This document shows, one piece after another, positions 1 to 64,000 of a stretch of DNA of 64,000 nt. The translations under genes were made by a program, and so were the position numbers. The notes below the pieces were generated by a model. The model was not told the origin of the DNA. It was given only the letters and a program-made list of their open reading frames with translations, and did not search any database. Positions within the stretch are counted from its first letter, which is position 1; each line of letters starts with the position of its first letter. This DNA comes from an uncultured Acidobacteriota bacterium (lineage in GTDB: Bacteria; Acidobacteriota; Thermoanaerobaculia; Multivoradales; SZUA-115), in contig CALMKX010000193.1 in assembly GCA_937867335.1 (NCBI GenBank), positions 1-64,000 of the forward strand, read 5' to 3'.

Positions 1-1572
1 GGGCGGGGGCTCGGCCGCGGGGCCTTTGGCTTCCGCGTCGCCGCTCGGCTTGGCCTCTCCGGCGGGCGGCGAGGAAGTGCTCGGAGTGGTGGCCGCGGGG
101 GGCGGCGGCTCGGTCGAGGGCGGCGGGTTGGTGGGGACCGACGTGGTCGGCACCGAAGTGGCGGGCTGCGGCCCAGCCGGGCGAGCGGCCGGCGCGGGGT
201 TCTTCTGCGCCTCGGCCAAGGCCTTCTGCAGGTCCTGCAGGCGCTGGTCGTACTGGGCTTTGAGGTTCTTCTCCATCGCGGCCGCGCGCTCGGAAAGCAT
301 GCGGTCGATCTCGGCGCGGATCTGCTCCGGGTCGGTGGTGCCCTGGGTGGCGGGAGCGGGTTCGGTCGCGGCCGGCTGAGAGGTGGCCGGGGCGGGCTCG
401 GGAGTGGTGCTTCCCCGGCCCACGAAGTAGTAGATCAGCCCTCCCAGGATCAGGGCGGCGGCCACGCCGCCACCGATCATCAGGCCCTTCTTGTTGCCCG
501 AGTCGGCCACCTCGGCGGTGGAGCTCGTCGCCGCCGAGTACCCTCCGAAGGTGGGAGCGGCCTGGCGCATCGGCTCAGCGGCAGGGGCCGGGGCGGGCTT
601 CGCCGCTGCCGCCGGGTTGACCTGGGCGACCGGCACGGTGAGCGTCTTCTCGACCTCGATCTCTTTCGTCTCTCGCTCGATCTCGTCGCGGAAGAGCGTG
701 TGCATGAAGAAAGCGAGGTTGAAGGTGGTCGGCTGGTAGTGGCGGTCGACCATGATCTTCGACAGCGCCTTGTGCCAGGTGACCACATCCGGCAGCCGCT
801 GCGCCATCGGGCCCAGGCTGCGCTTGAGCAGGGTGGCGAGCTCGGGCGGCATGGACACGGCGTCCGCGGCCAGGGCCGAGGAGTCGATCTGGCCGAGGAC
901 GGCGCCTCCGCCGGCGGGCCGCCGGCCGGTGAGGAGCTCGAAGAGGATGGCTCCCAGCGAGTAGACGTCGTCGGTCTTCGAGACCGGCTGGCCGGCGAGG
1001 GCCTCCGGCGACAGGTAGGGGGTCACGTCCGCGGCGATGGCGCTCGCCGCCATGCCGGCCCGCAGGCCCGGAGCGGCGTCGAAGCCCAGCACCTTGATCT
1101 CGCCCTCGTTCGAGAGCATCACCAGGTTCGGCACCACGAAGCCATGGAGCAGCCGCTGGTCCTGGAAGTGGCTCTCGTAGCCGGCGGCCAGGCCAAGGGC
1201 GATGCGGTCGGTGATGAACAGGGAGAGGTCGGTGGGGATGGGCGAGTTCTCGCGCTGCGATTGGGCGAGCAGGCTGCCGAGGCTCTTGCCGGAGATGTAG
1301 TCGTAGGCGACGTAGGGAACGCCGCGCACCCGCGAGAGGTCGATGCCGCTGCCGAGATTGGGGCTCTTCACCGCCTCTTGGACCGCGCGGCGGTCGGAGA
1401 TCTTGCTCCAGAGAACCTGCGCGTCGAGGTCCCGGCCGTTGAACACCTTGAGCAGGACCACCTGTTCCAGCCCCTGCTTGCCCGTCTTGCCGGCGCGGAA
1501 GGTCTCCCCCAGGCTGTCTTCGAAGAGTTTCTTGAGGAGAACGTATTCGCCGAACTGCTCCCTGGTGTTCAT
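1..1572 (-). CDS. Membrane-anchored pseudokinase (STPK fold), C-terminus off the window
   Basis: 524 codons are visible and the gene continues past the left edge. It starts at ATG 1572 with a GGGAGG ribosome site about 5 nt upstream. The N-terminal ~300 residues follow the bacterial Ser/Thr kinase fold: a retained beta-3 lysine (VVLLKVF, K42), the APE-like SPEAL and the DDVYSLGAILFELLTG helix. Catalysis looks lost. The HRDLKPEN loop reads HGFVVPN (residues 143-149, catalytic Asp replaced by Phe and the Lys by Val), DFG reads GFD (163-165), and there is no glycine-rich GxGxxG loop. After the kinase fold come a low-complexity linker, one membrane helix (about 362-383), a charged coiled coil (about 413-452) and a Pro/Ala/Thr-rich tail. 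A binding or scaffold role beside the GTPase/Roadblock genes is inferred. The fold and the substitutions are read directly from the sequence. Confidence 0.85.
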   Translation of the reverse strand, partial: MNTREQFGEYVLLKKLFEDSLGETFRAGKTGKQGLEQVVLLKVFNGRDLDAQVLWSKISDRRAVQEAVKSPNLGSGIDLSRVRGVPYVAYDYISGKSLGSLLAQSQRENSPIPTDLSLFITDRIALGLAAGYESHFQDQRLLHGFVVPNLVMLSNEGEIKVLGFDAAPGLRAGMAASAIAADVTPYLSPEALAGQPVSKTDDVYSLGAILFELLTGRRPAGGGAVLGQIDSSALAADAVSMPPELATLLKRSLGPMAQRLPDVVTWHKALSKIMVDRHYQPTTFNLAFFMHTLFRDEIERETKEIEVEKTLTVPVAQVNPAAAAKPAPAPAAEPMRQAAPTFGGYSAATSSTAEVADSGNKKGLMIGGGVAAALILGGLIYYFVGRGSTTPEPAPATSQPAATEPAPATQGTTDPEQIRAEIDRMLSERAAAMEKNLKAQYDQRLQDLQKALAEAQKNPAPAARPAGPQPATSVPTTSVPTNPPPSTEPPPPAATTPSTSSPPAGEAKPSGDAEAKGPAAEPPP

Positions 1573-1699
1573 GCAACCTCCCTCGTCAACCATCGCGTGT
1601 CCGTCGCGGAGTCGTTCGGCCAACGTCGGCCACGTCTCCGCACGGCGCAGAAACCTTCGAGCCAGGTGCTCTCAGAAAAGAAAGCGTGCAGGATGAGTT

Positions 1700-1726
1700 G
1701 TTATACCAGCGCTGATCGCCTGTCAA
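1700..1726 (-). promoter_or_regulatory. Sigma70-like promoter with extended -10, upstream of the pseudokinase
   Basis: On the minus strand a perfect -35 (TTGACA, 1726-1721) is followed after 15 nt by TATAAC (1705-1700), preceded by TGG as an extended -10. It lies in the 185-nt gap between the GTPase stop and the pseudokinase start, giving a leader of about 120 nt. The 15-nt spacer is short, but the TGn element could compensate. It suggests the pseudokinase has its own promoter in addition to read-through from the GTPase. Confidence 0.55.
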
Positions 1727-1757
1727 ATTTCTCTTCACGGCGAAGCGCGCGATCCGC

Positions 1758-3263
1758 CTAGCACTTTTCCAGAACCCGAGTGATCACCGCCAGGGCCGGT
1801 GGCAGAGGGCTTTCCGAATCTTGGGCCGAGAGGCGCGCCACCAGCGCCCGGCGCAGCGCAGCCGGGTCGGAGCCGGTGTCTAAGATCAACGTGCTCAGGG
1901 ACTCTTCGAGGGCAGCCAGGCGCTGGGGAGACTGGCTCGGAAGGTCGAGCTCGGAGCGATCGAGCTCCGGGAACGGCCCGATGCGCACCGCCTTCCCTGC
2001 CTCGATCGCCACAGTGTCGAGCGCGAGCGTCGCCGCCTCTCGGTGGTCGAGCTCTTCCGCCAACGCCAGGCAGAGCCCGAGCTCTGCTTCGAGGCGGTGG
2101 AGAGCCTCGGCAGCGGGCCGGCCGTGAAGCTCCTGGGCCAGCCGCTGGTTCAGGGGCTCTGCCTGGGGGAGGATCTGCCAGAGCCGGAAGTCTCCGTGGC
2201 CGGTGGCGGCGAGCGCCAGGCAGCGCTTGGGGGAGAGGGTTTCTACGGCTGCGGTGATCAGCCGGGCCCAGCGAATCAGCACGGAGCGGCCTTCTTCCGG
2301 GTTGGGATAGACGGCCGAAGCGGGCGAAAACATCCGCCAACCCGGCTCGACCATGGCCTGCCAATTGCCGCGGCCGTCGCGAGCGGGTCGGGCGGCCTCC
2401 AGGGACAGTCCGTGGAGGCGGATGCGGCCCTCGACCGGCGGCCAGACCAGCCCGGCCGGCGCTTCGGCCGAGGGCGATCGGGGCTCCTCGCCGTCTCCTG
2501 TGGATCCTCTTGGACCTGGCTCGTTTTCGAGGTCCGAGCGGACCCGCGGAGCTTCCACGCGGTCGAAGAGGGCCGCAGGAATCGGCGGCGCTCCTTCCTT
2601 CGGGGCGAGCGTTGCGAGGGCCGTGAACAAACTCTCGGAGGACGCGAATTCGGGGGTTTCGCTTTCGAGAGTGGCGGTGCGCAGCTCCTCGCGAGCGCGG
2701 TCCAGAGCCAGCCGCACGGCGAAGACGAAGGCGAGCTTGGCCCCTTCGCCGGCGGTGGCCACGGACTCGAGCACCGCGGGCTGGAAGGGCAAACCCTCCA
2801 CCAGCCGGCGCAGCCTCGTGAGTTCCACCGCATCCGGCAGGTCGCGCTTGTTGGCCTGTAGCACCACGCCGATCGGCGGTGTGTGCCGGCGCAACAGGGT
2901 GGAAGTGCTGGCCAGGAAATTCAGGTTGGTCTCGAGCGCCCGCTCGCTCGAGTCGATCACGGCGATGATCACATCGGCTCTCTCGAGCAGATACTCGCGC
3001 CGCGCGGAGAGGGAGGGCTGGCCCGGTGTACTCACCACCTGGCAGCGGATCGGGCGGCCTTCGAAGATGCCGCCCTCGTATTCCAGCCAATCGAAGAAGA
3101 GCGTGCGCCCCTCTTCTTCTTCGCGGCTTTCCGCCACCCGGCCGAGGCCGCTGGCGAGAGCGCGGACACTGGTGGTCTTGCCGGCGAGAGGTGGACCGTC
3201 GTAGACGATCCGGATCACCATGTTGCCGCTTCGGGGGTCGACGAAAGCCAAGCCAGCCTCCAC
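1758..3263 (-). CDS. MglA-like small GTPase with long C-terminal extension
   Basis: A Ras-like GTPase of the MglA/polarity group. The P-loop is G23-PPLAGKT-30, a switch I Thr lies in the TLFFDWL stretch (T54), G3 is STPGQ (78-82) and the base-specificity motif is NKRD (138-141). TLFFD near the P-loop is typical of MglA. The GTPase domain fills about 200 residues. The remaining ~300 have no domain I recognise and include an acidic, Pro-rich linker near residue 210-265. The start used is GTG 3263; ATG at residue 15, just before the first beta strand, is an alternative, and neither has a strong ribosome site. It follows the REC-DUF4388-Roadblock gene by 88 nt. Roadblock proteins (MglB) are the usual partners or GAPs of such GTPases, so these two genes probably act together. 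Confidence 0.85.
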   Translation of the reverse strand: MEAGLAFVDPRSGNMVIRIVYDGPPLAGKTTSVRALASGLGRVAESREEEEGRTLFFDWLEYEGGIFEGRPIRCQVVSTPGQPSLSARREYLLERADVIIAVIDSSERALETNLNFLASTSTLLRRHTPPIGVVLQANKRDLPDAVELTRLRRLVEGLPFQPAVLESVATAGEGAKLAFVFAVRLALDRAREELRTATLESETPEFASSESLFTALATLAPKEGAPPIPAALFDRVEAPRVRSDLENEPGPRGSTGDGEEPRSPSAEAPAGLVWPPVEGRIRLHGLSLEAARPARDGRGNWQAMVEPGWRMFSPASAVYPNPEEGRSVLIRWARLITAAVETLSPKRCLALAATGHGDFRLWQILPQAEPLNQRLAQELHGRPAAEALHRLEAELGLCLALAEELDHREAATLALDTVAIEAGKAVRIGPFPELDRSELDLPSQSPQRLAALEESLSTLILDTGSDPAALRRALVARLSAQDSESPLPPALAVITRVLEKC

Positions 3264-3351
3264 CTCGCTCGCCGCTGGGACTCTCTCCAGGGCCGGCTTC
3301 GCCGGTCGAGGCGAGGCCGGCTCCCGGAGCCCCGGCGGATCGAATCGAGAT

Positions 3352-4665
3352 CTACTGCAACCCGCCGAGGTGCTTGTTGGCGGCGGCTCGCACGATGGCC
3401 AGGTTGGTGCTGGCCCGGTCCGCGGCGAGGTAGATGAACGTCGAGGAGGTGATCATCTTGATCAGGTGCAGCTGGTCGCCGAGGGTGATCAGCATGTCCT
3501 CGAGCGTGGTCTGGAGGTTGAGGGCCTTCATGATCTTGAGCTTCTGCTTCACCATTTCGCTGTTGTAGGCGCTGGCCGCTGCGAGGTCGAAGTCCGAGCG
3601 CGTCGACAGCACGGCGAGCGTCATACCCGAGTCGAGATCGACCACCGAGGCGCCGATGAAGCCGGCGACATCGCTCTTGATCTTGCCCAGGGTATCTTCC
3701 AGCTCTCTTTCCGTGACCATCTTGATTTCTCCTTGATGGGGTTGGTAGGTCTTGGGCCGGAGGTGAACGGCAGGTCCGTTCCCGGCCTTTCTTGTCGCTA
3801 CCAGCGAGGAGTCCGTGCCGGTGGAGGTCGGCTCGCTCTCGAGGCTGGTGATAGGAAGGTTGAAAGCGGTGCCGCGGGTTCCGTCGCCTCGGTCCAGGGC
3901 CTGAGCCAGGTCGGCCGCCGAGTCATCCTCGTCCTCGAAGAGCACCGCCATGTTCGCCTCGCCCGTGTTCTCCTCGTGAGTGTCCTCGTCGATCTGCCGC
4001 AGGGCGTCGAGCAGCAGGGTACCGAAATCCCTCGAGATGGTCACCCGGCTGGCCTCGGGCGAGACGACCTCCGTGCGCACGGCTCCGGCGGTCGCCTGGA
4101 GCAGGGCTCGCAGCGCAGGCTCTCCCTCGAGGTTCGCCATGGCGGCGTGGACGATCTCGCCGTTGGCCACCTGGATCGTACCGCTCGGTGGGCCGGACAG
4201 GTGGAGGACCACCGAGCGCTTGCCGTAGTGGTACATCTGGAGGAGATCGATCAACGAGAGGTCGTGAACCTGGCCCCAGAGTCCCGTGCTGGCTGCCGCG
4301 GCCCTTCTCAGGGCGAGCTCGAGCGAACTCGGCGTGAACGGCTTGTTGAGCACCGAGACCGCTCCCGCTGCCGTGGCGTCTTCGGCGTCGCGGGCGGAGG
4401 CGTAAGCGCTCATCAGGATGGCGCGGGTGCCGGGAGAGGTGGCGCGGGCGTCCTCGATCAACCGCAGGCCGCTCTCCAGGTTGAGCTTGAGATCCGAAAG
4501 CAGGATGTCGACCGGCTTCTCGGCCAGGACCTTGAGCGCCGCGTCGGGGCTCTCGACCAAGCTCACCGCGCCGACTCCCAGCTCCGTCAACATCTCTCCG
4601 GTGAGGAAGCGGTAGTCCGGCTCGTCGTCGACCACCAGGATGGAAAGCTCGCCGAGATCTACCAT
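3352..4665 (-). CDS. Response regulator fused to DUF4388 and Roadblock/LC7 domains
   Basis: 437 residues in three parts. Residues 1-125 are a complete receiver domain: acidic pair D13/D14, phospho-acceptor D58 in LLSDLKL, MSAYA switch and NKPF lysine. Residues about 135-235 match the DUF4388 (PATAN-type) pattern SLIDLLQMYHYGKRS with a VANGEIVHA turn. An acidic linker follows, and residues 316-437 are a Roadblock/LC7 domain (IGASVVDLDSGMTL, ATTLEDMLITLG-like helix). Roadblock domains dimerise and regulate Ras-like GTPases, and the next gene encodes one. Phosphorylation input from a histidine kinase elsewhere is inferred. A strong ribosome site sits just before Met316, so the Roadblock part may also be made alone. 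Confidence 0.85.
   Translation of the reverse strand: MVDLGELSILVVDDEPDYRFLTGEMLTELGVGAVSLVESPDAALKVLAEKPVDILLSDLKLNLESGLRLIEDARATSPGTRAILMSAYASARDAEDATAAGAVSVLNKPFTPSSLELALRRAAAASTGLWGQVHDLSLIDLLQMYHYGKRSVVLHLSGPPSGTIQVANGEIVHAAMANLEGEPALRALLQATAGAVRTEVVSPEASRVTISRDFGTLLLDALRQIDEDTHEENTGEANMAVLFEDEDDSAADLAQALDRGDGTRGTAFNLPITSLESEPTSTGTDSSLVATRKAGNGPAVHLRPKTYQPHQGEIKMVTERELEDTLGKIKSDVAGFIGASVVDLDSGMTLAVLSTRSDFDLAAASAYNSEMVKQKLKIMKALNLQTTLEDMLITLGDQLHLIKMITSSTFIYLAADRASTNLAIVRAAANKHLGGLQ
3728..3734 (-). promoter_or_regulatory. Internal ribosome-binding site before the Roadblock domain
   Basis: AAGGAGA on the minus strand lies 7 nt before an in-frame ATG (3720) inside the receiver-DUF4388-Roadblock gene. 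Initiation here would give a stand-alone 122-residue Roadblock/LC7 protein (3720-3352), the usual length of free MglB-like proteins. The reading frame is open through the site, so both the fused and the free protein may be made. Confidence 0.6.
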
Positions 4666-4916
4666 GGCCGTCCTCCCGCGACGAGCGCAGCGAGCGTGGG
4701 CGAGCTCACCGAGCTCGCGGCTGGTTGGGCGAGGCGAGGCCCTGAGCCTGGCGGTCGAATGTCCACGTTTTCAAGCTCCCGACCCAAGAGATGCAAGGAA
4801 TAGCCAAATTGCCAGTGCCGCGCGCCGGAGAGAGGTCATCCAACGACCGAGTTAGCGGCAGTGGGGGAGAGTCTGGAGGCACGAGATTACGCCCGTGATT
4901 ACAGCTCGGAGGCGGG

Positions 4917-6014
4917 CTAGCGGGCGGCGGCTTCCTGGTTCCGGCGCTCGCGGAAGTAGCGGCGCTGCCAGATCTCGACGTTGCGGTTGTGCTCGTCGAG
5001 GGTCTCGGCGAAAGCATGGCTGCCGTCGTTCTTGGAAACGAAGTAGAGGTAGCGCACCGGCGCCGGGCAGGCGGCAGCGGCCAGGCTGGCGAGGCCGGGG
5101 GAGGCGATCGGCCCCGGCGGCAGGCCCGGGTAGCGGTAGGTGTTGTAGGGGGAGTCGATCGCCAGGTCCTCGCGGCGGATATTGCCGTCCCAGCGACCGG
5201 CGAGGCGCAGCGCGTAGATCACCGTGGGATCAGCGTAGAGGCCGATGCCCTGGTCCAGGCGATTGCGATAGACCCCGGCGATGAGCGTGCGCTCGGCCTG
5301 GAGGCGGGCCTCTTTCTCGACGATCGAGGCCAGGGTGACCAGCCGGCGCAGGGGAGGGGCTCCCTGCCGGGGCAGGATGGGTACGATCTCCCTGGCATAG
5401 CGGGCCCGGAAGTTGGCCACCAGGGCGCGAACCACTTCGCCGGGCGGGGTGCCCGGAGCGAAGGAGTAGGTGTCCGGAAAGAGATAGCCCTCCAGGTTGG
5501 TGGCCTCGGGATCGAGATCGGCGATCGTGCCCACCTGGGCCATGGCGTCGAGCAGAGCACCCCGCTCGCCGAAGCCCTCGCGGGCCAGCAGATCGGCGGT
5601 CTCCATCATCGACAGCCCTTCCACCACGGTCACGGACCGCTCGAGGGACTCGCCCTGGATCAGCTTGGCGAGCACCTGCGGGCCGTTGGCCGGCCCGGCG
5701 AAGAGGTACTCGCCGGCTTTCAAGGGGCGGTTGCCGAGCACCAGCACCAGGTAGGCCCGGCTGAGCCAAGAGCTCGCGATCACCCCTTCGCGGTCCAGCC
5801 GGTCGAGAATCTGGCGGGCGGAGAGCCCCGGTGCCACCACCACGCGACGCTCGGCACCGGCGAAGCCCTGGAACGGGCTGAACAGGAAGTGCCAGAACAG
5901 CCAGGCCGAAACGACCTTGAGCGCGAGGGTGGCGAAGGACCAGCGGGAGGTGAGGATTCGCCACAACCAGGACGTACGGGTCTTCCGGCCTTTTTTCTGG
6001 GACACTTGGCTCAA
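4917..6014 (-). CDS. mltG: Endolytic murein transglycosylase MltG
   Basis: 365-residue YceG/MltG family protein that cuts nascent glycan strands at the inner-membrane face and so sets peptidoglycan chain length. A basic cytoplasmic tail is followed by one membrane helix (about 24-48), a LysM-like part, then the catalytic domain with LVTLASIVEKEA. The first Glu of that motif (about residue 233) corresponds to the catalytic Glu of the family. Other conserved stretches are GYLFPDTY, RNRLDQG and YNTYRYPGLPPGPI. The start overlaps the ruvX stop by 4 nt (ATGA), so the two are translated together. Length and motifs are ordinary for the family. Confidence 0.95.
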   Translation of the reverse strand: MSQVSQKKGRKTRTSWLWRILTSRWSFATLALKVVSAWLFWHFLFSPFQGFAGAERRVVVAPGLSARQILDRLDREGVIASSWLSRAYLVLVLGNRPLKAGEYLFAGPANGPQVLAKLIQGESLERSVTVVEGLSMMETADLLAREGFGERGALLDAMAQVGTIADLDPEATNLEGYLFPDTYSFAPGTPPGEVVRALVANFRARYAREIVPILPRQGAPPLRRLVTLASIVEKEARLQAERTLIAGVYRNRLDQGIGLYADPTVIYALRLAGRWDGNIRREDLAIDSPYNTYRYPGLPPGPIASPGLASLAAAACPAPVRYLYFVSKNDGSHAFAETLDEHNRNVEIWQRRYFRERRNQEAAAR

Positions 6015-6427
6015 GCCTTCCTCCGGCGCTCGAGCGCCTCTTCGAGCAAGATCTGGGCCGCCACCTGGTCGAGGCGCTCGGCCCTACGGCGAGCCGGCAC
6101 GCCGGCCGCTTCGAGCCGTCTCGAGGCCTCGACACTGGTGAGCGTCTCTTCCACCAGCTCGAGGGGCAGGCCGGTGGCCTCGACCAGCTTCCGGCCGAAG
6201 CGAGCGGCGCGCTCGGCAGCCTCGCCACGACTGCCGTCGAGCCGCCTCGGCTCGCCGAGCACCAGGAGTTCGACCTCCTCGCTCTCGGCGATGGCGGCGA
6301 TGTCCCGGGCGGCATGGCGATCGTCCCGGCGGTTCAGGGTGGTGAGAGGGACGGCGGTCCGGCCTTCCGGATCCGAGATGGCCAGGCCAATGCGTCGCTC
6401 GCCGAAGTCGATGCCCAAGGCCTTCAT
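6011..6427 (-). CDS. ruvX: Holliday-junction resolvase-like RuvX (YqgF)
   Basis: 138 residues with an RNase H-like fold. Visible motifs are GIDFGERRIG (first catalytic Asp), VEETLTSVEA (Glu) and a C-terminal DQVAAQILLE (Asp). In E. coli YqgF is essential and linked to 16S rRNA 5'-end processing as well as junction resolution. It is first in a two-gene unit with mltG, a pairing seen in many bacteria. The ATG start at 6427 begins MKALGIDFG, so no N-terminal extension is needed. The thiolase gene diverges 155 nt upstream. Confidence 0.93.
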   Translation of the reverse strand: MKALGIDFGERRIGLAISDPEGRTAVPLTTLNRRDDRHAARDIAAIAESEEVELLVLGEPRRLDGSRGEAAERAARFGRKLVEATGLPLELVEETLTSVEASRRLEAAGVPARRRAERLDQVAAQILLEEALERRRKA

Positions 6428-6582
6428 GGTTCGATTGTAGCGGCCCCGAGCGAGAGCGCGAAACGGCGACTGGCGCGCTCCGGGTCGGGCCCACGGGGCC
6501 GGTGGTGGGGCGAAACCCCTGTGCTAGCATTCGGCCGCTTCTCCGCTTCCCACGAAGCGGCCCAACCTGCGCTGGAGCCATC

Positions 6583-7767
6583 ATGGAAGAGATTGTGATC
6601 GTCAGCGCGGCCCGGACGCCGATCGGGACGTTCCAGGGCGCGCTTTCCTCGCTCGCCGCTCCCAAGCTCGGGGCCCGGGCGATCGCCGGTGCCATCGAGC
6701 GCGCCGGGCTCGCGCCGGCCGACCTCGATCAGGTCTACATGGGCTGTGTCCTGCCCGCGGGTCAGGGCCAGGCGCCGGCCCGCCAGGCAGCTTTGGGCGC
6801 CGGCTGCCCGCCCGCGACCGGGGCGGTAACCCTCAACAAGGTTTGTGGCTCGGGCATGCGGGCCGTGATGATGGCGGCGAACGATCTTCGCTGCGGCGAC
6901 TACACGCTGGTGGCGGCCGGCGGCATGGAGAGCATGAGCCAGGCCCCCTACCTCGCTCCCGGCCTGCGCGAAGGCCACCGCCTCGGCCATGGCAAGCTGG
7001 TCGACTCGATGATCCACGACGGCCTCTGGGATCCCTACAACGACATGCACATGGGTAACTGCGGCGAGCTCTGCGCCAGCCGCTACCAGATCGGCCGTGA
7101 GGAGCAGGACGCGTACACCCTCGAAAGCTACCGGCGGGCCCGGGCCGCCACCGAGAGCGGCCAGGCCGCTCAAGAGATCGTGCCGGTCGAGATTCCCAAG
7201 CGCAAAGGGCCACCGGTCACGGTGGCGCAGGACGAGGAGCCCTTTCGGGCCGACCTCGAGAAAATGCCCGGCCTGAAGCCGGCCTTCCAGGAAGGCGGCA
7301 CCATCACCGCCGCCAACGCCAGCAAGCTCAACGACGGCGCGGCGGCCTTGGTGCTCACCACGGCTGCCGAGGCCGCTCGCCGGGGCCTCAAGCCGCTGGC
7401 ACGGATCGTCTCTCACGCCACGGCCGCCCAAGAGCCCGAATGGTTCACCACCGCACCGATCTACGCCGCCCAGAACGCCCTCCGGCGCGCCGGTCTCAGC
7501 ACCTCGGACATCGAACTGTTCGAGGTGAACGAGGCCTTCGCGGTGGTGGCGATGGCCTTCATCCGCGAGCTCGGGCTCTCGGCAGAACAGGTCAACGTGC
7601 GCGGCGGCGCAGTGGCGATCGGCCATCCGATCGGCTGCTCCGGAGCGCGCATTCTGGTTACGCTGCTCGCGGCTCTCGAAGAGCGGGGCGCTCGTCGCGG
7701 CTGCGCGGCCATCTGCTTGGGCGGCGGCGAGGCCACCGCGATGGTGGTCGAGAGGATCGCGCGATGA
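6583..7767 (+). CDS. Thiolase (acetyl-CoA acetyltransferase family)
   Basis: 394-residue type II thiolase. The acyl-accepting Cys is in NKVCGSGMRAV, the catalytic His in GGAVAIGHPIGCSGARI, and the second Cys in the CLGGGEAT C-terminal motif. The start is ATG 6583 (MEEIVIVSAARTPIG) with GGAG 5 nt upstream; an upstream in-frame start at 6502 would add a non-conserved tail and is rejected. Sequence alone cannot separate biosynthetic (acetoacetyl-CoA forming) from beta-oxidation thiolases, although the very short N-terminus and overall length fit AtoB/PhaA-like enzymes. A TGC-TAGCAT extended -10 at 6522-6530 may drive it. The stop overlaps the lptD start (ATGA), an unusual functional pairing. Confidence 0.93.
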   Translation: MEEIVIVSAARTPIGTFQGALSSLAAPKLGARAIAGAIERAGLAPADLDQVYMGCVLPAGQGQAPARQAALGAGCPPATGAVTLNKVCGSGMRAVMMAANDLRCGDYTLVAAGGMESMSQAPYLAPGLREGHRLGHGKLVDSMIHDGLWDPYNDMHMGNCGELCASRYQIGREEQDAYTLESYRRARAATESGQAAQEIVPVEIPKRKGPPVTVAQDEEPFRADLEKMPGLKPAFQEGGTITAANASKLNDGAAALVLTTAAEAARRGLKPLARIVSHATAAQEPEWFTTAPIYAAQNALRRAGLSTSDIELFEVNEAFAVVAMAFIRELGLSAEQVNVRGGAVAIGHPIGCSGARILVTLLAALEERGARRGCAAICLGGGEATAMVVERIAR

Positions 7768-10196
7768 AGCTCCTCTGCGGCTGGCTCTCGCTCGTGCTGG
7801 CGGCGGCTCCTCTGGCCGGCCAGGAACCGGCCGCTCCGCCCTCGACCGCGCCCACCGAGCCGGTAGCCCAGGCGCCGGCAGCGGCTCCGGCCCAGGAGGA
7901 GGGTCAGATCTCCTTCCAGCTGCCCTTCACCAAGGAGAAGGGCGGGGGAGTGGCCACCGGCAAAGCCGGCAAGCTGACTTTCGAGACCGAGAAGACCGCG
8001 GTGCTTTCAGGCGGCGTCGACCTCGCCTACAAGGACCTCAAGCTCAAGGCCCAGGAAGTGGAGGTCAACCTCGCCACCAAGGTGGTCGTCGCCCGCGGCG
8101 ACGTGGTGATCGATCAGGGCCCCCAGCGCTTGACCGGCGAGGTGGCCACCTACGACCTCGAGACCCGCACGGGCACCCTGCACCACGCTACCGCTTCGGT
8201 GTCGCCGGAGATTTACTTCAGGGGCGAGGAGCTCGAGAAGATCTCGGACGACCTCTACACCATCGAGAAGGGTGTGCTCACCGCCTGCACCGACCCGGTT
8301 CCGGACTGGAGCTTCTCGGTGCGCAAGGCGCGGATCCAGGTGGAAGGCTACGCCCACTTGAAGGGCGCGGCGATGCGCGTGAAGAAGGCCCCCATCCTCT
8401 ACTTGCCGAGGCTGATCTGGCCGGCGAAGAGGGACCGCGCCTCGGGCTTCTTGATTCCCCAGCCGGGCTATTCGAACCAGCGCGGCCCGTCACTCTCCCT
8501 CGCCTATTTCCAGACCCTCGGCCGCAGCTACGACACCACCTTCTACGGCGACCTCTACGGCTTCAGCTTCGCCAATGGCCGCTACTTCGGCTTCGGCGAC
8601 GAGTTCCGCTATGCGCCGTCGAGCAACAGCCACGGCGAGATCAATGCCTACGTGGTGCGCGACCCGCAGCGTCGGAGCCCGGACCCGGCGAATCCCGGCG
8701 CTTTCCGGGTGGATACCGAGTACCGCTGGAAGGTGGCTCTCGACCACACCTCGGAGCGGCTGCCCTTCGGCATGCGCGGGGCGCTGTCCTACCGCGACTA
8801 CTCGGACTTCGACTTCGTCCGCGACTTCGAGCGCAACATCGACAAGAGTGCGCTGCGGTCGATCTACTCGCGGGGGTTCGCGAGCGGCAACTGGGGGCTC
8901 CATTCGCTCAACGTCCTGGCCGACAGCCGAGAGACCTTCATCAGCCGAGATGCCGCGGGGCGGGAAATCACCGTCACCCAGCGCCGCCTGCCGAAGGTGA
9001 ACTACAGCTTGAGACCGGTACGCTTCGGGCGGCTGCCCCTCTACTTCAACCTCGACGGCTCGGCCGCTTACCTGCAGCTGGAACGCTCCACGTCCTACGC
9101 CGGCAACTACGGCCGCTTCGACCTGACTCCTAACTTCAAGGTCCCCGTCCTGGCCCTCCCCTGGCTGTCGGCGACGGTCAACGGCGGCGGTCGCTACACT
9201 TGGTACGGGGATTCGGTGTGCCGGGCCAACGTGCCTGGATCGAGCGGTGGCCAGCTGTGCCGCTCCACCCAGCAGGAGTTCACGGGCGACAGCCTGAGCC
9301 GCCTGGTGCCCACCGCTTCGGCGGATATCGTGGGCCCCTCCTTCTCGCGCATCATCTCGGCCAACGCGGGCCGCTTCAGCAAGTTCAAGCACATCGTCGA
9401 GCCGCGCTTCAGCTACGGCTACGTGGGAACCGTGGACGAAAAAGACTCGGCGCGCACCCCGCTCTTCGACGAGGTGGACAGCGTGGGCACCACCAACGTC
9501 GGTCGAGTGGCGCTGGTCAACCGCCTGCTCGCCAAGCCGGCCGACGGCAAGGGCAGCGCGAGTGAAATTCTCTCGATCGAGGTGGCCCGCGCCTACAGCT
9601 TCGACGACACGGTGCCGCTCTCGGTTTTGAGCGACGACCGCGGCCACGTGCGTGAGAAGCAGCAATGGGGGCCGATCACCTCGCTGATCCGCTTCCAGCC
9701 GGGAGGGCCCACTTATTTTCGGGGCCAGCTGGTGTACAACACCCAGGCTTCGACGTTTTCCCAGTGGTCGCTCTCGGGTGGCGTGGGCTTCTGGGGCGCC
9801 ACCGCCGAGGCCACCTGGCTGAGGGTGGTGCGCTCGGCTCTGGTGACCGACCCGGCCAACCCCGGCGAGCTCCTCGGCCCGGTCAAGAACACCACCCAGA
9901 CGGACCAGGTGCAACTCTGGGGTTCGGTGCCCATCGTGCCACGGCGGCTGACTCTGCAAGGCCAGATCAGCTACAACCTCACCACCCAAGACGTCCAGAA
10001 GCAGTCGATCGGCCTGCGCTATCTCTCGCAGTGCTTCGGCTTCGAGCTGGTGGCGCGGGAGTTCCGCTCGGACTTCCTGGGCGCCGACAACAACAGCGTG
10101 CGCCGCGACCGCGACTTCCGTTTTGTGCTCACCCTGAAGAACGTGGGTACTTTCCTGGATCTGTCCAGTCGCAGCTCGACCGGCGACGAGAATTGA
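7764..10196 (+). CDS. lptD: LPS-assembly outer-membrane protein LptD
   Basis: 810-residue LptD (OstA/Imp), the outer-membrane barrel that inserts LPS into the outer leaflet. The start is ATG 7764, overlapping the thiolase stop. Residues 1-20 form a signal peptide (MKLLCGWLSLVLAAAPLAGQ), followed by a Pro/Ala-rich stretch. An LptA-like beta-jellyroll domain comes next (about 60-200; repeats such as GDVVIDQGPQRLTGEVATYDL). The conserved LptD segment is ACTDPVPDWSF followed by APILYLPRLIWPAKRDRASGFLIPQ. The rest is a beta-barrel rich in aromatic and polar alternation, ending SSRSSTGDEN. A few cysteines (in TACTD, VCRAN, QLCRS, SQCFG) could form the disulfides that lock LptD, but their pairing is unknown. 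It shows the cell has an LPS-bearing outer membrane. The nucleotide-sugar genes that follow fit this. Confidence 0.9.
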   Translation: MKLLCGWLSLVLAAAPLAGQEPAAPPSTAPTEPVAQAPAAAPAQEEGQISFQLPFTKEKGGGVATGKAGKLTFETEKTAVLSGGVDLAYKDLKLKAQEVEVNLATKVVVARGDVVIDQGPQRLTGEVATYDLETRTGTLHHATASVSPEIYFRGEELEKISDDLYTIEKGVLTACTDPVPDWSFSVRKARIQVEGYAHLKGAAMRVKKAPILYLPRLIWPAKRDRASGFLIPQPGYSNQRGPSLSLAYFQTLGRSYDTTFYGDLYGFSFANGRYFGFGDEFRYAPSSNSHGEINAYVVRDPQRRSPDPANPGAFRVDTEYRWKVALDHTSERLPFGMRGALSYRDYSDFDFVRDFERNIDKSALRSIYSRGFASGNWGLHSLNVLADSRETFISRDAAGREITVTQRRLPKVNYSLRPVRFGRLPLYFNLDGSAAYLQLERSTSYAGNYGRFDLTPNFKVPVLALPWLSATVNGGGRYTWYGDSVCRANVPGSSGGQLCRSTQQEFTGDSLSRLVPTASADIVGPSFSRIISANAGRFSKFKHIVEPRFSYGYVGTVDEKDSARTPLFDEVDSVGTTNVGRVALVNRLLAKPADGKGSASEILSIEVARAYSFDDTVPLSVLSDDRGHVREKQQWGPITSLIRFQPGGPTYFRGQLVYNTQASTFSQWSLSGGVGFWGATAEATWLRVVRSALVTDPANPGELLGPVKNTTQTDQVQLWGSVPIVPRRLTLQGQISYNLTTQDVQKQSIGLRYLSQCFGFELVAREFRSDFLGADNNSVRRDRDFRFVLTLKNVGTFLDLSSRSSTGDEN

Positions 10197-10206
10197 TTCC
10201 AAAGCC

Positions 10207-11274
10207 ATGAAAGGTCTCGTCCTCGCCGGGGGCAAGGGGACGCGGCTGCGGCCGCTCACTTACACCTCGGCCAAGCAGCTGGTACCGGTGGCCAACAAGC
10301 CGGTGCTGTTCTACGCCCTGGAGGCGATCGTCGCCGCGGGCATCCGGGAGATCGGCATCATCGTGGGCGACACCCGCGAGGAGATTCGCGCCGCCGTGGG
10401 CGACGGTTCCCGCTTCGGCGCCCGAGTGGAGTACCTCGAGCAGGAGGCGCCGCTGGGGCTCGCCCACGCAGTGCTCACGGCCGAGCCCTTCCTGGGCGAT
10501 TCGCCGTTCGTGATGTACCTGGGCGACAACTTGATCGCCGGCGGCATCACCAGCCTGGTGGAGGAGTACGAGGCCCTGGGCGCGAACTGCGAGATCCTGC
10601 TCGCCGAGGTGAGCAATCCCCAGCAGTTCGGTGTGGCCGAGCTCGCCGCGGATGGGCGGGTGGTGCGGCTGGTGGAGAAGCCCAAAGAGCCCAAGAGCAA
10701 CCTGGCCCTGGTGGGTGTCTACATGTTCGACCACCACATCTTCGAGTCCGCCCGGCGGATCCGCCCTTCGGCCCGGGGCGAACTCGAGATCACCGACGCC
10801 ATCCAGGACCTGATCGACCGGGGCCTGACGGTACACCCGCACAAGGTGCGCGGCTGGTGGAAGGACACCGGCAAGCTCGAGGACATGCTCGAGGCCAACC
10901 GCATCGTCCTGGAAGCGCTCGACATGGGCGGCCCGTCCGAGGTGCCGCCGGGCTCGGCGATCGAAGGCAGGGTGCAGGTGGGCCCGGGAGTGCGGCTGGT
11001 GGATTCGGTGGTGCGTGGGCCGGTGATCCTCGGCGAAGGGGCGGTCATCGAGCACGCCTTCATCGGCCCCTACACCTCGATCGGCGATGGCTGTGTGCTC
11101 TCCGGCTGCGAGATCGAGAACTCGATCGTCCTCGCCGGCAGCGAGATCCGGGACATCCCCCTGCGCATCGACGGCTCGTTGATCGGCCGCAACGTCAAGA
11201 TCGTCAAGACCGACCTCAAGCCCAAGGCCTACCGCTTCATGGTGGGGGACAACTCCGAGGTGGGGATCACCTGA
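10207..11274 (+). CDS. rmlA: Glucose-1-phosphate thymidylyltransferase, long form
   Basis: 355 residues. The N-terminal nucleotidyltransferase signature is GLVLAGGKGTRLRPLT, with Mg/substrate motifs in MYLGDNLI and the VGVYMFD/GWWKDTGKLEDMLEAN stretch. A C-terminal left-handed beta-helix of hexapeptide-like repeats (about residue 245 onward) makes this the long subtype rather than the ~290-residue RmlA. It should form dTDP-glucose from glucose-1-phosphate and dTTP, the first step to dTDP-deoxysugars. It lies 10 nt after lptD and 5 nt before rmlD. RmlB and RmlC are not in this window. Confidence 0.88.
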   Translation: MKGLVLAGGKGTRLRPLTYTSAKQLVPVANKPVLFYALEAIVAAGIREIGIIVGDTREEIRAAVGDGSRFGARVEYLEQEAPLGLAHAVLTAEPFLGDSPFVMYLGDNLIAGGITSLVEEYEALGANCEILLAEVSNPQQFGVAELAADGRVVRLVEKPKEPKSNLALVGVYMFDHHIFESARRIRPSARGELEITDAIQDLIDRGLTVHPHKVRGWWKDTGKLEDMLEANRIVLEALDMGGPSEVPPGSAIEGRVQVGPGVRLVDSVVRGPVILGEGAVIEHAFIGPYTSIGDGCVLSGCEIENSIVLAGSEIRDIPLRIDGSLIGRNVKIVKTDLKPKAYRFMVGDNSEVGIT

Positions 11275-11279
11275 GCCGT

Positions 11280-12125
11280 ATGAGGACGATCGTTCTCGGC
11301 GGCACGGGCATGCTCGGCCAAGCGGTGCGCCGGGAGGGGCGGCAGCGCGGCGCGGCCGTGCTGGCTCTCTCGCGAGCCCAGGCCGACATTACCGACCGAG
11401 CCCGACTGCGCGAGTGGTGCGAGCGCTTCCAGCCCGAGCTGGTGATCAACTGCGCCGCCTACACCAAGGTGGACGATTGCGAGCGGGAGAAAGACCGGGC
11501 CTTCGCCGTCAACGGCGTGGGTGCCGGTCTCGCCGCCGAGGAAGCGGTCCGGGCCGGAGCGCGGCTGGTCCACGTCTCGACCGACTACGTCTTCGACGGC
11601 ACCGCCGCCGAGCCCTACCCGGTGGACGCCGCCGTGGCGCCGGTTTCGGTCTACGGCGCGAGCAAGCTCGAAGGCGAGCTGCGGGTGCTCGCCCAGGACG
11701 GCACTGCCGTGGTGCGCACCAGCTGGCTTTTCGGCCCCGGCGGGCCGAGCTTCGTGGCCACCATCGCCGGCCGGATCCTGGCCAACCAGGGGCCGCTGCG
11801 GGTGGTGACCGACCAGGTCGGCGGGCCCACCTACACGCGCTTCCTCGCCCGGGCCTTGTGGGATTTGGCCGAGCTCAAGGCGACCGGGCTCTTCCACTAC
11901 CAGAATCGCGAGGCCACCTCCTGGTATGGCCTCGCCTGTGAGATCGCCCGCGGCCTGGCCCCGGGTTTCCCGGTGCTGCCCACCACCACGGAGGAGTTTC
12001 CCCGGCCGGCCCGCCGTCCGGCCTACTCCGTGCTCGATGTCTCGCGCTTCGAAGCCAGCGTGGGCCGGCGGGTGGAACCTTGGAGCTGGGGCCTCGCGGA
12101 ACATCTGCGGTCCATGACTCACTAG
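11280..12125 (+). CDS. rmlD: dTDP-4-dehydrorhamnose reductase
   Basis: 281-residue extended SDR. It shows the GGTGMLGQAV nucleotide-binding motif, the NCAAYTKVDDCE substrate motif, the STDYVFDG catalytic Thr/Ser region, YGASKLEGE (YxxxK) and the RTSWLFGPGGPSFV strand, all typical of RmlD. It should reduce dTDP-4-dehydro-L-rhamnose to dTDP-L-rhamnose with NAD(P)H. The start is ATG 11280 (MRTIVLGGTG), giving the usual family length; the only ribosome-site candidate is a weak GGGGAT in the preceding gene. Its pairing with rmlA suggests O-antigen or another surface rhamnose polymer. Confidence 0.9.
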   Translation: MRTIVLGGTGMLGQAVRREGRQRGAAVLALSRAQADITDRARLREWCERFQPELVINCAAYTKVDDCEREKDRAFAVNGVGAGLAAEEAVRAGARLVHVSTDYVFDGTAAEPYPVDAAVAPVSVYGASKLEGELRVLAQDGTAVVRTSWLFGPGGPSFVATIAGRILANQGPLRVVTDQVGGPTYTRFLARALWDLAELKATGLFHYQNREATSWYGLACEIARGLAPGFPVLPTTTEEFPRPARRPAYSVLDVSRFEASVGRRVEPWSWGLAEHLRSMTH

Positions 12126-12135
12126 GGAGCTGTTG

Positions 12136-13107
12136 ATGAGAGCTTTGATCACCGGGATCACCGGCTTTGCGGGATCCCATCTGGCCGAGTACCTCTTGGC
12201 CGAGCATCCGGACGTGGAGGTCTTCGGCACGTATCGCTGGAGGAGCCGGCGGGGCAATATCGCTCACCTCGAAGGCAAGATCCGCCTGCTCGAATGCGAG
12301 CTGCGAGACGGCTCGGCGGTAGCGCATGCCCTGGCCAAGGCACGCCCCGACTACATCTTCCACCTGGCGGCCCAGAGCTTCGTGCCGGCCAGCTGGACCG
12401 CGCCGTCGGACACCCTGACCGCAAACGTAGCGGGCCAGACCCACCTGTTCGAGGCCTGCCGGGCCCTCGAGCTCGATCCGGTGATCCAGATCGCCTGCTC
12501 GAGCGAGCAGTACGGGCTGGTGCTCCCGGACGAAGTGCCGATCCGCGAGACCAACCCGTTGCGGCCCCTGTCGCCGTACGCGGTGTCCAAAGTGGCCCAG
12601 GACTACCTCGGCTACCAGTACTTCCAGAGCTACGGTCTCAAGGTGGTGCGCACCCGCGGCTTCAACCACACCGGCCCGCGTCGGGGTGAAGTCTTCGTCA
12701 CCTCGAACTTCGCCCGCCAGGTGGCAGCGATCGAGTTGGGTCTCGCCGAGCCCGTGATCCGGGTGGGCAACCTCGAAGCCGTGCGCGACTTCACCGACGT
12801 GCGCGACATGGTGCGGGCTTACTGGCTGGCAGTCACCCGGGCTCGCCCGGGCGAGGTCTACAACATCGCCCGCGGCGAGGGAATCGTGATCCGCGACATG
12901 CTCGAGATGCTGATCGAGATGGCGCGGGTGACGGTGCGGGTGGAAGTGGACCCGGAGCGCCTGCGGCCTTCGGACGTCGAGATCCTGATCGGCGATTCGT
13001 CGAAGTTCCGGGCCGATACTGGCTGGGAGCCGAAGATTCCGTTCCGGCAGACGCTGTCGGACCTGCTCGACTATTGGCGGGGCGAGCTCGCGCGCGGCGG
13101 CCAGTGA
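12136..13107 (+). CDS. gmd: GDP-mannose 4,6-dehydratase-like SDR
   Basis: 323 residues, start ATG 12136 with GGAG 6 nt upstream (a TTG one codon earlier is less likely). The nucleotide-binding motif is TGITGFAGSHLAEYLL; the catalytic set is CSSEQYG and YAVSKVAQDY. The segment FNHTGPRRGEVFVTSNFARQ is the diagnostic part: it matches the FNHxxPRRGE..V pattern of GDP-mannose 4,6-dehydratases rather than dTDP-glucose dehydratases (RmlB). Expected reaction: GDP-mannose to GDP-4-dehydro-6-deoxy-mannose. The next gene, which it overlaps by 4 nt, looks like the matching reductase. Confidence in the SDR family is very high; the exact substrate is an inference from those motifs and the neighbour. Confidence 0.8.
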   Translation: MRALITGITGFAGSHLAEYLLAEHPDVEVFGTYRWRSRRGNIAHLEGKIRLLECELRDGSAVAHALAKARPDYIFHLAAQSFVPASWTAPSDTLTANVAGQTHLFEACRALELDPVIQIACSSEQYGLVLPDEVPIRETNPLRPLSPYAVSKVAQDYLGYQYFQSYGLKVVRTRGFNHTGPRRGEVFVTSNFARQVAAIELGLAEPVIRVGNLEAVRDFTDVRDMVRAYWLAVTRARPGEVYNIARGEGIVIRDMLEMLIEMARVTVRVEVDPERLRPSDVEILIGDSSKFRADTGWEPKIPFRQTLSDLLDYWRGELARGGQ

Positions 13108-14006
13108 GGACCTTCGTCACCGGTGCCGGCGGCTTTCTGGGCAGCCACCTGGTGGCCCGGCTGCTGGTCCACGGTGACGCCGTGGCGGGCACCTACCCAT
13201 CCGGCATGGCGGCTCCGGCTGGAGTCGAAGCCTACGAGCTCGACATCCTGGACACGGCCGCTCTCCATCGAGCTTTCCACCATTTCGAGCCCGAGATCGT
13301 GGTCCACCTGGCCGGCCTGGCCCACGTGGGCGCCTCCTGGCAGCACCGGGAGGAGTACTTCCGGGTGAACGTGGAAGGCACGGAAAGGTTGGTCGAAGCA
13401 GCGGCCGGCCGGCCCGTGGTGCTGGCCTCCAGCGCCGAGGTCTATGGGCCGGTACCGGAAGCCGAGCAGCCGATCGAGGAAAGTCGTCCCTTGGCGCCGG
13501 CGAGCCCCTACGCGGAAACCAAGGTGGCGGCCGAGGAACGGGTGCTCGCTGCCGGTGGCAGGGCTCTGCGCACCTTCAACTTGATCGGCCCGGGCCAGAG
13601 CCCGAGCTTCGCCCTGCCGAGCTTCGCCCGCCAGCTCGCCGCGATCGCCCGCGGCGAGGCGCCGCCGGTACTGCGGGTGGGCAACCTCTCGGCGCGGCGG
13701 GATTTCGTGCACGTGGCAGACGGAGTGGAGGCCTACCGGCTGGTGGCCGAGAGAGGCGAGGCCGGCGGGGTCTACAACCTGGCTTCGGGCGAGGACTGCT
13801 CGATCGAAGAAGCTTTGGCCGAGCTGATCGCCCTGGCGGGCGTCCCGGCCGAGATCGAGATCGACCCCGAGCGCTTCCGCCCGGCCGATGTTCCCCTCCT
13901 GGTGGGCAACCCCGCGCGCCTCGAGGCCCTCGGCTGGCAGCGCAGCCGCAGCCGTCGCCAGGCTCTCGAGGAGCTGTGGCGCTCGGTGGTCGGTGAAGTG
14001 GGGTGA
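13104..14006 (+). CDS. rmd: GDP-4-dehydro-6-deoxymannose reductase-like SDR
   Basis: 300 residues from GTG 13104, whose GTGA overlaps the upstream stop; an earlier in-frame ATG at 13074 would lie inside the previous gene. Motifs: TGAGGFLGSHLVARLL, SSAEVYG and YAETKVAAEE (YxxxK). The stretch FNLIGPGQSPSFALPSFARQ closely follows the FNHxGPGQ..FVxxxFARQ pattern of Rmd/GDP-6-deoxy-4-ketomannose reductases. With the preceding dehydratase it would give GDP-D-rhamnose, a sugar of some O-antigens. A related reductase making another GDP-deoxyhexose cannot be excluded. Confidence 0.78.
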   Translation: MRTFVTGAGGFLGSHLVARLLVHGDAVAGTYPSGMAAPAGVEAYELDILDTAALHRAFHHFEPEIVVHLAGLAHVGASWQHREEYFRVNVEGTERLVEAAAGRPVVLASSAEVYGPVPEAEQPIEESRPLAPASPYAETKVAAEERVLAAGGRALRTFNLIGPGQSPSFALPSFARQLAAIARGEAPPVLRVGNLSARRDFVHVADGVEAYRLVAERGEAGGVYNLASGEDCSIEEALAELIALAGVPAEIEIDPERFRPADVPLLVGNPARLEALGWQRSRSRRQALEELWRSVVGEVG

Positions 14007-14719
14007 TCTCGGAGAGCTTCGGCCGGCTGGCCCTTGCGGCCGGCGTTTCTGCTCTTTTCGCGTTGGCCGCCTGGAGCGTGGGCTTGGTGCGTGTCTCGGG
14101 GGCCCTTGCCGGGGCCCTCTTGGCCGCCTTGGTCGGCTGGGCTTTGGGCGCTGGCGGTTTCGGCTTGCTGGCGCTCTTCGTGGTGGCCGGTAGCGCGGCC
14201 ACTCGCCTGGGCTATCGCCAGAAAGCAGCTCGGGGGCTGGCCGAAGAGCGAGGGGGGCGCAGGGGCGCCGCCCATGCCTTCGCCAATCTGGGCACGGCGG
14301 CCGTCTGCGCGGTGATTTCTGCCTGGCGCCCGGAGAGTCCAGCCTGGCGCATCGCCTTCGCCGGTGCTCTCGCCACGGCTCTTGCCGACACCGTGGGCAG
14401 CGAGGCCGGCAAGCTCTGGGGGCGCAAGCCGCGCTCTCCCCTCACGGGCCGGTCGGTTGCCGCCGGTACCCGCGGCGCGGTGAGCCTCCCGGGCACCCTG
14501 GCGGGGGTCGCCGCCGCCGCCCTTCTGGCGACGGTGGGGGCCCTCGGCGGCCTCTACCCGGCTCGAAGCGTGGCGGCGATCACCTTGGCCGCTTTTCTGG
14601 GCAGCCTGGCCGAAAGCCTGCTCTCCGCTGCCACACCCAGCCGGCCCCTGCTGCCCCACCACCCTCTCAACTTCGCTAACACCCTGCTCGGCGCTTCGTT
14701 GGCGGCCTGGCTGGGGTAG
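14003..14719 (+). CDS. DUF92 family integral membrane protein
   Basis: 238 residues, almost entirely hydrophobic, with about six membrane helices. The pattern AGALLAALVGWALGAGGFGLLALFVVAGS, the conserved LADTVGSEAGKLWG and the PRSPLTGRSVAAGTRGAVSLPGTLAG loop mark the DUF92/TIGR00297 family. Plant VTE6, a phytyl-phosphate kinase, belongs to this family; bacterial members are mostly uncharacterised and may act on isoprenoid phosphates. The GTG start (14003) overlaps the rmd stop. Its place after nucleotide-sugar genes could hint at a lipid-phosphate role in glycan assembly, but that is only an inference. Confidence 0.82.
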   Translation: MISESFGRLALAAGVSALFALAAWSVGLVRVSGALAGALLAALVGWALGAGGFGLLALFVVAGSAATRLGYRQKAARGLAEERGGRRGAAHAFANLGTAAVCAVISAWRPESPAWRIAFAGALATALADTVGSEAGKLWGRKPRSPLTGRSVAAGTRGAVSLPGTLAGVAAAALLATVGALGGLYPARSVAAITLAAFLGSLAESLLSAATPSRPLLPHHPLNFANTLLGASLAAWLG

Positions 14720-14737
14720 GAGGCCCGTGGCGGCCGG

Positions 14738-14766
14738 TTGACTCGAGCCGCAAGTCGTGGTAGCTT
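14738..14766 (+). promoter_or_regulatory. Candidate extended -10 promoter before the SRPBCC-like gene
   Basis: TTGACT (14738-14743), a 17-nt spacer and TAGCTT (14761-14766) preceded by TGG. The -35 and spacing are good and the -10 is weak but extended. It lies in the 156-nt gap after the DUF92 gene, giving a ~100-nt leader to the next start. Confidence 0.45.
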
Positions 14767-14875
14767 CCGCTAAAGCTCTGCCACAACTTGGTCAGGGCGA
14801 TCGCTCGGGCGGCCCTTCTCGCCCAATTCCAACGCCAGTTTCCACCAAGCTCTTCGAGGGAGTTCTGTTCTCGCT

Positions 14876-15355
14876 ATGGAAATCCGCAAGCCGAACCGCG
14901 CCACCCGCACCTACACTCAACGCCTCGTCGCCGAGCCCTCGAAGGTCCTCCCCCTGCTGTGCCCGGTCCGTGAGGCGGACTGGATCGAAGGCTGGGATCC
15001 CTGCCTCGTGATCAGCCACTCCGGCGTCGTCGAGCGCGACTGTGTGTTTACCACTCCGGGCCAACCGCAGGAGGCCATCTGGTACGTGACCCGCCACGAA
15101 CCCGAGGAAGGCCAGGTGGAGATGATCCGCATCACTCCCGGTCTCACCGCCTGCCGGCTCACCATCCAACTGCGCCCCGTTCCGACCGGCTCGGAGGCGA
15201 CCATCACCTACAGCCACACCAGCCTGGGTCCGGAAGGGGACGCCTTCGTCGCCAGCTTCACCGAAGAGTTCTACCGCCAGTTCATGCGCGACTGGGAAAC
15301 GCGGCTCAACCACTATCTGTTGACCGGCACGGCCCTCTCCAGCCAGGCGGCTTGA
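14876..15355 (+). CDS. Small SRPBCC/START-like protein, function unknown
   Basis: 159 residues, no signal peptide or membrane helix. The order (N-terminal basic strand, DWIEGWDPCLVISHSGVVERDCVF, then TITYSHTSLGPEGDAFVASF and a C-terminal helix ending in a WETRLNHYL stretch) resembles single-domain SRPBCC (Bet v 1-like) lipid-binding proteins, such as the AHA1/polyketide cyclase-like group. The assignment rests on pattern and length, not on catalytic residues. It has its own likely promoter and ends 24 nt from the convergent PIN gene. No specific ligand can be proposed. Confidence 0.6.
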   Translation: MEIRKPNRATRTYTQRLVAEPSKVLPLLCPVREADWIEGWDPCLVISHSGVVERDCVFTTPGQPQEAIWYVTRHEPEEGQVEMIRITPGLTACRLTIQLRPVPTGSEATITYSHTSLGPEGDAFVASFTEEFYRQFMRDWETRLNHYLLTGTALSSQAA

Positions 15356-15379
15356 GCTGTTGCGAGTTCGACAGCCTCG

Positions 15380-15766
15380 CTACCAGGTCGTGGCCACAGC
15401 ATAGGCGCGAATCTGAGGGTCCGGCGTAACCAAGAGGCAGTCGTGCACCTGGGCCTGGGCAACCAGGAGGCGATCGAACAGGTCGCGGTGGATGGACGGC
15501 AGGCGTGAGAGACGAGCCGACGCCGCCTCTTCGAGGGGCAGCGGCGAGAGCCGATGGCGTTCTCGTTGCTCCGGCACCCAAATCTCGGGCGACTCTGCCA
15601 TCCGAAGATGCCCCAGGCCGGTCTTGAGGGCGATCTCGGCTACTGAGACCGCACTCAGGTAGGCGTCATTCCCTGGGTCTCGCAGAAGGTCGCGCGCTCG
15701 TAGAGAGAGTCGGTCGGAAGCAGTGACGTACCAGAGGAAAGTGCAAGTGTCGAGCAGTAACCTCAT
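15380..15766 (-). CDS. vapC: PIN-domain toxin, VapC type
   Basis: 128 residues. The PIN acidic residues are visible: Asp in LLLDTCTFLWY, Glu in SVAEIALK and Asp in HRDLFDRLLVAQAQ. The LLDT-FLW-(N/S)D...HRDPFDR arrangement is characteristic of the VapC subgroup paired with Phd/YefM antitoxins. It would act as a Mg-dependent RNase. The ATG start (15766) overlaps the TGA of the antitoxin's restored frame (ATGA), as in intact phd-vapC operons. The antitoxin as sequenced is frameshifted while this toxin is intact. Confidence 0.85.
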   Translation of the reverse strand: MRLLLDTCTFLWYVTASDRLSLRARDLLRDPGNDAYLSAVSVAEIALKTGLGHLRMAESPEIWVPEQRERHRLSPLPLEEAASARLSRLPSIHRDLFDRLLVAQAQVHDCLLVTPDPQIRAYAVATTW

Positions 15767-16033
15767 CGGGACTCAGGCCCGGGGTCATCCTTCGCCTTAC
15801 CCTCGAAGGTGTCGAGAAGTTCTGGCGGTAGAGGGTCGAAAAACTCCGGCTGAATCACCACCTGCCCCTTCGCCAAGCCGAACGGCCGGAGCTCGGCCTC
15901 GCGAGAGCGAAGCGGCCGGATCTCGGCGATGGGCACGTTGCGCTTGCACAGCAGACATCGTCTCGCCTGCTTCGATGCGGGGGAGGTACCTCGAGAGGTG
16001 GGTTTTCGCCTCGTGGATGTTGAGCTTCGTCAT
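15763..16033 (-). pseudogene. Frameshifted Phd/YefM-type antitoxin
   Basis: The N-terminus from ATG 16033 (MTKLNIHEAKTHLSRYLPRIEAGET) is the DNA-binding start of a Phd-family antitoxin. After Thr25 the frame departs from the family pattern and ends at 15797 with an unrelated Arg-rich tail. Shifting by one nucleotide near 15949-15958 restores CKRNVPIAEIRPL followed by a toxin-binding tail that ends at TGA 15763-15765. That stop overlaps the toxin start, and the repaired protein would be 89 residues, normal for the family. So one extra base is present, either a real mutation or a sequencing error. If real, the antitoxin keeps its DNA-binding part but not the toxin-neutralising part. Confidence 0.8.
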
Positions 16034-16046
16034 AGCCTCAGTGTTG

Positions 16047-16076
16047 CCTAGAAAGTGAACTAGAGTCGCTTCTAGG
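16047..16076. promoter_or_regulatory. Operator-like site: three CTAG motifs at 12-nt intervals, inverted repeat
   Basis: Arms CCTAGAA (16047-16053) and TTCTAGG (16070-16076) form a perfect inverted repeat, with a third CTAG at the centre. The CTAG tetramers start at 16048, 16060 and 16072, exactly 12 nt apart. CTAG is usually rare in high-GC genomes. The site lies 14 nt before the antitoxin start, where Phd-type antitoxins bind to repress their operon, so it is probably the autoregulatory operator. Confidence 0.6.
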
Positions 16077-16081
16077 TGCTC

Positions 16082-17392
16082 CTACCCCCGTTCCACCTCG
16101 TGCGCTTCCTTGGGAATCGCCGCGGTGAGGATCTCGGGCTCGCCGTCGGTGACCAGCACGTTGTCCTCCACGCGCACGCCGCCGATCGGCAGGAAGCGCT
16201 CGGCGAGTTCCCAGTTCACCTCGTTCGGGTACTTGGCCCGTAGCTCGGGGTTGTTGACCAGGGCAGGGATGAAGTAGAGGCCCGGCTCGATGGTGGTGAC
16301 GAAGCCGGGGCCCAAGGGCAAGTCCTGGCGCAGGTAGCGCAGGCTGGGGCGAGTGTCGCGTGCGCGGCCCGGCAGGTAGCCAGAGGCGTCGCGTACGCCC
16401 AGGCCCACCAGATGGCCGAGGCCGTGGGGAAAGAAGAGCGCGTAGGTGTCCCGCTCCACCAGCGTGTCCGGATTGCCGCGAAGCACGCCCATGTCGACCA
16501 GGCCCGCCGCGAGGTCGCGGGCGCATTCGAGATGGAGCTGCTTGAACTCCTTGCCCGGTCGGCAGGCGGCGCAGGCCTTCTTCTCCGCCTCGAGCACCAC
16601 GCTGTAGAGGTCCCGCTGCTCGGGCGAGAAGTGGCCCGAAGCCGGGTAGGTGCGGGTGACGTCCGCGCAATAGCCGTCCACCTCGCCACCGGCATCGATC
16701 AACACCAGGTCGCCCTCGGCGATCACCCGCTCGGTGGGGGAGAAGTGCAGCACAGCGGAATTCGAGCCGGTGCCGACGATCGAGTCGTAGGCGGTGCGGC
16801 CGGCGCCGGCTCTCCAGAAGCCGGTCTCGAGCTCCACCTGTAGCTGTCGCTCGGTCATGCCCGGCCGGAGGGCCGCGAAAGCCGCGGCATAGCCGGCCGC
16901 CGAGGCCGCCGCGGCCCGGCGCATGCGGCCGAGCTCTTCGGCATCCTTCGGTCGCCGGCAGGCGAGGAGGGTCTCGGCGAGCCGAGCCGAAAGCGCCTCG
17001 TCGATCGACAGCCCGGCCGGCAGGCTCTGCCTTGCACCAAGGGCGGCGACCGACCGTCCCTGGCGCTCCGCGAGCCAGGCCGGCAGCCGCTCGATCGGTA
17101 GACCTTCGTTGGGCACGTCGCCGGTCCAGACCCGCTCCTCGTCGGTCACCTGGACCACGAAGTCGAACCAGCCGCCGGCCGGGTCGTAGGCGAGAACCGA
17201 GTCCGGTCGCTCGCGATCCGTGAGGTAGTAGTAGTCCGTATGAGCCTTGAAGGGATAGCACTGGTCCTGGTAGCCGGGTTTGCCGACCATGGCGCCCGAG
17301 CCCACCAAGACGATCTCGTTGTGGAGGTGGAAAGACGCAGCGGCCCGAGCGCGCCGGGCGTCGACATAGGGCTTGGCATTGGCAGGGCTCAT
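16082..17392 (-). CDS. pepP: Xaa-Pro aminopeptidase, M24 family
   Basis: 436 residues from ATG 17392 (MSPANAKPYVDARR); a further in-frame start at 17434 would add 14 non-conserved residues. The N-terminal domain (aminopeptidase P N) includes GYQDQCYPFKAHTDYYYLTD, close to PepP proteins. The C-terminal pita-bread domain carries the five metal ligands: LIDAGGEVDGYCADVTRTYP (two Asp), HGLGHLVGLGVRD (His), TIEPGLYF (Glu) and RVEDNVLVT (Glu). It removes N-terminal residues that precede proline, in the cytoplasm. It diverges from the respiratory operon across a 201-nt region with two palindromes. Confidence 0.93.
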   Translation of the reverse strand: MSPANAKPYVDARRARAAASFHLHNEIVLVGSGAMVGKPGYQDQCYPFKAHTDYYYLTDRERPDSVLAYDPAGGWFDFVVQVTDEERVWTGDVPNEGLPIERLPAWLAERQGRSVAALGARQSLPAGLSIDEALSARLAETLLACRRPKDAEELGRMRRAAAASAAGYAAAFAALRPGMTERQLQVELETGFWRAGAGRTAYDSIVGTGSNSAVLHFSPTERVIAEGDLVLIDAGGEVDGYCADVTRTYPASGHFSPEQRDLYSVVLEAEKKACAACRPGKEFKQLHLECARDLAAGLVDMGVLRGNPDTLVERDTYALFFPHGLGHLVGLGVRDASGYLPGRARDTRPSLRYLRQDLPLGPGFVTTIEPGLYFIPALVNNPELRAKYPNEVNWELAERFLPIGGVRVEDNVLVTDGEPEILTAAIPKEAHEVERG

Positions 17393-17431
17393 GGCCGGGA
17401 TTCTACTCCGGTAGGCACTCGCCAAGAGCAC

Positions 17432-17449
17432 CAAAACAGTCCTGTTTTG
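17432..17449. promoter_or_regulatory. Perfect palindrome in the pepP-act divergent region (site 1)
   Basis: CAAAACAG, TC, CTGTTTTG: perfect 8-nt arms with a 2-nt centre, too tight for a stable hairpin loop and not followed by a T-run. This favours a protein-binding operator over a terminator. It sits about 40 nt upstream of the pepP start (minus) and 145 nt upstream of actA. The cognate regulator is unknown. Confidence 0.5.
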
Positions 17450-17498
17450 AAGGGCTTAACTTGCCCTTTCGGCGGCCTTGCAGTAGCCTTACGCGCCA

Positions 17499-17518
17499 CT
17501 TGTGACGAATGTCACAAG
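17499..17518. promoter_or_regulatory. Rex- or CRP/FNR-like operator before the respiratory operon (site 2)
   Basis: CTTGTGAC, GAAT, GTCACAAG: a perfect 20-nt palindrome. The core TTGTGA-N6-TCACAA agrees with both the Rex operator (TTGTGAA-N4-TTCACAA, one mismatch per arm) and the CRP half-sites (TGTGA-N6-TCACA). It lies 75 nt before the actA start. A weak -35/-10 pair (TTGCCC 17461-17466, N17, TAGCCT 17484-17489) would put the transcription start near the left arm. Control of the terminal respiratory genes by NADH or by a CRP-family sensor is a reasonable inference. Confidence 0.6.
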
Positions 17519-17593
17519 CTCCCTTGCGGAGGATGACCACGTGGGCTATCCTTCGCCGGTCAACTCCGCCTTCAGGCTGGAAGAATTTGAACG

Positions 17594-18247
17594 ATGGCCC
17601 AGCTCTTCTCGCGTACTGCGAACACAATCGCGAAGTTCTCGATCTACGGTGGCGCTGTTCTCGCTGGCGCTCTGGGATGGCTGGTGATCTCGGCCGCGCC
17701 CCGGTCTTCTTACGCCAATGGCCAGGGTGTGGTTTACAAGCAGCCGGTGCCGTTCTCCCACGACCACCACACCGCAGGCCTGGGAATTGACTGCCGCTAC
17801 TGCCACACCTCGGTCGAAGAGGCCGCGTTCGCCGGCATCCCGCCGATTGCGACTTGCATGAACTGCCACAAGAACATCTGGACCAACGCTCAGCTACTCG
17901 AGCCGATCCGCGAGGCGTTCCGCACCGAGACTCCGGTGCAGTGGCGGCGGGTGAACGACCTGCCTGATTTCGTCTATTTCAACCACTCGATCCACGTGGC
18001 CAAGGGTGTCTCCTGCTTCGTCTGCCATGGCGAGGTGAACAAGATGCCGCTCCTGTATCAACAAGCCTCGTTGCAGATGGAGTGGTGCCTCGATTGCCAC
18101 CGTAACCCCGAGAAGTACGTTCGCCCCCGCTCGGAGATCTTCAACTGGGATTACCAGCCGGTGGGTTCGCAGCTCGAGGTGGGCAAGAAGCTGGTGGCGG
18201 ATTACCACATCCAGAGCATGACCAACTGCTCGACCTGTCACCGGTGA
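17594..18247 (+). CDS. actA: Alternative complex III subunit ActA, pentaheme cytochrome c
   Basis: 217 residues with an N-terminal membrane helix (about 14-35) and a periplasmic domain containing exactly five CxxCH heme sites: CRYCH, CMNCH, CFVCH, CLDCH and CSTCH. This matches the pentaheme ActA of alternative complex III, the quinol:cytochrome c/oxidase reductase that replaces bc1. Histidines such as PFSHDHH and FNHSIHVAKG are likely distal ligands. It is the first gene of a 14-gene operon and is followed 100 nt later by actB. Confidence 0.93.
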   Translation: MAQLFSRTANTIAKFSIYGGAVLAGALGWLVISAAPRSSYANGQGVVYKQPVPFSHDHHTAGLGIDCRYCHTSVEEAAFAGIPPIATCMNCHKNIWTNAQLLEPIREAFRTETPVQWRRVNDLPDFVYFNHSIHVAKGVSCFVCHGEVNKMPLLYQQASLQMEWCLDCHRNPEKYVRPRSEIFNWDYQPVGSQLEVGKKLVADYHIQSMTNCSTCHR

Positions 18248-18347
18248 AGCAGGGGCCGTCGAGGATTTGAAGACCGCAGCGCTTCCCCGCCCGGCTGCGA
18301 TCGAAGGGGGAAGCCGCTCGGAGCCCAGTTTGAAGGGAGCGGCTGCA

Positions 18348-21446
<3,099 letters not shown>

Positions 21447-21448
21447 AG

Positions 21449-22846
<1,398 letters not shown>

Positions 22847-22864
22847 GGAAGGAGGGAAACCGAC

Positions 22865-23410
22865 GTGACTAGTGAGGCTCCCTCGCTCTACGGTCTGATG
22901 GCCGAGTTCCCGAGCGCCCAGGCGCTCACCGACGCGGCTTCCGAAGTGACGGCTTCCGGCTATCGCCAGGTCGACGCCTACTCGCCTTATCCGATCGAAG
23001 CGGTCTCGGAGGCGCTGGGGCACCACCGCTCGCCGATGCCGTTGATCGTTCTGCTCGGCGGGCTCGCCGGTCTGCTCGGCGGCTTCGGCCTCGAGTACTG
23101 GAGCGCCGTGATCGAGTACCCGCTCAACATCGGTGGCCGGCCTTTCTTCAGCTGGCCCTCCTTCATCGTGCCGGCCTACGAGTGCACCATTCTCGGCGCC
23201 TCGCTCGCCGGCTTCGTGGGCATGCTCTTCGTCAACGGCCTGCCCTCTCCCTATCACCCGGTGTTCAACATCCGTCGCTTCGCCGAGAAGGCTTCGCGCG
23301 ACGGTTACTTCCTGGTGATCAAGAGCAAGGACAAGAAGTTCGATCGTGAGGCCACGGCCAAGCTCCTTCAGGGCCTCCATGCCAGTGAGGTGTCCGAAGT
23401 TGAGTACTGA
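22865..23410 (+). CDS. actD: Alternative complex III subunit ActD (DUF3341)
   Basis: 181 residues, GTG start (22865) with AAGGAGG upstream. The DUF3341 pattern is clear: LYGLMAEFPSAQALTDAA, a soluble alpha/beta part, two membrane helices (about 59-77 and 112-133) and a C-terminal FNIRRFAEKASRDGYFLVI strand. ActD is a structural subunit without cofactors. It is translated close after actC (18-nt gap) and overlaps actE. Confidence 0.92.
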   Translation: MTSEAPSLYGLMAEFPSAQALTDAASEVTASGYRQVDAYSPYPIEAVSEALGHHRSPMPLIVLLGGLAGLLGGFGLEYWSAVIEYPLNIGGRPFFSWPSFIVPAYECTILGASLAGFVGMLFVNGLPSPYHPVFNIRRFAEKASRDGYFLVIKSKDKKFDREATAKLLQGLHASEVSEVEY

Positions 23411-24107
23411 TCTCGCCCTGCTTCGCCCTCGCTCGGGCTCGTGGGCTGCGGCCGCCCTCCTGGTGGTGGCGAGCGCTTTCGCCACGGGCTGCCGCCAGGA
23501 CATGCACGACGCTCCGCGCTACGACCCTTACGAGAAGAGCCCGCTCTTCGCCAACGGCACCTCCGCCCGGGAGCCTGTGCCCGGCACGGTGGCCCGCGGT
23601 CATCTGCACGAGGACGCGGCCTTCTACACCGGCAAAGGAGCGGACGGCCAGTGGCTCACCACCGTGCCGGCCAAGCTCAAGGTGGACGAAAAGCTGCTTC
23701 GCCGGGGCCAGGATCGCTTCAACATCTTCTGCTCGCCCTGCCACAGCCGGGTGGGCGACGGCAACGGCATGATCGTTCGCCGCGGCTACAAGCAGGCGGG
23801 CAACTTCCATTCCGATCGGCTGCGTTCGAGCCAGATCGGCTATTTCTTCGACGTGATGACCAACGGCTTCGGCCAGATGCCGAGCTACGCCGCCCAGGTG
23901 CGGGCCGAGGATCGCTGGGCGATCGCGGCCTATATCCGGGTGCTGCAGTTCTCGCAGCACGCCAAGCTGGCCGAACTGCCCTCGGAGCTCCGCCAGGAAG
24001 CGGCCAACGCCGCCGCGGCCGAGCCCGAGCCGGGCCCGCACGCGGGCGCGGGTTGGGGTGGCTTCGGCGAGCAGCAGCCAGTGGCGAAGGAGACGCACCA
24101 TGAGTAG
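23379..24107 (+). CDS. actE: Alternative complex III subunit ActE, monoheme cytochrome c lipoprotein
   Basis: 242 residues from ATG 23379; GTG 23385 or TTG 23400 are also possible starts, all overlapping the actD end. A hydrophobic signal ends at SAFATGC, a plausible lipobox, so the protein is probably lipid-anchored in the periplasm. One heme site, CSPCH, and an axial Met in NGFGQMPSYAAQV. The preceding LRRGQDRFNIFCSPCHSRVGDG is the cytochrome c helix. An Ala/Glu/Pro-rich tail ends the protein. Its role is to accept electrons from ActA/ActB and pass them to the oxidase or a soluble carrier. Confidence 0.9.
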   Translation: MPVRCPKLSTDLALLRPRSGSWAAAALLVVASAFATGCRQDMHDAPRYDPYEKSPLFANGTSAREPVPGTVARGHLHEDAAFYTGKGADGQWLTTVPAKLKVDEKLLRRGQDRFNIFCSPCHSRVGDGNGMIVRRGYKQAGNFHSDRLRSSQIGYFFDVMTNGFGQMPSYAAQVRAEDRWAIAAYIRVLQFSQHAKLAELPSELRQEAANAAAAEPEPGPHAGAGWGGFGEQQPVAKETHHE

Positions 24108-25311
24108 CGCGGGGACGGGCCTGGCAGCGGCGCCCGCAAGGCCCCTGATCGCCTCGAACTGGCAGGCTCCCGAGCGGGTGCGCGGCTGGGGCCCGAAGGC
24201 GTTCGTGGCCGGCGGTGTGGGCCTCGCCGCCTCGGTGGTCGGCTTCTTGACCGACCGCGAGCATTTCTTCACCTCCTATCTGCTGGGCTACAGCTTCTGG
24301 CTTTCGCTGGCACTCGGTTGCCTGGGCCTCTTGATGCTGCACCACATGTCCCGCGGGACCTGGGGATTGCCGGCACGGCGGATCTGGGAGGCCGGTGCGC
24401 GGACCCTGCTGCCGCTCGCGATCCTCTTCTTGCCTGTCCTCTTCGGCATGAGTGAGCTGTACTCGTGGACTCGGCCCGAAGTGGCGGCTGAGGAGATGGT
24501 GGCGGCCAAGAAGTTCTACCTGAGCGTGCCATTCTTCCTCGGCCGCTATGTGTTCTTCTTTCTGGTCTGGATCTTCCTCGCCGAGCGGCTGAGCCGGCTC
24601 TCGGCGGAGCAGGACGGCGGCGGGCAGGTCGCCCGCAAAATGCAGGTGGTAGCGGCTCCGGGCCTGTTGATCTACGCCCTGACCGTGACCTTCGCTTCCT
24701 TCGACTGGCTGATGTCCCTCGAGCCAAAGTGGTTCTCCACCATCTACGGCCTCTGGTTGATCGTGGGCAGCGCCCTGGCGGCGATGGCCTTCACCATCAT
24801 CATGGCGCGCTCGCTCGCCCAGGAAGCGCCGATGGACGGCGCGTTCGGTGCCCGTCATTTCCACGACTACGGCAAGCTGACGTTCGCCTTCACCATCCTG
24901 TGGACCTACATCACCTTCTCGCAGTTCCTGATCATCTGGTCGGCCAACCTGCCGGTGGAGATTCCGTTCTACCTCACCCGCTCGCACAACGGCTGGCAGT
25001 ACATCTCGGCCTTCTTGATCTTCTGCCAGTTCGTGATCCCCTTCGTTCTGCTGCTGTCGCGAGACCGCAAGCGCCACGCTGGCCGCCTGGTCAAGGTGGC
25101 CTGGCTGGCTCTGCTGATGCGCTTCGTCGACCTCGCCTGGCAGATCTGTCCGAACTTCCGTCCGAGCTCGATCGCCCCCAACTGGATGGACTTCGCCGCT
25201 CTCGTGGGCGTGGGCGGGATCTGGCTCGGACTCTTCGCGCGCAACCTCGGCAGCCGCCCGCTGCTGCCGGTCAATGCGCCGAACCTCGCGGAGAGCCTGG
25301 GCGATGAGTGA
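24100..25311 (+). CDS. actF: Alternative complex III subunit ActF, NrfD-like membrane protein
   Basis: 403 residues, ATG 24100 with GAAGGAG upstream and an 8-nt overlap with actE. About ten membrane helices. Family landmarks are SYLLGYSFWLSLALGCLGLLMLHH, FASFDWLMSLEPKWFSTIYG and HDYGKLTFAFTILWTYITFSQFLIIW. ActF is the second NrfD-like subunit, paired with ActC, without an established quinone site. Its stop overlaps the next start by 8 nt. Confidence 0.92.
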   Translation: MSSAGTGLAAAPARPLIASNWQAPERVRGWGPKAFVAGGVGLAASVVGFLTDREHFFTSYLLGYSFWLSLALGCLGLLMLHHMSRGTWGLPARRIWEAGARTLLPLAILFLPVLFGMSELYSWTRPEVAAEEMVAAKKFYLSVPFFLGRYVFFFLVWIFLAERLSRLSAEQDGGGQVARKMQVVAAPGLLIYALTVTFASFDWLMSLEPKWFSTIYGLWLIVGSALAAMAFTIIMARSLAQEAPMDGAFGARHFHDYGKLTFAFTILWTYITFSQFLIIWSANLPVEIPFYLTRSHNGWQYISAFLIFCQFVIPFVLLLSRDRKRHAGRLVKVAWLALLMRFVDLAWQICPNFRPSSIAPNWMDFAALVGVGGIWLGLFARNLGSRPLLPVNAPNLAESLGDE

Positions 25312-25756
25312 TTCCTCGCATTCGCACGACCCCTCGCACGCCGAGACGCCGGTCGATCAAGAGATCGACGTTCGAGGCATCCTGCGCACGGGCATCGCCC
25401 TCGCGGTGCTGGTCTTCGTGTCGATGCTCTTGATGTGGTGGCTCTTCGTGGGCATCAAGAAGGCCGAGGAGAGCCGCAACCCGCCGCCCTCTCCCCTGCC
25501 GGAGCTCAGCGAGCGACAGATGCCCCCGTTCCCCCGCCTCCAGGCCGAGCCGGAAGAGGAGCTCAAGCAGCTCCACACCGAAGAGAATCGGGTGCTCGGC
25601 AGCTACGGTTGGGTGGATCGCGGCCAGGGAGTGGTGCGCATTCCGGTCGAGAAGGCGCTGGTGCTCCTGGGAGAGAGGGGCTTGCCAGTGCCGCCGCCAC
25701 CCGCGACCCTGCTCGACGCGGCTTCTCCCGCCACGTCCACGGGAGCAGCCCGGTGA
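25304..25756 (+). CDS. Small single-helix membrane protein of the act-cox operon
   Basis: 150 residues from ATG 25304, within the end of actF. A His-rich acidic N-terminus (SDSSHSHDPSHAE) is followed by one membrane helix (about 31-52) and a Pro-rich periplasmic part. The tail TEENRVLGSYGWVDRGQGVVRIPVEKALVLL resembles short proteins seen beside act-cox genes in Acidobacteriota and related phyla. I know of no assigned biochemical role. The position between actF and sco suggests an accessory of the complex III-oxidase supercomplex. The stop overlaps the sco GTG start. Confidence 0.7.
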   Translation: MSDSSHSHDPSHAETPVDQEIDVRGILRTGIALAVLVFVSMLLMWWLFVGIKKAEESRNPPPSPLPELSERQMPPFPRLQAEPEEELKQLHTEENRVLGSYGWVDRGQGVVRIPVEKALVLLGERGLPVPPPPATLLDAASPATSTGAAR

Positions 25757-26628
25757 GAAAGCCGTCCTTCGCCCTGGGGGGAGCCCTCGCGCTGCTGCTC
25801 GCGGGTGCGAGCCAGCTCGGTGCGCAGCCGATGAACCCGGCAGCGACCGGCCTCGGCCAGGCGCGGCCGATCAACGCCGCGAGCCTGCCCAACGAGCTCA
25901 AGGATGTGGGCTGGGACCAGCGCCTGGGGGAGAGCCTGCCGCTCGACCTGGCGATGAAGGACGAAACCGGCCGAGTCGTGGCTCTAGGGGACTACTTCGG
26001 CAAGAAGCCGGTGGTGCTGGTGCCGGTGTACTTCAACTGCCCGATGCTCTGCAAGCTGGTGGTGCGCGGCATGGCCGACGCCTTCGCCGACGTGCCCTTC
26101 ACACCGGGCAAGGAGTACGAAGTGGTGGCCTACAGCTTCGACCCGGCCGACGGTCCGGCCGGAGCCGCCGAGAAGAAGCAGGAAGCGATCCGCCGCTTCG
26201 GCCGCAAGGGCAGCGACGACGGCTGGCATTTCCTGACCGGCGACGAGGCCGCGATCGCCCGCCTCAACCAGGCGCTCGGCTTCCGTACGCGGAAGGATCC
26301 CAAGACCGGCGAGTACGCTCACGCCGCGGGCCTGGTGGTGGCGACACCGCAGGGCAAGCTGGCGCGCTACTTCTTCGGCTTCGACTACCCGGCGAAGACC
26401 TTGCGCTTGACCTTGGTCGAAGCCTCGGACGAGAAGATCGGCAGCCTGACCGATCACGTCCTGATGTTCTGTTTCAAGTACGACCCGGCCACGGGGAAAT
26501 ACAGTGCCCTCACGATGAACGCGGTGCGCCTGGCGGGGGCGATGACGCTCCTCGCTCTGGTGCTCTATGTCGGAACCATGCTGCGTCGTGAGCGGTGGCG
26601 TAATCAGAAATCCTTGGGGACTGCCTAG
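25753..26628 (+). CDS. SCO1/SenC-type copper chaperone, membrane-anchored
   Basis: 291 residues from GTG 25753 (GTGA overlap). Signal peptide at 1-24, a thioredoxin-like domain with the copper motif NCPMLCKLV (CxxxC) and the distal His in YAHAAGLVV, and a C-terminal membrane helix (about 262-280). SCO proteins deliver copper or reduce the CuA cysteines of oxidase subunit II, which is the next gene. The C-terminal anchor is a variant of the usual N-terminal one. A second SCO gene lies at 53 kb. Confidence 0.9.
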   Translation: MRKPSFALGGALALLLAGASQLGAQPMNPAATGLGQARPINAASLPNELKDVGWDQRLGESLPLDLAMKDETGRVVALGDYFGKKPVVLVPVYFNCPMLCKLVVRGMADAFADVPFTPGKEYEVVAYSFDPADGPAGAAEKKQEAIRRFGRKGSDDGWHFLTGDEAAIARLNQALGFRTRKDPKTGEYAHAAGLVVATPQGKLARYFFGFDYPAKTLRLTLVEASDEKIGSLTDHVLMFCFKYDPATGKYSALTMNAVRLAGAMTLLALVLYVGTMLRRERWRNQKSLGTA

Positions 26629-27615
26629 ATGTCCGGAATCCCGTTCTTCCCCCACGCCGCGTCGTCGGTGGCCCGAGAAGTCGACACGATCTACTTCATC
26701 TGGCTGTCGGTGAGCGCCTTCTTCACCTGCTTGATCGTCGCCATGATCATCTACTTCATGGTGCGCTTCAAGCGCAAGTCCGAGGATCAGGTGGGCGTCG
26801 AGGCTCACGGCTCGGCGATGCTCGAGATCGCCTGGTCGGGCATCCCGCTGTTGATCTGTCTCGCGATGTTCGCCTACGGCACCAAGGTGTTCTTCGACAT
26901 CTCGAAGCCTCCGGCCAACGCAGTCGAGTACTTCGTGACCGGCAAGCAGTGGATGTGGAAGATCCAGCACCCCACTGGCGTTCGCGAGATCAACGACCTG
27001 CACGTACCCGTGGGTGTGCCGATCAAGCTCACCATGACCTCGGAGGATGTGATTCACAGCTTCTTCCTGCCGCCCTTCCGGGTGAAGCAGGACGTGCTTC
27101 CGGGCCGCTACACCACGGTGTGGTTCCGGGCGGATCGCGTGGGCCAGTACCACCTCTTCTGTGCCGAATACTGCGGCGCCGAGCACTCCCGGATGATCGG
27201 CACCATCTACGTGATGCCGGTCACCGAATACCAGGCCTGGCTCTCCGGCGGCACTCCCGGCAAGCCGCCGATCCAACAGGGCCAGGAGCTCTTCGCCACG
27301 ATGGCCTGCAACACCTGCCATATGAACGGACCCGCCTCTCGAGGCCCGGACCTCCACGGTGTCTTCGGCAGCGAGGTGCAGCTGGCCTCGGGGCGGGCGA
27401 TCCATGCCGACGAGGCGTATCTCCGCGAGTCGATCCTCGAGCCTACGGCCAAGGTGGTGTCCGGCTTCGAGCCGCTGATGCCCACCTACCAGGGCCAGCT
27501 CACCGAGGAGCAGCTCTCGAGCCTGATCGCCTACATCAAGTCGCTGCCGAAGAAGTCTGAAGCAGGGCAGCAAGCCGTCGTCAAGCCCGCTCCCGTCAAG
27601 GGCGGGGAAGGATAA
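26629..27615 (+). CDS. coxB: Cytochrome c oxidase subunit II with C-terminal cytochrome c
   Basis: 328 residues; ATG 26629 follows the sco stop directly. Two membrane helices (about 20-44 and 63-85) precede the cupredoxin domain. CuA ligands are EDVIHSFF (His) and [12 protein letters not shown] (two Cys, Glu, His, Met), all present. A fused cytochrome c domain follows with CNTCH and a distal Met in [11 protein letters not shown]. This is the caa3-type arrangement, so the oxidase can accept electrons directly from complex III without a soluble carrier. The ending is Lys-rich. Confidence 0.95.
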
Positions 27616-27620
27616 GCGCC

Positions 27621-29946
<2,326 letters not shown>

Positions 29947-29958
29947 GGAACTCAAGCC

Positions 29959-30258
29959 ATGTCGGTGCACGTCTCTCCCCTTCGCGTCTACGTGGGCGTC
30001 TTCCTCGCCCTGATGGTGCTCACGGCGATCACTGTGGGCGTGGCTTTCGTCGACCTGGGGCCGCTCAACAACGTGGTGGCCCTGGGCATCGCGGTCACCA
30101 AGGCCACGCTGGTGGTGCTTTTCTTCATGCACGTGGCGCATTCGTCGCGACTGATCAAGCTGAGCGTGGTGAGCAGCATCTTCTGGTTGTTCCTGCTCTT
30201 CGTGTTCATCCTCGCGGACGACCTCACCCGCGGCCTCCTGGGAGTCGCTGGCAAGTAG
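29959..30258 (+). CDS. coxD: Cytochrome c oxidase subunit IV (CtaF/CoxD type)
   Basis: 99 residues with three membrane helices, matching the prokaryotic COX4 family (LRVYVGVFLALMVLTAITVGVAF, AVTKATLVVLFFMHVAHSSRL, VVSSIFWLFLLFVFILADDL). ATG 29959 is 12 nt after coxC. It is an accessory subunit of the aa3/caa3 oxidase and completes the coxBACD order. Confidence 0.9.
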   Translation: MSVHVSPLRVYVGVFLALMVLTAITVGVAFVDLGPLNNVVALGIAVTKATLVVLFFMHVAHSSRLIKLSVVSSIFWLFLLFVFILADDLTRGLLGVAGK

Positions 30259-30259
30259 G

Positions 30260-30838
30260 GTGAGAGTCAACTCGACGCTGCTCGACCTCCTCCTCGAGGT
30301 CCAGACGCTCGACCGGGTTCCTCGGATGGGCTATCCGTTGCGGGGAGTCCCCGAGCCCGAGAGCGTTACCGAACACAGCTGGCACGTGGCCTTCCTGGTC
30401 TGGAGCCTGGCGCCGAGCGTGCCGGGGCTCGACCTGTCCCGAGCCCTCACCATGGCCCTGATCCACGATCTCGCGGAGGTTCGGATCGGCGACCTGCCAC
30501 AGATCTCCTCCCACTACTTTCCTCCCGGCGCCAAGAAGGCAGCCGAAGCGGCTGCGGCGGCGGAGCTCTTGGCTCCCGTCGCGGAGTCCGCGCTCGATCT
30601 GATCGCCGACTACCAGCGGGCGGAAAGCCTGGAAGCCCGCCTGGTCAAGGCCTGCGACAAGCTGCAGGTGATGGTGAAGGCGGCGGTCTACGAGCGCTGG
30701 GGAGCCGGCGGGCTGGCCGAGTTCTGGGACAACCCCGCCAACTTCACAGACGGCGGCTTCGAGGGCGTTCGCGAGCTCTACGACGAGCTCAGGGCTCGGC
30801 GCCGGGCGACCCTCGAGACTTCGAAGGGGTCCGCATGA
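30260..30838 (+). CDS. HD-domain hydrolase, YfbR/5'-nucleotidase-like
   Basis: 192 residues from GTG 30260, one nucleotide after coxD. HD motifs are visible: ESVTEHSWHVAFLVW (first His), ALIHDLAEVRIGD (HD pair) and a later Asp in VKACDKLQVM. These follow the YfbR/HDDC2 pattern of 5'-deoxynucleotidases. It is soluble. Its presence in a respiratory operon, overlapping the next cytochrome gene by 4 nt, is unexpected. A link between nucleotide pools and respiration is only a guess; simple co-transcription is also possible. Confidence 0.82.
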   Translation: MRVNSTLLDLLLEVQTLDRVPRMGYPLRGVPEPESVTEHSWHVAFLVWSLAPSVPGLDLSRALTMALIHDLAEVRIGDLPQISSHYFPPGAKKAAEAAAAAELLAPVAESALDLIADYQRAESLEARLVKACDKLQVMVKAAVYERWGAGGLAEFWDNPANFTDGGFEGVRELYDELRARRRATLETSKGSA

Positions 30839-31236
30839 TGGGCACATTCTCCCGATCGAGGCTTCCTTTGGCCATCCGCGCGCTGCTCCTCGTCGGCCTG
30901 CTCTCGGCAGTCGTGGCCTGCGGCGGAGGGCCGGCACCCACCGGCAATGCCCAGGTGGCACGCGGGCGCCAGCTCTACCAGCAGGCCTGCAGTGTCTGCC
31001 ACGGCGCAACCGGAGCCGGGATGCCCGGGCTGGGCAAGGGCCTCCTGGGGAACGTCTTCGTGCGCAATCGCGGCGAAGCCGAGCTGGTGGGCTTCCTGCA
31101 GGTCGGGCGGGCAGCGTCCGATCCGCAGAACGTCACCGGCGTGACGATGCCGCCCCGTGGCGGCAATCCCAACCTTACAGACGCTGACCTGGCGGCGATC
31201 GCCGCTTACCTGAAGTCCATGGTGGGCAATCGCTGA
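30835..31236 (+). CDS. Monoheme cytochrome c lipoprotein, end of the act-cox operon
   Basis: 133 residues, ATG 30835 (ATGA overlap with the HD gene). The signal ends at a lipobox (SAVVAC), so it is a periplasmic lipoprotein. The class I cytochrome c fold has CSVCH and an axial Met in GVTMPPRGGNPNLTDADLAAIAAYLKSM. It could shuttle electrons between complex III and the caa3 oxidase or accept them from other donors. Its 3' end overlaps the convergent hydrogenase-operon cytochrome by 62 nt. Confidence 0.9.
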   Translation: MMGTFSRSRLPLAIRALLLVGLLSAVVACGGGPAPTGNAQVARGRQLYQQACSVCHGATGAGMPGLGKGLLGNVFVRNRGEAELVGFLQVGRAASDPQNVTGVTMPPRGGNPNLTDADLAAIAAYLKSMVGNR

Positions 31237-31636
31237 GCGCCGAGTTCCGCGGCGGGCCCGCCACCGACATCAGGTAGGCCACGAGGTCCCAGGTCTCGTC
31301 GGCATCGAGAACCTTCCAGGCCGCCATCGCCGTGCCCGCCTTGCCCTCCTGGATCACCCAGTAGATCTTGCGGGGCGAGGCTCCTCGCAGCCAGTCTGGA
31401 CTGGTGAAGTCCTGGGGCCGGCTCGAGAGGTTCTGGCGCGGGCCGTGGCCGTCGGCCTTCTCGCCGTGGCAGAGAGAGCAGTACTTGAGGAACAGAATGC
31501 GGCCCCGCTGCTGGGCTTCGGTCGAGACGAGGCGAGCCTCTGGCACTTCCAGTCGGCGGTAGGCTCGAGGCAGTTCCTCCGGTCTACAGGCCGAGAATCC
31601 GAGCAAGAGGGTGGCCAGCGCGAGAAGGCGCCGCAT
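31175..31636 (-). CDS. Monoheme cytochrome c lipoprotein of the hydrogenase operon
   Basis: 153 residues from ATG 31636. Signal MRRLLALATLLLGFSAC with a lipobox (GFSAC), one CSLCH heme site, the helix EAQQRGRILFLKYCSLCHGEK and a candidate axial Met in GKAGTAMAAWKVL; the C-terminal helix is ETWDLVAYLMSV. The start lies 53 nt inside hyaD, so the two are tightly coupled. It may take electrons from the hydrogenase to the quinol/cytochrome chain. The last ~20 residues (Pro/Arg-rich) are encoded opposite the end of the act-cox cytochrome gene and may not be conserved. Confidence 0.88.
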   Translation of the reverse strand: MRRLLALATLLLGFSACRPEELPRAYRRLEVPEARLVSTEAQQRGRILFLKYCSLCHGEKADGHGPRQNLSSRPQDFTSPDWLRGASPRKIYWVIQEGKAGTAMAAWKVLDADETWDLVAYLMSVAGPPRNSALSDCPPWTSGKRRSPPGQRL

Positions 31637-32129
31637 GATCCCCCCGGGCTACGAAAGTGTGGCCGAGCGCCTCCGCCTCGGCGCGCACGGCCGATACCAG
31701 GTCCGGTAGCGCGCGGATGACTTCCGAGGAGAGCCCCGGGCCCCAGGAGAGCCTCGCCGGAACGAGGCCGACCAGGCGGAGCCGTGGGGGCAGGGCCTCG
31801 AGCAGGCGCAGCCCGTCGAGCAGATCGGCAACGCCGATCTGGTGCACCGAAAGCCGATCCGCCACGGCGGGGGCCACCTCCTCGCCGGAGAGCCGAACCA
31901 GGCTGCCCGGCGCAGCGTCGTCGCGGATGGCGTCCACCAGGATCAAGTCCTCCGCCTCCTGGATGTGGCCGATCAGGGAGAGGCCAAGGGTGCCGCCGTC
32001 CAGCACTCGCACCGAGGGACCGGCTTCGTACTCCCGGTCGAGCAGCTCCACGGCGGCGATGCCCAGGCCATCGTCGCCGCACAGCACATTGCCCAGCCCG
32101 AGAATCAGCAGCGAGCCCTGGGCCGCCAT
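31584..32129 (-). CDS. hyaD: [NiFe]-hydrogenase maturation protease
   Basis: 181 residues from ATG 32129 (MAAQGSLLILGLGNVLCGDDGLG), with GGAGG about 9 nt upstream; the longer open frame upstream belongs to hyaC's shadow. Family motifs: GLGNVLCGDDGLG with the nickel-sensing Asp/Glu region, LILVDAIRDD, and VHQIGVADLLDGL with its His. It cleaves the C-terminal peptide of the large subunit after nickel insertion; HyaB here ends with a matching 15-residue tail. The end overlaps the cytochrome c gene by 53 nt. Confidence 0.92.
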   Translation of the reverse strand: MAAQGSLLILGLGNVLCGDDGLGIAAVELLDREYEAGPSVRVLDGGTLGLSLIGHIQEAEDLILVDAIRDDAAPGSLVRLSGEEVAPAVADRLSVHQIGVADLLDGLRLLEALPPRLRLVGLVPARLSWGPGLSSEVIRALPDLVSAVRAEAEALGHTFVARGDHAAPSRAGHPLARILGL

Positions 32130-32134
32130 GGCTC

Positions 32135-32905
32135 TCAGCCTCCTGCGTCCGTCTTGCGGTCGATGTAGCGATAGCCGGAGTACACCAAGTCCTCCTCGGG
32201 GACGAACTTGTAGCCCGAGAAGATGGACTCCATCGTGGCCGTCGGCTCCACCATCGACATCAGAACCGCGCTGTAGACGTGGTGCACGCCGAAGCCCAGG
32301 AGCAACCACATCACGATGTGGTGGATCAGCCGGGCCACCTGCAGGCCGCCGAGAAGCGGAACCAGGAACTGGAAGATCTTGAGTGGTGAGCCGAGATGGC
32401 AGCTCGCCGAATAGAGCGCCAGGCCAGTCGCGATCTGGAGCAGGAAGAGCGCGAAGATCAGCGTGTAGGCGAGCCCGGCGAGGGGGTTGTGGCCCACGAA
32501 TCCCGGTGGCTTTCTCTGCCCGAAAAGGTAGAACTTGAGGGTGGGCCACAGCCCTTCTCGGCGAAGCCTCGCGACGGGCAGGAACTTGTCCCAGCGGGAG
32601 TACTTGTTGCCGAGGAACATCCAGGCGATGCGCGAGAGAACCGAGAGCGTGAAGACGATGGCGGAATAGAAGTGCACCAGCCGCACCGTGCCCATTACGA
32701 AACGCTGGCCGGCGGGGCCCGGGACCACCAGGAAGGGGTGGCCGAGGTAGATGCCGGTCGCGGAGAGCACCAGCAGAGCGAGCACATTCAGCCAATGGGT
32801 GAGCCGTACCGGCCACTCCCACACATGCACCCGCACCAGGTTCGAGTGGCCAGGGGCGAAAGGCGGAGCGTGAACCACTTCGAGAGCGGCGGCGGGCTGG
32901 CTCAT
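32135..32905 (-). CDS. hyaC: Hydrogenase b-type cytochrome subunit
   Basis: 256 residues from ATG 32905, overlapping the hyaB stop (ATGA); an in-frame start 66 nt earlier lies within hyaB. Four to five membrane helices with heme-ligand histidines in VRLTHWLNVLALLVL, VRLVHFYSAIV and HHIVMWLLLGFGVHHVYS. It anchors the hydrogenase heterodimer and passes electrons from H2 to quinone. HyaD follows 5 nt downstream. Confidence 0.93.
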   Translation of the reverse strand: MSQPAAALEVVHAPPFAPGHSNLVRVHVWEWPVRLTHWLNVLALLVLSATGIYLGHPFLVVPGPAGQRFVMGTVRLVHFYSAIVFTLSVLSRIAWMFLGNKYSRWDKFLPVARLRREGLWPTLKFYLFGQRKPPGFVGHNPLAGLAYTLIFALFLLQIATGLALYSASCHLGSPLKIFQFLVPLLGGLQVARLIHHIVMWLLLGFGVHHVYSAVLMSMVEPTATMESIFSGYKFVPEEDLVYSGYRYIDRKTDAGG

Positions 32906-34608
32906 GACACTTTCACCTCCGCCAGGGTACGGCGGCGGGCATCCACCACGTGGACGCCGCACGCGAGGCATGGATCGAAGGAGTGGAGCGTTCGCAGCAA
33001 CTCGAGAGGCTGAGCCGGATCGGCCACCGGATTACCGACCAGGGCTTCCTCGTAGGGTCCCCGTTGGCCGGAGGCGTCCCGAGGTCCGGCATTCCAGGTG
33101 CTCGGTACTACGCACTGGTAGTTGGCGATGACGCCATCCTTGATGTGGACCCAGTGGCCGAGGGCACCCCGTGGCGCCTCGTGGAAGCCGGCTCCGGTGG
33201 CATCCTTCGGCCAGGTGGAGGGATCCCACTTCGAGTTGTCGTGGATAGCGAGCTCGCCACGGCCCATGTTGTCGGCGAGCTCATCGAGCCAGCCGTCGAG
33301 CTTCTCGGCGAGTACCACCGTCTCGATGCCGCGGGCAGCCACCCGGCCCAGCGTGGAGAACAGCGCCGCCGGGCCCACGCCGAGCTGGTTCAGGGTGCCG
33401 TTGACCAGCTCCTGCACGCGCTGGTGGCCGCGAGCGTAGGCCACCAGCATCCGGGAAAGCGGCCCCACTTCCATCGGCTTGCCTTCGTAGCGAGGGGACT
33501 TGAGCCAGCTGTACTTGCCGTCGGTGTTGAGGCGCTCGTAGGGCGGCTCGGGGCCGGTGTAGTGAGGCTGGGTCTCGCCGTCGAAGGGATGGCGGCCTTC
33601 GCTGTCGCCGCCCGAGTACTGGTACCAGGAATGGGTGATGAACTCGTTGATCTTGGTGGGGTCGAAGCTGGCCACGCGGGAGAGGTCGCGGCCCCAGATC
33701 ACCCCGGAAGGTAGAAACAGCGAAGCGTTGGGCTCGTCTCCTTCCGGGTACTCGCCGTACACCAGATAGTTGCCCACACCGGCGCCGTAGCCGGCCCAGT
33801 CCTTGTAGAACGAGGCCACGGCCATCAGGTCCGGGATGTAGACCTTGTTGACGAAGTCCCGCGCCTGGGCCACCAGCTGGCGCAAGGCCGCCACCGAGCC
33901 CAGGTTGATCGAAGCCTGGCGATCAGGGTCGACCGGGGTCGCCATGCCGCCCACCAGGAAGCTCTGCAGATGCGGGTTCTTGCCGCCCAGGACGGCGTGG
34001 ATCTTGATGAACTCTCGCTGCCAGTCGAGGGCCTCGAGGTAGTGCGCCACCGCCATCAGGTTGGCTTCCGGGGGCAGGCGGTAGGCGGAATGGCCCCAAT
34101 AGGCGTTGGCGAACGGGCCCAACTGGCCGCGATCGACGAAGCCCTGCAGGCGGTCCTTGACTGCGGCGAAGTAGCGGCTGCTCGAAAGCGGCCAGTCGGA
34201 GATCGACTGCGCCAGCTGCGAGGTGGCGGCCGGGTCGGCCTTGAGAGCGGAAACCACGTCCACCCAGTCCAGGGCGTGGAGGTGGTAGAAGTGCACCACG
34301 TGGTCGTGGACCATCTGCGAGGCCATGATCAGGTTGCGCAGCAGCCGGGCATTGGTGGGCGGCACGGCGCCGATCGCCTTCTCCACGGCGCGGATCGAAG
34401 CGATCGCGTGCACCGTGGTGCAAACGCCACAGATCCGCTGGGTGAAGGCCCAGGCGTCGCGAGGGTCCCGGCCCTTGAGGATCAGCTCGATGCCGCGGAA
34501 CATCGTGGAGGAGGACCAGGCATTGGCTACGGCCCCTCCTTCCACCTCGGCCTCGACGCGCAGATGTCCCTCGATGCGGGTTACGGGATCGATCACCAGG
34601 TGGCTCAT
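32902..34608 (-). CDS. hyaB: [NiFe]-hydrogenase large subunit
   Basis: 568 residues. The four active-site cysteines are in RICGVCTTVHA (N-terminal CxxC) and DPCLACGVH (C-terminal CxxC). After the final His comes the peptide VVDARRRTLAEVKVS, which HyaD would remove. VIDPVTRIEGHLRVE at the N-terminus is typical. The ATG overlaps the hyaA stop by 4 nt and has GGGAGG 6 nt upstream. Together with a TAT-exported, membrane-anchored small subunit and HyaC, it is a group 1 respiratory uptake hydrogenase facing the periplasm. No hyp accessory genes are in this window. Confidence 0.95.
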   Translation of the reverse strand: MSHLVIDPVTRIEGHLRVEAEVEGGAVANAWSSSTMFRGIELILKGRDPRDAWAFTQRICGVCTTVHAIASIRAVEKAIGAVPPTNARLLRNLIMASQMVHDHVVHFYHLHALDWVDVVSALKADPAATSQLAQSISDWPLSSSRYFAAVKDRLQGFVDRGQLGPFANAYWGHSAYRLPPEANLMAVAHYLEALDWQREFIKIHAVLGGKNPHLQSFLVGGMATPVDPDRQASINLGSVAALRQLVAQARDFVNKVYIPDLMAVASFYKDWAGYGAGVGNYLVYGEYPEGDEPNASLFLPSGVIWGRDLSRVASFDPTKINEFITHSWYQYSGGDSEGRHPFDGETQPHYTGPEPPYERLNTDGKYSWLKSPRYEGKPMEVGPLSRMLVAYARGHQRVQELVNGTLNQLGVGPAALFSTLGRVAARGIETVVLAEKLDGWLDELADNMGRGELAIHDNSKWDPSTWPKDATGAGFHEAPRGALGHWVHIKDGVIANYQCVVPSTWNAGPRDASGQRGPYEEALVGNPVADPAQPLELLRTLHSFDPCLACGVHVVDARRRTLAEVKVS

Positions 34609-35723
34609 CGTTGGCCTCCCTTCGAATCAGCCCGCTCCTCGGAGGGCGGTACGCCGCGAGCGAGCCGCTTGCCGATCTGCACCAGGCCGTGGGTGGCGAA
34701 GGCTGCGGCCACGCCGGCGGTAGCCCACAGGCCCACGCGATCCACACTGGTCTGGAGGCCGAAGCCGGGAACGTTGGGTAGATGGCGATAGAACGGCGTC
34801 ATGCGATCCCAGAACTCCGGCTCGGCGCAGCCCAGGCAGGGGTGGCCGCAGCCGATCGGCCAGTTGGTGCCGCCGTTCCAGCCCACGCTGGGGCAGTTCT
34901 GGTAAGTGACCGGCCCCTTGCAGCCCATCTTGTACAGGCAATAGCCGGTGCGGTGCCCCTCGTCGCCCCAGAGCTCCACGTACTGGCCGGCGTCGAAGTG
35001 GGCGCGACGCTCGCAGTTATCGTGGATGGCCTTGCCGTAGGCGAAGAGCGGCCGGCGGTAGGAGTCGAGCGCCGGCCAGCGGTGGAAGGTGAGGTAGTAG
35101 ACCACCAGCGCCGCCAGGTTCTCGGCGTTGGCCGGGCAGGCGGGCAGGTTGATCAGGTTCTTGAGGCCCGGCACCGCGTCGGCCACCGAGAGGGCGCCGG
35201 TGGGGTTGGGGGAAGCCGCGGGGATGCCACCGAAGGCCGCGCAAGTGCCGATCGCGATGGTCGCGGCGGCTTGGCCGCAGACCTCCCTGGCGATCGATAG
35301 CGCGGAGCGCCCGCCGATGGTGCAGTAGGCGCCGTTCGCCCCGGTGGGGATCGACCCTTCGACCACGGCGAGGAACTGGCCCCCCTTCTCGGCCAGCACC
35401 TTGTGCAGGGCCTCCTCCGCCTGTTTGCCGGCGGCCGCCATGATGGTTTCGTGATAGTCGACGGAGAGGACGTCGAGGATGATGTCTGCGGCGGTCGGGC
35501 GCCCGGCCCGCAGGAAGGATTCGGTGTTGCCCGCGCAGTCCTGGAACTCGAGCCAGACCAGCGTGGGTTTCTCCGTGGTCGCGATCGCCTTGGCGATCGC
35601 CGCTCCCGCGGACTTGGGCAGAGCCAAGACCGAAGCCATCACCCCACAGAAACCGAGGAAATCTCGACGCGAGACCCCCCGCCGCTCGAGCTCCGAGAGC
35701 AGCCAGTCCGGCCTTGGGTTCAT
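34605..35723 (-). CDS. hyaA: [NiFe]-hydrogenase small subunit, TAT-exported
   Basis: 372 residues from ATG 35723 with GGAGG 7 nt upstream; an in-frame ATG 48 nt earlier lacks a site. A twin-arginine signal (SRRDFLGFCG), three Fe-S cluster regions and a C-terminal anchor (VGLWATAGVAAAFATHGLVQ). Distal and medial ligands are present (HDNCERR, GYCLYKMGCKG, NCPSVGWN, CGHPCLGCAEP). In the proximal cluster the first motif reads DCAGNTES: the usual second Cys of CxxC is Asn, with GTCAAFGG and LPACPAN supplying the other Cys. The supernumerary cysteines of classic O2-tolerant enzymes (CTCC) are absent. Confidence 0.93.
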   Translation of the reverse strand: MNPRPDWLLSELERRGVSRRDFLGFCGVMASVLALPKSAGAAIAKAIATTEKPTLVWLEFQDCAGNTESFLRAGRPTAADIILDVLSVDYHETIMAAAGKQAEEALHKVLAEKGGQFLAVVEGSIPTGANGAYCTIGGRSALSIAREVCGQAAATIAIGTCAAFGGIPAASPNPTGALSVADAVPGLKNLINLPACPANAENLAALVVYYLTFHRWPALDSYRRPLFAYGKAIHDNCERRAHFDAGQYVELWGDEGHRTGYCLYKMGCKGPVTYQNCPSVGWNGGTNWPIGCGHPCLGCAEPEFWDRMTPFYRHLPNVPGFGLQTSVDRVGLWATAGVAAAFATHGLVQIGKRLARGVPPSEERADSKGGQR

Positions 35724-35870
35724 GGGTGTACCTCCGGAAGGTTCGTACTGCCGATTCTCGGCGTCCGGCAAGCACCCCGGCTTCGCCCCCGGAGAGGGGT
35801 TTGAAGCATCTCAGCAGGTAGTCGGAAGGCTGCCCGTAGGGGTAGTGGTGAGCTGCAGGAGGCGCTCGGC

Positions 35871-36698
35871 TCAGAGTGTCCCTGCGCGCTTCAGAAAGGG
35901 CGAGATCGCCTGAGCCACCTGGGTCGGGGCCTCGAGTTGGAGCAGATGGGAGGCGCCCGGGACCTCCAGCGGCACGGCAGAGGGGAGCCAGGGCAGCAGC
36001 ACTTGTCGATGAGCTTCGACGAAGCGCGGTGCCGACCTGCTCCCCACCACCGACAGCACCGGGCAGCGAATCCACCGAGCGAGCTCCGGGGTGAAAACCC
36101 AGTGAGCGGCGGCCTCCGAGTCGCCTCGAAAGTAGGAGTCCGCGTCGCGTACGGCGAGCTCGAAGGCGTCGGGCGGTAGAGCACGTGAGATCGCCTGCCG
36201 GTAGCCGGTGCCGAATGCCAGCTCCAGCGATAGATCGACAGCTTGCTCGTGCTGGCCCAGCAGGTAGAGCCGGTAGGCGCGGAAGCGTACGGAGGCCACT
36301 TCCTCGTCTCCGGCGGCCACGAGCAGGGAAGGTGGCAAGGCGGTCTCGAGCAGGGTCAGGGAGAGCACTCGTCCGGGCTCCTGCAGGGCGAGCTGCAAGG
36401 CGATCAGGCAGCCGTAGGAATGGGCGACCAGATGAGCGCTCGCGTGGCCGAGAGCGGCCAGGAGAGAGCTCGCCTCCTGCGCCTGATCGCTGAGCGAGCA
36501 GGCGCCTGCCAGCCGAGAGCTGCCCGCGAAGCCCCGGCGGTGGTAGAGGATGAGGTGGAACTGGCCAGCCAGATAGGGATCTTCGAACAGCGGTCGAAGG
36601 GAATCGGCCAGAAACGAGCCGTGAACGAACAGCACCGGCTCTCCATGGCCTTGACTGGAATACTCGAGCGAGACGGAACCGACGTTCGCCACGGCCAT
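35871..36698 (-). CDS. Alpha/beta hydrolase
   Basis: 275 residues from ATG 36698 with GGAAGGAG about 9 nt upstream; an in-frame start at 36863 would add 55 non-conserved Arg/Gly-rich residues. Fold landmarks: VLFVHGSFLADSLRPLF (oxyanion HG), nucleophile elbow VAHSYGCL (Ser in A/GxSxG), and a C-terminal PGASHLLQLEAPTQVAQAI with the catalytic His. No lid or signal peptide is seen. It diverges from the MFS transporter and may belong to the biosynthetic cluster, or simply sit between it and the hydrogenase. Substrate unknown. Confidence 0.82.
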   Translation of the reverse strand: MAVANVGSVSLEYSSQGHGEPVLFVHGSFLADSLRPLFEDPYLAGQFHLILYHRRGFAGSSRLAGACSLSDQAQEASSLLAALGHASAHLVAHSYGCLIALQLALQEPGRVLSLTLLETALPPSLLVAAGDEEVASVRFRAYRLYLLGQHEQAVDLSLELAFGTGYRQAISRALPPDAFELAVRDADSYFRGDSEAAAHWVFTPELARWIRCPVLSVVGSRSAPRFVEAHRQVLLPWLPSAVPLEVPGASHLLQLEAPTQVAQAISPFLKRAGTL

Positions 36699-36856
36699 GG
36701 GCTCGTGCTCCTTCCGACGGTACAGCGAGCCCCTCGCGGAGCCGCCGAAGCCGCGGCCGCCCGATGGTAGCACCCTGTTCGAAACGCCGGCGGCCCGAGG
36801 CCGGCCGGGCCGAGCCGCGCTACGCCAGCACACTCGAGTGAGCCCATACTCAAAAC

Positions 36857-36887
36857 TTGACAAGGAACCTTACGCGCTGGCTAAAAT
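36857..36887 (+). promoter_or_regulatory. Candidate promoter of the MFS/biosynthetic cluster
   Basis: Perfect -35 TTGACA (36857-36862), a 19-nt spacer and TAAAAT (36882-36887, five of six matches). The long spacer lowers confidence. A 10-nt palindrome AGATCGATCT (36888-36897) would cover the start site and could bind a regulator. The leader to the MFS start would be about 140 nt. Confidence 0.5.
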
Positions 36888-36936
36888 AGATCGATCTTGT
36901 CCGAGGCAATTCGATTCCAGGCACGCTCGGCAGCGC

Positions 36937-36957
36937 CCTCTGCGCTGCAAGCAGAGG
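36937..36957 (+). other. Stem-loop in the MFS leader
   Basis: CCTCTGC (36937-36943) and GCAGAGG (36951-36957) pair across a 7-nt loop; one more G-C pair set can form around a bulged C. No T-run follows, so it is not an intrinsic terminator. It may be a leader structure of the exporter mRNA. Confidence 0.35.
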
Positions 36958-37035
36958 CGTTGTCCCCCTCCAAGAGCCGAGTTCTGGGAATCTCGGCTGA
37001 TCTGAAAGCAGTGCCCTGAGCCGCACACTCAGCCC

Positions 37036-38382
37036 ATGCCCTTGTCGGCCTCCATCCGCGTCTTTCTGCTGATCTGGCTCGGTCAGTTCATCTCCCAGTT
37101 CGGCTCGGGGCTCACCGCCTTCGCCCTGGGCCCGTGGGTCTACCTGCGGACCGGCTCGGCAACGCTGGTGTCCCTGGTGTGGCTGGCGAGCACCCTGCCG
37201 GACCTCCTGCTCTCGCCCCTGGCGGGCGCCCTGGTCGACCGCTGGAATCGCCGGCTCGCGCTCTTGATCAGCGACCTCGGGGCGGCTCTCGGCACTCTGG
37301 TCCTCGCCGTGCTGGCGGTGAGCGGAACTCTCCAGGTGTGGCAGGTGCTACTGGCTTGCATCTGGGTCTCTGCGTTCGTCGCGCTCCAGTGGCCGGCCTA
37401 TAGCGCGGTCATTCCCTTGCTGGTGTCCAGAGAACAGCTGGGGCGCGCCAGCGGGATGGTGCAGACCGCTGGCTCGATCGCTTCGCTGGCGGCACCGGCG
37501 GTGGCCGGTCTCTTGATCGCCACGGTCCAGCTCGGTGGCATCCTCTTCGTGGACTTCGCCACCTTCGTGGTCTCGCTGCTGACCCTGATCGTCGTCCGAG
37601 TTCCGGACGTCCTCCAAGACCGCAGCGAGACCGGTGCGCAGCCCTCTGTCTGGCAAGACCTCGCGGGCAGCTGGCGCTACATCCGCGAGCGGCGGGGCTT
37701 GCTGCTGCTGCTCTTCTACTTCGCTTCGGTCAACGTTTTCGTGGGCTTCGCCCAGGTCTTGCTAGTGCCTCTGGTGCTGAGCTTCACCTCCACCGCGGCT
37801 CTTGGCACCATGATGTCCCTCGGCGGCGCAGCGATGGTGCTCGCCAGCCTGTTTCTCAGCACCTCAGGAGGCTTCGAGCACCGAGTCCGCGCCGTGCTGG
37901 GGCTGACGGTCGCGCTCGGCTTCGCGGTGGTGCTGTGTGGTTCCAGGCCCAACCCCATCCTGGTTGGGGCCGGTGTGATTCTCGCCCTCTTCGTGACCCC
38001 CTTGCTGGAAGGCACCAGCCAGGTGATCTGGCATGCCAAGACAGCGCCGGAGATGATGGGACGAGTCTTCGCTCTGCGCAAGCTCGCGGCGCTCTTCCCC
38101 CGACCGATCGCCTATCTCGCCGCGGGCCCTCTGGCCGATCGGATCTTCGAGCCGAAGATGCGAGGGGGCAGCGGTTTGAGCGACTTACTCAGTCCCTGGC
38201 TGGGCAGGGGTCCCGGTCGCGGAACCGCCTTGCTCTATGTCTGTGCCGGAGCGCTCATCGTGGTGGTCGCGCTGGTAGGAGCGCTGAGTCCCAGGCTGCG
38301 AAACCTCGAGAAGGAAGTGCCGGACGCCGCCCCGACAGCCGCCGAAGAGACTGGCCAAGACTCCGTGAGAAAGACCGACTGA
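37036..38382 (+). CDS. MFS efflux transporter
   Basis: 448 residues with about twelve membrane helices. The order FLLIWLGQFISQFGSGLTAFAL, the LVDRWNRRLALLISDL loop after helix 2-3 and the ALQWPAYSAVIPLLV segment place it in the MFS_3 drug/siderophore exporter group (macrolide-efflux, EntS-like). It likely exports the product of the adjacent biosynthetic genes or a related toxic lipid. The start ATG 37036 has only a weak ribosome site. A C-terminal tail of about 30 charged residues is cytoplasmic. The acyl carrier protein gene follows after 154 nt with its own promoter. Confidence 0.87.
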   Translation: MPLSASIRVFLLIWLGQFISQFGSGLTAFALGPWVYLRTGSATLVSLVWLASTLPDLLLSPLAGALVDRWNRRLALLISDLGAALGTLVLAVLAVSGTLQVWQVLLACIWVSAFVALQWPAYSAVIPLLVSREQLGRASGMVQTAGSIASLAAPAVAGLLIATVQLGGILFVDFATFVVSLLTLIVVRVPDVLQDRSETGAQPSVWQDLAGSWRYIRERRGLLLLLFYFASVNVFVGFAQVLLVPLVLSFTSTAALGTMMSLGGAAMVLASLFLSTSGGFEHRVRAVLGLTVALGFAVVLCGSRPNPILVGAGVILALFVTPLLEGTSQVIWHAKTAPEMMGRVFALRKLAALFPRPIAYLAAGPLADRIFEPKMRGGSGLSDLLSPWLGRGPGRGTALLYVCAGALIVVVALVGALSPRLRNLEKEVPDAAPTAAEETGQDSVRKTD

Positions 38383-38478
38383 GCCAGCGCATTCGGTCCA
38401 CCGGGGAGGCGAGCTCCCGTCGCCGCGAAAGAGGTCTAATCCAGCAGCGAACGAGCTCCAGTCGCCCAAGACTCAATA

Positions 38479-38508
38479 TTGACGGCGTAGGCGCACAAAC
38501 GGTAAGAT
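38479..38508 (+). promoter_or_regulatory. Promoter before the acyl carrier protein gene
   Basis: TTGACG (38479-38484), an 18-nt spacer and TAAGAT (38503-38508). The start would be near 38515, a leader of about 20 nt before the GTG of the ACP gene. The surrounding 38470-38525 is AT-richer than the flanks. It would drive the ACP and first desaturase independently of the MFS gene. Confidence 0.55.
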
Positions 38509-38536
38509 AGAAGTTCATTACCGAGGAAGATGCCAC

Positions 38537-38776
38537 GTGTTGACTACGGCGACCGATGTGCTTCACGATTTGCAGGAAATCCTCCGTAACGAAGCCCGGC
38601 TCACGGTGGACGCCTTGAAACCCGAGGACAACCTCCAGGACCTGGGCCTGGACTCTCTGGCGCGAGTCCGGGTTCTGGTGGCGCTCGAGAGGAAGCACGG
38701 GATCGAAGTCACCGAGAAGCAAGCTGCGCAGATCACCACAGTGGGGGATCTGCTTCGCCTCGTCGAGACCCGCTAG
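38537..38776 (+). CDS. Free-standing acyl carrier protein
   Basis: 79 residues from GTG 38537 with GAGGAAGA upstream. The phosphopantetheine site is GLDSLARV, Ser40, in the usual position, and the four-helix ACP pattern is intact. It is not next to fab genes, so it is unlikely to be the housekeeping AcpP. With the fatty acyl-AMP ligase at 44.2 kb and two desaturases it probably carries the acyl chain while it is modified. It is the only carrier protein in the cluster; no PKS or NRPS module is present. Confidence 0.9.
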   Translation: MLTTATDVLHDLQEILRNEARLTVDALKPEDNLQDLGLDSLARVRVLVALERKHGIEVTEKQAAQITTVGDLLRLVETR

Positions 38777-38797
38777 GCCGCGGAAACGCGAGGTCCC

Positions 38798-39709
38798 ATG
38801 CCGAAGTCAGCGTCCGGCTTCGAAGCGCGCACCCTGCGGCGTCGCAAGCGCCACGTGCTGCTCATCACGGTGGTTCCTCTGGTGGGCTTCGTGGTGGCCG
38901 TGGTGATGCTGTGGAGGAAGGCGGTAGGGCCCCTCGAGCTGGGTCTGCTCGCCGGGATGTGGACCCTCAGCGGTCTGGCCGGAACGGTGGGCTTTCATCG
39001 CCTCTTCGCCCATCGCTCGTTCCAGGCGAGGACCTCAGTCCGCGTGGCACTGGCCGTTGCCGGCTCCATGGCGGGGCAGGGCCCGCCCATCTACTGGGCC
39101 GCCTTGCACCGGCAGCACCACCAGTTCAGCGATCAGGAAGGGGATCCCCACTCTCCCCACCTCTTCGGCGACAGCTTCCTGGCCATGGTGCGTGGCCTCT
39201 GGCATGCACATATCGGCTGGATGTTCCGGCACGATCTACCCGATTCCTCCCGTTATACCCCCGACCTTCTGCAGGACCCCGTGCTGGCGAAAGTCAACCG
39301 GCTCTACTTCGTCTGGCTCGCAATTGGCCTGGCGATCCCGGCCGGGATCGGGGGTCTGGTGCACGGTTCCTGGCTCGGCGCCTGGTATGGCTTTCTGTGG
39401 GGAGGTCTCGCCCGGCTGTTTCTGGGCGAGCACCTGATCTGGAGTGTGAACTCGCTCTGCCACTTCTTCGGCACCCGCCCCTTTCGGCTGGACGATCACA
39501 GTGCCAACAACACCTGGATGTCGGTGCTCACCATGGGCGAATCCCTGCACAACAACCACCACGCCTTTCCAGGCTCGGCCCGGTTCGGCCTGCGCTGGTG
39601 GCAGCTCGATCCAGGAGACTGGCTGATCTGGTCGCTCGAGAGGCTAGGCCTGGTCTGGGGAGTCAAACGGCCATCCAAGCAGACGATCGTCGCCAGGATG
39701 GCCCGGTAG
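38798..39709 (+). CDS. Delta-9-type membrane fatty acid desaturase
   Basis: 303 residues with four to five membrane helices and the three His boxes of stearoyl-CoA-type desaturases: HRLFAHR (HxxxxH), HRQHH (HxxHH) and HNNHHAFP. A di-iron site and an external electron donor are expected. It is separated from the ACP gene by 21 nt and has GAGG 4 nt before its ATG. The substrate could be an acyl-CoA, lipid or the adjacent acyl-ACP; context favours the last. It ends 27 nt from the convergent P450 gene. Confidence 0.9.
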   Translation: MPKSASGFEARTLRRRKRHVLLITVVPLVGFVVAVVMLWRKAVGPLELGLLAGMWTLSGLAGTVGFHRLFAHRSFQARTSVRVALAVAGSMAGQGPPIYWAALHRQHHQFSDQEGDPHSPHLFGDSFLAMVRGLWHAHIGWMFRHDLPDSSRYTPDLLQDPVLAKVNRLYFVWLAIGLAIPAGIGGLVHGSWLGAWYGFLWGGLARLFLGEHLIWSVNSLCHFFGTRPFRLDDHSANNTWMSVLTMGESLHNNHHAFPGSARFGLRWWQLDPGDWLIWSLERLGLVWGVKRPSKQTIVARMAR

Positions 39710-39736
39710 GAAGCCGGGCGATGGGTGTGGGCGGGC

Positions 39737-41119
39737 TCAGGCCTCGGGCCTGCGCCCGACTCGAACGGGTAACCCGTTCGAAGGCACGAACGTGAAGCCG
39801 CGACGGACGATCTTGATTTCACCTCGGTTGCCGGGCTCGAGAGAGAACCGAGATAGCATCTCGGCCAGAACGGTTTTCATTTCGAAGTTCGCGAACGACG
39901 GGCCGATGCAGATATGAGAGCCGCCCCCAAACGGGAAATATTGACTGGTATCGGGCCTGCCCGCCAGAAACCTCTCCGGGCGGAAGGCGAGGGGCTCGGC
40001 GAAGGACTCGGGCCTGCGATGGGCGAGGTAGGTGCAGGGCGCCACGAACCAGCCGGCGGGAATCTCGTGCCTGGAGAGCTCGAGGGGCTGCGCAACCCAT
40101 CGCACTACCAGAGGGAAGACCGGATTCAAGCGCAAGGTCTCGTCGATCACGGCCATGGTATAGGGCAGCTCCCGCAGCTTCTCGAGTGTCACGCGTCCAC
40201 TGCCGAGGACTCGACGGTGCTCGGCGATCACTTGTTGATGCACCTCGGGATGGGCGAGCAGCCGGTGCACGGTCCAGGCGAGAGCGATGGCCGTGGTCTC
40301 CTGGCCGGCGACCAGAAGCGTCATCATCTCGTCGCGCAGCTCCAGGTCGGAGAAGGGAGTGCCGCTCGCGTCGCTCGCCCGGATCAATCGCGCCAGCACA
40401 TCGGCCCGCCCCGCGCTGCCGTCCCGTCGTGTCTCTTCGATCTGCCGGTACAACTGACGATTGATCTCCGCCTCCAGCCGCATGGCTCTGCCCCAGCTGG
40501 TGAGCGGGCCGAGATTCAGGCGAAACAACGGGAAACGCATGATGGGCTTGCCCATCAGGCTGAGGAAGCGGGTCAGGCGATCGCCCATCGAGTGAATTTC
40601 TGCCGGATCGCTCAAGCCGAAGATCGTGCGCAGGATCACTTCCAAAGTGATGCGCTGCATCTCCGGATGGAGAGCGAAAACCCGCCCCACGGGCCAGCTT
40701 GCCAGCACGCGAAGGGTGACTTCGCGGATGGTTTCGAGATATTGCTCGAGATTGGGACCGTGCAAGGTGGGCTGCAGGATTTGCCTGTGCTGCGTGTGCG
40801 CGGGGCCGTCGAGCATCAACAAAGAGTTCTCGCCGACCAGCATTTGAACGCTCTGGTTGCCAGACAGCAGCTGGCCCGGAGGGGCACGGAACACGCGCTG
40901 GACATCGTTCGGCGAGCTCACCACAACCACCGGCGGGGAGTCGGGAAAGCGCAGCGCGAAGCAATCACCATGAACGCGCGAGCACTCTTCCAGCAGCTCG
41001 ACCGGGTGCATCAGCCAGCGCCAGAGCTGGGCGTAGGGACCGAGACTCGGGCCCGGAGGAGCCGCGCCGGCTACGGTCGCCGAGCTTGCAGCCTCCGGGG
41101 GCGTGCTGGTCTGGCTCAT
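39737..41119 (-). CDS. Cytochrome P450
   Basis: 460 residues. Landmarks: I-helix LLVAGQETTAIALAW (oxygen-activating AGxETT), ExxR in IDETLRLNP, the FRPERFL (PERF) motif and the heme loop FPFGGGSHICIGPSFA with the proximal Cys. It resembles CYP110-like bacterial P450s that often oxidise fatty acids or lipids. Its start has a strong AGGAGG site 7 nt upstream. It is transcribed opposite to its neighbours, divergently from the halogenase-like gene across 152 nt, so the two may share a control region. No ferredoxin or reductase partner is nearby. Confidence 0.93.
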   Translation of the reverse strand: MSQTSTPPEAASSATVAGAAPPGPSLGPYAQLWRWLMHPVELLEECSRVHGDCFALRFPDSPPVVVVSSPNDVQRVFRAPPGQLLSGNQSVQMLVGENSLLMLDGPAHTQHRQILQPTLHGPNLEQYLETIREVTLRVLASWPVGRVFALHPEMQRITLEVILRTIFGLSDPAEIHSMGDRLTRFLSLMGKPIMRFPLFRLNLGPLTSWGRAMRLEAEINRQLYRQIEETRRDGSAGRADVLARLIRASDASGTPFSDLELRDEMMTLLVAGQETTAIALAWTVHRLLAHPEVHQQVIAEHRRVLGSGRVTLEKLRELPYTMAVIDETLRLNPVFPLVVRWVAQPLELSRHEIPAGWFVAPCTYLAHRRPESFAEPLAFRPERFLAGRPDTSQYFPFGGGSHICIGPSFANFEMKTVLAEMLSRFSLEPGNRGEIKIVRRGFTFVPSNGLPVRVGRRPEA

Positions 41120-41271
41120 CTCACACCTCCTAAAGTTACTGATACGCTAGCACAGCGGGTTTTGCTGGAACAACTCTGCTGTGGGGTTGAAACATCCATC
41201 TTGCACTTCGGTGACGCCTCGAGGAGTGGGTGATCGGCTCGCTTCAGCGGCGCAAGTGAGAGGAGCCCGTC

Positions 41272-42690
41272 GTGGAAAGTAGAGATATCGTGGTTCTTGG
41301 GGCCGGGATCTCGGGAAGCTCCACAGCCATCCGCCTGCAGGAGGCGGGGCTCAACGTTCTGCTGGTGGACCAGGCGGATTTTCCACGCGACACCGCAGGG
41401 GAGGGTATCTCTCCGGCGATAACACCGTTTCTCGCCGAGCTGGGCATTCTGGACACCATCAACCAACCTCCATTTGTCAAGAAACGGTCCTTCCAGTTCG
41501 TGTCGCCGAGCGGAGACAAGGGCTACACCGCTGTCGATCTCAGCAAGCCGCCCTACAAAGATGGTGTCCACAGCTACCCGTGGGGCTTCAATGTGCAGCG
41601 CTACTATTTCGATATGGTGTTCCTCGATCGTGCGAAAGCGGTCGGCGCCGAGGTGCGCTTGAAGACGCGGGCACGCAACCTGGTCCTGGACTCCGAGGGA
41701 GTGGTGACGGGCGTGGCCTTGGTGGCTCCGGATGGCCACGACTACGAAGTCAAGTCCCGGCTGGTGATCGACTGCACCGGCCGACAGTCGATGGTGGCGC
41801 GCCAGCTGGCGTTGCGCGCTCCCCTGGAGCATGTCTTCGAGGGACAGTGGGCCAATTTCGCGGTTCGTTGCCACTTCCGCAACGTGAACATGCAGCCGCT
41901 GATGGCGGACAACCCGCGCTACGACCCTGCCACGGTGAATATCTTTCCCAGCAACGATTGTTGGCTGTGGTTCATCCCGATCAACCTCGAGCAGGGATTG
42001 ATCAGCATCGGCTTCGTCGCCCGTTCCCGGGTGAGCAATTTTTTCGAAGGGATGCCCAACAAGAAGGAAGGCTACCGCGAGCTGTTCGCCCGCCACCAGG
42101 TGGTGCGCAAGGTGATCGAGAAGGCCGAACTCGACGACAACATCGTGAGCACTGGGCGGCTGGGCCACATGAACAGTCGAATGGCGGGAGACGGCTTCCT
42201 CTGTGTGGGCGACGCGGCCTTCTTCGCCGACCCGGCCTGGGGCACGGGAGTGACGATCTGCCTGGCGAGCTCGAAGATGGCAGCGGAGACCGCCGTTGAG
42301 GCCGCCCGCCAGGAGGACTTTTCGAACGGTTTGCTGCAGCAGTACGAGCGCAGGTATCGGGAGATGATCCGCTGTCCCTTCAACAGCATTCGGGCCTACA
42401 ACTACTACTACAACGATACCGAGTACATCAACTTCATCACCCGACGTCTGGCCAAGAACCAGAACGATATGGACATGCTCGGCGCTGTGCTGTTCGACTA
42501 TGCCAGCCACGAGGAGTTCCAGAGCTGGACGTTCCGCGAATTCAAGGCCTATGTCGCGGAGACCGGCCGGATGCCTGCGATGGAGCGGGTTTCGCAGTTG
42601 GACTTCGACACCGGCCGCTTCCCGGACGGTGAGGTGGGAGTGGCGAGCGGGCGGCGCGAGGGTAGCGAGCTGCCTGCGGGGGTGGCATGA
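41272..42690 (+). CDS. Flavin-dependent halogenase-like oxidoreductase
   Basis: 472 residues from GTG 41272 with GAGAGGAG upstream. An FAD-binding Rossmann start (VVLGAGISGSSTA) and the GDAAFFADPAWGTGV FAD motif place it among class A flavoprotein monooxygenases. Two halogenase features are present: WLWFIP (231-236), matching the WxWxIP signature, and a Lys (K71) in FVKKRSFQF aligned with the catalytic Lys of the FxxKxGxxF motif in phenolic and pyrrole halogenases. The GEGISPAI stretch takes the place of the GES(x)xP loop. Chlorination or bromination of an ACP-bound intermediate is plausible, but hydroxylation cannot be excluded. The SDR start overlaps its stop by 4 nt. Confidence 0.83.
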   Translation: MESRDIVVLGAGISGSSTAIRLQEAGLNVLLVDQADFPRDTAGEGISPAITPFLAELGILDTINQPPFVKKRSFQFVSPSGDKGYTAVDLSKPPYKDGVHSYPWGFNVQRYYFDMVFLDRAKAVGAEVRLKTRARNLVLDSEGVVTGVALVAPDGHDYEVKSRLVIDCTGRQSMVARQLALRAPLEHVFEGQWANFAVRCHFRNVNMQPLMADNPRYDPATVNIFPSNDCWLWFIPINLEQGLISIGFVARSRVSNFFEGMPNKKEGYRELFARHQVVRKVIEKAELDDNIVSTGRLGHMNSRMAGDGFLCVGDAAFFADPAWGTGVTICLASSKMAAETAVEAARQEDFSNGLLQQYERRYREMIRCPFNSIRAYNYYYNDTEYINFITRRLAKNQNDMDMLGAVLFDYASHEEFQSWTFREFKAYVAETGRMPAMERVSQLDFDTGRFPDGEVGVASGRREGSELPAGVA

Positions 42691-43424
42691 CGGCCAGCGA
42701 GCCTCAGGCTCCCCGTGGCTACCTGGTCGCCGGGGGATCTTCGGGCATCGGCCGGGCTCTGGTAGGGGAGCTCGCTGGGCGAGGCTCGAAAGTGGTGAGC
42801 CTCGACCGCAGCTTGCCGCCCCAAGAGCCGGCCGGGGCCGTGACCTACCTCGTGGATCTGCTCGACGAGGACGCCGTGCAGGCCGCCGTCGCCGAGATCG
42901 CCGGCCACCATCCGGAGCTCGATCGTCTGGCTCTGGTGGCCGGGGTGGCTTTTGCCACACCTTTCCTGGAGCTCTCGGGAGAGGAATTCCGGCGACAGGT
43001 GGCGGCCAACCTGGACCTTGCTTTCTACCTCAGCCAGGCCGCGGTGAAGGCCTGGCCCCTGAGATCGATGGTGCTCTTGTCGTCGAGCAGCGTCTACGGT
43101 GGGATCGGCGCCAGCGCTTCCTACATCGCCGCCAAGGCGGGAATCCTGGGACTTACCCGCGCGCTGGCGTTGGAGCTAGCACCGCGGGGAATCCGAGTCA
43201 ACGCAGTCGTGCCCGGCCCGGTGGATACGCCGCTGTTCCGTGGCCTTTCGACCGCTACCGAGCGCCGGATCCTGAGCGAGCTGACGCCCCTCAAGCGGCT
43301 GGCGGAGCCGGAGGCGGTGGCCGAGGTGATCCGCTTCCTGCTGGATGAGGGTTCCCGGCACATGACCGGCCAAACCGTACCGGTGGACGGTGGCCTGTCC
43401 TTGGCTTTCCGCCCGTCGCTTTGA
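42687..43424 (+). CDS. Short-chain dehydrogenase/reductase, FabG-like
   Basis: 245 residues. Cofactor motif AGGSSGIGRAL, the catalytic SSSSVYGGIGASASYIAAKAG set (Ser, Tyr, Lys of YxxxK) and the C-terminal MTGQTVPVDGGLSL typical of classical SDRs such as 3-oxoacyl-ACP reductase. NAD(P)H-dependent reduction or oxidation of a keto/hydroxy group on the cluster intermediate is inferred. It is translationally coupled to the halogenase-like gene (ATGA). Confidence 0.9.
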   Translation: MTASEPQAPRGYLVAGGSSGIGRALVGELAGRGSKVVSLDRSLPPQEPAGAVTYLVDLLDEDAVQAAVAEIAGHHPELDRLALVAGVAFATPFLELSGEEFRRQVAANLDLAFYLSQAAVKAWPLRSMVLLSSSSVYGGIGASASYIAAKAGILGLTRALALELAPRGIRVNAVVPGPVDTPLFRGLSTATERRILSELTPLKRLAEPEAVAEVIRFLLDEGSRHMTGQTVPVDGGLSLAFRPSL

Positions 43425-43452
43425 TGGATGGTTCCCCTTCTGGAGGCTTGAG

Positions 43453-44247
43453 ATGAGTACCGCCACTGCGCTCGCCCACTCGGTGATGGGTCAGGAGAAC
43501 GGCAGTCGAGTCGTACTGCTCAACCCGATGGGCAGCAGCGCTCTGGCCTGGGTGCGAGTGGCCGGCGAGTTGGCCAGGAAGTACCAGGTGGTGCAGATGG
43601 ACTATCCAGGCTTCGGTGCCACGCCGAACCAGGAGGCCGCGTCGATCGCCGAACTCGCCCAGCGAGCCAGCGCCACCCTGAAGCAGCTTCCGCCCAAGCC
43701 CGCCCACCTTGTCGGCTATTCGCTGGGCGGCTGGGTGGCTCAGCAGATGGCGCTCCAGGCCGAGGTCGAGGTCGCCTCCTTGCTGCTGATCGGATCGGCG
43801 GATCGAATCTACCCGATGGGCATGCGGATGCTCGAACAATGGCTCCAGCTGATCGACGTCGCAGGGATCGAAGCCACCCTGGCCGAGATCGCCTTCTGGA
43901 ACTTCAGCGCCGCCAGCTTCGAGAAGGTTCCGGACCTTTTGCAGAGGTTCGTTCGAGGCGGTCTGGCGAGCTTCGGCGACACCGAGATCTTCAAGCACCA
44001 GATGCGACTTTGCCACGCCTACTCGACGCGGCCGCCGCTCGAGCGGATCACCGCTCCCACGCTTGTGGCCCGCGGAGAGCTCGATTTCTTCTACCCGCAG
44101 TTCTGCTCGCAGGCGCTGGCGGATGCCATTCCGGGCAGCCGGATGGTCGAGATCGCGCAGACCGCCCACGCGGTGCTGTGGGAGAACCCGGAAGCCGTGG
44201 CGAGGCTGGCCTGCGAGTTCGTCGGAGAGCTCGAGCGTGAGCCCTGA
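43453..44247 (+). CDS. Alpha/beta hydrolase, possible thioesterase of the cluster
   Basis: 264 residues from ATG 43453, with GGAGG 7 nt upstream; an upstream in-frame start at 43390 is not needed. Catalytic features: nucleophile elbow VGYSLGGWVA (GxSxG), acid in ARGELDFFYP and His in AQTAHAVLWENPEA. The cap region (about 120-190) is helical. Placed between the SDR and the fatty acyl-AMP ligase, it may release the acyl chain from the ACP or hydrolyse an ester; this is inferred from context. Confidence 0.85.
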   Translation: MSTATALAHSVMGQENGSRVVLLNPMGSSALAWVRVAGELARKYQVVQMDYPGFGATPNQEAASIAELAQRASATLKQLPPKPAHLVGYSLGGWVAQQMALQAEVEVASLLLIGSADRIYPMGMRMLEQWLQLIDVAGIEATLAEIAFWNFSAASFEKVPDLLQRFVRGGLASFGDTEIFKHQMRLCHAYSTRPPLERITAPTLVARGELDFFYPQFCSQALADAIPGSRMVEIAQTAHAVLWENPEAVARLACEFVGELEREP

Positions 44248-45985
44248 GCCGACCCTGTTCGATGTCTTGTTGAGCCGACGCGGCGACGATCGGCCGGACT
44301 CGGGTCGCCACTTCTACCAGGCCGCGACGGACAGCTTTCGCCACAGCAGCTACTCCCAGCTGATCGGCGTCGCCTTCGGCCTGTCCCACCTCCTGAAGGC
44401 CGAAGGGGTGGCGGGTCGAGATCCCTGCGTGGTGTGCTGTCGCAGCCTGCCGGCCGTGCTGGTGGGCTTCTACGGCGCCCTGGCGAGAGGGGCGCTGCCG
44501 GTGGTGGTGCCAGCCCCGAAGAGCTTCCAGGGCAGCCAGGCCACCACCGACCGCCTGGCCGCCCTCCGCGCCAAGCTCGGCGACCGGGCGGCGTTGCTGG
44601 TGGAAGCCGGATTGATCGACGACGAGGGGGTCGAAGCGACCCGGCAGTGGCGCACGATCGTGCTGCCTGCCGATCCGATCGAAGCGGAGCTCGAGCCCCC
44701 GGCGGACAGCTTCCGCCCCGGTGCAGAGGACCTAGCCTATCTGCAGGAAACCAGTGCCTCCACCGGCTCCGGCAAGCTGGTGGCGATCTCCCACCGCAAC
44801 CTCCGCACGGCCCTGGAAGCGATTCGGCTCGGCTCCAGCGCCTCGGACGACGAGACCGTGGTGTGCTGGCTACCGCTCTACCACGACATGGGCCTGGTGG
44901 GCTGCGAGCTCTTCTCGCTCTGGTGGGGCTATCCCCTGTATCTCCTGACACCGTTCGACTTCCTGAAGCGGCCTCTGCGGTGGCTGAACACCTTGAGCCG
45001 GTACCGCGGCACCATGTCTCCCGCACCGGACTTCGGCTACCGCTACTGCGCTCAGGCGGGGAGCGCGGCAGACCTGGAAGGGCTGGACTTGAGCCGCTGG
45101 CGAGTGGCCTTCTCGGGGGCCGAGCCGCTGCATCTCTCGACGGTGCAGAAATTCCTGGATCGCTTCGAGCCCCACGGCTTCGAGGCTCGGGCCCTGCTGC
45201 CCTGCTACGGCCTGGCCGAGGCCACGCTGGCGGCCACCTTCGTGGGCGCCACGGAACTGCCCAAGTACGCCTGCGTGGAGCGAGTGCCCTCGGGGTTCGG
45301 CAGCACGGTACCGGTGCGCGGCACCTACGACGTGCGCGACCGTTCGCCGGAAGCGGCTCCCCGGCCGGGAGAAGTCGCCGCCTTCTCGGTGGGACGGCCC
45401 GTTCCGAGGATCGAGATCGAGCTGGTCGACGAAGCGGGGCGGGCGCTTCCCGGCGAGGATCTGCTCGGTGAGATTCGCGTCCGAGGAGCGCCGGTGGCCC
45501 GCGGCTACGTCGCCGCGAGCGGCGAAGGCGTCGAGCCTTTCGAGGACGGCGTCCTCACCGGCGACCTCGGGTTCCAGCACGGTGGCGAACTCTACGTACT
45601 GGAGCGTCTCAAGAACGTAGTGATCCGCCACGGCGAGAACCATCTGGCGAGCAACCTGGAGGAGCGGCTGGCGCAGCGGCTCGGCCTGCCGTTCGACGCC
45701 GTGGCGATTTTCGAGGCCGACCTGCTCAGAGGGTCAGGAGAGGTCGTCGGCTTGATTGAGATTCCTGCGCGATCGCAGCTGGCGGGTCTGGTGGAACGGC
45801 TGGCCCAGGCCGCCGGCTTGCTGGAGGAACTGGTACTCGACCGCGTGCTTCTCACTCCGCCGCGGGCGATTCCGCGAACCACCAGCGGCAAGAAGCAGCA
45901 CTATCTTTGCCGGCAGCTCCTCGCCCTCGGCGAGCTTCCAGTCCTGCAAGAGGTCGCCGTCGGGCACAGAGGTGAGATGCCATGA
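44237..45985 (+). CDS. Fatty acyl-AMP ligase (FAAL-like)
   Basis: 582 residues from GTG 44237, overlapping the hydrolase end by 11 nt. Adenylating-enzyme motifs: the ETSASTGSGKLVAISH P-loop region, LPLYHDMGLVGCELFSLWWGY, and ALLPCYGLAEATLA. The HDMGL block followed by PFDFLKRPLRWLNTLSRYRGT matches FAALs and their stand-alone acyl-ACP ligase relatives more closely than acyl-CoA synthetases. The C-terminal RTTSGKKQHYLC has the terminal Lys region. Likely role: activate a fatty acid as acyl-AMP and load it onto the cluster's ACP. No carrier domain is fused to it. Confidence 0.88.
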   Translation: MSPEPTLFDVLLSRRGDDRPDSGRHFYQAATDSFRHSSYSQLIGVAFGLSHLLKAEGVAGRDPCVVCCRSLPAVLVGFYGALARGALPVVVPAPKSFQGSQATTDRLAALRAKLGDRAALLVEAGLIDDEGVEATRQWRTIVLPADPIEAELEPPADSFRPGAEDLAYLQETSASTGSGKLVAISHRNLRTALEAIRLGSSASDDETVVCWLPLYHDMGLVGCELFSLWWGYPLYLLTPFDFLKRPLRWLNTLSRYRGTMSPAPDFGYRYCAQAGSAADLEGLDLSRWRVAFSGAEPLHLSTVQKFLDRFEPHGFEARALLPCYGLAEATLAATFVGATELPKYACVERVPSGFGSTVPVRGTYDVRDRSPEAAPRPGEVAAFSVGRPVPRIEIELVDEAGRALPGEDLLGEIRVRGAPVARGYVAASGEGVEPFEDGVLTGDLGFQHGGELYVLERLKNVVIRHGENHLASNLEERLAQRLGLPFDAVAIFEADLLRGSGEVVGLIEIPARSQLAGLVERLAQAAGLLEELVLDRVLLTPPRAIPRTTSGKKQHYLCRQLLALGELPVLQEVAVGHRGEMP

Positions 45986-47055
45986 AAGTGAAAGGCGCAG
46001 AGCTGGACCTGGGTCAGCCCGACGACAAATATCGTTCGCGTCAGGCCTACGCCAACGAGCTGCGGGCCCATCTGCCCAAGGAAGTCTTCCAGGCGGTTCC
46101 TCGGCGCCTGCTCTGGCTGATTTTCTACTATGCGATCATAAGCCTCGGAGTAGTGGCCATTTTTCGCTGGGAGAACCCGGTCGTACGTTTCTTGGCCGCG
46201 GTGATGATTGGCCACTGCCAGGGTGTGCTGGGTTTCCTCGGCCACGAGATTCTGCACGGCACCGTGGTGCGCCGGCGCCTGCCCATGCTCTGGCTCGGAG
46301 GGCTGTGCATGTGGCATTGGGGCATCCACCCGAAGCACTGGATCGCCTGGCACAATCGCCAGCACCATCAGTTGACCAACCACAGCTTCGACGATCCCGA
46401 CTGTTTCGGCCATGAGCGGCTCTATCACCACAGCACCTGGCTCAGGGTGCTGGAGAAGTTCCTGCCTGGTTCTGGCACTGCGCGCAGCGCCCTCTTCCTG
46501 TTCTTCTGGTTCTCGTTCCACACCGTCTGGGTCGCCTTCAAGCATCCGGGTGTGTTTCAAGGGCATGCCGAGGCCCGTACCGTGCGAGCTTTCATCTTCG
46601 GTACGCAGATCGGTTGGATCACACTGGCTGGTTGGGCGCTCGGCTGGCAAGGCTTCTTCTTTCTCTATTTGATCCCTTTGGCCTTCGCCAACCTGATCAT
46701 GATGAGCTACGTCGCCACCAATCACTTCATCAGCCCACTCACCGAGGACACCAACGATCCCCTGCTCAACAGCCTGACGGTCCGATCCACACCTCTGCTT
46801 GAGAGGCTGCATCTCTACAACAACTTCCATGTCGAGCATCATGTTCTGCCGTATGTGAACCCAGTGCATGGCGCCGAGGTGGCGCGCAAGCTCAAGGAGC
46901 TCTGGCCCCAGAAGTATCAGGAGATGTCGCATTGGGCAGCGCTGCGACGGGTCTATCGGAGCCCCAAGTTCTATCTTCGAAACACGGTGCTGGTGAACCC
47001 GCGCACGCGGTTCACGGCCGAAACGCTCTTGGCCCATTACCTCGAGATGGATTGA
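45982..47055 (+). CDS. Second membrane fatty acid desaturase/hydroxylase-like enzyme
   Basis: 357 residues, four to six membrane helices. His boxes: GHEILHGTVV (HxxxH), HNRQHHQLTNH (HxxHH) and NNFHVEHHVLP (HxxHH), which belong to the FADS/DesA branch, unlike the stearoyl-CoA type enzyme upstream. The same branch contains desaturases, hydroxylases, ketolases and acetylenases. The ATG overlaps the FAAL stop (ATGA). FAAL, desaturase and ACP genes in one cluster recall the JamABC cassette that makes terminally modified acyl-ACP, but this rests on gene content only. Confidence 0.87.
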   Translation: MKVKGAELDLGQPDDKYRSRQAYANELRAHLPKEVFQAVPRRLLWLIFYYAIISLGVVAIFRWENPVVRFLAAVMIGHCQGVLGFLGHEILHGTVVRRRLPMLWLGGLCMWHWGIHPKHWIAWHNRQHHQLTNHSFDDPDCFGHERLYHHSTWLRVLEKFLPGSGTARSALFLFFWFSFHTVWVAFKHPGVFQGHAEARTVRAFIFGTQIGWITLAGWALGWQGFFFLYLIPLAFANLIMMSYVATNHFISPLTEDTNDPLLNSLTVRSTPLLERLHLYNNFHVEHHVLPYVNPVHGAEVARKLKELWPQKYQEMSHWAALRRVYRSPKFYLRNTVLVNPRTRFTAETLLAHYLEMD

Positions 47056-47092
47056 CACAGCGGCAACCGCGCCGTCTGAGTGAGGAGGGAAG

Positions 47093-48904
47093 ATGACGCT
47101 TAGGACCATGGGCGACCTCGTCCTCGAGCTGGCGAGGAGAGAGAAGCCCGAGCAGCTCCTCCACAAGGTGGACGGTGGCTGGCAGGCGACCTCGTCGACG
47201 GATCTGGTGGCGAAGGTGGGCCGACTGGCTCGAGGACTCGGGCAGCTCGGCGTGGCCAAGGGCGACCGGGTGGGCTTGATCGCGACCAACGGGCCTCTGT
47301 GGGTGGCGATCGACCTCGCCACCCTGCTGTCCGGAGGCGCCATGGTGGCGGTGGACGGGGCCTTCACACCAGGTCAGTCGGCTGCCATTCTGAACGACAG
47401 CCGAGTTCGCTTCCTCTTCGTGGAAGGAAGTGAGCAGCTGGCGAAAGTGCTCGCGCTCCGATCCGACGTGCCCACTCTCGAGGCGATCGTGGCGTTCGGT
47501 GGAGCTGAGCCCGCAGGCGGCGCGCTGGAACTCGAGTCGCTCCTCGCCGAGCAACCGGACTGCGCCTACGCGGACCTCGAGGGCACGGCGCGGAACCTCG
47601 AGCCCGCAGACCTGGCCACCATCGTGTACACCAGTGGCACGACGTCTCGCCCCAAAGGGGTGATGGTGAGCCATCGCAACCTAGCGTTCGTGATCGAGGG
47701 CGCGGTACGGGCGATGCCCCTCGAACCTTCGTGGACCGCCCTCTCGATGTTGTCCCTGTGCTACCTGTTCGAGCGGGTGGAGGACTACGCCTACCTCCAT
47801 GCCGGCTGCACGATTGCCTATGCCGAGTCGGTATTGACAGGGATCGCCAACGCTCAGGAGGTCAAGCCGCACGTCTTCGTCACGGTTCCACGCATCCTCG
47901 AGCGCGTGGTCTCGGCCGTCGAGGAGCAGTTCGCCGCCGTGCCCGGCGGTAGCCAGGCGCTGGCTGCGGCCCTCGGCGTGGCCGAGGCGAGTCTGCCCTA
48001 CCGGTTGCGAGGCGAGCCGCTTCCCGCGGAGCTGGCCGAGCGGCTCGAGTCGCCGGCGTGTGCCGCGCTGGGAAGGGTTCGTGCCGCCTTCGGCGGGCGT
48101 CTGGAGTTCTGCATGGCCGGGGGAGCTCCGCTGCCCCCGCGGGTGGCGCGGTTCCTCTGGAGCGCCGGTGTTGCCGTTCACGAGGGCTATGGCCTCACAG
48201 AAACGTCGCCCTCCGCGGCCGTGAACCGGCGTGGTGCTGTGAAGTTGGGCACGGTGGGGCAGGCTTTCCCCGGCGTCGAGCTGCGCCTCGGCGAGGAAGG
48301 GGAAGTGCTGCTTCGCGGGCCCAACGTGATGATGGGCTATACCGGCGAGCCGGAAGAGATGTCCAAGGTGATCGACGCTGAGGGTTGGCTCCATACCGGC
48401 GATTTGGGCACGATCGATGAGGAAGGGTTTCTGACTCTCACCGGGCGCTTGAAGAACGTGATCACCTGCGCCTACGCCGACAAGTTGAGCCCGGAGCCTG
48501 TCGAGCACCTGATCAAGGAGAGCCCGTACGTTCAAGAGGCGATGATCGTGGGGGAGGGCAGGCCGTTCTTCGGCGCCCTCCTGATCCCGGACTTCGCAGC
48601 TCTGAAGGCCTGGGCCCAGGCGCGAGGCCTGGGTGCGGACTCGACTCCCGCCGAGCTGGTGGCAGACGAGCGGGTCGAGGCTCTCTATCGTCAGGAGCTC
48701 GAAGCCACGAACCAGCGCTCGCCGTTCGATCCAATCGATGGCTTCGTCTTGCTGGCCGAGCCTTTCACGGTCCAGGGCGGCGAGCTGACTTTCACCCAGA
48801 AGCTGAGGCGGCAGGCCATTCTCGACAAGCACCATGCGCTGATCGAACAGATGTACCAGCGACAGCAGGGTGCGATCGAGACGCGTCAACGCTCTCGCCA
48901 CTGA
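47093..48904 (+). CDS. Long-chain acyl-CoA ligase-like adenylating enzyme
   Basis: 603 residues with GAGGAGG before the ATG. Motifs: IVYTSGTTSRPKGVMVSHRN (A3/P-loop), YGLTETSPS (A5), WLHTGDLGTIDEEGFL (A7) and GRLKNVITCAYADKLSP (A8), with the terminal TFTQKLRRQAI carrying the catalytic Lys. It resembles FadD15/ACSL-like enzymes, so it is distinct from the FAAL at 44.2 kb. It may supply acyl-CoA, reactivate the released product, or act in general lipid metabolism. It follows the second desaturase by 37 nt. Confidence 0.88.
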   Translation: MTLRTMGDLVLELARREKPEQLLHKVDGGWQATSSTDLVAKVGRLARGLGQLGVAKGDRVGLIATNGPLWVAIDLATLLSGGAMVAVDGAFTPGQSAAILNDSRVRFLFVEGSEQLAKVLALRSDVPTLEAIVAFGGAEPAGGALELESLLAEQPDCAYADLEGTARNLEPADLATIVYTSGTTSRPKGVMVSHRNLAFVIEGAVRAMPLEPSWTALSMLSLCYLFERVEDYAYLHAGCTIAYAESVLTGIANAQEVKPHVFVTVPRILERVVSAVEEQFAAVPGGSQALAAALGVAEASLPYRLRGEPLPAELAERLESPACAALGRVRAAFGGRLEFCMAGGAPLPPRVARFLWSAGVAVHEGYGLTETSPSAAVNRRGAVKLGTVGQAFPGVELRLGEEGEVLLRGPNVMMGYTGEPEEMSKVIDAEGWLHTGDLGTIDEEGFLTLTGRLKNVITCAYADKLSPEPVEHLIKESPYVQEAMIVGEGRPFFGALLIPDFAALKAWAQARGLGADSTPAELVADERVEALYRQELEATNQRSPFDPIDGFVLLAEPFTVQGGELTFTQKLRRQAILDKHHALIEQMYQRQQGAIETRQRSRH

Positions 48905-48932
48905 ACGCCCTGGCGCCGGCGCTGCACAGATT

Positions 48933-48939
48933 AAGGAGG
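48933..48939 (+). promoter_or_regulatory. Ribosome-binding site that sets the permease TTG start
   Basis: AAGGAGG sits 6 nt before TTG 48946. No ATG or GTG in frame lies between this site and the first conserved helix, so initiation at TTG is well supported. Confidence 0.75.
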
Positions 48940-48945
48940 AACTCG

Positions 48946-51387
48946 TTGGAGAGCTTGAAGCGGGCCATTCGCTCGCTGCGACAGAGTCCGCTGGTGGCGG
49001 TGCCTTCGATCTTGTCGTTGGCTCTCGGCATCGGCGTGACCACGGCGCTTTTCAGTGTGCTCAACACGGCGCTTCTGAAGCCGCTGCCGGTGCGGGATCC
49101 GCAATCGGTGGTGGTGGTTTACACCCAGGACGCGAAGAACCCGGGCTTCCTGGGGGTTTCCTACCCCAATCTGCGGGATCTGCGCGAGAAGGGCGACGCC
49201 TTCGCCGAGTTGGCGGCCTTTCAGTGGACCACGCTCGGCCTCTCCGGAAACGCCGAGCCGGAGCAGATTTTCGGCCAAGTGGTCTCCGGCAACTATTTCG
49301 ACCTGCTGGGCATCCGCATGGCCCACGGACGAGGCTTCCTGCCCGAAGAGGATCGCTCGCCGGGAGCCCAGCCGGTGGTGGTGCTCAGCCATTCCCTGTG
49401 GGCCCGGCGCTACGGCGCGGACCCCTCGATGGTGGGTCGCCAGGTGGTCCTGAATCGCCAGCCCTATACCGTGGTGGGCGTGGCGCCGCCGGAGTTTCGC
49501 GGCACAGACGTCGGGCGTCAGCCGCAGCTCTGGGTGCCCCTGATGATGTACCCGGTGGCGTTTCCCTACCCCTACAACACCTGGGTCGAGAGCCGTCGCG
49601 CCGTGATGTTCAACGTCCTGGCCCGACTGCGGCCCGGTACCGATCTCGCGGGCACGGAGGCGCGGGCGAATGGGCTCGCCCATCGCCTCGAAGAGCAGTA
49701 TCCCGAGGACAACAGAGGGCGAAGCTGGAAGCTCGTTCCGCTCGCCCAGGCCACCATCAACCCGGCCCAGCGCGGAGCTGTGGTGGGTGGAGTCGGCTAC
49801 CTGCTGGGGGCCGCGACGCTGGTCCTGCTGCTGGCGTGCGCGAACGTGGCGAGCCTCCAGCTGGGGCGGCTGATCGCCCAGCGCAAGGACATCGCGATCC
49901 AGGTCGCCTTGGGCGCTTCGCGCTGGCGGGTGGTTCGGAACTTCTTGGTCGAGAGCCTGCTGCCTTCAGCGCTCGCGTGTGTCTTGGGGCTGTTGATCGC
50001 CCTTCTTGGCCTGCGCTTGCTGACCACCATCCGCCCACCCACCGAGATCCCGACCAGCCTGGAAGTGGCCATCGACTCCCGGGTCCTGCTGTTCGCGCTG
50101 GGACTGACCTTGTTGGTGACCCTTCTCCTGGGTCTTACGCCGATCTTGCAGGTGGTCGGAACCGATCTCGTGAGCGCGCTCAAGGGAGCGGTCAGAGTGC
50201 GCCGGGCCACGGGCGCGGGGCTCCAGGGCCTGTTGGTGGCGGTCCAGGCCGGTTTGAGCTGCTTCTGCCTGTTGGCGGCGACGCTGTTCCTGACCAGCCT
50301 GGCCCAGGCCGAGCGGGCGGACCCAGGTTTCGAGGCGGGACACCTAGCCGTGGTGTCCTTCAACGCCGGGGCTCAAGGGCAGCCCGAGGAAGACGTCCAG
50401 GACTTCTATCGCCGAGTGGTCGAGCGAGTGGAGGCACTGCCGGGCGTGCGCTCTGCCGCGCTCGCCACGGCGGTGCCGCTGTCGGGCGGCGCGGTACCCA
50501 GAACCGTGTTCCTGGAGGGCCAGAGTGAAAACCTTTCGGCAGGTGGAGTTCTGGTGCAGGTTGATCCGATCGGCGTGGACTACTTCCAAACGCTCGGCAT
50601 CGCGCTAGAGGCAGGAAGAACTTTCAGCCGGGACGACCGCAAGGAGACAGAACCGGTGGCGGTGGTCAACCGAGCCATGGCCGAACGCTTCTGGGCGGGC
50701 AGGGGCGCGATCGGCAAGCGGTTCCGATTCTTCGGCGAGGAGTCCTACCTGAGGGTCGTGGGGGTTGTGAACGATTCGAAGTACAACACCCTTGGCGAAG
50801 AGCCTCAGGCCTACCTTTATTTGCCTCTCGCCCAGAATTACTCCCCGCGGGTGACCCTATTTGCCCGAGTCGAAGGCAACCCGACGGCCTTCCTCTCCAC
50901 TCTGAGGCGCGAGGTTCAGCAGCTAGACACGGCCCTTCCGTTGACCAACCTCTCGGCGATGAGGGATGTGCTCGCACACTCGCTCTGGGCCCTGGCCGCG
51001 AGTGCCCGGCTCGTGGAGGGGTTCGCTCTGCTCGCTCTGGCTCTGGCCGGCATCGGGGTTTTCAGCGTCACGACTTACATGCTCGGCCAGCGGGCACCGG
51101 AACTGGGGCTTCGAATGATCCTCGGCGCCGATCGATCCCAGGTGCTCGGGCTACTGCTGCGGCAAGGGCTCTGGCCCGTCGCTTTGGGCATGGGCCTGGG
51201 GCTGCTGGCTTTTCTGGGCACTCGCCGGTTGGCGGCGAGCGTGCTCTACGGAACCGGGCAGGTAGGCCTGCTAGCATCACTGGGCGCGGCGGCCGTCCTC
51301 GCGGTAGTGGCCCTGCTCGCCGTGGCGCTGCCGGCCCGCCAGGCGGCCCGCCTCAACCCCGCGGGCTCATTGCGATCGGGAGTCTGA
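48946..51387 (+). CDS. ADOP-family duplicated orphan ABC permease (FtsX/MacB type)
   Basis: 813 residues from TTG 48946. Two copies of the MacB periplasmic core plus FtsX membrane domain: an N-terminal helix (about 20-40), a periplasmic core (about 50-250), three helices (about 280-390), then a second core and a final three-helix set (about 680-800). The SPLVAVPSILSLALGIGVTTALFSVLN start and the PPEFRG/LWVPLMM core are characteristic of acidobacterial duplicated orphan permeases. No ATPase gene is adjacent, hence 'orphan'. It may export a lipid or peptide, possibly the cluster product. Its end overlaps the convergent DUF1232 gene by 21 nt. Confidence 0.88.
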   Translation: MESLKRAIRSLRQSPLVAVPSILSLALGIGVTTALFSVLNTALLKPLPVRDPQSVVVVYTQDAKNPGFLGVSYPNLRDLREKGDAFAELAAFQWTTLGLSGNAEPEQIFGQVVSGNYFDLLGIRMAHGRGFLPEEDRSPGAQPVVVLSHSLWARRYGADPSMVGRQVVLNRQPYTVVGVAPPEFRGTDVGRQPQLWVPLMMYPVAFPYPYNTWVESRRAVMFNVLARLRPGTDLAGTEARANGLAHRLEEQYPEDNRGRSWKLVPLAQATINPAQRGAVVGGVGYLLGAATLVLLLACANVASLQLGRLIAQRKDIAIQVALGASRWRVVRNFLVESLLPSALACVLGLLIALLGLRLLTTIRPPTEIPTSLEVAIDSRVLLFALGLTLLVTLLLGLTPILQVVGTDLVSALKGAVRVRRATGAGLQGLLVAVQAGLSCFCLLAATLFLTSLAQAERADPGFEAGHLAVVSFNAGAQGQPEEDVQDFYRRVVERVEALPGVRSAALATAVPLSGGAVPRTVFLEGQSENLSAGGVLVQVDPIGVDYFQTLGIALEAGRTFSRDDRKETEPVAVVNRAMAERFWAGRGAIGKRFRFFGEESYLRVVGVVNDSKYNTLGEEPQAYLYLPLAQNYSPRVTLFARVEGNPTAFLSTLRREVQQLDTALPLTNLSAMRDVLAHSLWALAASARLVEGFALLALALAGIGVFSVTTYMLGQRAPELGLRMILGADRSQVLGLLLRQGLWPVALGMGLGLLAFLGTRRLAASVLYGTGQVGLLASLGAAAVLAVVALLAVALPARQAARLNPAGSLRSGV

Positions 51388-51975
51388 GCCTAGATCGTCG
51401 CCTGCCCTCTCCGCCTCTTCCTCCTCGCGGTGGACTCTCACGCCGCGCTTCTCGAGCATGCGGTCGAGCCGCTCGCGGGTGCGCGGGCCGAGGAGCCGGC
51501 GGGCGGTGGCGGTGACGTCGCGCAGCACTTCGCGGATGTCGTCCGGGCCGCTCCAGTGGCGCCGGGCGTAGGGCTCGAGCTCGCCGCCGAAGGCTTGGGC
51601 GAGAACGGCGGTGGCGAGCACCATATCGTCGAGGAAGCCCACGCCGCCGAAGATTCCCTCGGGCAGGAGGTCCACGGGCGAGATGAAGTAGGCGAGCACC
51701 GAGCCGATCAGGGCCCGGCTGGCGAAGGGCACGTCCTTGTCGAGGGTGAGGCGGACCAAGAGCAAGAAGATGTCCGGCACCAAGAGCAGCACTTTGACGG
51801 CGTCGGCGCTCAGGCGCCCTCCCCGCCTCTCGACCGCCGCCAGCACTTTGGCCCGCACCCGGTCGTAGGCGCCGAGCAGATGCTCCTCGCGCTCGTGCTC
51901 CGGCAAGCCCTGCAGGGGGTCGAGCTCCGCCGCACCGCCGCCGCGGCCGGCTGCTTCACTCTTTTCGTCGCTCAT
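51367..51975 (-). CDS. DUF1232 protein
   Basis: 202 residues. The DUF1232 core is ALIGSVLAYFISPVDLLPEG followed by GVGFLDDMVLATAVLAQAF, with two short hydrophobic helices that suggest membrane association. A Glu/Gly-rich N-terminus and a charged C-terminus flank it. The family is widespread and has no firm function. The protein's 3' end overlaps the ADOP gene on the other strand. It diverges from ctaB. Confidence 0.82.
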   Translation of the reverse strand: MSDEKSEAAGRGGGAAELDPLQGLPEHEREEHLLGAYDRVRAKVLAAVERRGGRLSADAVKVLLLVPDIFLLLVRLTLDKDVPFASRALIGSVLAYFISPVDLLPEGIFGGVGFLDDMVLATAVLAQAFGGELEPYARRHWSGPDDIREVLRDVTATARRLLGPRTRERLDRMLEKRGVRVHREEEEAERAGDDLGSDSRSQ

Positions 51976-52081
51976 CTGCGCACGATTCTAACAGCCGAGG
52001 CAACCCACCCGGGGGAGAGCGGGCCTGGGCGTGCGATAGAGTGGCTCGGCCCGAGTTTCGGGCATCGGCTTCGAGAACCGG

Positions 52082-52990
52082 ATGGCTCACCCACAATCCA
52101 TGCCTGAGCGAGTGCCTTCGCGCGCTGCCGACTTGCTCACCCTCACCAAGTCGCGGATCACCCTGATGGTGGTGGTCACGGCGGCGGCGGGGTTCCTGCT
52201 GGCGAGCGAGGCCGGCCGTTTCGACTGGCCCCTGCTCTGGTGGACGCTCGCTGGCACCGCGGCCACCGCGGCCGGTTCGTCGGCGCTCAACCAGGTCTGG
52301 GAGCGGGATCCGGATGGCCGCATGCGACGCACCGAGCGGCGGCCCATACCGGCAGGCCGGCTGCATCCGGACGGTGCGCTGGCGGTGGGCGTGGTCCTGG
52401 TGCTGCTGGGGCTGGTGGTGCTTCTGGTGAAGGTCAACGCCCTCACGGCTGCGCTCGGGGCGGCAACGGTGCTCGGCTATGTGTTCGCCTACACGCCGCT
52501 CAAGAAGCGCACCTCTCTCGCCACCGTGGTGGGGGCGGCGCCGGGGGCGGTGCCTCCGATGATGGGTTGGGCAGCTGTGCGGGACGATCTCGGCCTCGGG
52601 GCCTGGGCCTTCTTCGGCATCCTGTTCTGCTGGCAGCTGCCGCATTTTCTGGCGATCGCCTGGATGTACCGGGAGGACTACGCTCGCGGCGGCTTCCCCA
52701 TGCTGCCGGTGATCGACCCGGAGGGCCACCAGACCTCGCGACAGACGGTGCTCTGGAGCGCCGCGCTGGTGCCGGTTTCGCTCTTGCCCACGGTGCTGGG
52801 GCTCACCGGCAAGCTGTATTTCGTGGGCGCGCTGGCTCTGGGAGCAGCTTATTTTGCGTTCTCGTGTCGGTTCGCCTGGCTGCGCAGCCGGCCCTCGGCC
52901 CGCCAGCTGCTGCTGGTCTCAGTGCTCTACTTGCCAGCTCTTCTGGTCGCGCAGCTGGTGGACCGTCTGGTTCGAGGAGGGACATCGTGA
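52082..52990 (+). CDS. ctaB: Protoheme IX farnesyltransferase (heme O synthase)
   Basis: 302 residues, UbiA family with about nine membrane helices. The first Asp-rich motif is SALNQVWERDPDGRMRRTERRPIPAG (NxxxDxxxDxxMxRTxxRP), and the second is WMYREDYARGGFPMLPV. It makes heme O from heme B and farnesyl-PP, needed to mature the a-type hemes of the coxA product 25 kb away. No ctaA is nearby. The start ATG 52082 has no strong ribosome site; ATG six codons later is an alternative. The stop overlaps the next GTG start. Confidence 0.93.
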   Translation: MAHPQSMPERVPSRAADLLTLTKSRITLMVVVTAAAGFLLASEAGRFDWPLLWWTLAGTAATAAGSSALNQVWERDPDGRMRRTERRPIPAGRLHPDGALAVGVVLVLLGLVVLLVKVNALTAALGAATVLGYVFAYTPLKKRTSLATVVGAAPGAVPPMMGWAAVRDDLGLGAWAFFGILFCWQLPHFLAIAWMYREDYARGGFPMLPVIDPEGHQTSRQTVLWSAALVPVSLLPTVLGLTGKLYFVGALALGAAYFAFSCRFAWLRSRPSARQLLLVSVLYLPALLVAQLVDRLVRGGTS

Positions 52991-53637
52991 GCCAGAGCGC
53001 CGAGCCGAAAGTGCCGGTCTTGCGCTACGCCCTGTGGGCGCTGCTCGTGGTCGGCCTGGTCGGGGCGATGGTGGCGTCGTTCCTGAGTCACTCGACCGGA
53101 ACCAAAGCCGAGCGACTGCCGATCTTCGCCGAGCTCCCGGGGTTCATCCTCACCGACCAGGATGGCCGCGAGGTGCGGCTGGACGATCTGCTGGGCGAGC
53201 CCTGGGTGGCCACCTTCATCTACACCCGCTGCCCAGGGCCCTGCCCCAAGATCAGCCAGAAGCTGGCCGAGCTCGGCCCGAAGCTGCCGAGCGGGGTGCG
53301 CCGAGTGAGCTTCACGGTGGACCCGGAGCACGACGACCCGGCCACGCTCAAGGCGTATGCAGCGAAGTTCGAAGGTCATGGAGGAGGCTCCTGGCAGTGG
53401 CTGACCGGTCCGAAGGATGGCCTCTACGAGCTGATCCAGGATGGCTTCAAGCTGTTGGTGGAGCCGACCCAAGCCGCTTCGGCGGCGGAGGGACCGCTCG
53501 CGCACTCGCTGCGTTTCGTGCTGGTGGACGCCGAGGGGCGGGTGCGGGGCTACTACCTGGCTCTCGAGCCGGAGGAGGCCGCCAAGCTGCTGCAAGACGC
53601 CGCCGCGCTGGCGGACGAGGCCCGGAAGGCGAGGTAA
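52987..53637 (+). CDS. SCO1/SenC-type copper chaperone, second copy
   Basis: 216 residues from GTG 52987 (GTGA overlap with ctaB). One N-terminal membrane helix (about 15-33), then a thioredoxin-like domain with the copper motif YTRCPGPCPKIS and the distal His in LAHSLRFVLVD. It differs from the SCO at 25.8 kb in having the usual N-terminal anchor. With ctaB and DUF420 it forms an oxidase-assembly operon. Confidence 0.9.
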   Translation: MSQSAEPKVPVLRYALWALLVVGLVGAMVASFLSHSTGTKAERLPIFAELPGFILTDQDGREVRLDDLLGEPWVATFIYTRCPGPCPKISQKLAELGPKLPSGVRRVSFTVDPEHDDPATLKAYAAKFEGHGGGSWQWLTGPKDGLYELIQDGFKLLVEPTQAASAAEGPLAHSLRFVLVDAEGRVRGYYLALEPEEAAKLLQDAAALADEARKAR

Positions 53638-53642
53638 GGAAC

Positions 53643-54056
53643 GTGGACGTCCATCAGCTGCCGGCCGTGAATGCGGCCCTGAACACCACCGCCACCGTGC
53701 TCCTTCTGACGGGTTACGCCCTCATCCGCGCAGGCCATCGCCGAGCGCACCGTAACGTGATGCTGGCGGCTCTCGCCTGCTCGGTGTTGTTCCTCAGCTC
53801 GTACTTGATCTACCACGCCCAGGTGGGCTCGGTGCGGTTCCAGGGCCAGGGCCCGCTGCGCACGGTCTACCTCACCATCCTCGCCACCCACACCGTGCTC
53901 GCGGCCCTGGTGCCCTTCCTCGCCGGAGCCACCGTGGTCCTCGCCTTCCGCGGCCGCCTGGACCGCCACAAGAGACTCGCCCGCTGGACGCTGCCGATCT
54001 GGCTCTACGTCTCGGTCACCGGCGTGGTGGTCTACTGGATGCTCTACCGGCTCTAG
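53643..54056 (+). CDS. DUF420 membrane protein (CtaM/YozB-like)
   Basis: 137 residues from GTG 53643, with AGG about 6 nt upstream. Four membrane helices with family features LPAVNAALNTTATVLLLTGY, HRNVMLAALACSVLFLSSYLIYH and HKRLARWTLPIWLYVSVTGVVVYWML. DUF420 proteins, including CtaM, are needed for aa3-type oxidase maturation in some bacteria. Conserved His residues might handle heme or copper. It ends 8 nt from the convergent FHA-RDD gene. Confidence 0.85.
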   Translation: MDVHQLPAVNAALNTTATVLLLTGYALIRAGHRRAHRNVMLAALACSVLFLSSYLIYHAQVGSVRFQGQGPLRTVYLTILATHTVLAALVPFLAGATVVLAFRGRLDRHKRLARWTLPIWLYVSVTGVVVYWMLYRL

Positions 54057-54064
54057 CAGCCGTC

Positions 54065-55189
54065 TCAGCGCTTGAGGTAACCCACGTAGGTGCCGGCCAC
54101 GAAGTCGTGGAGGGCACGCTTGCGCTCGGTGAAGAGGGGCATCAGATAGCCCAGGCCGAGGGCCAGGCTGCTCAGGAAGTAGCCCACGAATCGCAGCAAG
54201 GCGCGCCCGAAGGGCAGGCCCACCCGGCCGTCGAGGTCGCAGACGTAGAGGCCCAGCAGGTACTTGCCCGGGGTGGTGCCCCAGCGGCTCCAGCCCAGGA
54301 CCGGCACCAGCACGCCCGCCAGGAACGAGACCATGCTCGAGATCAGGACGCCGGCACCCTTGTTCGGGCCGCCACCGGCGAACGACGCGAGCACCGAGAA
54401 GAGGCCGATCAGCAGACCATCGCAGAGTATGGCGCCCACCCGGCGCCAGAAACCCGCCGGCGGCAGCACGATCCCCGAGCCGGTGGTCGCCTCGGGGCCC
54501 GCCGGGGCCTGCGCGGTGGCCAGGCGCCGCTCGATTTCTTCGAGCGAGGGCAGGGCCTCGCCCGCCGGTGGCTGCCAGGGGGCAGCGGGAGCGGCGGCCG
54601 GTGGCGCCGGCGGCGGGGGTGGCACTGCGAAGATCGGAGCTGGTGGTGCCTCTGCGGGAGGGAGGAAATCCGGCAGCGGTGGAGGCTCCGGAGGCAGGTT
54701 GTTGATCATCGGCGCGGTGCGCTCGCGGCTCGGGCTCGGCTGGGCGAGCGCCTCGCCCACCGGCATCGCCTCGAGCGCTGACAGAGCCTCCGAGGTGCTG
54801 GGCGAGCGTGGGCCCTCGAGGGGCGCGGGGGTCGGTGGCGCGGAGTCGGCCACCGCGGCGGCCACATCGCCGAGGTCGACCAGCCGCGTGGAATGCTCGA
54901 CACCTTCCGCCACCAGCCAGAGTCGGCTTTCGCCCACCATGATCTCGTCGCCCGAGCGCACCACCACTTCGTTTTCCACGCGGTTGCCGTTGACGAAGGT
55001 GCCGTTACTGGAGCTCAGGTCCTGGACCGTGATGCGATCGCCGTCGACGGTGATCAGCGCGTGGTTGCGCGAGACGCTGGGGTCCGCCACCATCACTTCG
55101 CAGTTGCGGCTGCGCCCGATCGTGCTCGGGCCCGGCAAGAGCACGAAACGGTCCTCTCCAGCTTGAAGCACGAATCTCAGATTGCTCAC
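54065..55189 (-). CDS. FHA domain-RDD membrane protein
   Basis: 374 residues from GTG 55189. Residues about 5-95 form a canonical FHA domain: GRSRNCEV, SVSRNHALI and LSSSNGTFVNGNRV (phosphothreonine-binding Arg, Ser, Asn). A Pro/Ala-rich linker of about 130 residues follows. The C-terminal RDD domain has three hydrophobic helices, with WRRVGAILCDGLLIGL and GWSRWGTTPGKYLLGLYV (Arg and Asp residues conserved). It could link Ser/Thr kinase signalling to a membrane process. The pseudokinase in this window is not obviously its partner. Confidence 0.88.
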   Translation of the reverse strand: MSNLRFVLQAGEDRFVLLPGPSTIGRSRNCEVMVADPSVSRNHALITVDGDRITVQDLSSSNGTFVNGNRVENEVVVRSGDEIMVGESRLWLVAEGVEHSTRLVDLGDVAAAVADSAPPTPAPLEGPRSPSTSEALSALEAMPVGEALAQPSPSRERTAPMINNLPPEPPPLPDFLPPAEAPPAPIFAVPPPPPAPPAAAPAAPWQPPAGEALPSLEEIERRLATAQAPAGPEATTGSGIVLPPAGFWRRVGAILCDGLLIGLFSVLASFAGGGPNKGAGVLISSMVSFLAGVLVPVLGWSRWGTTPGKYLLGLYVCDLDGRVGLPFGRALLRFVGYFLSSLALGLGYLMPLFTERKRALHDFVAGTYVGYLKR

Positions 55190-55294
55190 AGCGATCGAGC
55201 CTCCGCCCTCGCCTCCGTTCCGGCTGCCGGTGATTGCTCAAGCCTGTGCGGCCAGGCCGGCCGAGCCCGTCTCAGGAGGTGTAATCGGCTTCTG

Positions 55295-55324
55295 AGCATA
55301 CCACTCGCCTGGTAGGGCTCTGAA
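55295..55324 (-). promoter_or_regulatory. Candidate extended -10 promoter of the FHA-RDD gene
   Basis: Minus strand: TTCAGA (55324-55319), an 18-nt spacer and TATGCT (55300-55295) preceded by TGG. The -10 is reasonable and the -35 fair. The leader would be about 100 nt. The same TGGTA-type extended -10 is seen before the pseudokinase and the SRPBCC-like gene. Confidence 0.4.
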
Positions 55325-55357
55325 GGCCGCGGATAGCCCACCCGAGAGGGCCTTCGG

Positions 55358-58186
55358 TCAGGGCTCTGCGTGGCGCTCGGTGCCCCACTTGAGGAACCGG
55401 CGCAGCTCGCGGGCCGTGGGGCCGCTGGCTTTCTCGAGGAAGGAGCCGAGGGAGCCGCAGTGCAGCAGCTCACCGCCGTGCACACCGCCTCCCGGCCCGA
55501 GGTCGACCACCCAATCCGCCCGGGCGATCAGGTCCAGGCTGTGCTCCACCACCACCACGCCGTCGCCGCGCTGCACCAGGCGGCGCAGCGTGCGGTAGAG
55601 AAGGTCAATATCGGCCAGATGGAGCCCGGTGGTGGGCTCGTCGAACAGGAAGAGCAAGGGTCGTGCGCTGGCCGGGCGATCGAGGAAGCTCGCCAGCTTG
55701 AGCCGCTGGGCCTCGCCGCCGGAAAGCGTGGAGGTCGGCTGGCCCAGCCGCAGATAGCCCAGCCCGACGTCCGTGAGCAGCTCGAGGCGGCGCAGCAGTT
55801 TCTTCTGGCCGGCGAAGAACTCGCGGGCTTCCTCCACGGTGAGCTCGAGGGCTTCGGCGATGTTCTTCGCGCGGAAGGTCACCCGGAGCACTTCCGGCCG
55901 GAAGCGATGGCCCTGGCAGCGGTCGCAGGTCACGGTGACGGGCGCCATGAACTGCATGTCCACCTCCACCACGCCGGTGCCCTCGCATTCCGGGCAACGG
56001 CCGTGATCGAGGTTGAAGGAGAAATGCGCCGGCGTGATGCCCCAGCTCTTGGCGGCCCCTTGGGCGGCGAAGAGCTGGCGGATCTCGTCGTAGGCCTTGA
56101 TGTAGGTGACCGGGTTCGAGCGGGTCGAGCGGCCGAGAGGGCGCTGGTCCACCAGCACCAGGTCCTCGACCTCACCGAAGCCTGCCAGGAGATCCACCTC
56201 TCCCGGCTCGACGTCCACCACTCCCCGGGAGCGCTGGTAGGTGCCGTAGAGCACGTTCTCCACCAGCGTCGACTTGCCGGAGCCGGAAACGCCGGTGATC
56301 GCCACCAGGGCCCCCAGGGGGAGCTCGAGGCTGACGTTCTTCAGGTTGTGGGCCCGGGCGCCGCGGACGGTGATCTTCGGCCGGTGCGCGAGCTCCTCCT
56401 CCAGGCTCTCCTGGCCGCGCTCGCGGCGGAAGCGGCGGAGATGGTCCCAGGCCTGGGTGGGCACCCGCTCGCGCAGGTAGCGGGCGGTGAGCGAAGCCTC
56501 GCTGGCGAGCACCTGCTCGAGGGTACCCTCGGCCATCAGGGCACCGCCTCGCTCGCCGGCCTCGGGCCCGAGATCGATCAGCCAATCCGCACCGGTGATC
56601 AGGGTGCGATCGTGCTCCACCACCAGCACGGTATTGCCCCGGCCGGCGAGCTCGCGCAGCAGCTCGAGCAGGCGATCGGAGTCCTGGGGATGCAAGCCGA
56701 TGGTGGGCTCGTCGAGCACGTAGAGCGTGCTGGTCAACCCCGAGCCCAGCGCCGCCGCCAGGTGGATGCGCTGCGTCTCGCCGCCGGAGAGGGTGCGCGC
56801 CTGCCGATCGAGGGTGAGGTAGTCCAGGCCCACGCGGTGGAGCACCTCGACCCGCCTTTCGACTTCTTCGATCAGGTGCCCGGCCACTTCCCGCTGGCGT
56901 GCCGTCCAGCTTCTTTCCGCGAGCCAGGAGCGCAGGGCCTCGATCGACAGGCCGCACAGCTCCGCCAGGTTGGCGCCGCCGAGCCGCACCGCCAGGGCCT
57001 CCGGCTTGAGCCGCGTGCCGCCGCAGGTGGTGCAAGGGTTGTAGGCCCGGTAGCGGGCCAAGAGCACCCGGACGTGGACTTTGTACGTGCGGCTCTCGAG
57101 CCAGGCGAAGAACTGGTCGAGGCTCACGAAGGAGCCGGTGCCGCTCCACACCCACTCCCGGGCCTCTTCTGGCAGCTCCTCCCAGGGCACCTCGAGGGGG
57201 ATGCGCCGGCGGCGCGCTGCGGCGTAGAGCTGGTCGTAGAGCTCCTCGTAGGCCGGAGAGTTCCAGGGGGCGATCGGCCGTTCGCGCAGGCTCTTTCGCG
57301 GGTCCGGAACCACGCGGTCGCGGTCGATGCCGATCACCCGACCGAAGCCCTCGCAGCTCGGGCAAGCGCCGAGCGGCGAATTGAAGGAGAACAGAGCCGG
57401 CACCGGCCGGCGCGCCTGGGCGCCGCAAACAGAGCAAGCGAGCTCGGCGCTGAACAGCCGGCGAGAGCCATCCTCGCCCCGGGCCTCTACCCGCCCCTCG
57501 CCCAGCCGGAACCCCTCCTCGAGGGCCGTCACCAGGGCCACGGGCACCTCGTCGCTCCGCGCGAAGCGCCCGAGGACCAGCGGCAGCGGGTCCCACTCCT
57601 TGGGCCAGTTCTCGCCGGGCTCCATCCGCACCACCTCGGAGCCCTCGAGGCGCCGGGCCCAGCCCTGGCGGATGAGCTCGGCGAGGGCCTCTCGCGCGCC
57701 CCTCTTGGGCCGCGGCAGGGGCACCAGCAGCGAGAATCTTCGCCCCACGACGCCGGCCGCCAGGGCCGCAGCGGCCTCGGCCGGCGTGTAGCGGGCCACC
57801 GGCCCGTGACCGTTCGGGCAGCCCACTTCGCCGAGATGGGTGAACAGCAGCCGCAGGACGTCGAGGGTCTCGGACAAGGTGCCCACCGTGGAGCGGGCGT
57901 TCTTCACGGCGTTCTTGGCCTCGAGGGCCACCGCCGGCAGGAGGTTGTCGATCGCCGCCACCGGCGGCCGCTCCATCTGGTTCAAGAACTGCCGGGCGTA
58001 GGTGGACATCGACTCCACGAAGCGCCGCTGCCCCTCGGCAAAGATGGTGTCGAAGGCGAGAGAGGATTTGCCTGCGCCGGAAGGGCCGGTCACCACCGTG
58101 AGGCGGCCGTGCGGCACATGGCAATCGATGCCCTTGAGGTTGTGGGTGCGGGCCTCGACGACCTCGATGGCGGGCGGCCTGGGCAT
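55358..58186 (-). CDS. uvrA: Excinuclease ABC subunit A-like protein
   Basis: 942 residues from ATG 58186 (MPRPPAIEVVEARTHNLKG); upstream in-frame sequence lies in the control region and is not conserved. Two ABC ATPase halves: Walker A GPSGAGKSS and GVSGSGKST, signatures LSGGETQRI and LSGGEAQRL, and Walker B YVLDEPTIGLHP and FLFDEPTTGLHL. Zinc-finger cysteines: CSVCGA with CPSCEG, NPCTTCGGT, and CPECEGTG with CDRCQGH. It detects DNA damage with UvrB. Details such as MERPPVAAIDNLLPAVALEAKNAV differ from typical UvrA1 sequences (SIEGLSPAISI), so it may be a divergent or second UvrA. Confidence 0.88.
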   Translation of the reverse strand: MPRPPAIEVVEARTHNLKGIDCHVPHGRLTVVTGPSGAGKSSLAFDTIFAEGQRRFVESMSTYARQFLNQMERPPVAAIDNLLPAVALEAKNAVKNARSTVGTLSETLDVLRLLFTHLGEVGCPNGHGPVARYTPAEAAAALAAGVVGRRFSLLVPLPRPKRGAREALAELIRQGWARRLEGSEVVRMEPGENWPKEWDPLPLVLGRFARSDEVPVALVTALEEGFRLGEGRVEARGEDGSRRLFSAELACSVCGAQARRPVPALFSFNSPLGACPSCEGFGRVIGIDRDRVVPDPRKSLRERPIAPWNSPAYEELYDQLYAAARRRRIPLEVPWEELPEEAREWVWSGTGSFVSLDQFFAWLESRTYKVHVRVLLARYRAYNPCTTCGGTRLKPEALAVRLGGANLAELCGLSIEALRSWLAERSWTARQREVAGHLIEEVERRVEVLHRVGLDYLTLDRQARTLSGGETQRIHLAAALGSGLTSTLYVLDEPTIGLHPQDSDRLLELLRELAGRGNTVLVVEHDRTLITGADWLIDLGPEAGERGGALMAEGTLEQVLASEASLTARYLRERVPTQAWDHLRRFRRERGQESLEEELAHRPKITVRGARAHNLKNVSLELPLGALVAITGVSGSGKSTLVENVLYGTYQRSRGVVDVEPGEVDLLAGFGEVEDLVLVDQRPLGRSTRSNPVTYIKAYDEIRQLFAAQGAAKSWGITPAHFSFNLDHGRCPECEGTGVVEVDMQFMAPVTVTCDRCQGHRFRPEVLRVTFRAKNIAEALELTVEEAREFFAGQKKLLRRLELLTDVGLGYLRLGQPTSTLSGGEAQRLKLASFLDRPASARPLLFLFDEPTTGLHLADIDLLYRTLRRLVQRGDGVVVVEHSLDLIARADWVVDLGPGGGVHGGELLHCGSLGSFLEKASGPTARELRRFLKWGTERHAEP

Positions 58187-58328
58187 GGGATGGGAGGCTC
58201 TCGCAGGCAGCGAGCCCGGTCGAGAGCAAGCCGCCATCTTAACCGCAAGCGGGCGCGAGAAGGCCGAAGCGGAGCGGCTCGGCAAGTGCGAGACAACGGC
58301 ACTTGGAGCGTGCTCTGAAAGGCCGAAT

Positions 58329-58349
58329 GATGACAACAAAATTGTCATC
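58329..58349. promoter_or_regulatory. Perfect inverted repeat upstream of the radical SAM promoter
   Basis: Arms GATGACAA (58329-58336) and TTGTCATC (58342-58349) are perfectly complementary around a 5-nt centre, CAAAA. The right arm abuts the -35 at 58350, so a bound repressor would block RNA polymerase. It also lies upstream of divergent uvrA and might control both. The arm sequence does not match a binding site I can assign. Confidence 0.65.
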
Positions 58350-58377
58350 TTGACTTTCATCTTGATGTCCGTACAAT
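58350..58377 (+). promoter_or_regulatory. Strong sigma70-like promoter of the radical SAM-MATE operon
   Basis: TTGACT (58350-58355), a 16-nt spacer and TACAAT (58372-58377): five of six consensus bases in each element. One of the best promoter matches in the window, in a locally AT-rich stretch. Expected start near 58384. Confidence 0.7.
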
Positions 58378-58532
58378 CGAGCGCAGATTCGTCTCAGGCG
58401 AGCCTCGCCGAGCATTCTGCGGTGGCATTGCGACTGCTCCGTGTTTTGTGCGGTCGAGCTGCGGCATTGCTTGGGGGCGGGCTCGTGGCAACTGTCGCCA
58501 CCTCCGGCGAGAAAGGCTCGAGTCCACACACC

Positions 58533-59861
58533 ATGGCCCACGCGCGCGAACTCGACATCCTTCTGGTGGTCCCCGAGAGCCCCTATCGAGTCGATCTCTT
58601 CCTCCAGCAGCCGATCGGCTTCCTGTACGCGGCCGAGATCTTGGCGCGGCAGGGGCATCGCGTTTCGATCCTCGACCTGCGGGTGAGCGAGCGGGAGCTG
58701 GGCGAGTACCTGGAGGCGCATCCCGTGCCCGACCTCGCGGTGGTGACCACCAGCACCTACGACCTAACCCAGTGCTACACCTGGCAGCTGGCCACGGCGG
58801 CGAGGGCCGTGAGGGAGCTGCGCGGGCACTGCCCCAGGGTGGCGATCGTCGGCGCCCACGGCACGCTCGATCCCCCGCTGACCTTAGCCGAGGTGCCCGC
58901 CGACTACCTGCTGGTGGGCGAGTACGAGCTGGCGATTCCCCAGTTCGTGGCCCAGTTGGAGGCGGGCATCGAGCCCAGCAACCCGGTCTTCCGACCTGCT
59001 GGCAAGCTCGATCTGGCCGCCCTGCCCGTGCCGGACTTCTCGCGCGTGCCCCAGAGGAGCTATCAGAGCTACCTGCCGGTGGCCGTACAAGAGCTCGAGC
59101 GCCAGGCCTGCGGCTTGCTCTTCGCCAACCGTGGCTGCCCCTTCACTTGCTCGTACTGCTACACCGCTTTCTTCGGCGGCACAGAGCTCCGCCTCCGGCC
59201 GGTGGAGCGAGTGCTCCAGGAGATGCGCTGCCTGAAGCGAGCGGGCGTGGACGCGGCCTTCTTTCTCGACTACACCTTCACGGCTCCCAAGCGCTGGCTC
59301 CACGAGCTGCTCGAGGCCAAGCAGGAGGCGGGCATCGCCCTCGAGTGGGGCTGCCAGACGCGCGCCCATCTGGTGGACCGCGAGATGCTGGCCGAGATGC
59401 GCAAGGCGGGCTGCCGGTGGATCTGGTACGGCATCGAGTCGCCGCATATCGCGAGCCTCAACCAGGCCAAGCCGATCTCCCAGCAGACGGCCGACCGCGC
59501 GGTCGCCTGGGCCTGCGAGGCCGGCATCGTGCCGATGGCCTTCATGCTGGTGGGCTTCCCGGGCGAGGACATCGAAGCCACGGCCGAATGGGCGGCCCGG
59601 CAGCCGTTCTTGTTCAGCCTCGAGCGGGTGCTGCCTCGCTATGGCACCTCGCTCTTCGAGCGCACCGGGGTGAGAATCGGCGGCATGAAGAGCTGGAACG
59701 AGCTCGAGCAGGCGGCAGCCGCTCTCAACCCGGATCGCGCTGAGGTCGAGCGCAGCTACGAGCGGCTGATCCAGCTGCCGAACTACTTCGGCAACCATCT
59801 GCCCGGCAACACCGACAGCCTCTGGCTGGAGGTAGCCGAGCCCGCGTTGGAGCTCGCCTGA
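58533..59861 (+). CDS. B12-binding radical SAM protein
   Basis: 442 residues from ATG 58533 (MAHARELDILLVVPESPY), downstream of the mapped promoter. The ribosome site is weak; longer in-frame starts fall before the transcript. Residues about 5-150 resemble a cobalamin-binding Rossmann domain (GFLYAAEILARQGHRVSILDL). The radical SAM motif CPFTCSYCY follows at about residue 202, and SAM-binding patterns such as GVDAAFFLDYTFT and WIWYGIESP come after. The family methylates or rearranges unactivated carbons. The substrate is unknown. The MATE gene follows at once, so a modified small molecule or export link is possible. Confidence 0.85.
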   Translation: MAHARELDILLVVPESPYRVDLFLQQPIGFLYAAEILARQGHRVSILDLRVSERELGEYLEAHPVPDLAVVTTSTYDLTQCYTWQLATAARAVRELRGHCPRVAIVGAHGTLDPPLTLAEVPADYLLVGEYELAIPQFVAQLEAGIEPSNPVFRPAGKLDLAALPVPDFSRVPQRSYQSYLPVAVQELERQACGLLFANRGCPFTCSYCYTAFFGGTELRLRPVERVLQEMRCLKRAGVDAAFFLDYTFTAPKRWLHELLEAKQEAGIALEWGCQTRAHLVDREMLAEMRKAGCRWIWYGIESPHIASLNQAKPISQQTADRAVAWACEAGIVPMAFMLVGFPGEDIEATAEWAARQPFLFSLERVLPRYGTSLFERTGVRIGGMKSWNELEQAAAALNPDRAEVERSYERLIQLPNYFGNHLPGNTDSLWLEVAEPALELA

Positions 59862-61252
59862 GCCAGGCAGAAGGGGAGCGCGTCGTATCGCCCGCCGGCC
59901 GCGACCTCGAGGGGCCGACGCGGCTGATTCTCCGGGTGGCGGGGCCGGTTCTCGCCGAGAGCCTGCTGCTCTACCTCACCCAGATGGTGGACCTCGCCCT
60001 GGTAGCGCCCCTGGGCGAGGTGGCCCTCGCTGCCGTGGGCCTCGCCATCCTGCCGCTCTATCTCTTCCTCGGGCCCGTGGTGGGTTTTTCGGTGGGCCTG
60101 GCGAGCCGTATCTCCCGCGCCACCGGTGCCGGGCGGGAGGACGAGGTGGAGCGGCTCACCCGCCATGGTCTGCTGATCGGGCTGCCCCTCGCGCTTCTGG
60201 TGGCGGGCGCGCTGGGCCTCGGGGCAAGCGCGGTGGTGCGGCTGATGGGCGCCGAGCCCGCGGTGCAGGGCCCAGCAGCGGCCTACCTCCGGCTCTCGAG
60301 CCCCGGTCTCGCCGCTCTCTTCCTTTCGATCGTGCTGGGAACCGCCATCACGGCGGCCGGCCTGCCCCGCATCCCCCTGCTCTTCCGGGGCGGTGGCAAC
60401 CTGCTCGGCATCCTGCTCGAGTGGTTGCTGATCTACGGCCACGGCGGCCTGCCGCGGCTGGGCCTCGCTGGGGCCGCGCTAGCTGGCAGCTTGGCGAGGG
60501 TGATCGCTTGCGCGGGTCTCTTGCTCTGGCTGCTGCGTCGCCGCCGCGGCAGCCGCATCGATCCGGCACGGCTCCCGGGTGTCGATCGTCAGACCTGGAA
60601 GAGCATCACGGCCGTGGGGCTGCCGGCTGCTCTCGACCGCGTGCTCGACGCCCTCAACTACCTGCTCTACACCCGGTGGATTGCGGCTCTGGGCACAGCT
60701 GCCGTGGCCCAGCACTATGTTGTGTACAACCTGCAGGAGCTGCCCTTCATGGTGGCCATGGCGCTGGCCACCGGGGTGGGGGTGGCGGCGGGGCAGCAGC
60801 TGGGCGGGGGGTCGGAACAGGGAGCTCGCGAGGCAGCCTACCGAGGCGGGGCGCTGGCCCTGGGAGCGGCGGTTCTGGTGGTGGCTCTCACCCACTTCTT
60901 CCCCGAGGCCTGCCTCCATTTCTTCACCCCCGGGGCTCGGCCGGAGCCGGCCCAGGTGGCCGTGCTGCAGGTCTCGGGCTGGGTGCAGTTGCCGATGATG
61001 GTGGCCGTGGTGTTCCAGGGCGCCTTGGGCGGCGTGGGCGACACCCGCGCCCTGGTGTGGATCTCGGCCCTCGGCGGCTGGTTGGTGAGGCTGGGCCTGG
61101 TCTGGCTGTTGGCTTTCGCGGCCGGCTGGGGCCTGGCCGGTGCCTGGGTGGCCGCCGGTCTCGACTGGGCCCTACGCCTGGTCCTTCTCGGCCAGCGAGT
61201 CCGCCGGCGGAGGTGGTTGGGGGCGAGCGAGGAACCAGCATTCGCGCGATAG
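59858..61252 (+). CDS. MATE family exporter, probable CTG start
   Basis: 464 residues if started at CTG 59858, which overlaps the radical SAM stop as CTGA and has GGAG 5 nt upstream. The only ATG/GTG/TTG alternative, GTG 59936, lacks a ribosome site and would remove the ~26-residue lead-in to helix 1 (ending GPTRLILRVAGP). About twelve membrane helices follow in two six-helix halves. MATE features: LTQMVDLALVAPLGEVALAAVG in helices 1-2 and the VGLPAALDRVLDALNYLLY start of the second half. It exports organic cations or drug-like compounds using Na+ or H+. Co-transcribed with the radical SAM gene. Confidence 0.85.
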   Translation: MSQAEGERVVSPAGRDLEGPTRLILRVAGPVLAESLLLYLTQMVDLALVAPLGEVALAAVGLAILPLYLFLGPVVGFSVGLASRISRATGAGREDEVERLTRHGLLIGLPLALLVAGALGLGASAVVRLMGAEPAVQGPAAAYLRLSSPGLAALFLSIVLGTAITAAGLPRIPLLFRGGGNLLGILLEWLLIYGHGGLPRLGLAGAALAGSLARVIACAGLLLWLLRRRRGSRIDPARLPGVDRQTWKSITAVGLPAALDRVLDALNYLLYTRWIAALGTAAVAQHYVVYNLQELPFMVAMALATGVGVAAGQQLGGGSEQGAREAAYRGGALALGAAVLVVALTHFFPEACLHFFTPGARPEPAQVAVLQVSGWVQLPMMVAVVFQGALGGVGDTRALVWISALGGWLVRLGLVWLLAFAAGWGLAGAWVAAGLDWALRLVLLGQRVRRRRWLGASEEPAFAR

Positions 61253-61277
61253 ACTGGGCAACGAGGAGGTTCAGTCC

Positions 61278-62906
61278 ATGCCGCGATGTTCGATTCCGCT
61301 TCTGCTGGCACTCACCCTGGCTTCCAGCGCCCGAGCCGAGGATTTCTGCCCGGCCGGAGGCGGCGACACCCGCACGGCGCTGCTGCTGTCAATCAACGAC
61401 GTCTACCGGATCGAAGGTCTGGAAAGCGGCTCGGTGGGCGGCCTGGCGCGAGTGCGCAGCCTCCGCCGGGAGCTCGAGCGCAGCCATCCGGACCTGCTGA
61501 TGCTCCATGCCGGGGACCTGCTCTTCCCCTCCCTCGCCAGCCGCATCTTGAAGGGCGAACAGATGATCGCCGTGCTCAATGCCCTGGACGGCGACTCCGG
61601 AGCCGTCGATCGCCGGATGTTCGTCACCTTCGGCAACCACGAGTTCGACGAGAACAACCTCGCCGACGCCGGAACCCTGAACCAGCGGCTCAAGGAATCG
61701 CAGTTCACCTGGCTCGCCGGAAATCTGGCCTTCGCGCAGGATGACCAGGGTAAGCCCCTGGTGGGCGGCAAGAACGTCGTGCCCAGGGCGCTGATCGAGA
61801 GCGGCGGCATCAAGGTGGGGCTCTTCGGGCTCACCATCCCGATGGAAAAGGTGCAGTATGTGAGCGACTTCGCTGGCCCCGAGGCGACCGCTCGTAAGCT
61901 CAGCGCCGAGCTTCGAGCGGCGGGGGCCGAGGTGGTGGTGGCCGTGACTCACCTGAACGCGGCGGACGACCGCCGCCTGCTCGAGCGCCTCGGGGCGGCC
62001 GGGCCGGACCTCATCGTGGGCGGCCACGACCACGAGCGGATGGCCCAGGAGGTGGGCGGGCGCTGGCTGGTGAAGGCCGACGCCGACGCCCGCAGCGCGG
62101 CTCTGGTGTGCCTGGTCAAGCGCAAGGACGGCCGACTCGAAGTCCGCCAGGAGAACCGCGCTCTCGCGGCCGCCAACCCGCCTCCGGACCCGGAAGTGGA
62201 GAAGCTGGCCGACGCCTGGCAGGACTTTCACGCGCTCTCTTTCTGCCACCGTGCCGGAGCCCGGCCCGGCTGTCTGAACGAGGAGTACGGCCGCACCCGT
62301 ACCGTGCTCGAAGCCGAGGAGAGCAAGATCCGCGGTCGCGAGACCTCGCTGGGGGATTGGGTGACGGACCAGATGCTGGCGACTTTCCGCTCCTGCGGGG
62401 CCCAGGCGGCGTTCATCAACTCCGGCTCGCTGCGCCTGAACCACGACCTCGCCGCCGGCACGGTGCTCACGCGGCGCCATCTGGAAGAACTGGTGGCCTA
62501 CAAGACGCCGCTCTATCTGCTGACGGTCGACGGCAGCATCCTCCAGATGGTGGCCGAGCAGGCCGTTCGTGCCTGGCCCGGCAGCGGCAGCTGGTTGCAG
62601 ATCTCCGGCTTCGGCTTCCGCCACCTGACTCAGCCGCGCCAGGCAGTCGACGTGAGCCTGGGACCGCCGGAGACGTCGCCCCGGGTGCAGCCGGGCCAGA
62701 TTGTGAAAGTGGTGACCGGCGACTACCTGCTCAACCCGGCCCTCGGCGATCAGGATGGCTACAGCTTCCTCACCAAGGACCTCATCACCCCCTGCGAGGC
62801 CAACGGCCGAGATCTCAAGGAGATCCTGGTCCAGGCCCTCAAAGCCGCCGAGCCCCTGGGCATCGCTCCGGTCGCGGAGGGACGGATCGTCCAGCAGGAG
62901 CGGTGA
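61278..62906 (+). CDS. Secreted 5'-nucleotidase/metallophosphatase
   Basis: 542 residues from ATG 61278 with GGAGG about 9 nt upstream; a longer in-frame start at 61140 lies in the MATE gene. Signal peptide at 1-20 (ending SSARA). The metallophosphatase domain has LLSINDVYR, MLHAGDLLF, VTFGNHEFD, AVTHLN and VGGHDHE, so all metal-ligand blocks are present. The C-terminal 5'-nucleotidase domain has FINSGSLRLNHDL and YKTPLYLLTVDG. Periplasmic hydrolysis of nucleotides or related phosphoesters is expected. Cysteines (SFCHRAGARPGC, RSCGA, TPCEA) may form disulfides. Confidence 0.9.
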   Translation: MPRCSIPLLLALTLASSARAEDFCPAGGGDTRTALLLSINDVYRIEGLESGSVGGLARVRSLRRELERSHPDLLMLHAGDLLFPSLASRILKGEQMIAVLNALDGDSGAVDRRMFVTFGNHEFDENNLADAGTLNQRLKESQFTWLAGNLAFAQDDQGKPLVGGKNVVPRALIESGGIKVGLFGLTIPMEKVQYVSDFAGPEATARKLSAELRAAGAEVVVAVTHLNAADDRRLLERLGAAGPDLIVGGHDHERMAQEVGGRWLVKADADARSAALVCLVKRKDGRLEVRQENRALAAANPPPDPEVEKLADAWQDFHALSFCHRAGARPGCLNEEYGRTRTVLEAEESKIRGRETSLGDWVTDQMLATFRSCGAQAAFINSGSLRLNHDLAAGTVLTRRHLEELVAYKTPLYLLTVDGSILQMVAEQAVRAWPGSGSWLQISGFGFRHLTQPRQAVDVSLGPPETSPRVQPGQIVKVVTGDYLLNPALGDQDGYSFLTKDLITPCEANGRDLKEILVQALKAAEPLGIAPVAEGRIVQQER

Positions 62907-62954
62907 GAGAGTTGTCTCGAGTCAGGGTGCGGGCTAACCTATGAAGCGAGCCGC

Positions 62955-62961
62955 AAAGGAG
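62955..62961 (+). promoter_or_regulatory. Ribosome-binding site that favours a TTG start in the next gene
   Basis: AAAGGAG lies 6 nt before TTG 62968. The in-frame ATG at 62941 has no such site, and a candidate promoter just upstream (TTGTCT 62912-62917, N17, TAACCT 62935-62940) would start transcription near 62947, after that ATG. Confidence 0.55.
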
Positions 62962-62967
62962 CAGGAC

Positions 62968-63810
62968 TTGAGCCAGCGACTGGAGATCACTCTGGAAGGC
63001 AGAGACGAGGACGGCGGCCACGTGCCTCTCGCCACTTTCATCCAGCAGCTGCAGTTGCTTTCGCAGGCCTTGGCGAAGATCGATCGCAGCCTCTCGCCGA
63101 CTCGCCAGCTGACTACTCGCTTTCGGGTAGTCGATCTCGGTCACTCGAGTCCAGCCCGGGTACTCCTTGAAGCGGCGCCGCGGAAGGGTGCTCCGGTCCG
63201 AGGCCCTGCCATCCTGCTGAACCTGTTCCTGGCTCTCTCCCAGATCGACTCCGCCGATCCGGCCGGGGCGAGTCTCGAGAGCGACTTCCTCGAAGATCTG
63301 AAAGGGATGGCTCAGCCCATCGGAGACCAGCTCAAGAGCCTCTCCTTGGCGCTGGACGGCAAGCAGTTCCGCTTCTCCCAGGATTTCAAGGCCAGGGTCG
63401 AGCGCCTCCTGCAAGTTGTCCGATTCGGCGTAGGCTTTCTGCGCGGCAGATTGGAGGCGATCAACCTGCACGCTGCAGCGAACTACTTCAGGCTCTATCC
63501 AGTGACAGGTCCAGAGCGGGTCACCTGCCGCTTCTCCCCTGAGCTCGCTGGGCAGGCTGTCTCCGCGGTGGGTCACTATGTCGAGGTGCGAGGCATTCTG
63601 CACTACCGCGCCGAACAGCCGTATCCGAGCGAGCTCGACGCCAAGGAGATCCACATCCTGGACCTTGGGCCAGAGGTGAGCTGGGCCGACCTCCACGGCG
63701 CGGCCCCCGCCATCACCGGGGGGCTGTCCGCGGAAGAATGGATCCGAGCTCGGCGCGAGGCGCTCGAGGAAGAGCTCAGCGTCCTGCTGGAGCCCCGAGC
63801 CGTCGCGTGA
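62968..63810 (+). CDS. Unrecognised protein coupled to a PIN-domain gene
   Basis: 280 residues from TTG 62968 (or 289 from ATG 62941). I do not recognise the family. The protein is soluble, with an N-terminal strand-helix part (LEITLEGRDEDGGHVPLATFIQQLQLLSQAL), a Leu/Ala-rich middle, and a C-terminal part with ELDAKEIHILDLGPEVSWADL that looks like a beta-rich fold. The stop overlaps the start of the PIN-domain gene (GTGA). That coupling suggests a two-component unit, perhaps an antitoxin-like or regulatory partner of the nuclease. It is not a short DNA-binding antitoxin of a known type. Confidence 0.75.
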   Translation: MSQRLEITLEGRDEDGGHVPLATFIQQLQLLSQALAKIDRSLSPTRQLTTRFRVVDLGHSSPARVLLEAAPRKGAPVRGPAILLNLFLALSQIDSADPAGASLESDFLEDLKGMAQPIGDQLKSLSLALDGKQFRFSQDFKARVERLLQVVRFGVGFLRGRLEAINLHAAANYFRLYPVTGPERVTCRFSPELAGQAVSAVGHYVEVRGILHYRAEQPYPSELDAKEIHILDLGPEVSWADLHGAAPAITGGLSAEEWIRARREALEEELSVLLEPRAVA

Positions 63811-64000
63811 GCACGAGGAAGCGGCGCTTCCCGAGGCCGGAGTTTCGGCGTGTCTATTGGGATTCCTGTATTTTCATCGCCTGGCTAACAGGAGAGTCCA
63901 GGAAGCAAGTCGAACTCGACGGCTTGCGCGAAGCCGTGGAGCAGGCTGCTGCTGGCGAGCTCGTGGTGGTGGTCTCGCGGATGTTCGAGCAGGAAGTCTT
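63807..64000 (+). CDS. PIN-domain protein, C-terminus off the window
   Basis: Only the first 64 codons are in the window, from GTG 63807 (GTGA overlap). After a basic tail (STRKRRFPRPEFRR) comes VYWDSCIFIAWL, a PIN-domain start with the first catalytic Asp, and a helix-strand pattern ending VVVVSRMFEQEV. In PIN nucleases the next acidic residue (Glu) falls about here. It probably encodes a VapC-like RNase, but the remaining acidic residues lie outside the window. Confidence 0.8.
   Translation, partial: MSTRKRRFPRPEFRRVYWDSCIFIAWLTGESRKQVELDGLREAVEQAAAGELVVVVSRMFEQEV

Follow-up and report, generated by a model that had tools for sequence, protein, structure and literature searches.

A candidate FAAL/ACP fatty-acid tailoring cluster with two unlike desaturases and a halogenase-like flavoprotein in an uncultured Acidobacteriota bacterium

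Among the closest described systems to the locus reported here are the bacterial alkyne and polyyne clusters. Co-location of FAAL (fatty acyl-AMP ligase), ACP and fatty acid desaturase domains in a stretch of 30 kb has been used as a genome-mining criterion for alkyne potential, to which the polyyne criterion adds two more desaturases, a thioesterase and a rubredoxin, and this signature has been mapped on a tree of 4,990 sequences (PMC8406139). Proteobacteria, Actinobacteria, Cyanobacteria, Planctomycetes and Entotheonella are listed in that survey, whose main text contains no word starting with "Acidobacter" (PMC8406139). A literature search for FAAL/desaturase clusters in Acidobacteria and for the alkynyl halogenase JamD returned little or nothing.

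We analyzed a window of 64,000 nucleotides (the whole stretch of DNA considered here) from contig CALMKX010000193.1 of an uncultured Acidobacteriota bacterium. FAAL, desaturase and ACP, the domains of the jamABC criterion, lie within 30 kb of one another in this window. The original prediction had called a FAAL-ACP-desaturase set with a halogenase and a P450 but no megasynthase unusual; the core of this set turned out to be the published alkyne/polyyne cassette signature (PMC8406139). All twelve genes predicted for the block at 35871-51387 are present, and Pfam and NCBIfam place them in the predicted families (Table 1). Their predicted coordinates also hold overall, except that three starts were revised from the sequence, to about 36698 for ABH1, 43453 for ABH2 and a GTG at 44237 for FAAL. 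For ABH1, 36698 is probably the start rather than the TTG at 36863.

Table 1. Genes of the block, with positions in the window and supporting matches
Gene product	Position	Strand	Evidence and remarks
ABH1 alpha/beta hydrolase	35871..36698	-	Pfam Abhydrolase_1; divergent from MFS gene; membership uncertain
MFS exporter, Mef/H+ antiporter-like	37036..38382	+	Pfam MFS_1; NCBIfam TIGR00900 below cut-off
Stand-alone ACP, 79 aa	38537..38776	+	Pfam PP-binding; GLDSL motif
DesA, SCD/DesC-type membrane desaturase	38798..39709	+	Pfam FA_desaturase; three histidine boxes
Cytochrome P450	39737..41119	-	Pfam p450 3.6e-73; haem motif
Hal, FAD halogenase-like protein	41272..42690	+	Pfam Trp_halogenase 2.2e-19, also FAD_binding_3
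SDR oxidoreductase, FabG-like	42687..43424	+	Pfam adh_short_C2; 4-nt overlap with Hal
ABH2 alpha/beta hydrolase, proposed thioesterase	43453..44247	+	Pfam Abhydrolase_6 and Thioesterase; GYSLGG
FAAL (fatty acyl-AMP ligase), 582 aa	44237..45985	+	NCBIfam FAAL is best match
DesB, the other membrane desaturase, unlike DesA; Bacillus DesB/Delta-10-like	45982..47055	+	NCBIfam NF052549 214.8 bits, cut-off 500
Long-chain acyl-CoA ligase, FadD11-like	47093..48904	+	Pfam AMP-binding and AMP-binding_C_3; NCBIfam
ADOP-family permease	48946..51387	+	NCBIfam TIGR03434 785 bits, cut-off 622; membership uncertain

Most of the encoded enzymes have retained their motifs. In addition to the ACP and ABH2 motifs listed in Table 1, the haem motif of the P450 (FGGGSHICIG), the YxxxK motif of the SDR, the histidine boxes of DesA (HRLFAH, HRQHH and HNNHH) and DesB (HEILH, HNRQHH and HVEHH), the adenylation motifs of FAAL (TSxST, YGLAE, TGD and SGK) and the catalytic motifs of the acyl-CoA ligase are all intact. 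The nucleophile context of ABH1 is AHSYG, not GxSxG.

As for the arrangement of the genes, the seven from Hal to ADOP run in one direction, shared by the upstream MFS-ACP-DesA group, and the reversed P450 lies between the two runs. With the P450 transcribed the other way, the block is not one operon. The gene junctions by overlap or strong ribosome site that had been predicted were found, with three overlaps (Hal/SDR at 42687-42690, ABH2/FAAL at 44237-44247 and FAAL/DesB at 45982-45985) and clear ribosome sites upstream of P450, ABH2, acyl-CoA ligase and ADOP; Hal-SDR and ABH2-FAAL-DesB are translationally coupled. No ATPase partner adjoins the ADOP permease, which has low GC3 like the rest of the cluster and belongs to a family whose typical host points to Acidobacteriota. 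ABH1, MFS and ADOP could be chance neighbours. The predicted lack of a PKS agrees with the absence of any ketoacyl synthase from the contig (13 matches lie elsewhere in the genome), on which ground a PKS-fragment reading was rejected; going by Pfam, none of the block's genes is an NRPS, again as predicted. A single PPTase-family match, located on another contig of the genome, could represent the protein that primes the ACP.

The contig is native to its lineage: the neighbouring genes have matches at about 40-81% in same-order genomes. UbiA sits next to the alternative-complex-III operon in two other genomes from the order. In the window, a hydrogenase and the present cluster separate UbiA (52082) from the operon at 17.6-25 kb, which we take to encode alternative complex III. 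GC3 is 0.816 in the cluster genes versus 0.870 in the flanks (Mann-Whitney p = 1e-4). Synteny and lower GC3 together suggest that the cluster is an acquired island; at its borders, no flanking direct repeat was found, and the window contains no tRNA.

By its PDB matches, with 207 bits to a solved FAAL versus about 49 bits to CoA ligases, the 582-aa ligase is a FAAL and not an acyl-CoA ligase. It is divergent, sitting on a long branch outside a clade (support 98) that holds 17 of the 18 cassette FAAL rows; this long branch makes the placement weak, and JamA was not among the rows of the tree.

DesA, whose PDB match is acyl-CoA desaturase 1, is placed more firmly. In a careful tree, it groups with seven cassette desaturases (support 99/96, 8 rows) and, more broadly, with twelve (98/88, 13 rows), no stand-alone desaturase falling inside either clade; a faster tree with all rows recovered the same group with support of 92-94, JamB not being included among the DesA tree rows. 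Members of the clade adjoin ACP and FAAL in Nocardia, Rhodococcus, Pseudonocardia, Thalassospira and Dendronalium, and then in Pleurocapsa, Scytonema, Tistrella and Polaromonas. Among the best 80 DesA relatives from all GTDB species, most are stand-alone, and the top-scoring ones mostly adjoin ACP and FAAL. Sets of desaturase, ACP, FAAL, P450 and hydrolase occur on plasmids of scattered phyla and also in GTDB genomes. The Pseudonocardia and Thalassospira cassettes share the order desaturase-ACP-methyltransferase-P450-hydrolase-FAAL, with the hydrolase directly before FAAL, and the Pseudonocardia hydrolase belongs to the Thioesterase family. Most of the cassettes of the DesA clade carry a methyltransferase of the CMAS (cyclopropane synthetase) family. 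CMAS enzymes act on double bonds, and their presence in most of the related cassettes points to alkene formation on ACP-bound chains as the activity of this desaturase clade. By analogy, an alkene is more likely than an alkyne as the product of DesA on the ACP. No match to the cassette CMAS was detected on the window contig, nor a homologue of the window Hal in the cassettes found in this analysis. DesA is the only cluster protein clearly related to these cassettes: FAAL branches outside their FAAL clade, the P450 is only 23-26% identical to cassette and polyyne P450s, and ACP, P450 and ABH2 share little with their cassette counterparts.

For DesB, a PDB search gave no match, and comparison with the third polyyne desaturase gave 24% identity (E 1e-5), both proteins matching Bacillus desaturase models. 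One DesB relative adjoins a cyclopropane synthase. The co-conservation of the genes in relatives, which had been proposed as a check, was rejected for the full set in the order and in the phylum sample: DesB had no counterpart (E 1e-15) in any of 71 further genomes searched from the order (0/71) or of 395 others in the phylum-wide sample (0/395), and no search of this analysis yielded a second genome with the full gene set. What does recur across phyla is the FAAL-DesA-ACP core. Within the phylum, only one other sampled genome has this core, in a row comprising a carrier-protein/thioester-reductase protein, FAAL, the DesA homologue (46%) next to it, an ACP-like frame and a second desaturase of another type. 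As the same set was not met in any further genome, conservation cannot be argued in favour of the unit.

The best PDB matches of Hal are ChlB4, Mpy16 and PltA, whereas a typical homologue in a genome of the same order best matches 8zop, 3e1t and CmlS instead. PltA and Mpy16 are variant B flavin halogenases, which need carrier-protein-bound substrates, and a tunnel motif, FxxPxxSxG, has been described (PMC8407142). Hal contains GxGxxG, the lysine and WxWxIP (as WLWFIP); at the tunnel motif it reads FADPAWGTG, with Gly in place of Ser. Common homologues across the phylum also keep the lysine, GxGxxG and WxWxIP, so that GxGxxG and WxWxIP are weakly diagnostic, and WxWxIP was rejected as proof of a halogenase because these homologues carry the same motif. 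In the tree, Hal joins the carrier-protein halogenases weakly (78/76), long branches meeting at that point. It is plausible that Hal is a carrier-protein-dependent flavin enzyme; with its motif set incomplete, "halogenase-like" seems a fair label and "halogenase" does not.

The analysis supports the original prediction of a lipid or fatty-acid tailoring cluster that lacks a megasynthase and is built on FAAL, ACP and desaturases. We consider it reasonably probable that the locus is an orphan, horizontally assembled cluster with a dedicated ACP, on which a pre-made fatty acid is tailored. Gene content, motifs, DesA kinship, the contig's lack of a ketoacyl synthase, and island-like composition and synteny are the observations behind this proposal; the reactions and their order, as read from the genes, would be as follows. 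FAAL would adenylate a free fatty acid and load it onto the ACP, where DesA, by the evidence of its clade, would desaturate the bound chain to an alkene. DesB might introduce the second unsaturation, either elsewhere in the chain or with a lipid or CoA form as substrate. The P450, the SDR and the PltA-like flavoprotein would then oxidise, and possibly halogenate, activated positions, and ABH2, as a putative thioesterase, would free the acid. Finally, re-activation of the product might fall to the acyl-CoA ligase, and its export would fall to the MFS protein.

Other explanations were also weighed. A true alkyne cluster of the jamABC type, or a polyyne-like one, in which DesA (and DesB) would form a triple bond in the ACP-bound chain and halogenation by the flavoprotein, at the alkyne or at a position next to it, would give a haloalkynyl fatty acid, seems unlikely to us. 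Such a cluster would account for the FAAL, desaturase and ACP of the alkyne genome-mining criterion, for a P450, hydrolase and MFS protein resembling those of polyyne clusters such as that of Streptomyces Mg1, and for the distant kinship of DesB to the third polyyne desaturase. However, the closest relatives of DesA are found in cassettes with CMAS-type methyltransferases, a family acting on alkenes, and the polyyne desaturases lie outside the supported DesA clade. The straight polyyne reading was rejected, the third desaturase and the rubredoxin being missing: the contig has two desaturases only, tblastn found no rubredoxin match on it, and no double CxxC motif occurs in 33-53 kb. A hydrolase, ABH2, is present; it is not similar to the polyyne-type hydrolase of the Streptomyces Mg1 cluster. 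Given two desaturases, no rubredoxin and a FAAL outside the cassette clade, we place the locus in the FAAL/ACP fatty-acid tailoring kind rather than in the alkyne or polyyne families.

A mosaic island, in which a small piece with MFS, ACP and DesA and a distinct operon from flavoprotein to ligase serve different pathways and ABH1 and ADOP are unrelated, would fit the division of the block by the opposite-strand P450, the differing phylogenetic signals of FAAL and DesA, and the absence of the full set from the other genomes searched. It strikes us as similarly improbable, since a carrier protein normally receives the product of a FAAL and the block itself contains an ACP gene, GC3 in the cluster genes is jointly below that of the flanks, and relatives of ACP, FAAL and DesA co-occur elsewhere. 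Modification of membrane or storage lipids (acyl-chain adaptation) with no secreted metabolite is, in our view, quite improbable. In its favour, both desaturases come from families known for acyl-lipid or acyl-CoA desaturation, an acyl-CoA ligase is present, and the DesB relative adjoins a cyclopropane synthase. Against it, specialised metabolism is the typical setting of FAAL/ACP, a P450 and a halogenase-like protein, and the distribution is patchy and strain-specific. A more specific proposal starts from a fatty acid that is loaded onto an ACP and desaturated: a flavin halogenase would act on the ACP-tethered unsaturated (alkene/alkyne) aliphatic chain, standing in for the usual CMAS methyltransferase of the cassette; this we regard as unlikely.

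Compared with known systems, the locus shares with jamABC a FAAL, a membrane desaturase and a stand-alone ACP, with the chain supplied as a fatty acid. It differs from jamABC in having no downstream PKS, in its additional DesB, P450, SDR and flavoprotein, and in a FAAL outside the FAAL clade of the sampled cassettes, a comparison that did not include JamA, JamB or JamC. The polyyne clusters (caryoynencin, cepacin, collimonin and protegencin) likewise have no core megasynthase and contain FAAL, ACP, several desaturases and a hydrolase, and the polyyne-like cluster of Streptomyces Mg1 has a P450 and an MFS protein, as does the window. The polyyne core consists of three desaturases, a thioesterase and a rubredoxin, whereas the window has two desaturases and no rubredoxin, plus a flavoprotein and an acyl-CoA ligase. 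The desaturase-ACP-CMAS-P450-(thioesterase)-FAAL cassettes (one each in Pseudonocardia and Thalassospira, two each in Nocardia and Rhodococcus) have a DesA of the same clade at about 50% identity and resemble the window in the ACP, the P450 and the hydrolase adjoining FAAL, but the window lacks CMAS, has another gene order, and its other proteins are only about 23-35% alike. PltA and Mpy16 (variant B) and ChlB4 are the closest solved structures to Hal, which keeps WxWxIP and the lysine but shows 27-29% identity, a very long branch and Gly for Ser in FxxPxxSxG.

The core of FAAL, ACP and desaturase is already known as a recurring set in other phyla, and the exact combination was found nowhere else in the genomes searched. 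The locus takes FAAL/ACP fatty-acid cassettes into a lineage unmentioned in the alkyne survey (PMC8406139), where they are combined with a flavoprotein resembling the carrier-protein halogenases. Halogenation of an ACP-bound unsaturated chain by Hal would, if it takes place, open a new route to halogenated fatty acids; should Hal do no more than oxidise, the locus would still show how such cassettes swap their tailoring enzymes.

A recurring cassette of other phyla joins a desaturase, an ACP, a cyclopropane-synthase-type methyltransferase (CMAS), a P450, in some cases a thioesterase, and a fatty acyl-AMP ligase (FAAL), in that order. Its product is probably a cyclopropane or methyl-branched acyl-ACP, and a limited literature search found no published description of the desaturase-ACP-CMAS-P450-FAAL arrangement. 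In a Scytonema locus, FAAL, desaturase and ACP genes are accompanied by three tandem CMAS-type methyltransferase matches and then a second FAAL.

Coordinates of the loci and flanking genes
Feature	Location	Source
desaturase-ACP-CMAS-P450-(thioesterase)-FAAL cassette	L046:11944-17823	Pseudonocardia
same cassette	L047:9815-15983	Thalassospira
same cassette	L054, L055	Nocardia
same cassette	L050, L058	Rhodococcus
FAAL-desaturase-ACP-CMAS locus	L053:6119-13500	Scytonema sp. MAG
FAAL-DesA homologue locus	L178:6565-14551 (G408:C108)	same phylum
DesB relative	L012:3395-6092	Streptomyces virginiae plasmid
DesB relatives	L013:3178-13065	Azospirillum plasmid
Respiratory operon	17594-30258	window
[NiFe] hydrogenase	32135-35771	window

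Within the phylum, one other genome consecutively encodes a carrier protein-thioester reductase protein, a FAAL, a homologue of the cluster desaturase DesA and an ACP-like frame; the row also includes a second, unrelated desaturase. Relatives of DesB, the other cluster desaturase, occur on plasmids. The Streptomyces relative (33%) overlaps a gene of the nitroreductase/quinone reductase family and one for a cyclopropane synthase, with a Tn3 transposase adjoining the locus. In the Azospirillum cluster two relatives share the locus with a type I PKS gene, and a PPTase and an efflux pump are encoded there as well.

The window also carries a respiratory operon of the alternative complex III/cytochrome oxidase type, which adjoins UbiA in two genomes of the order and here lies >20 kb from UbiA. 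The flanking hydrogenase (small and large subunits, cytochrome b) had no full match in the two same-family genomes, and is 62-81% identical to its counterpart in G004, a genome from another family of the order.
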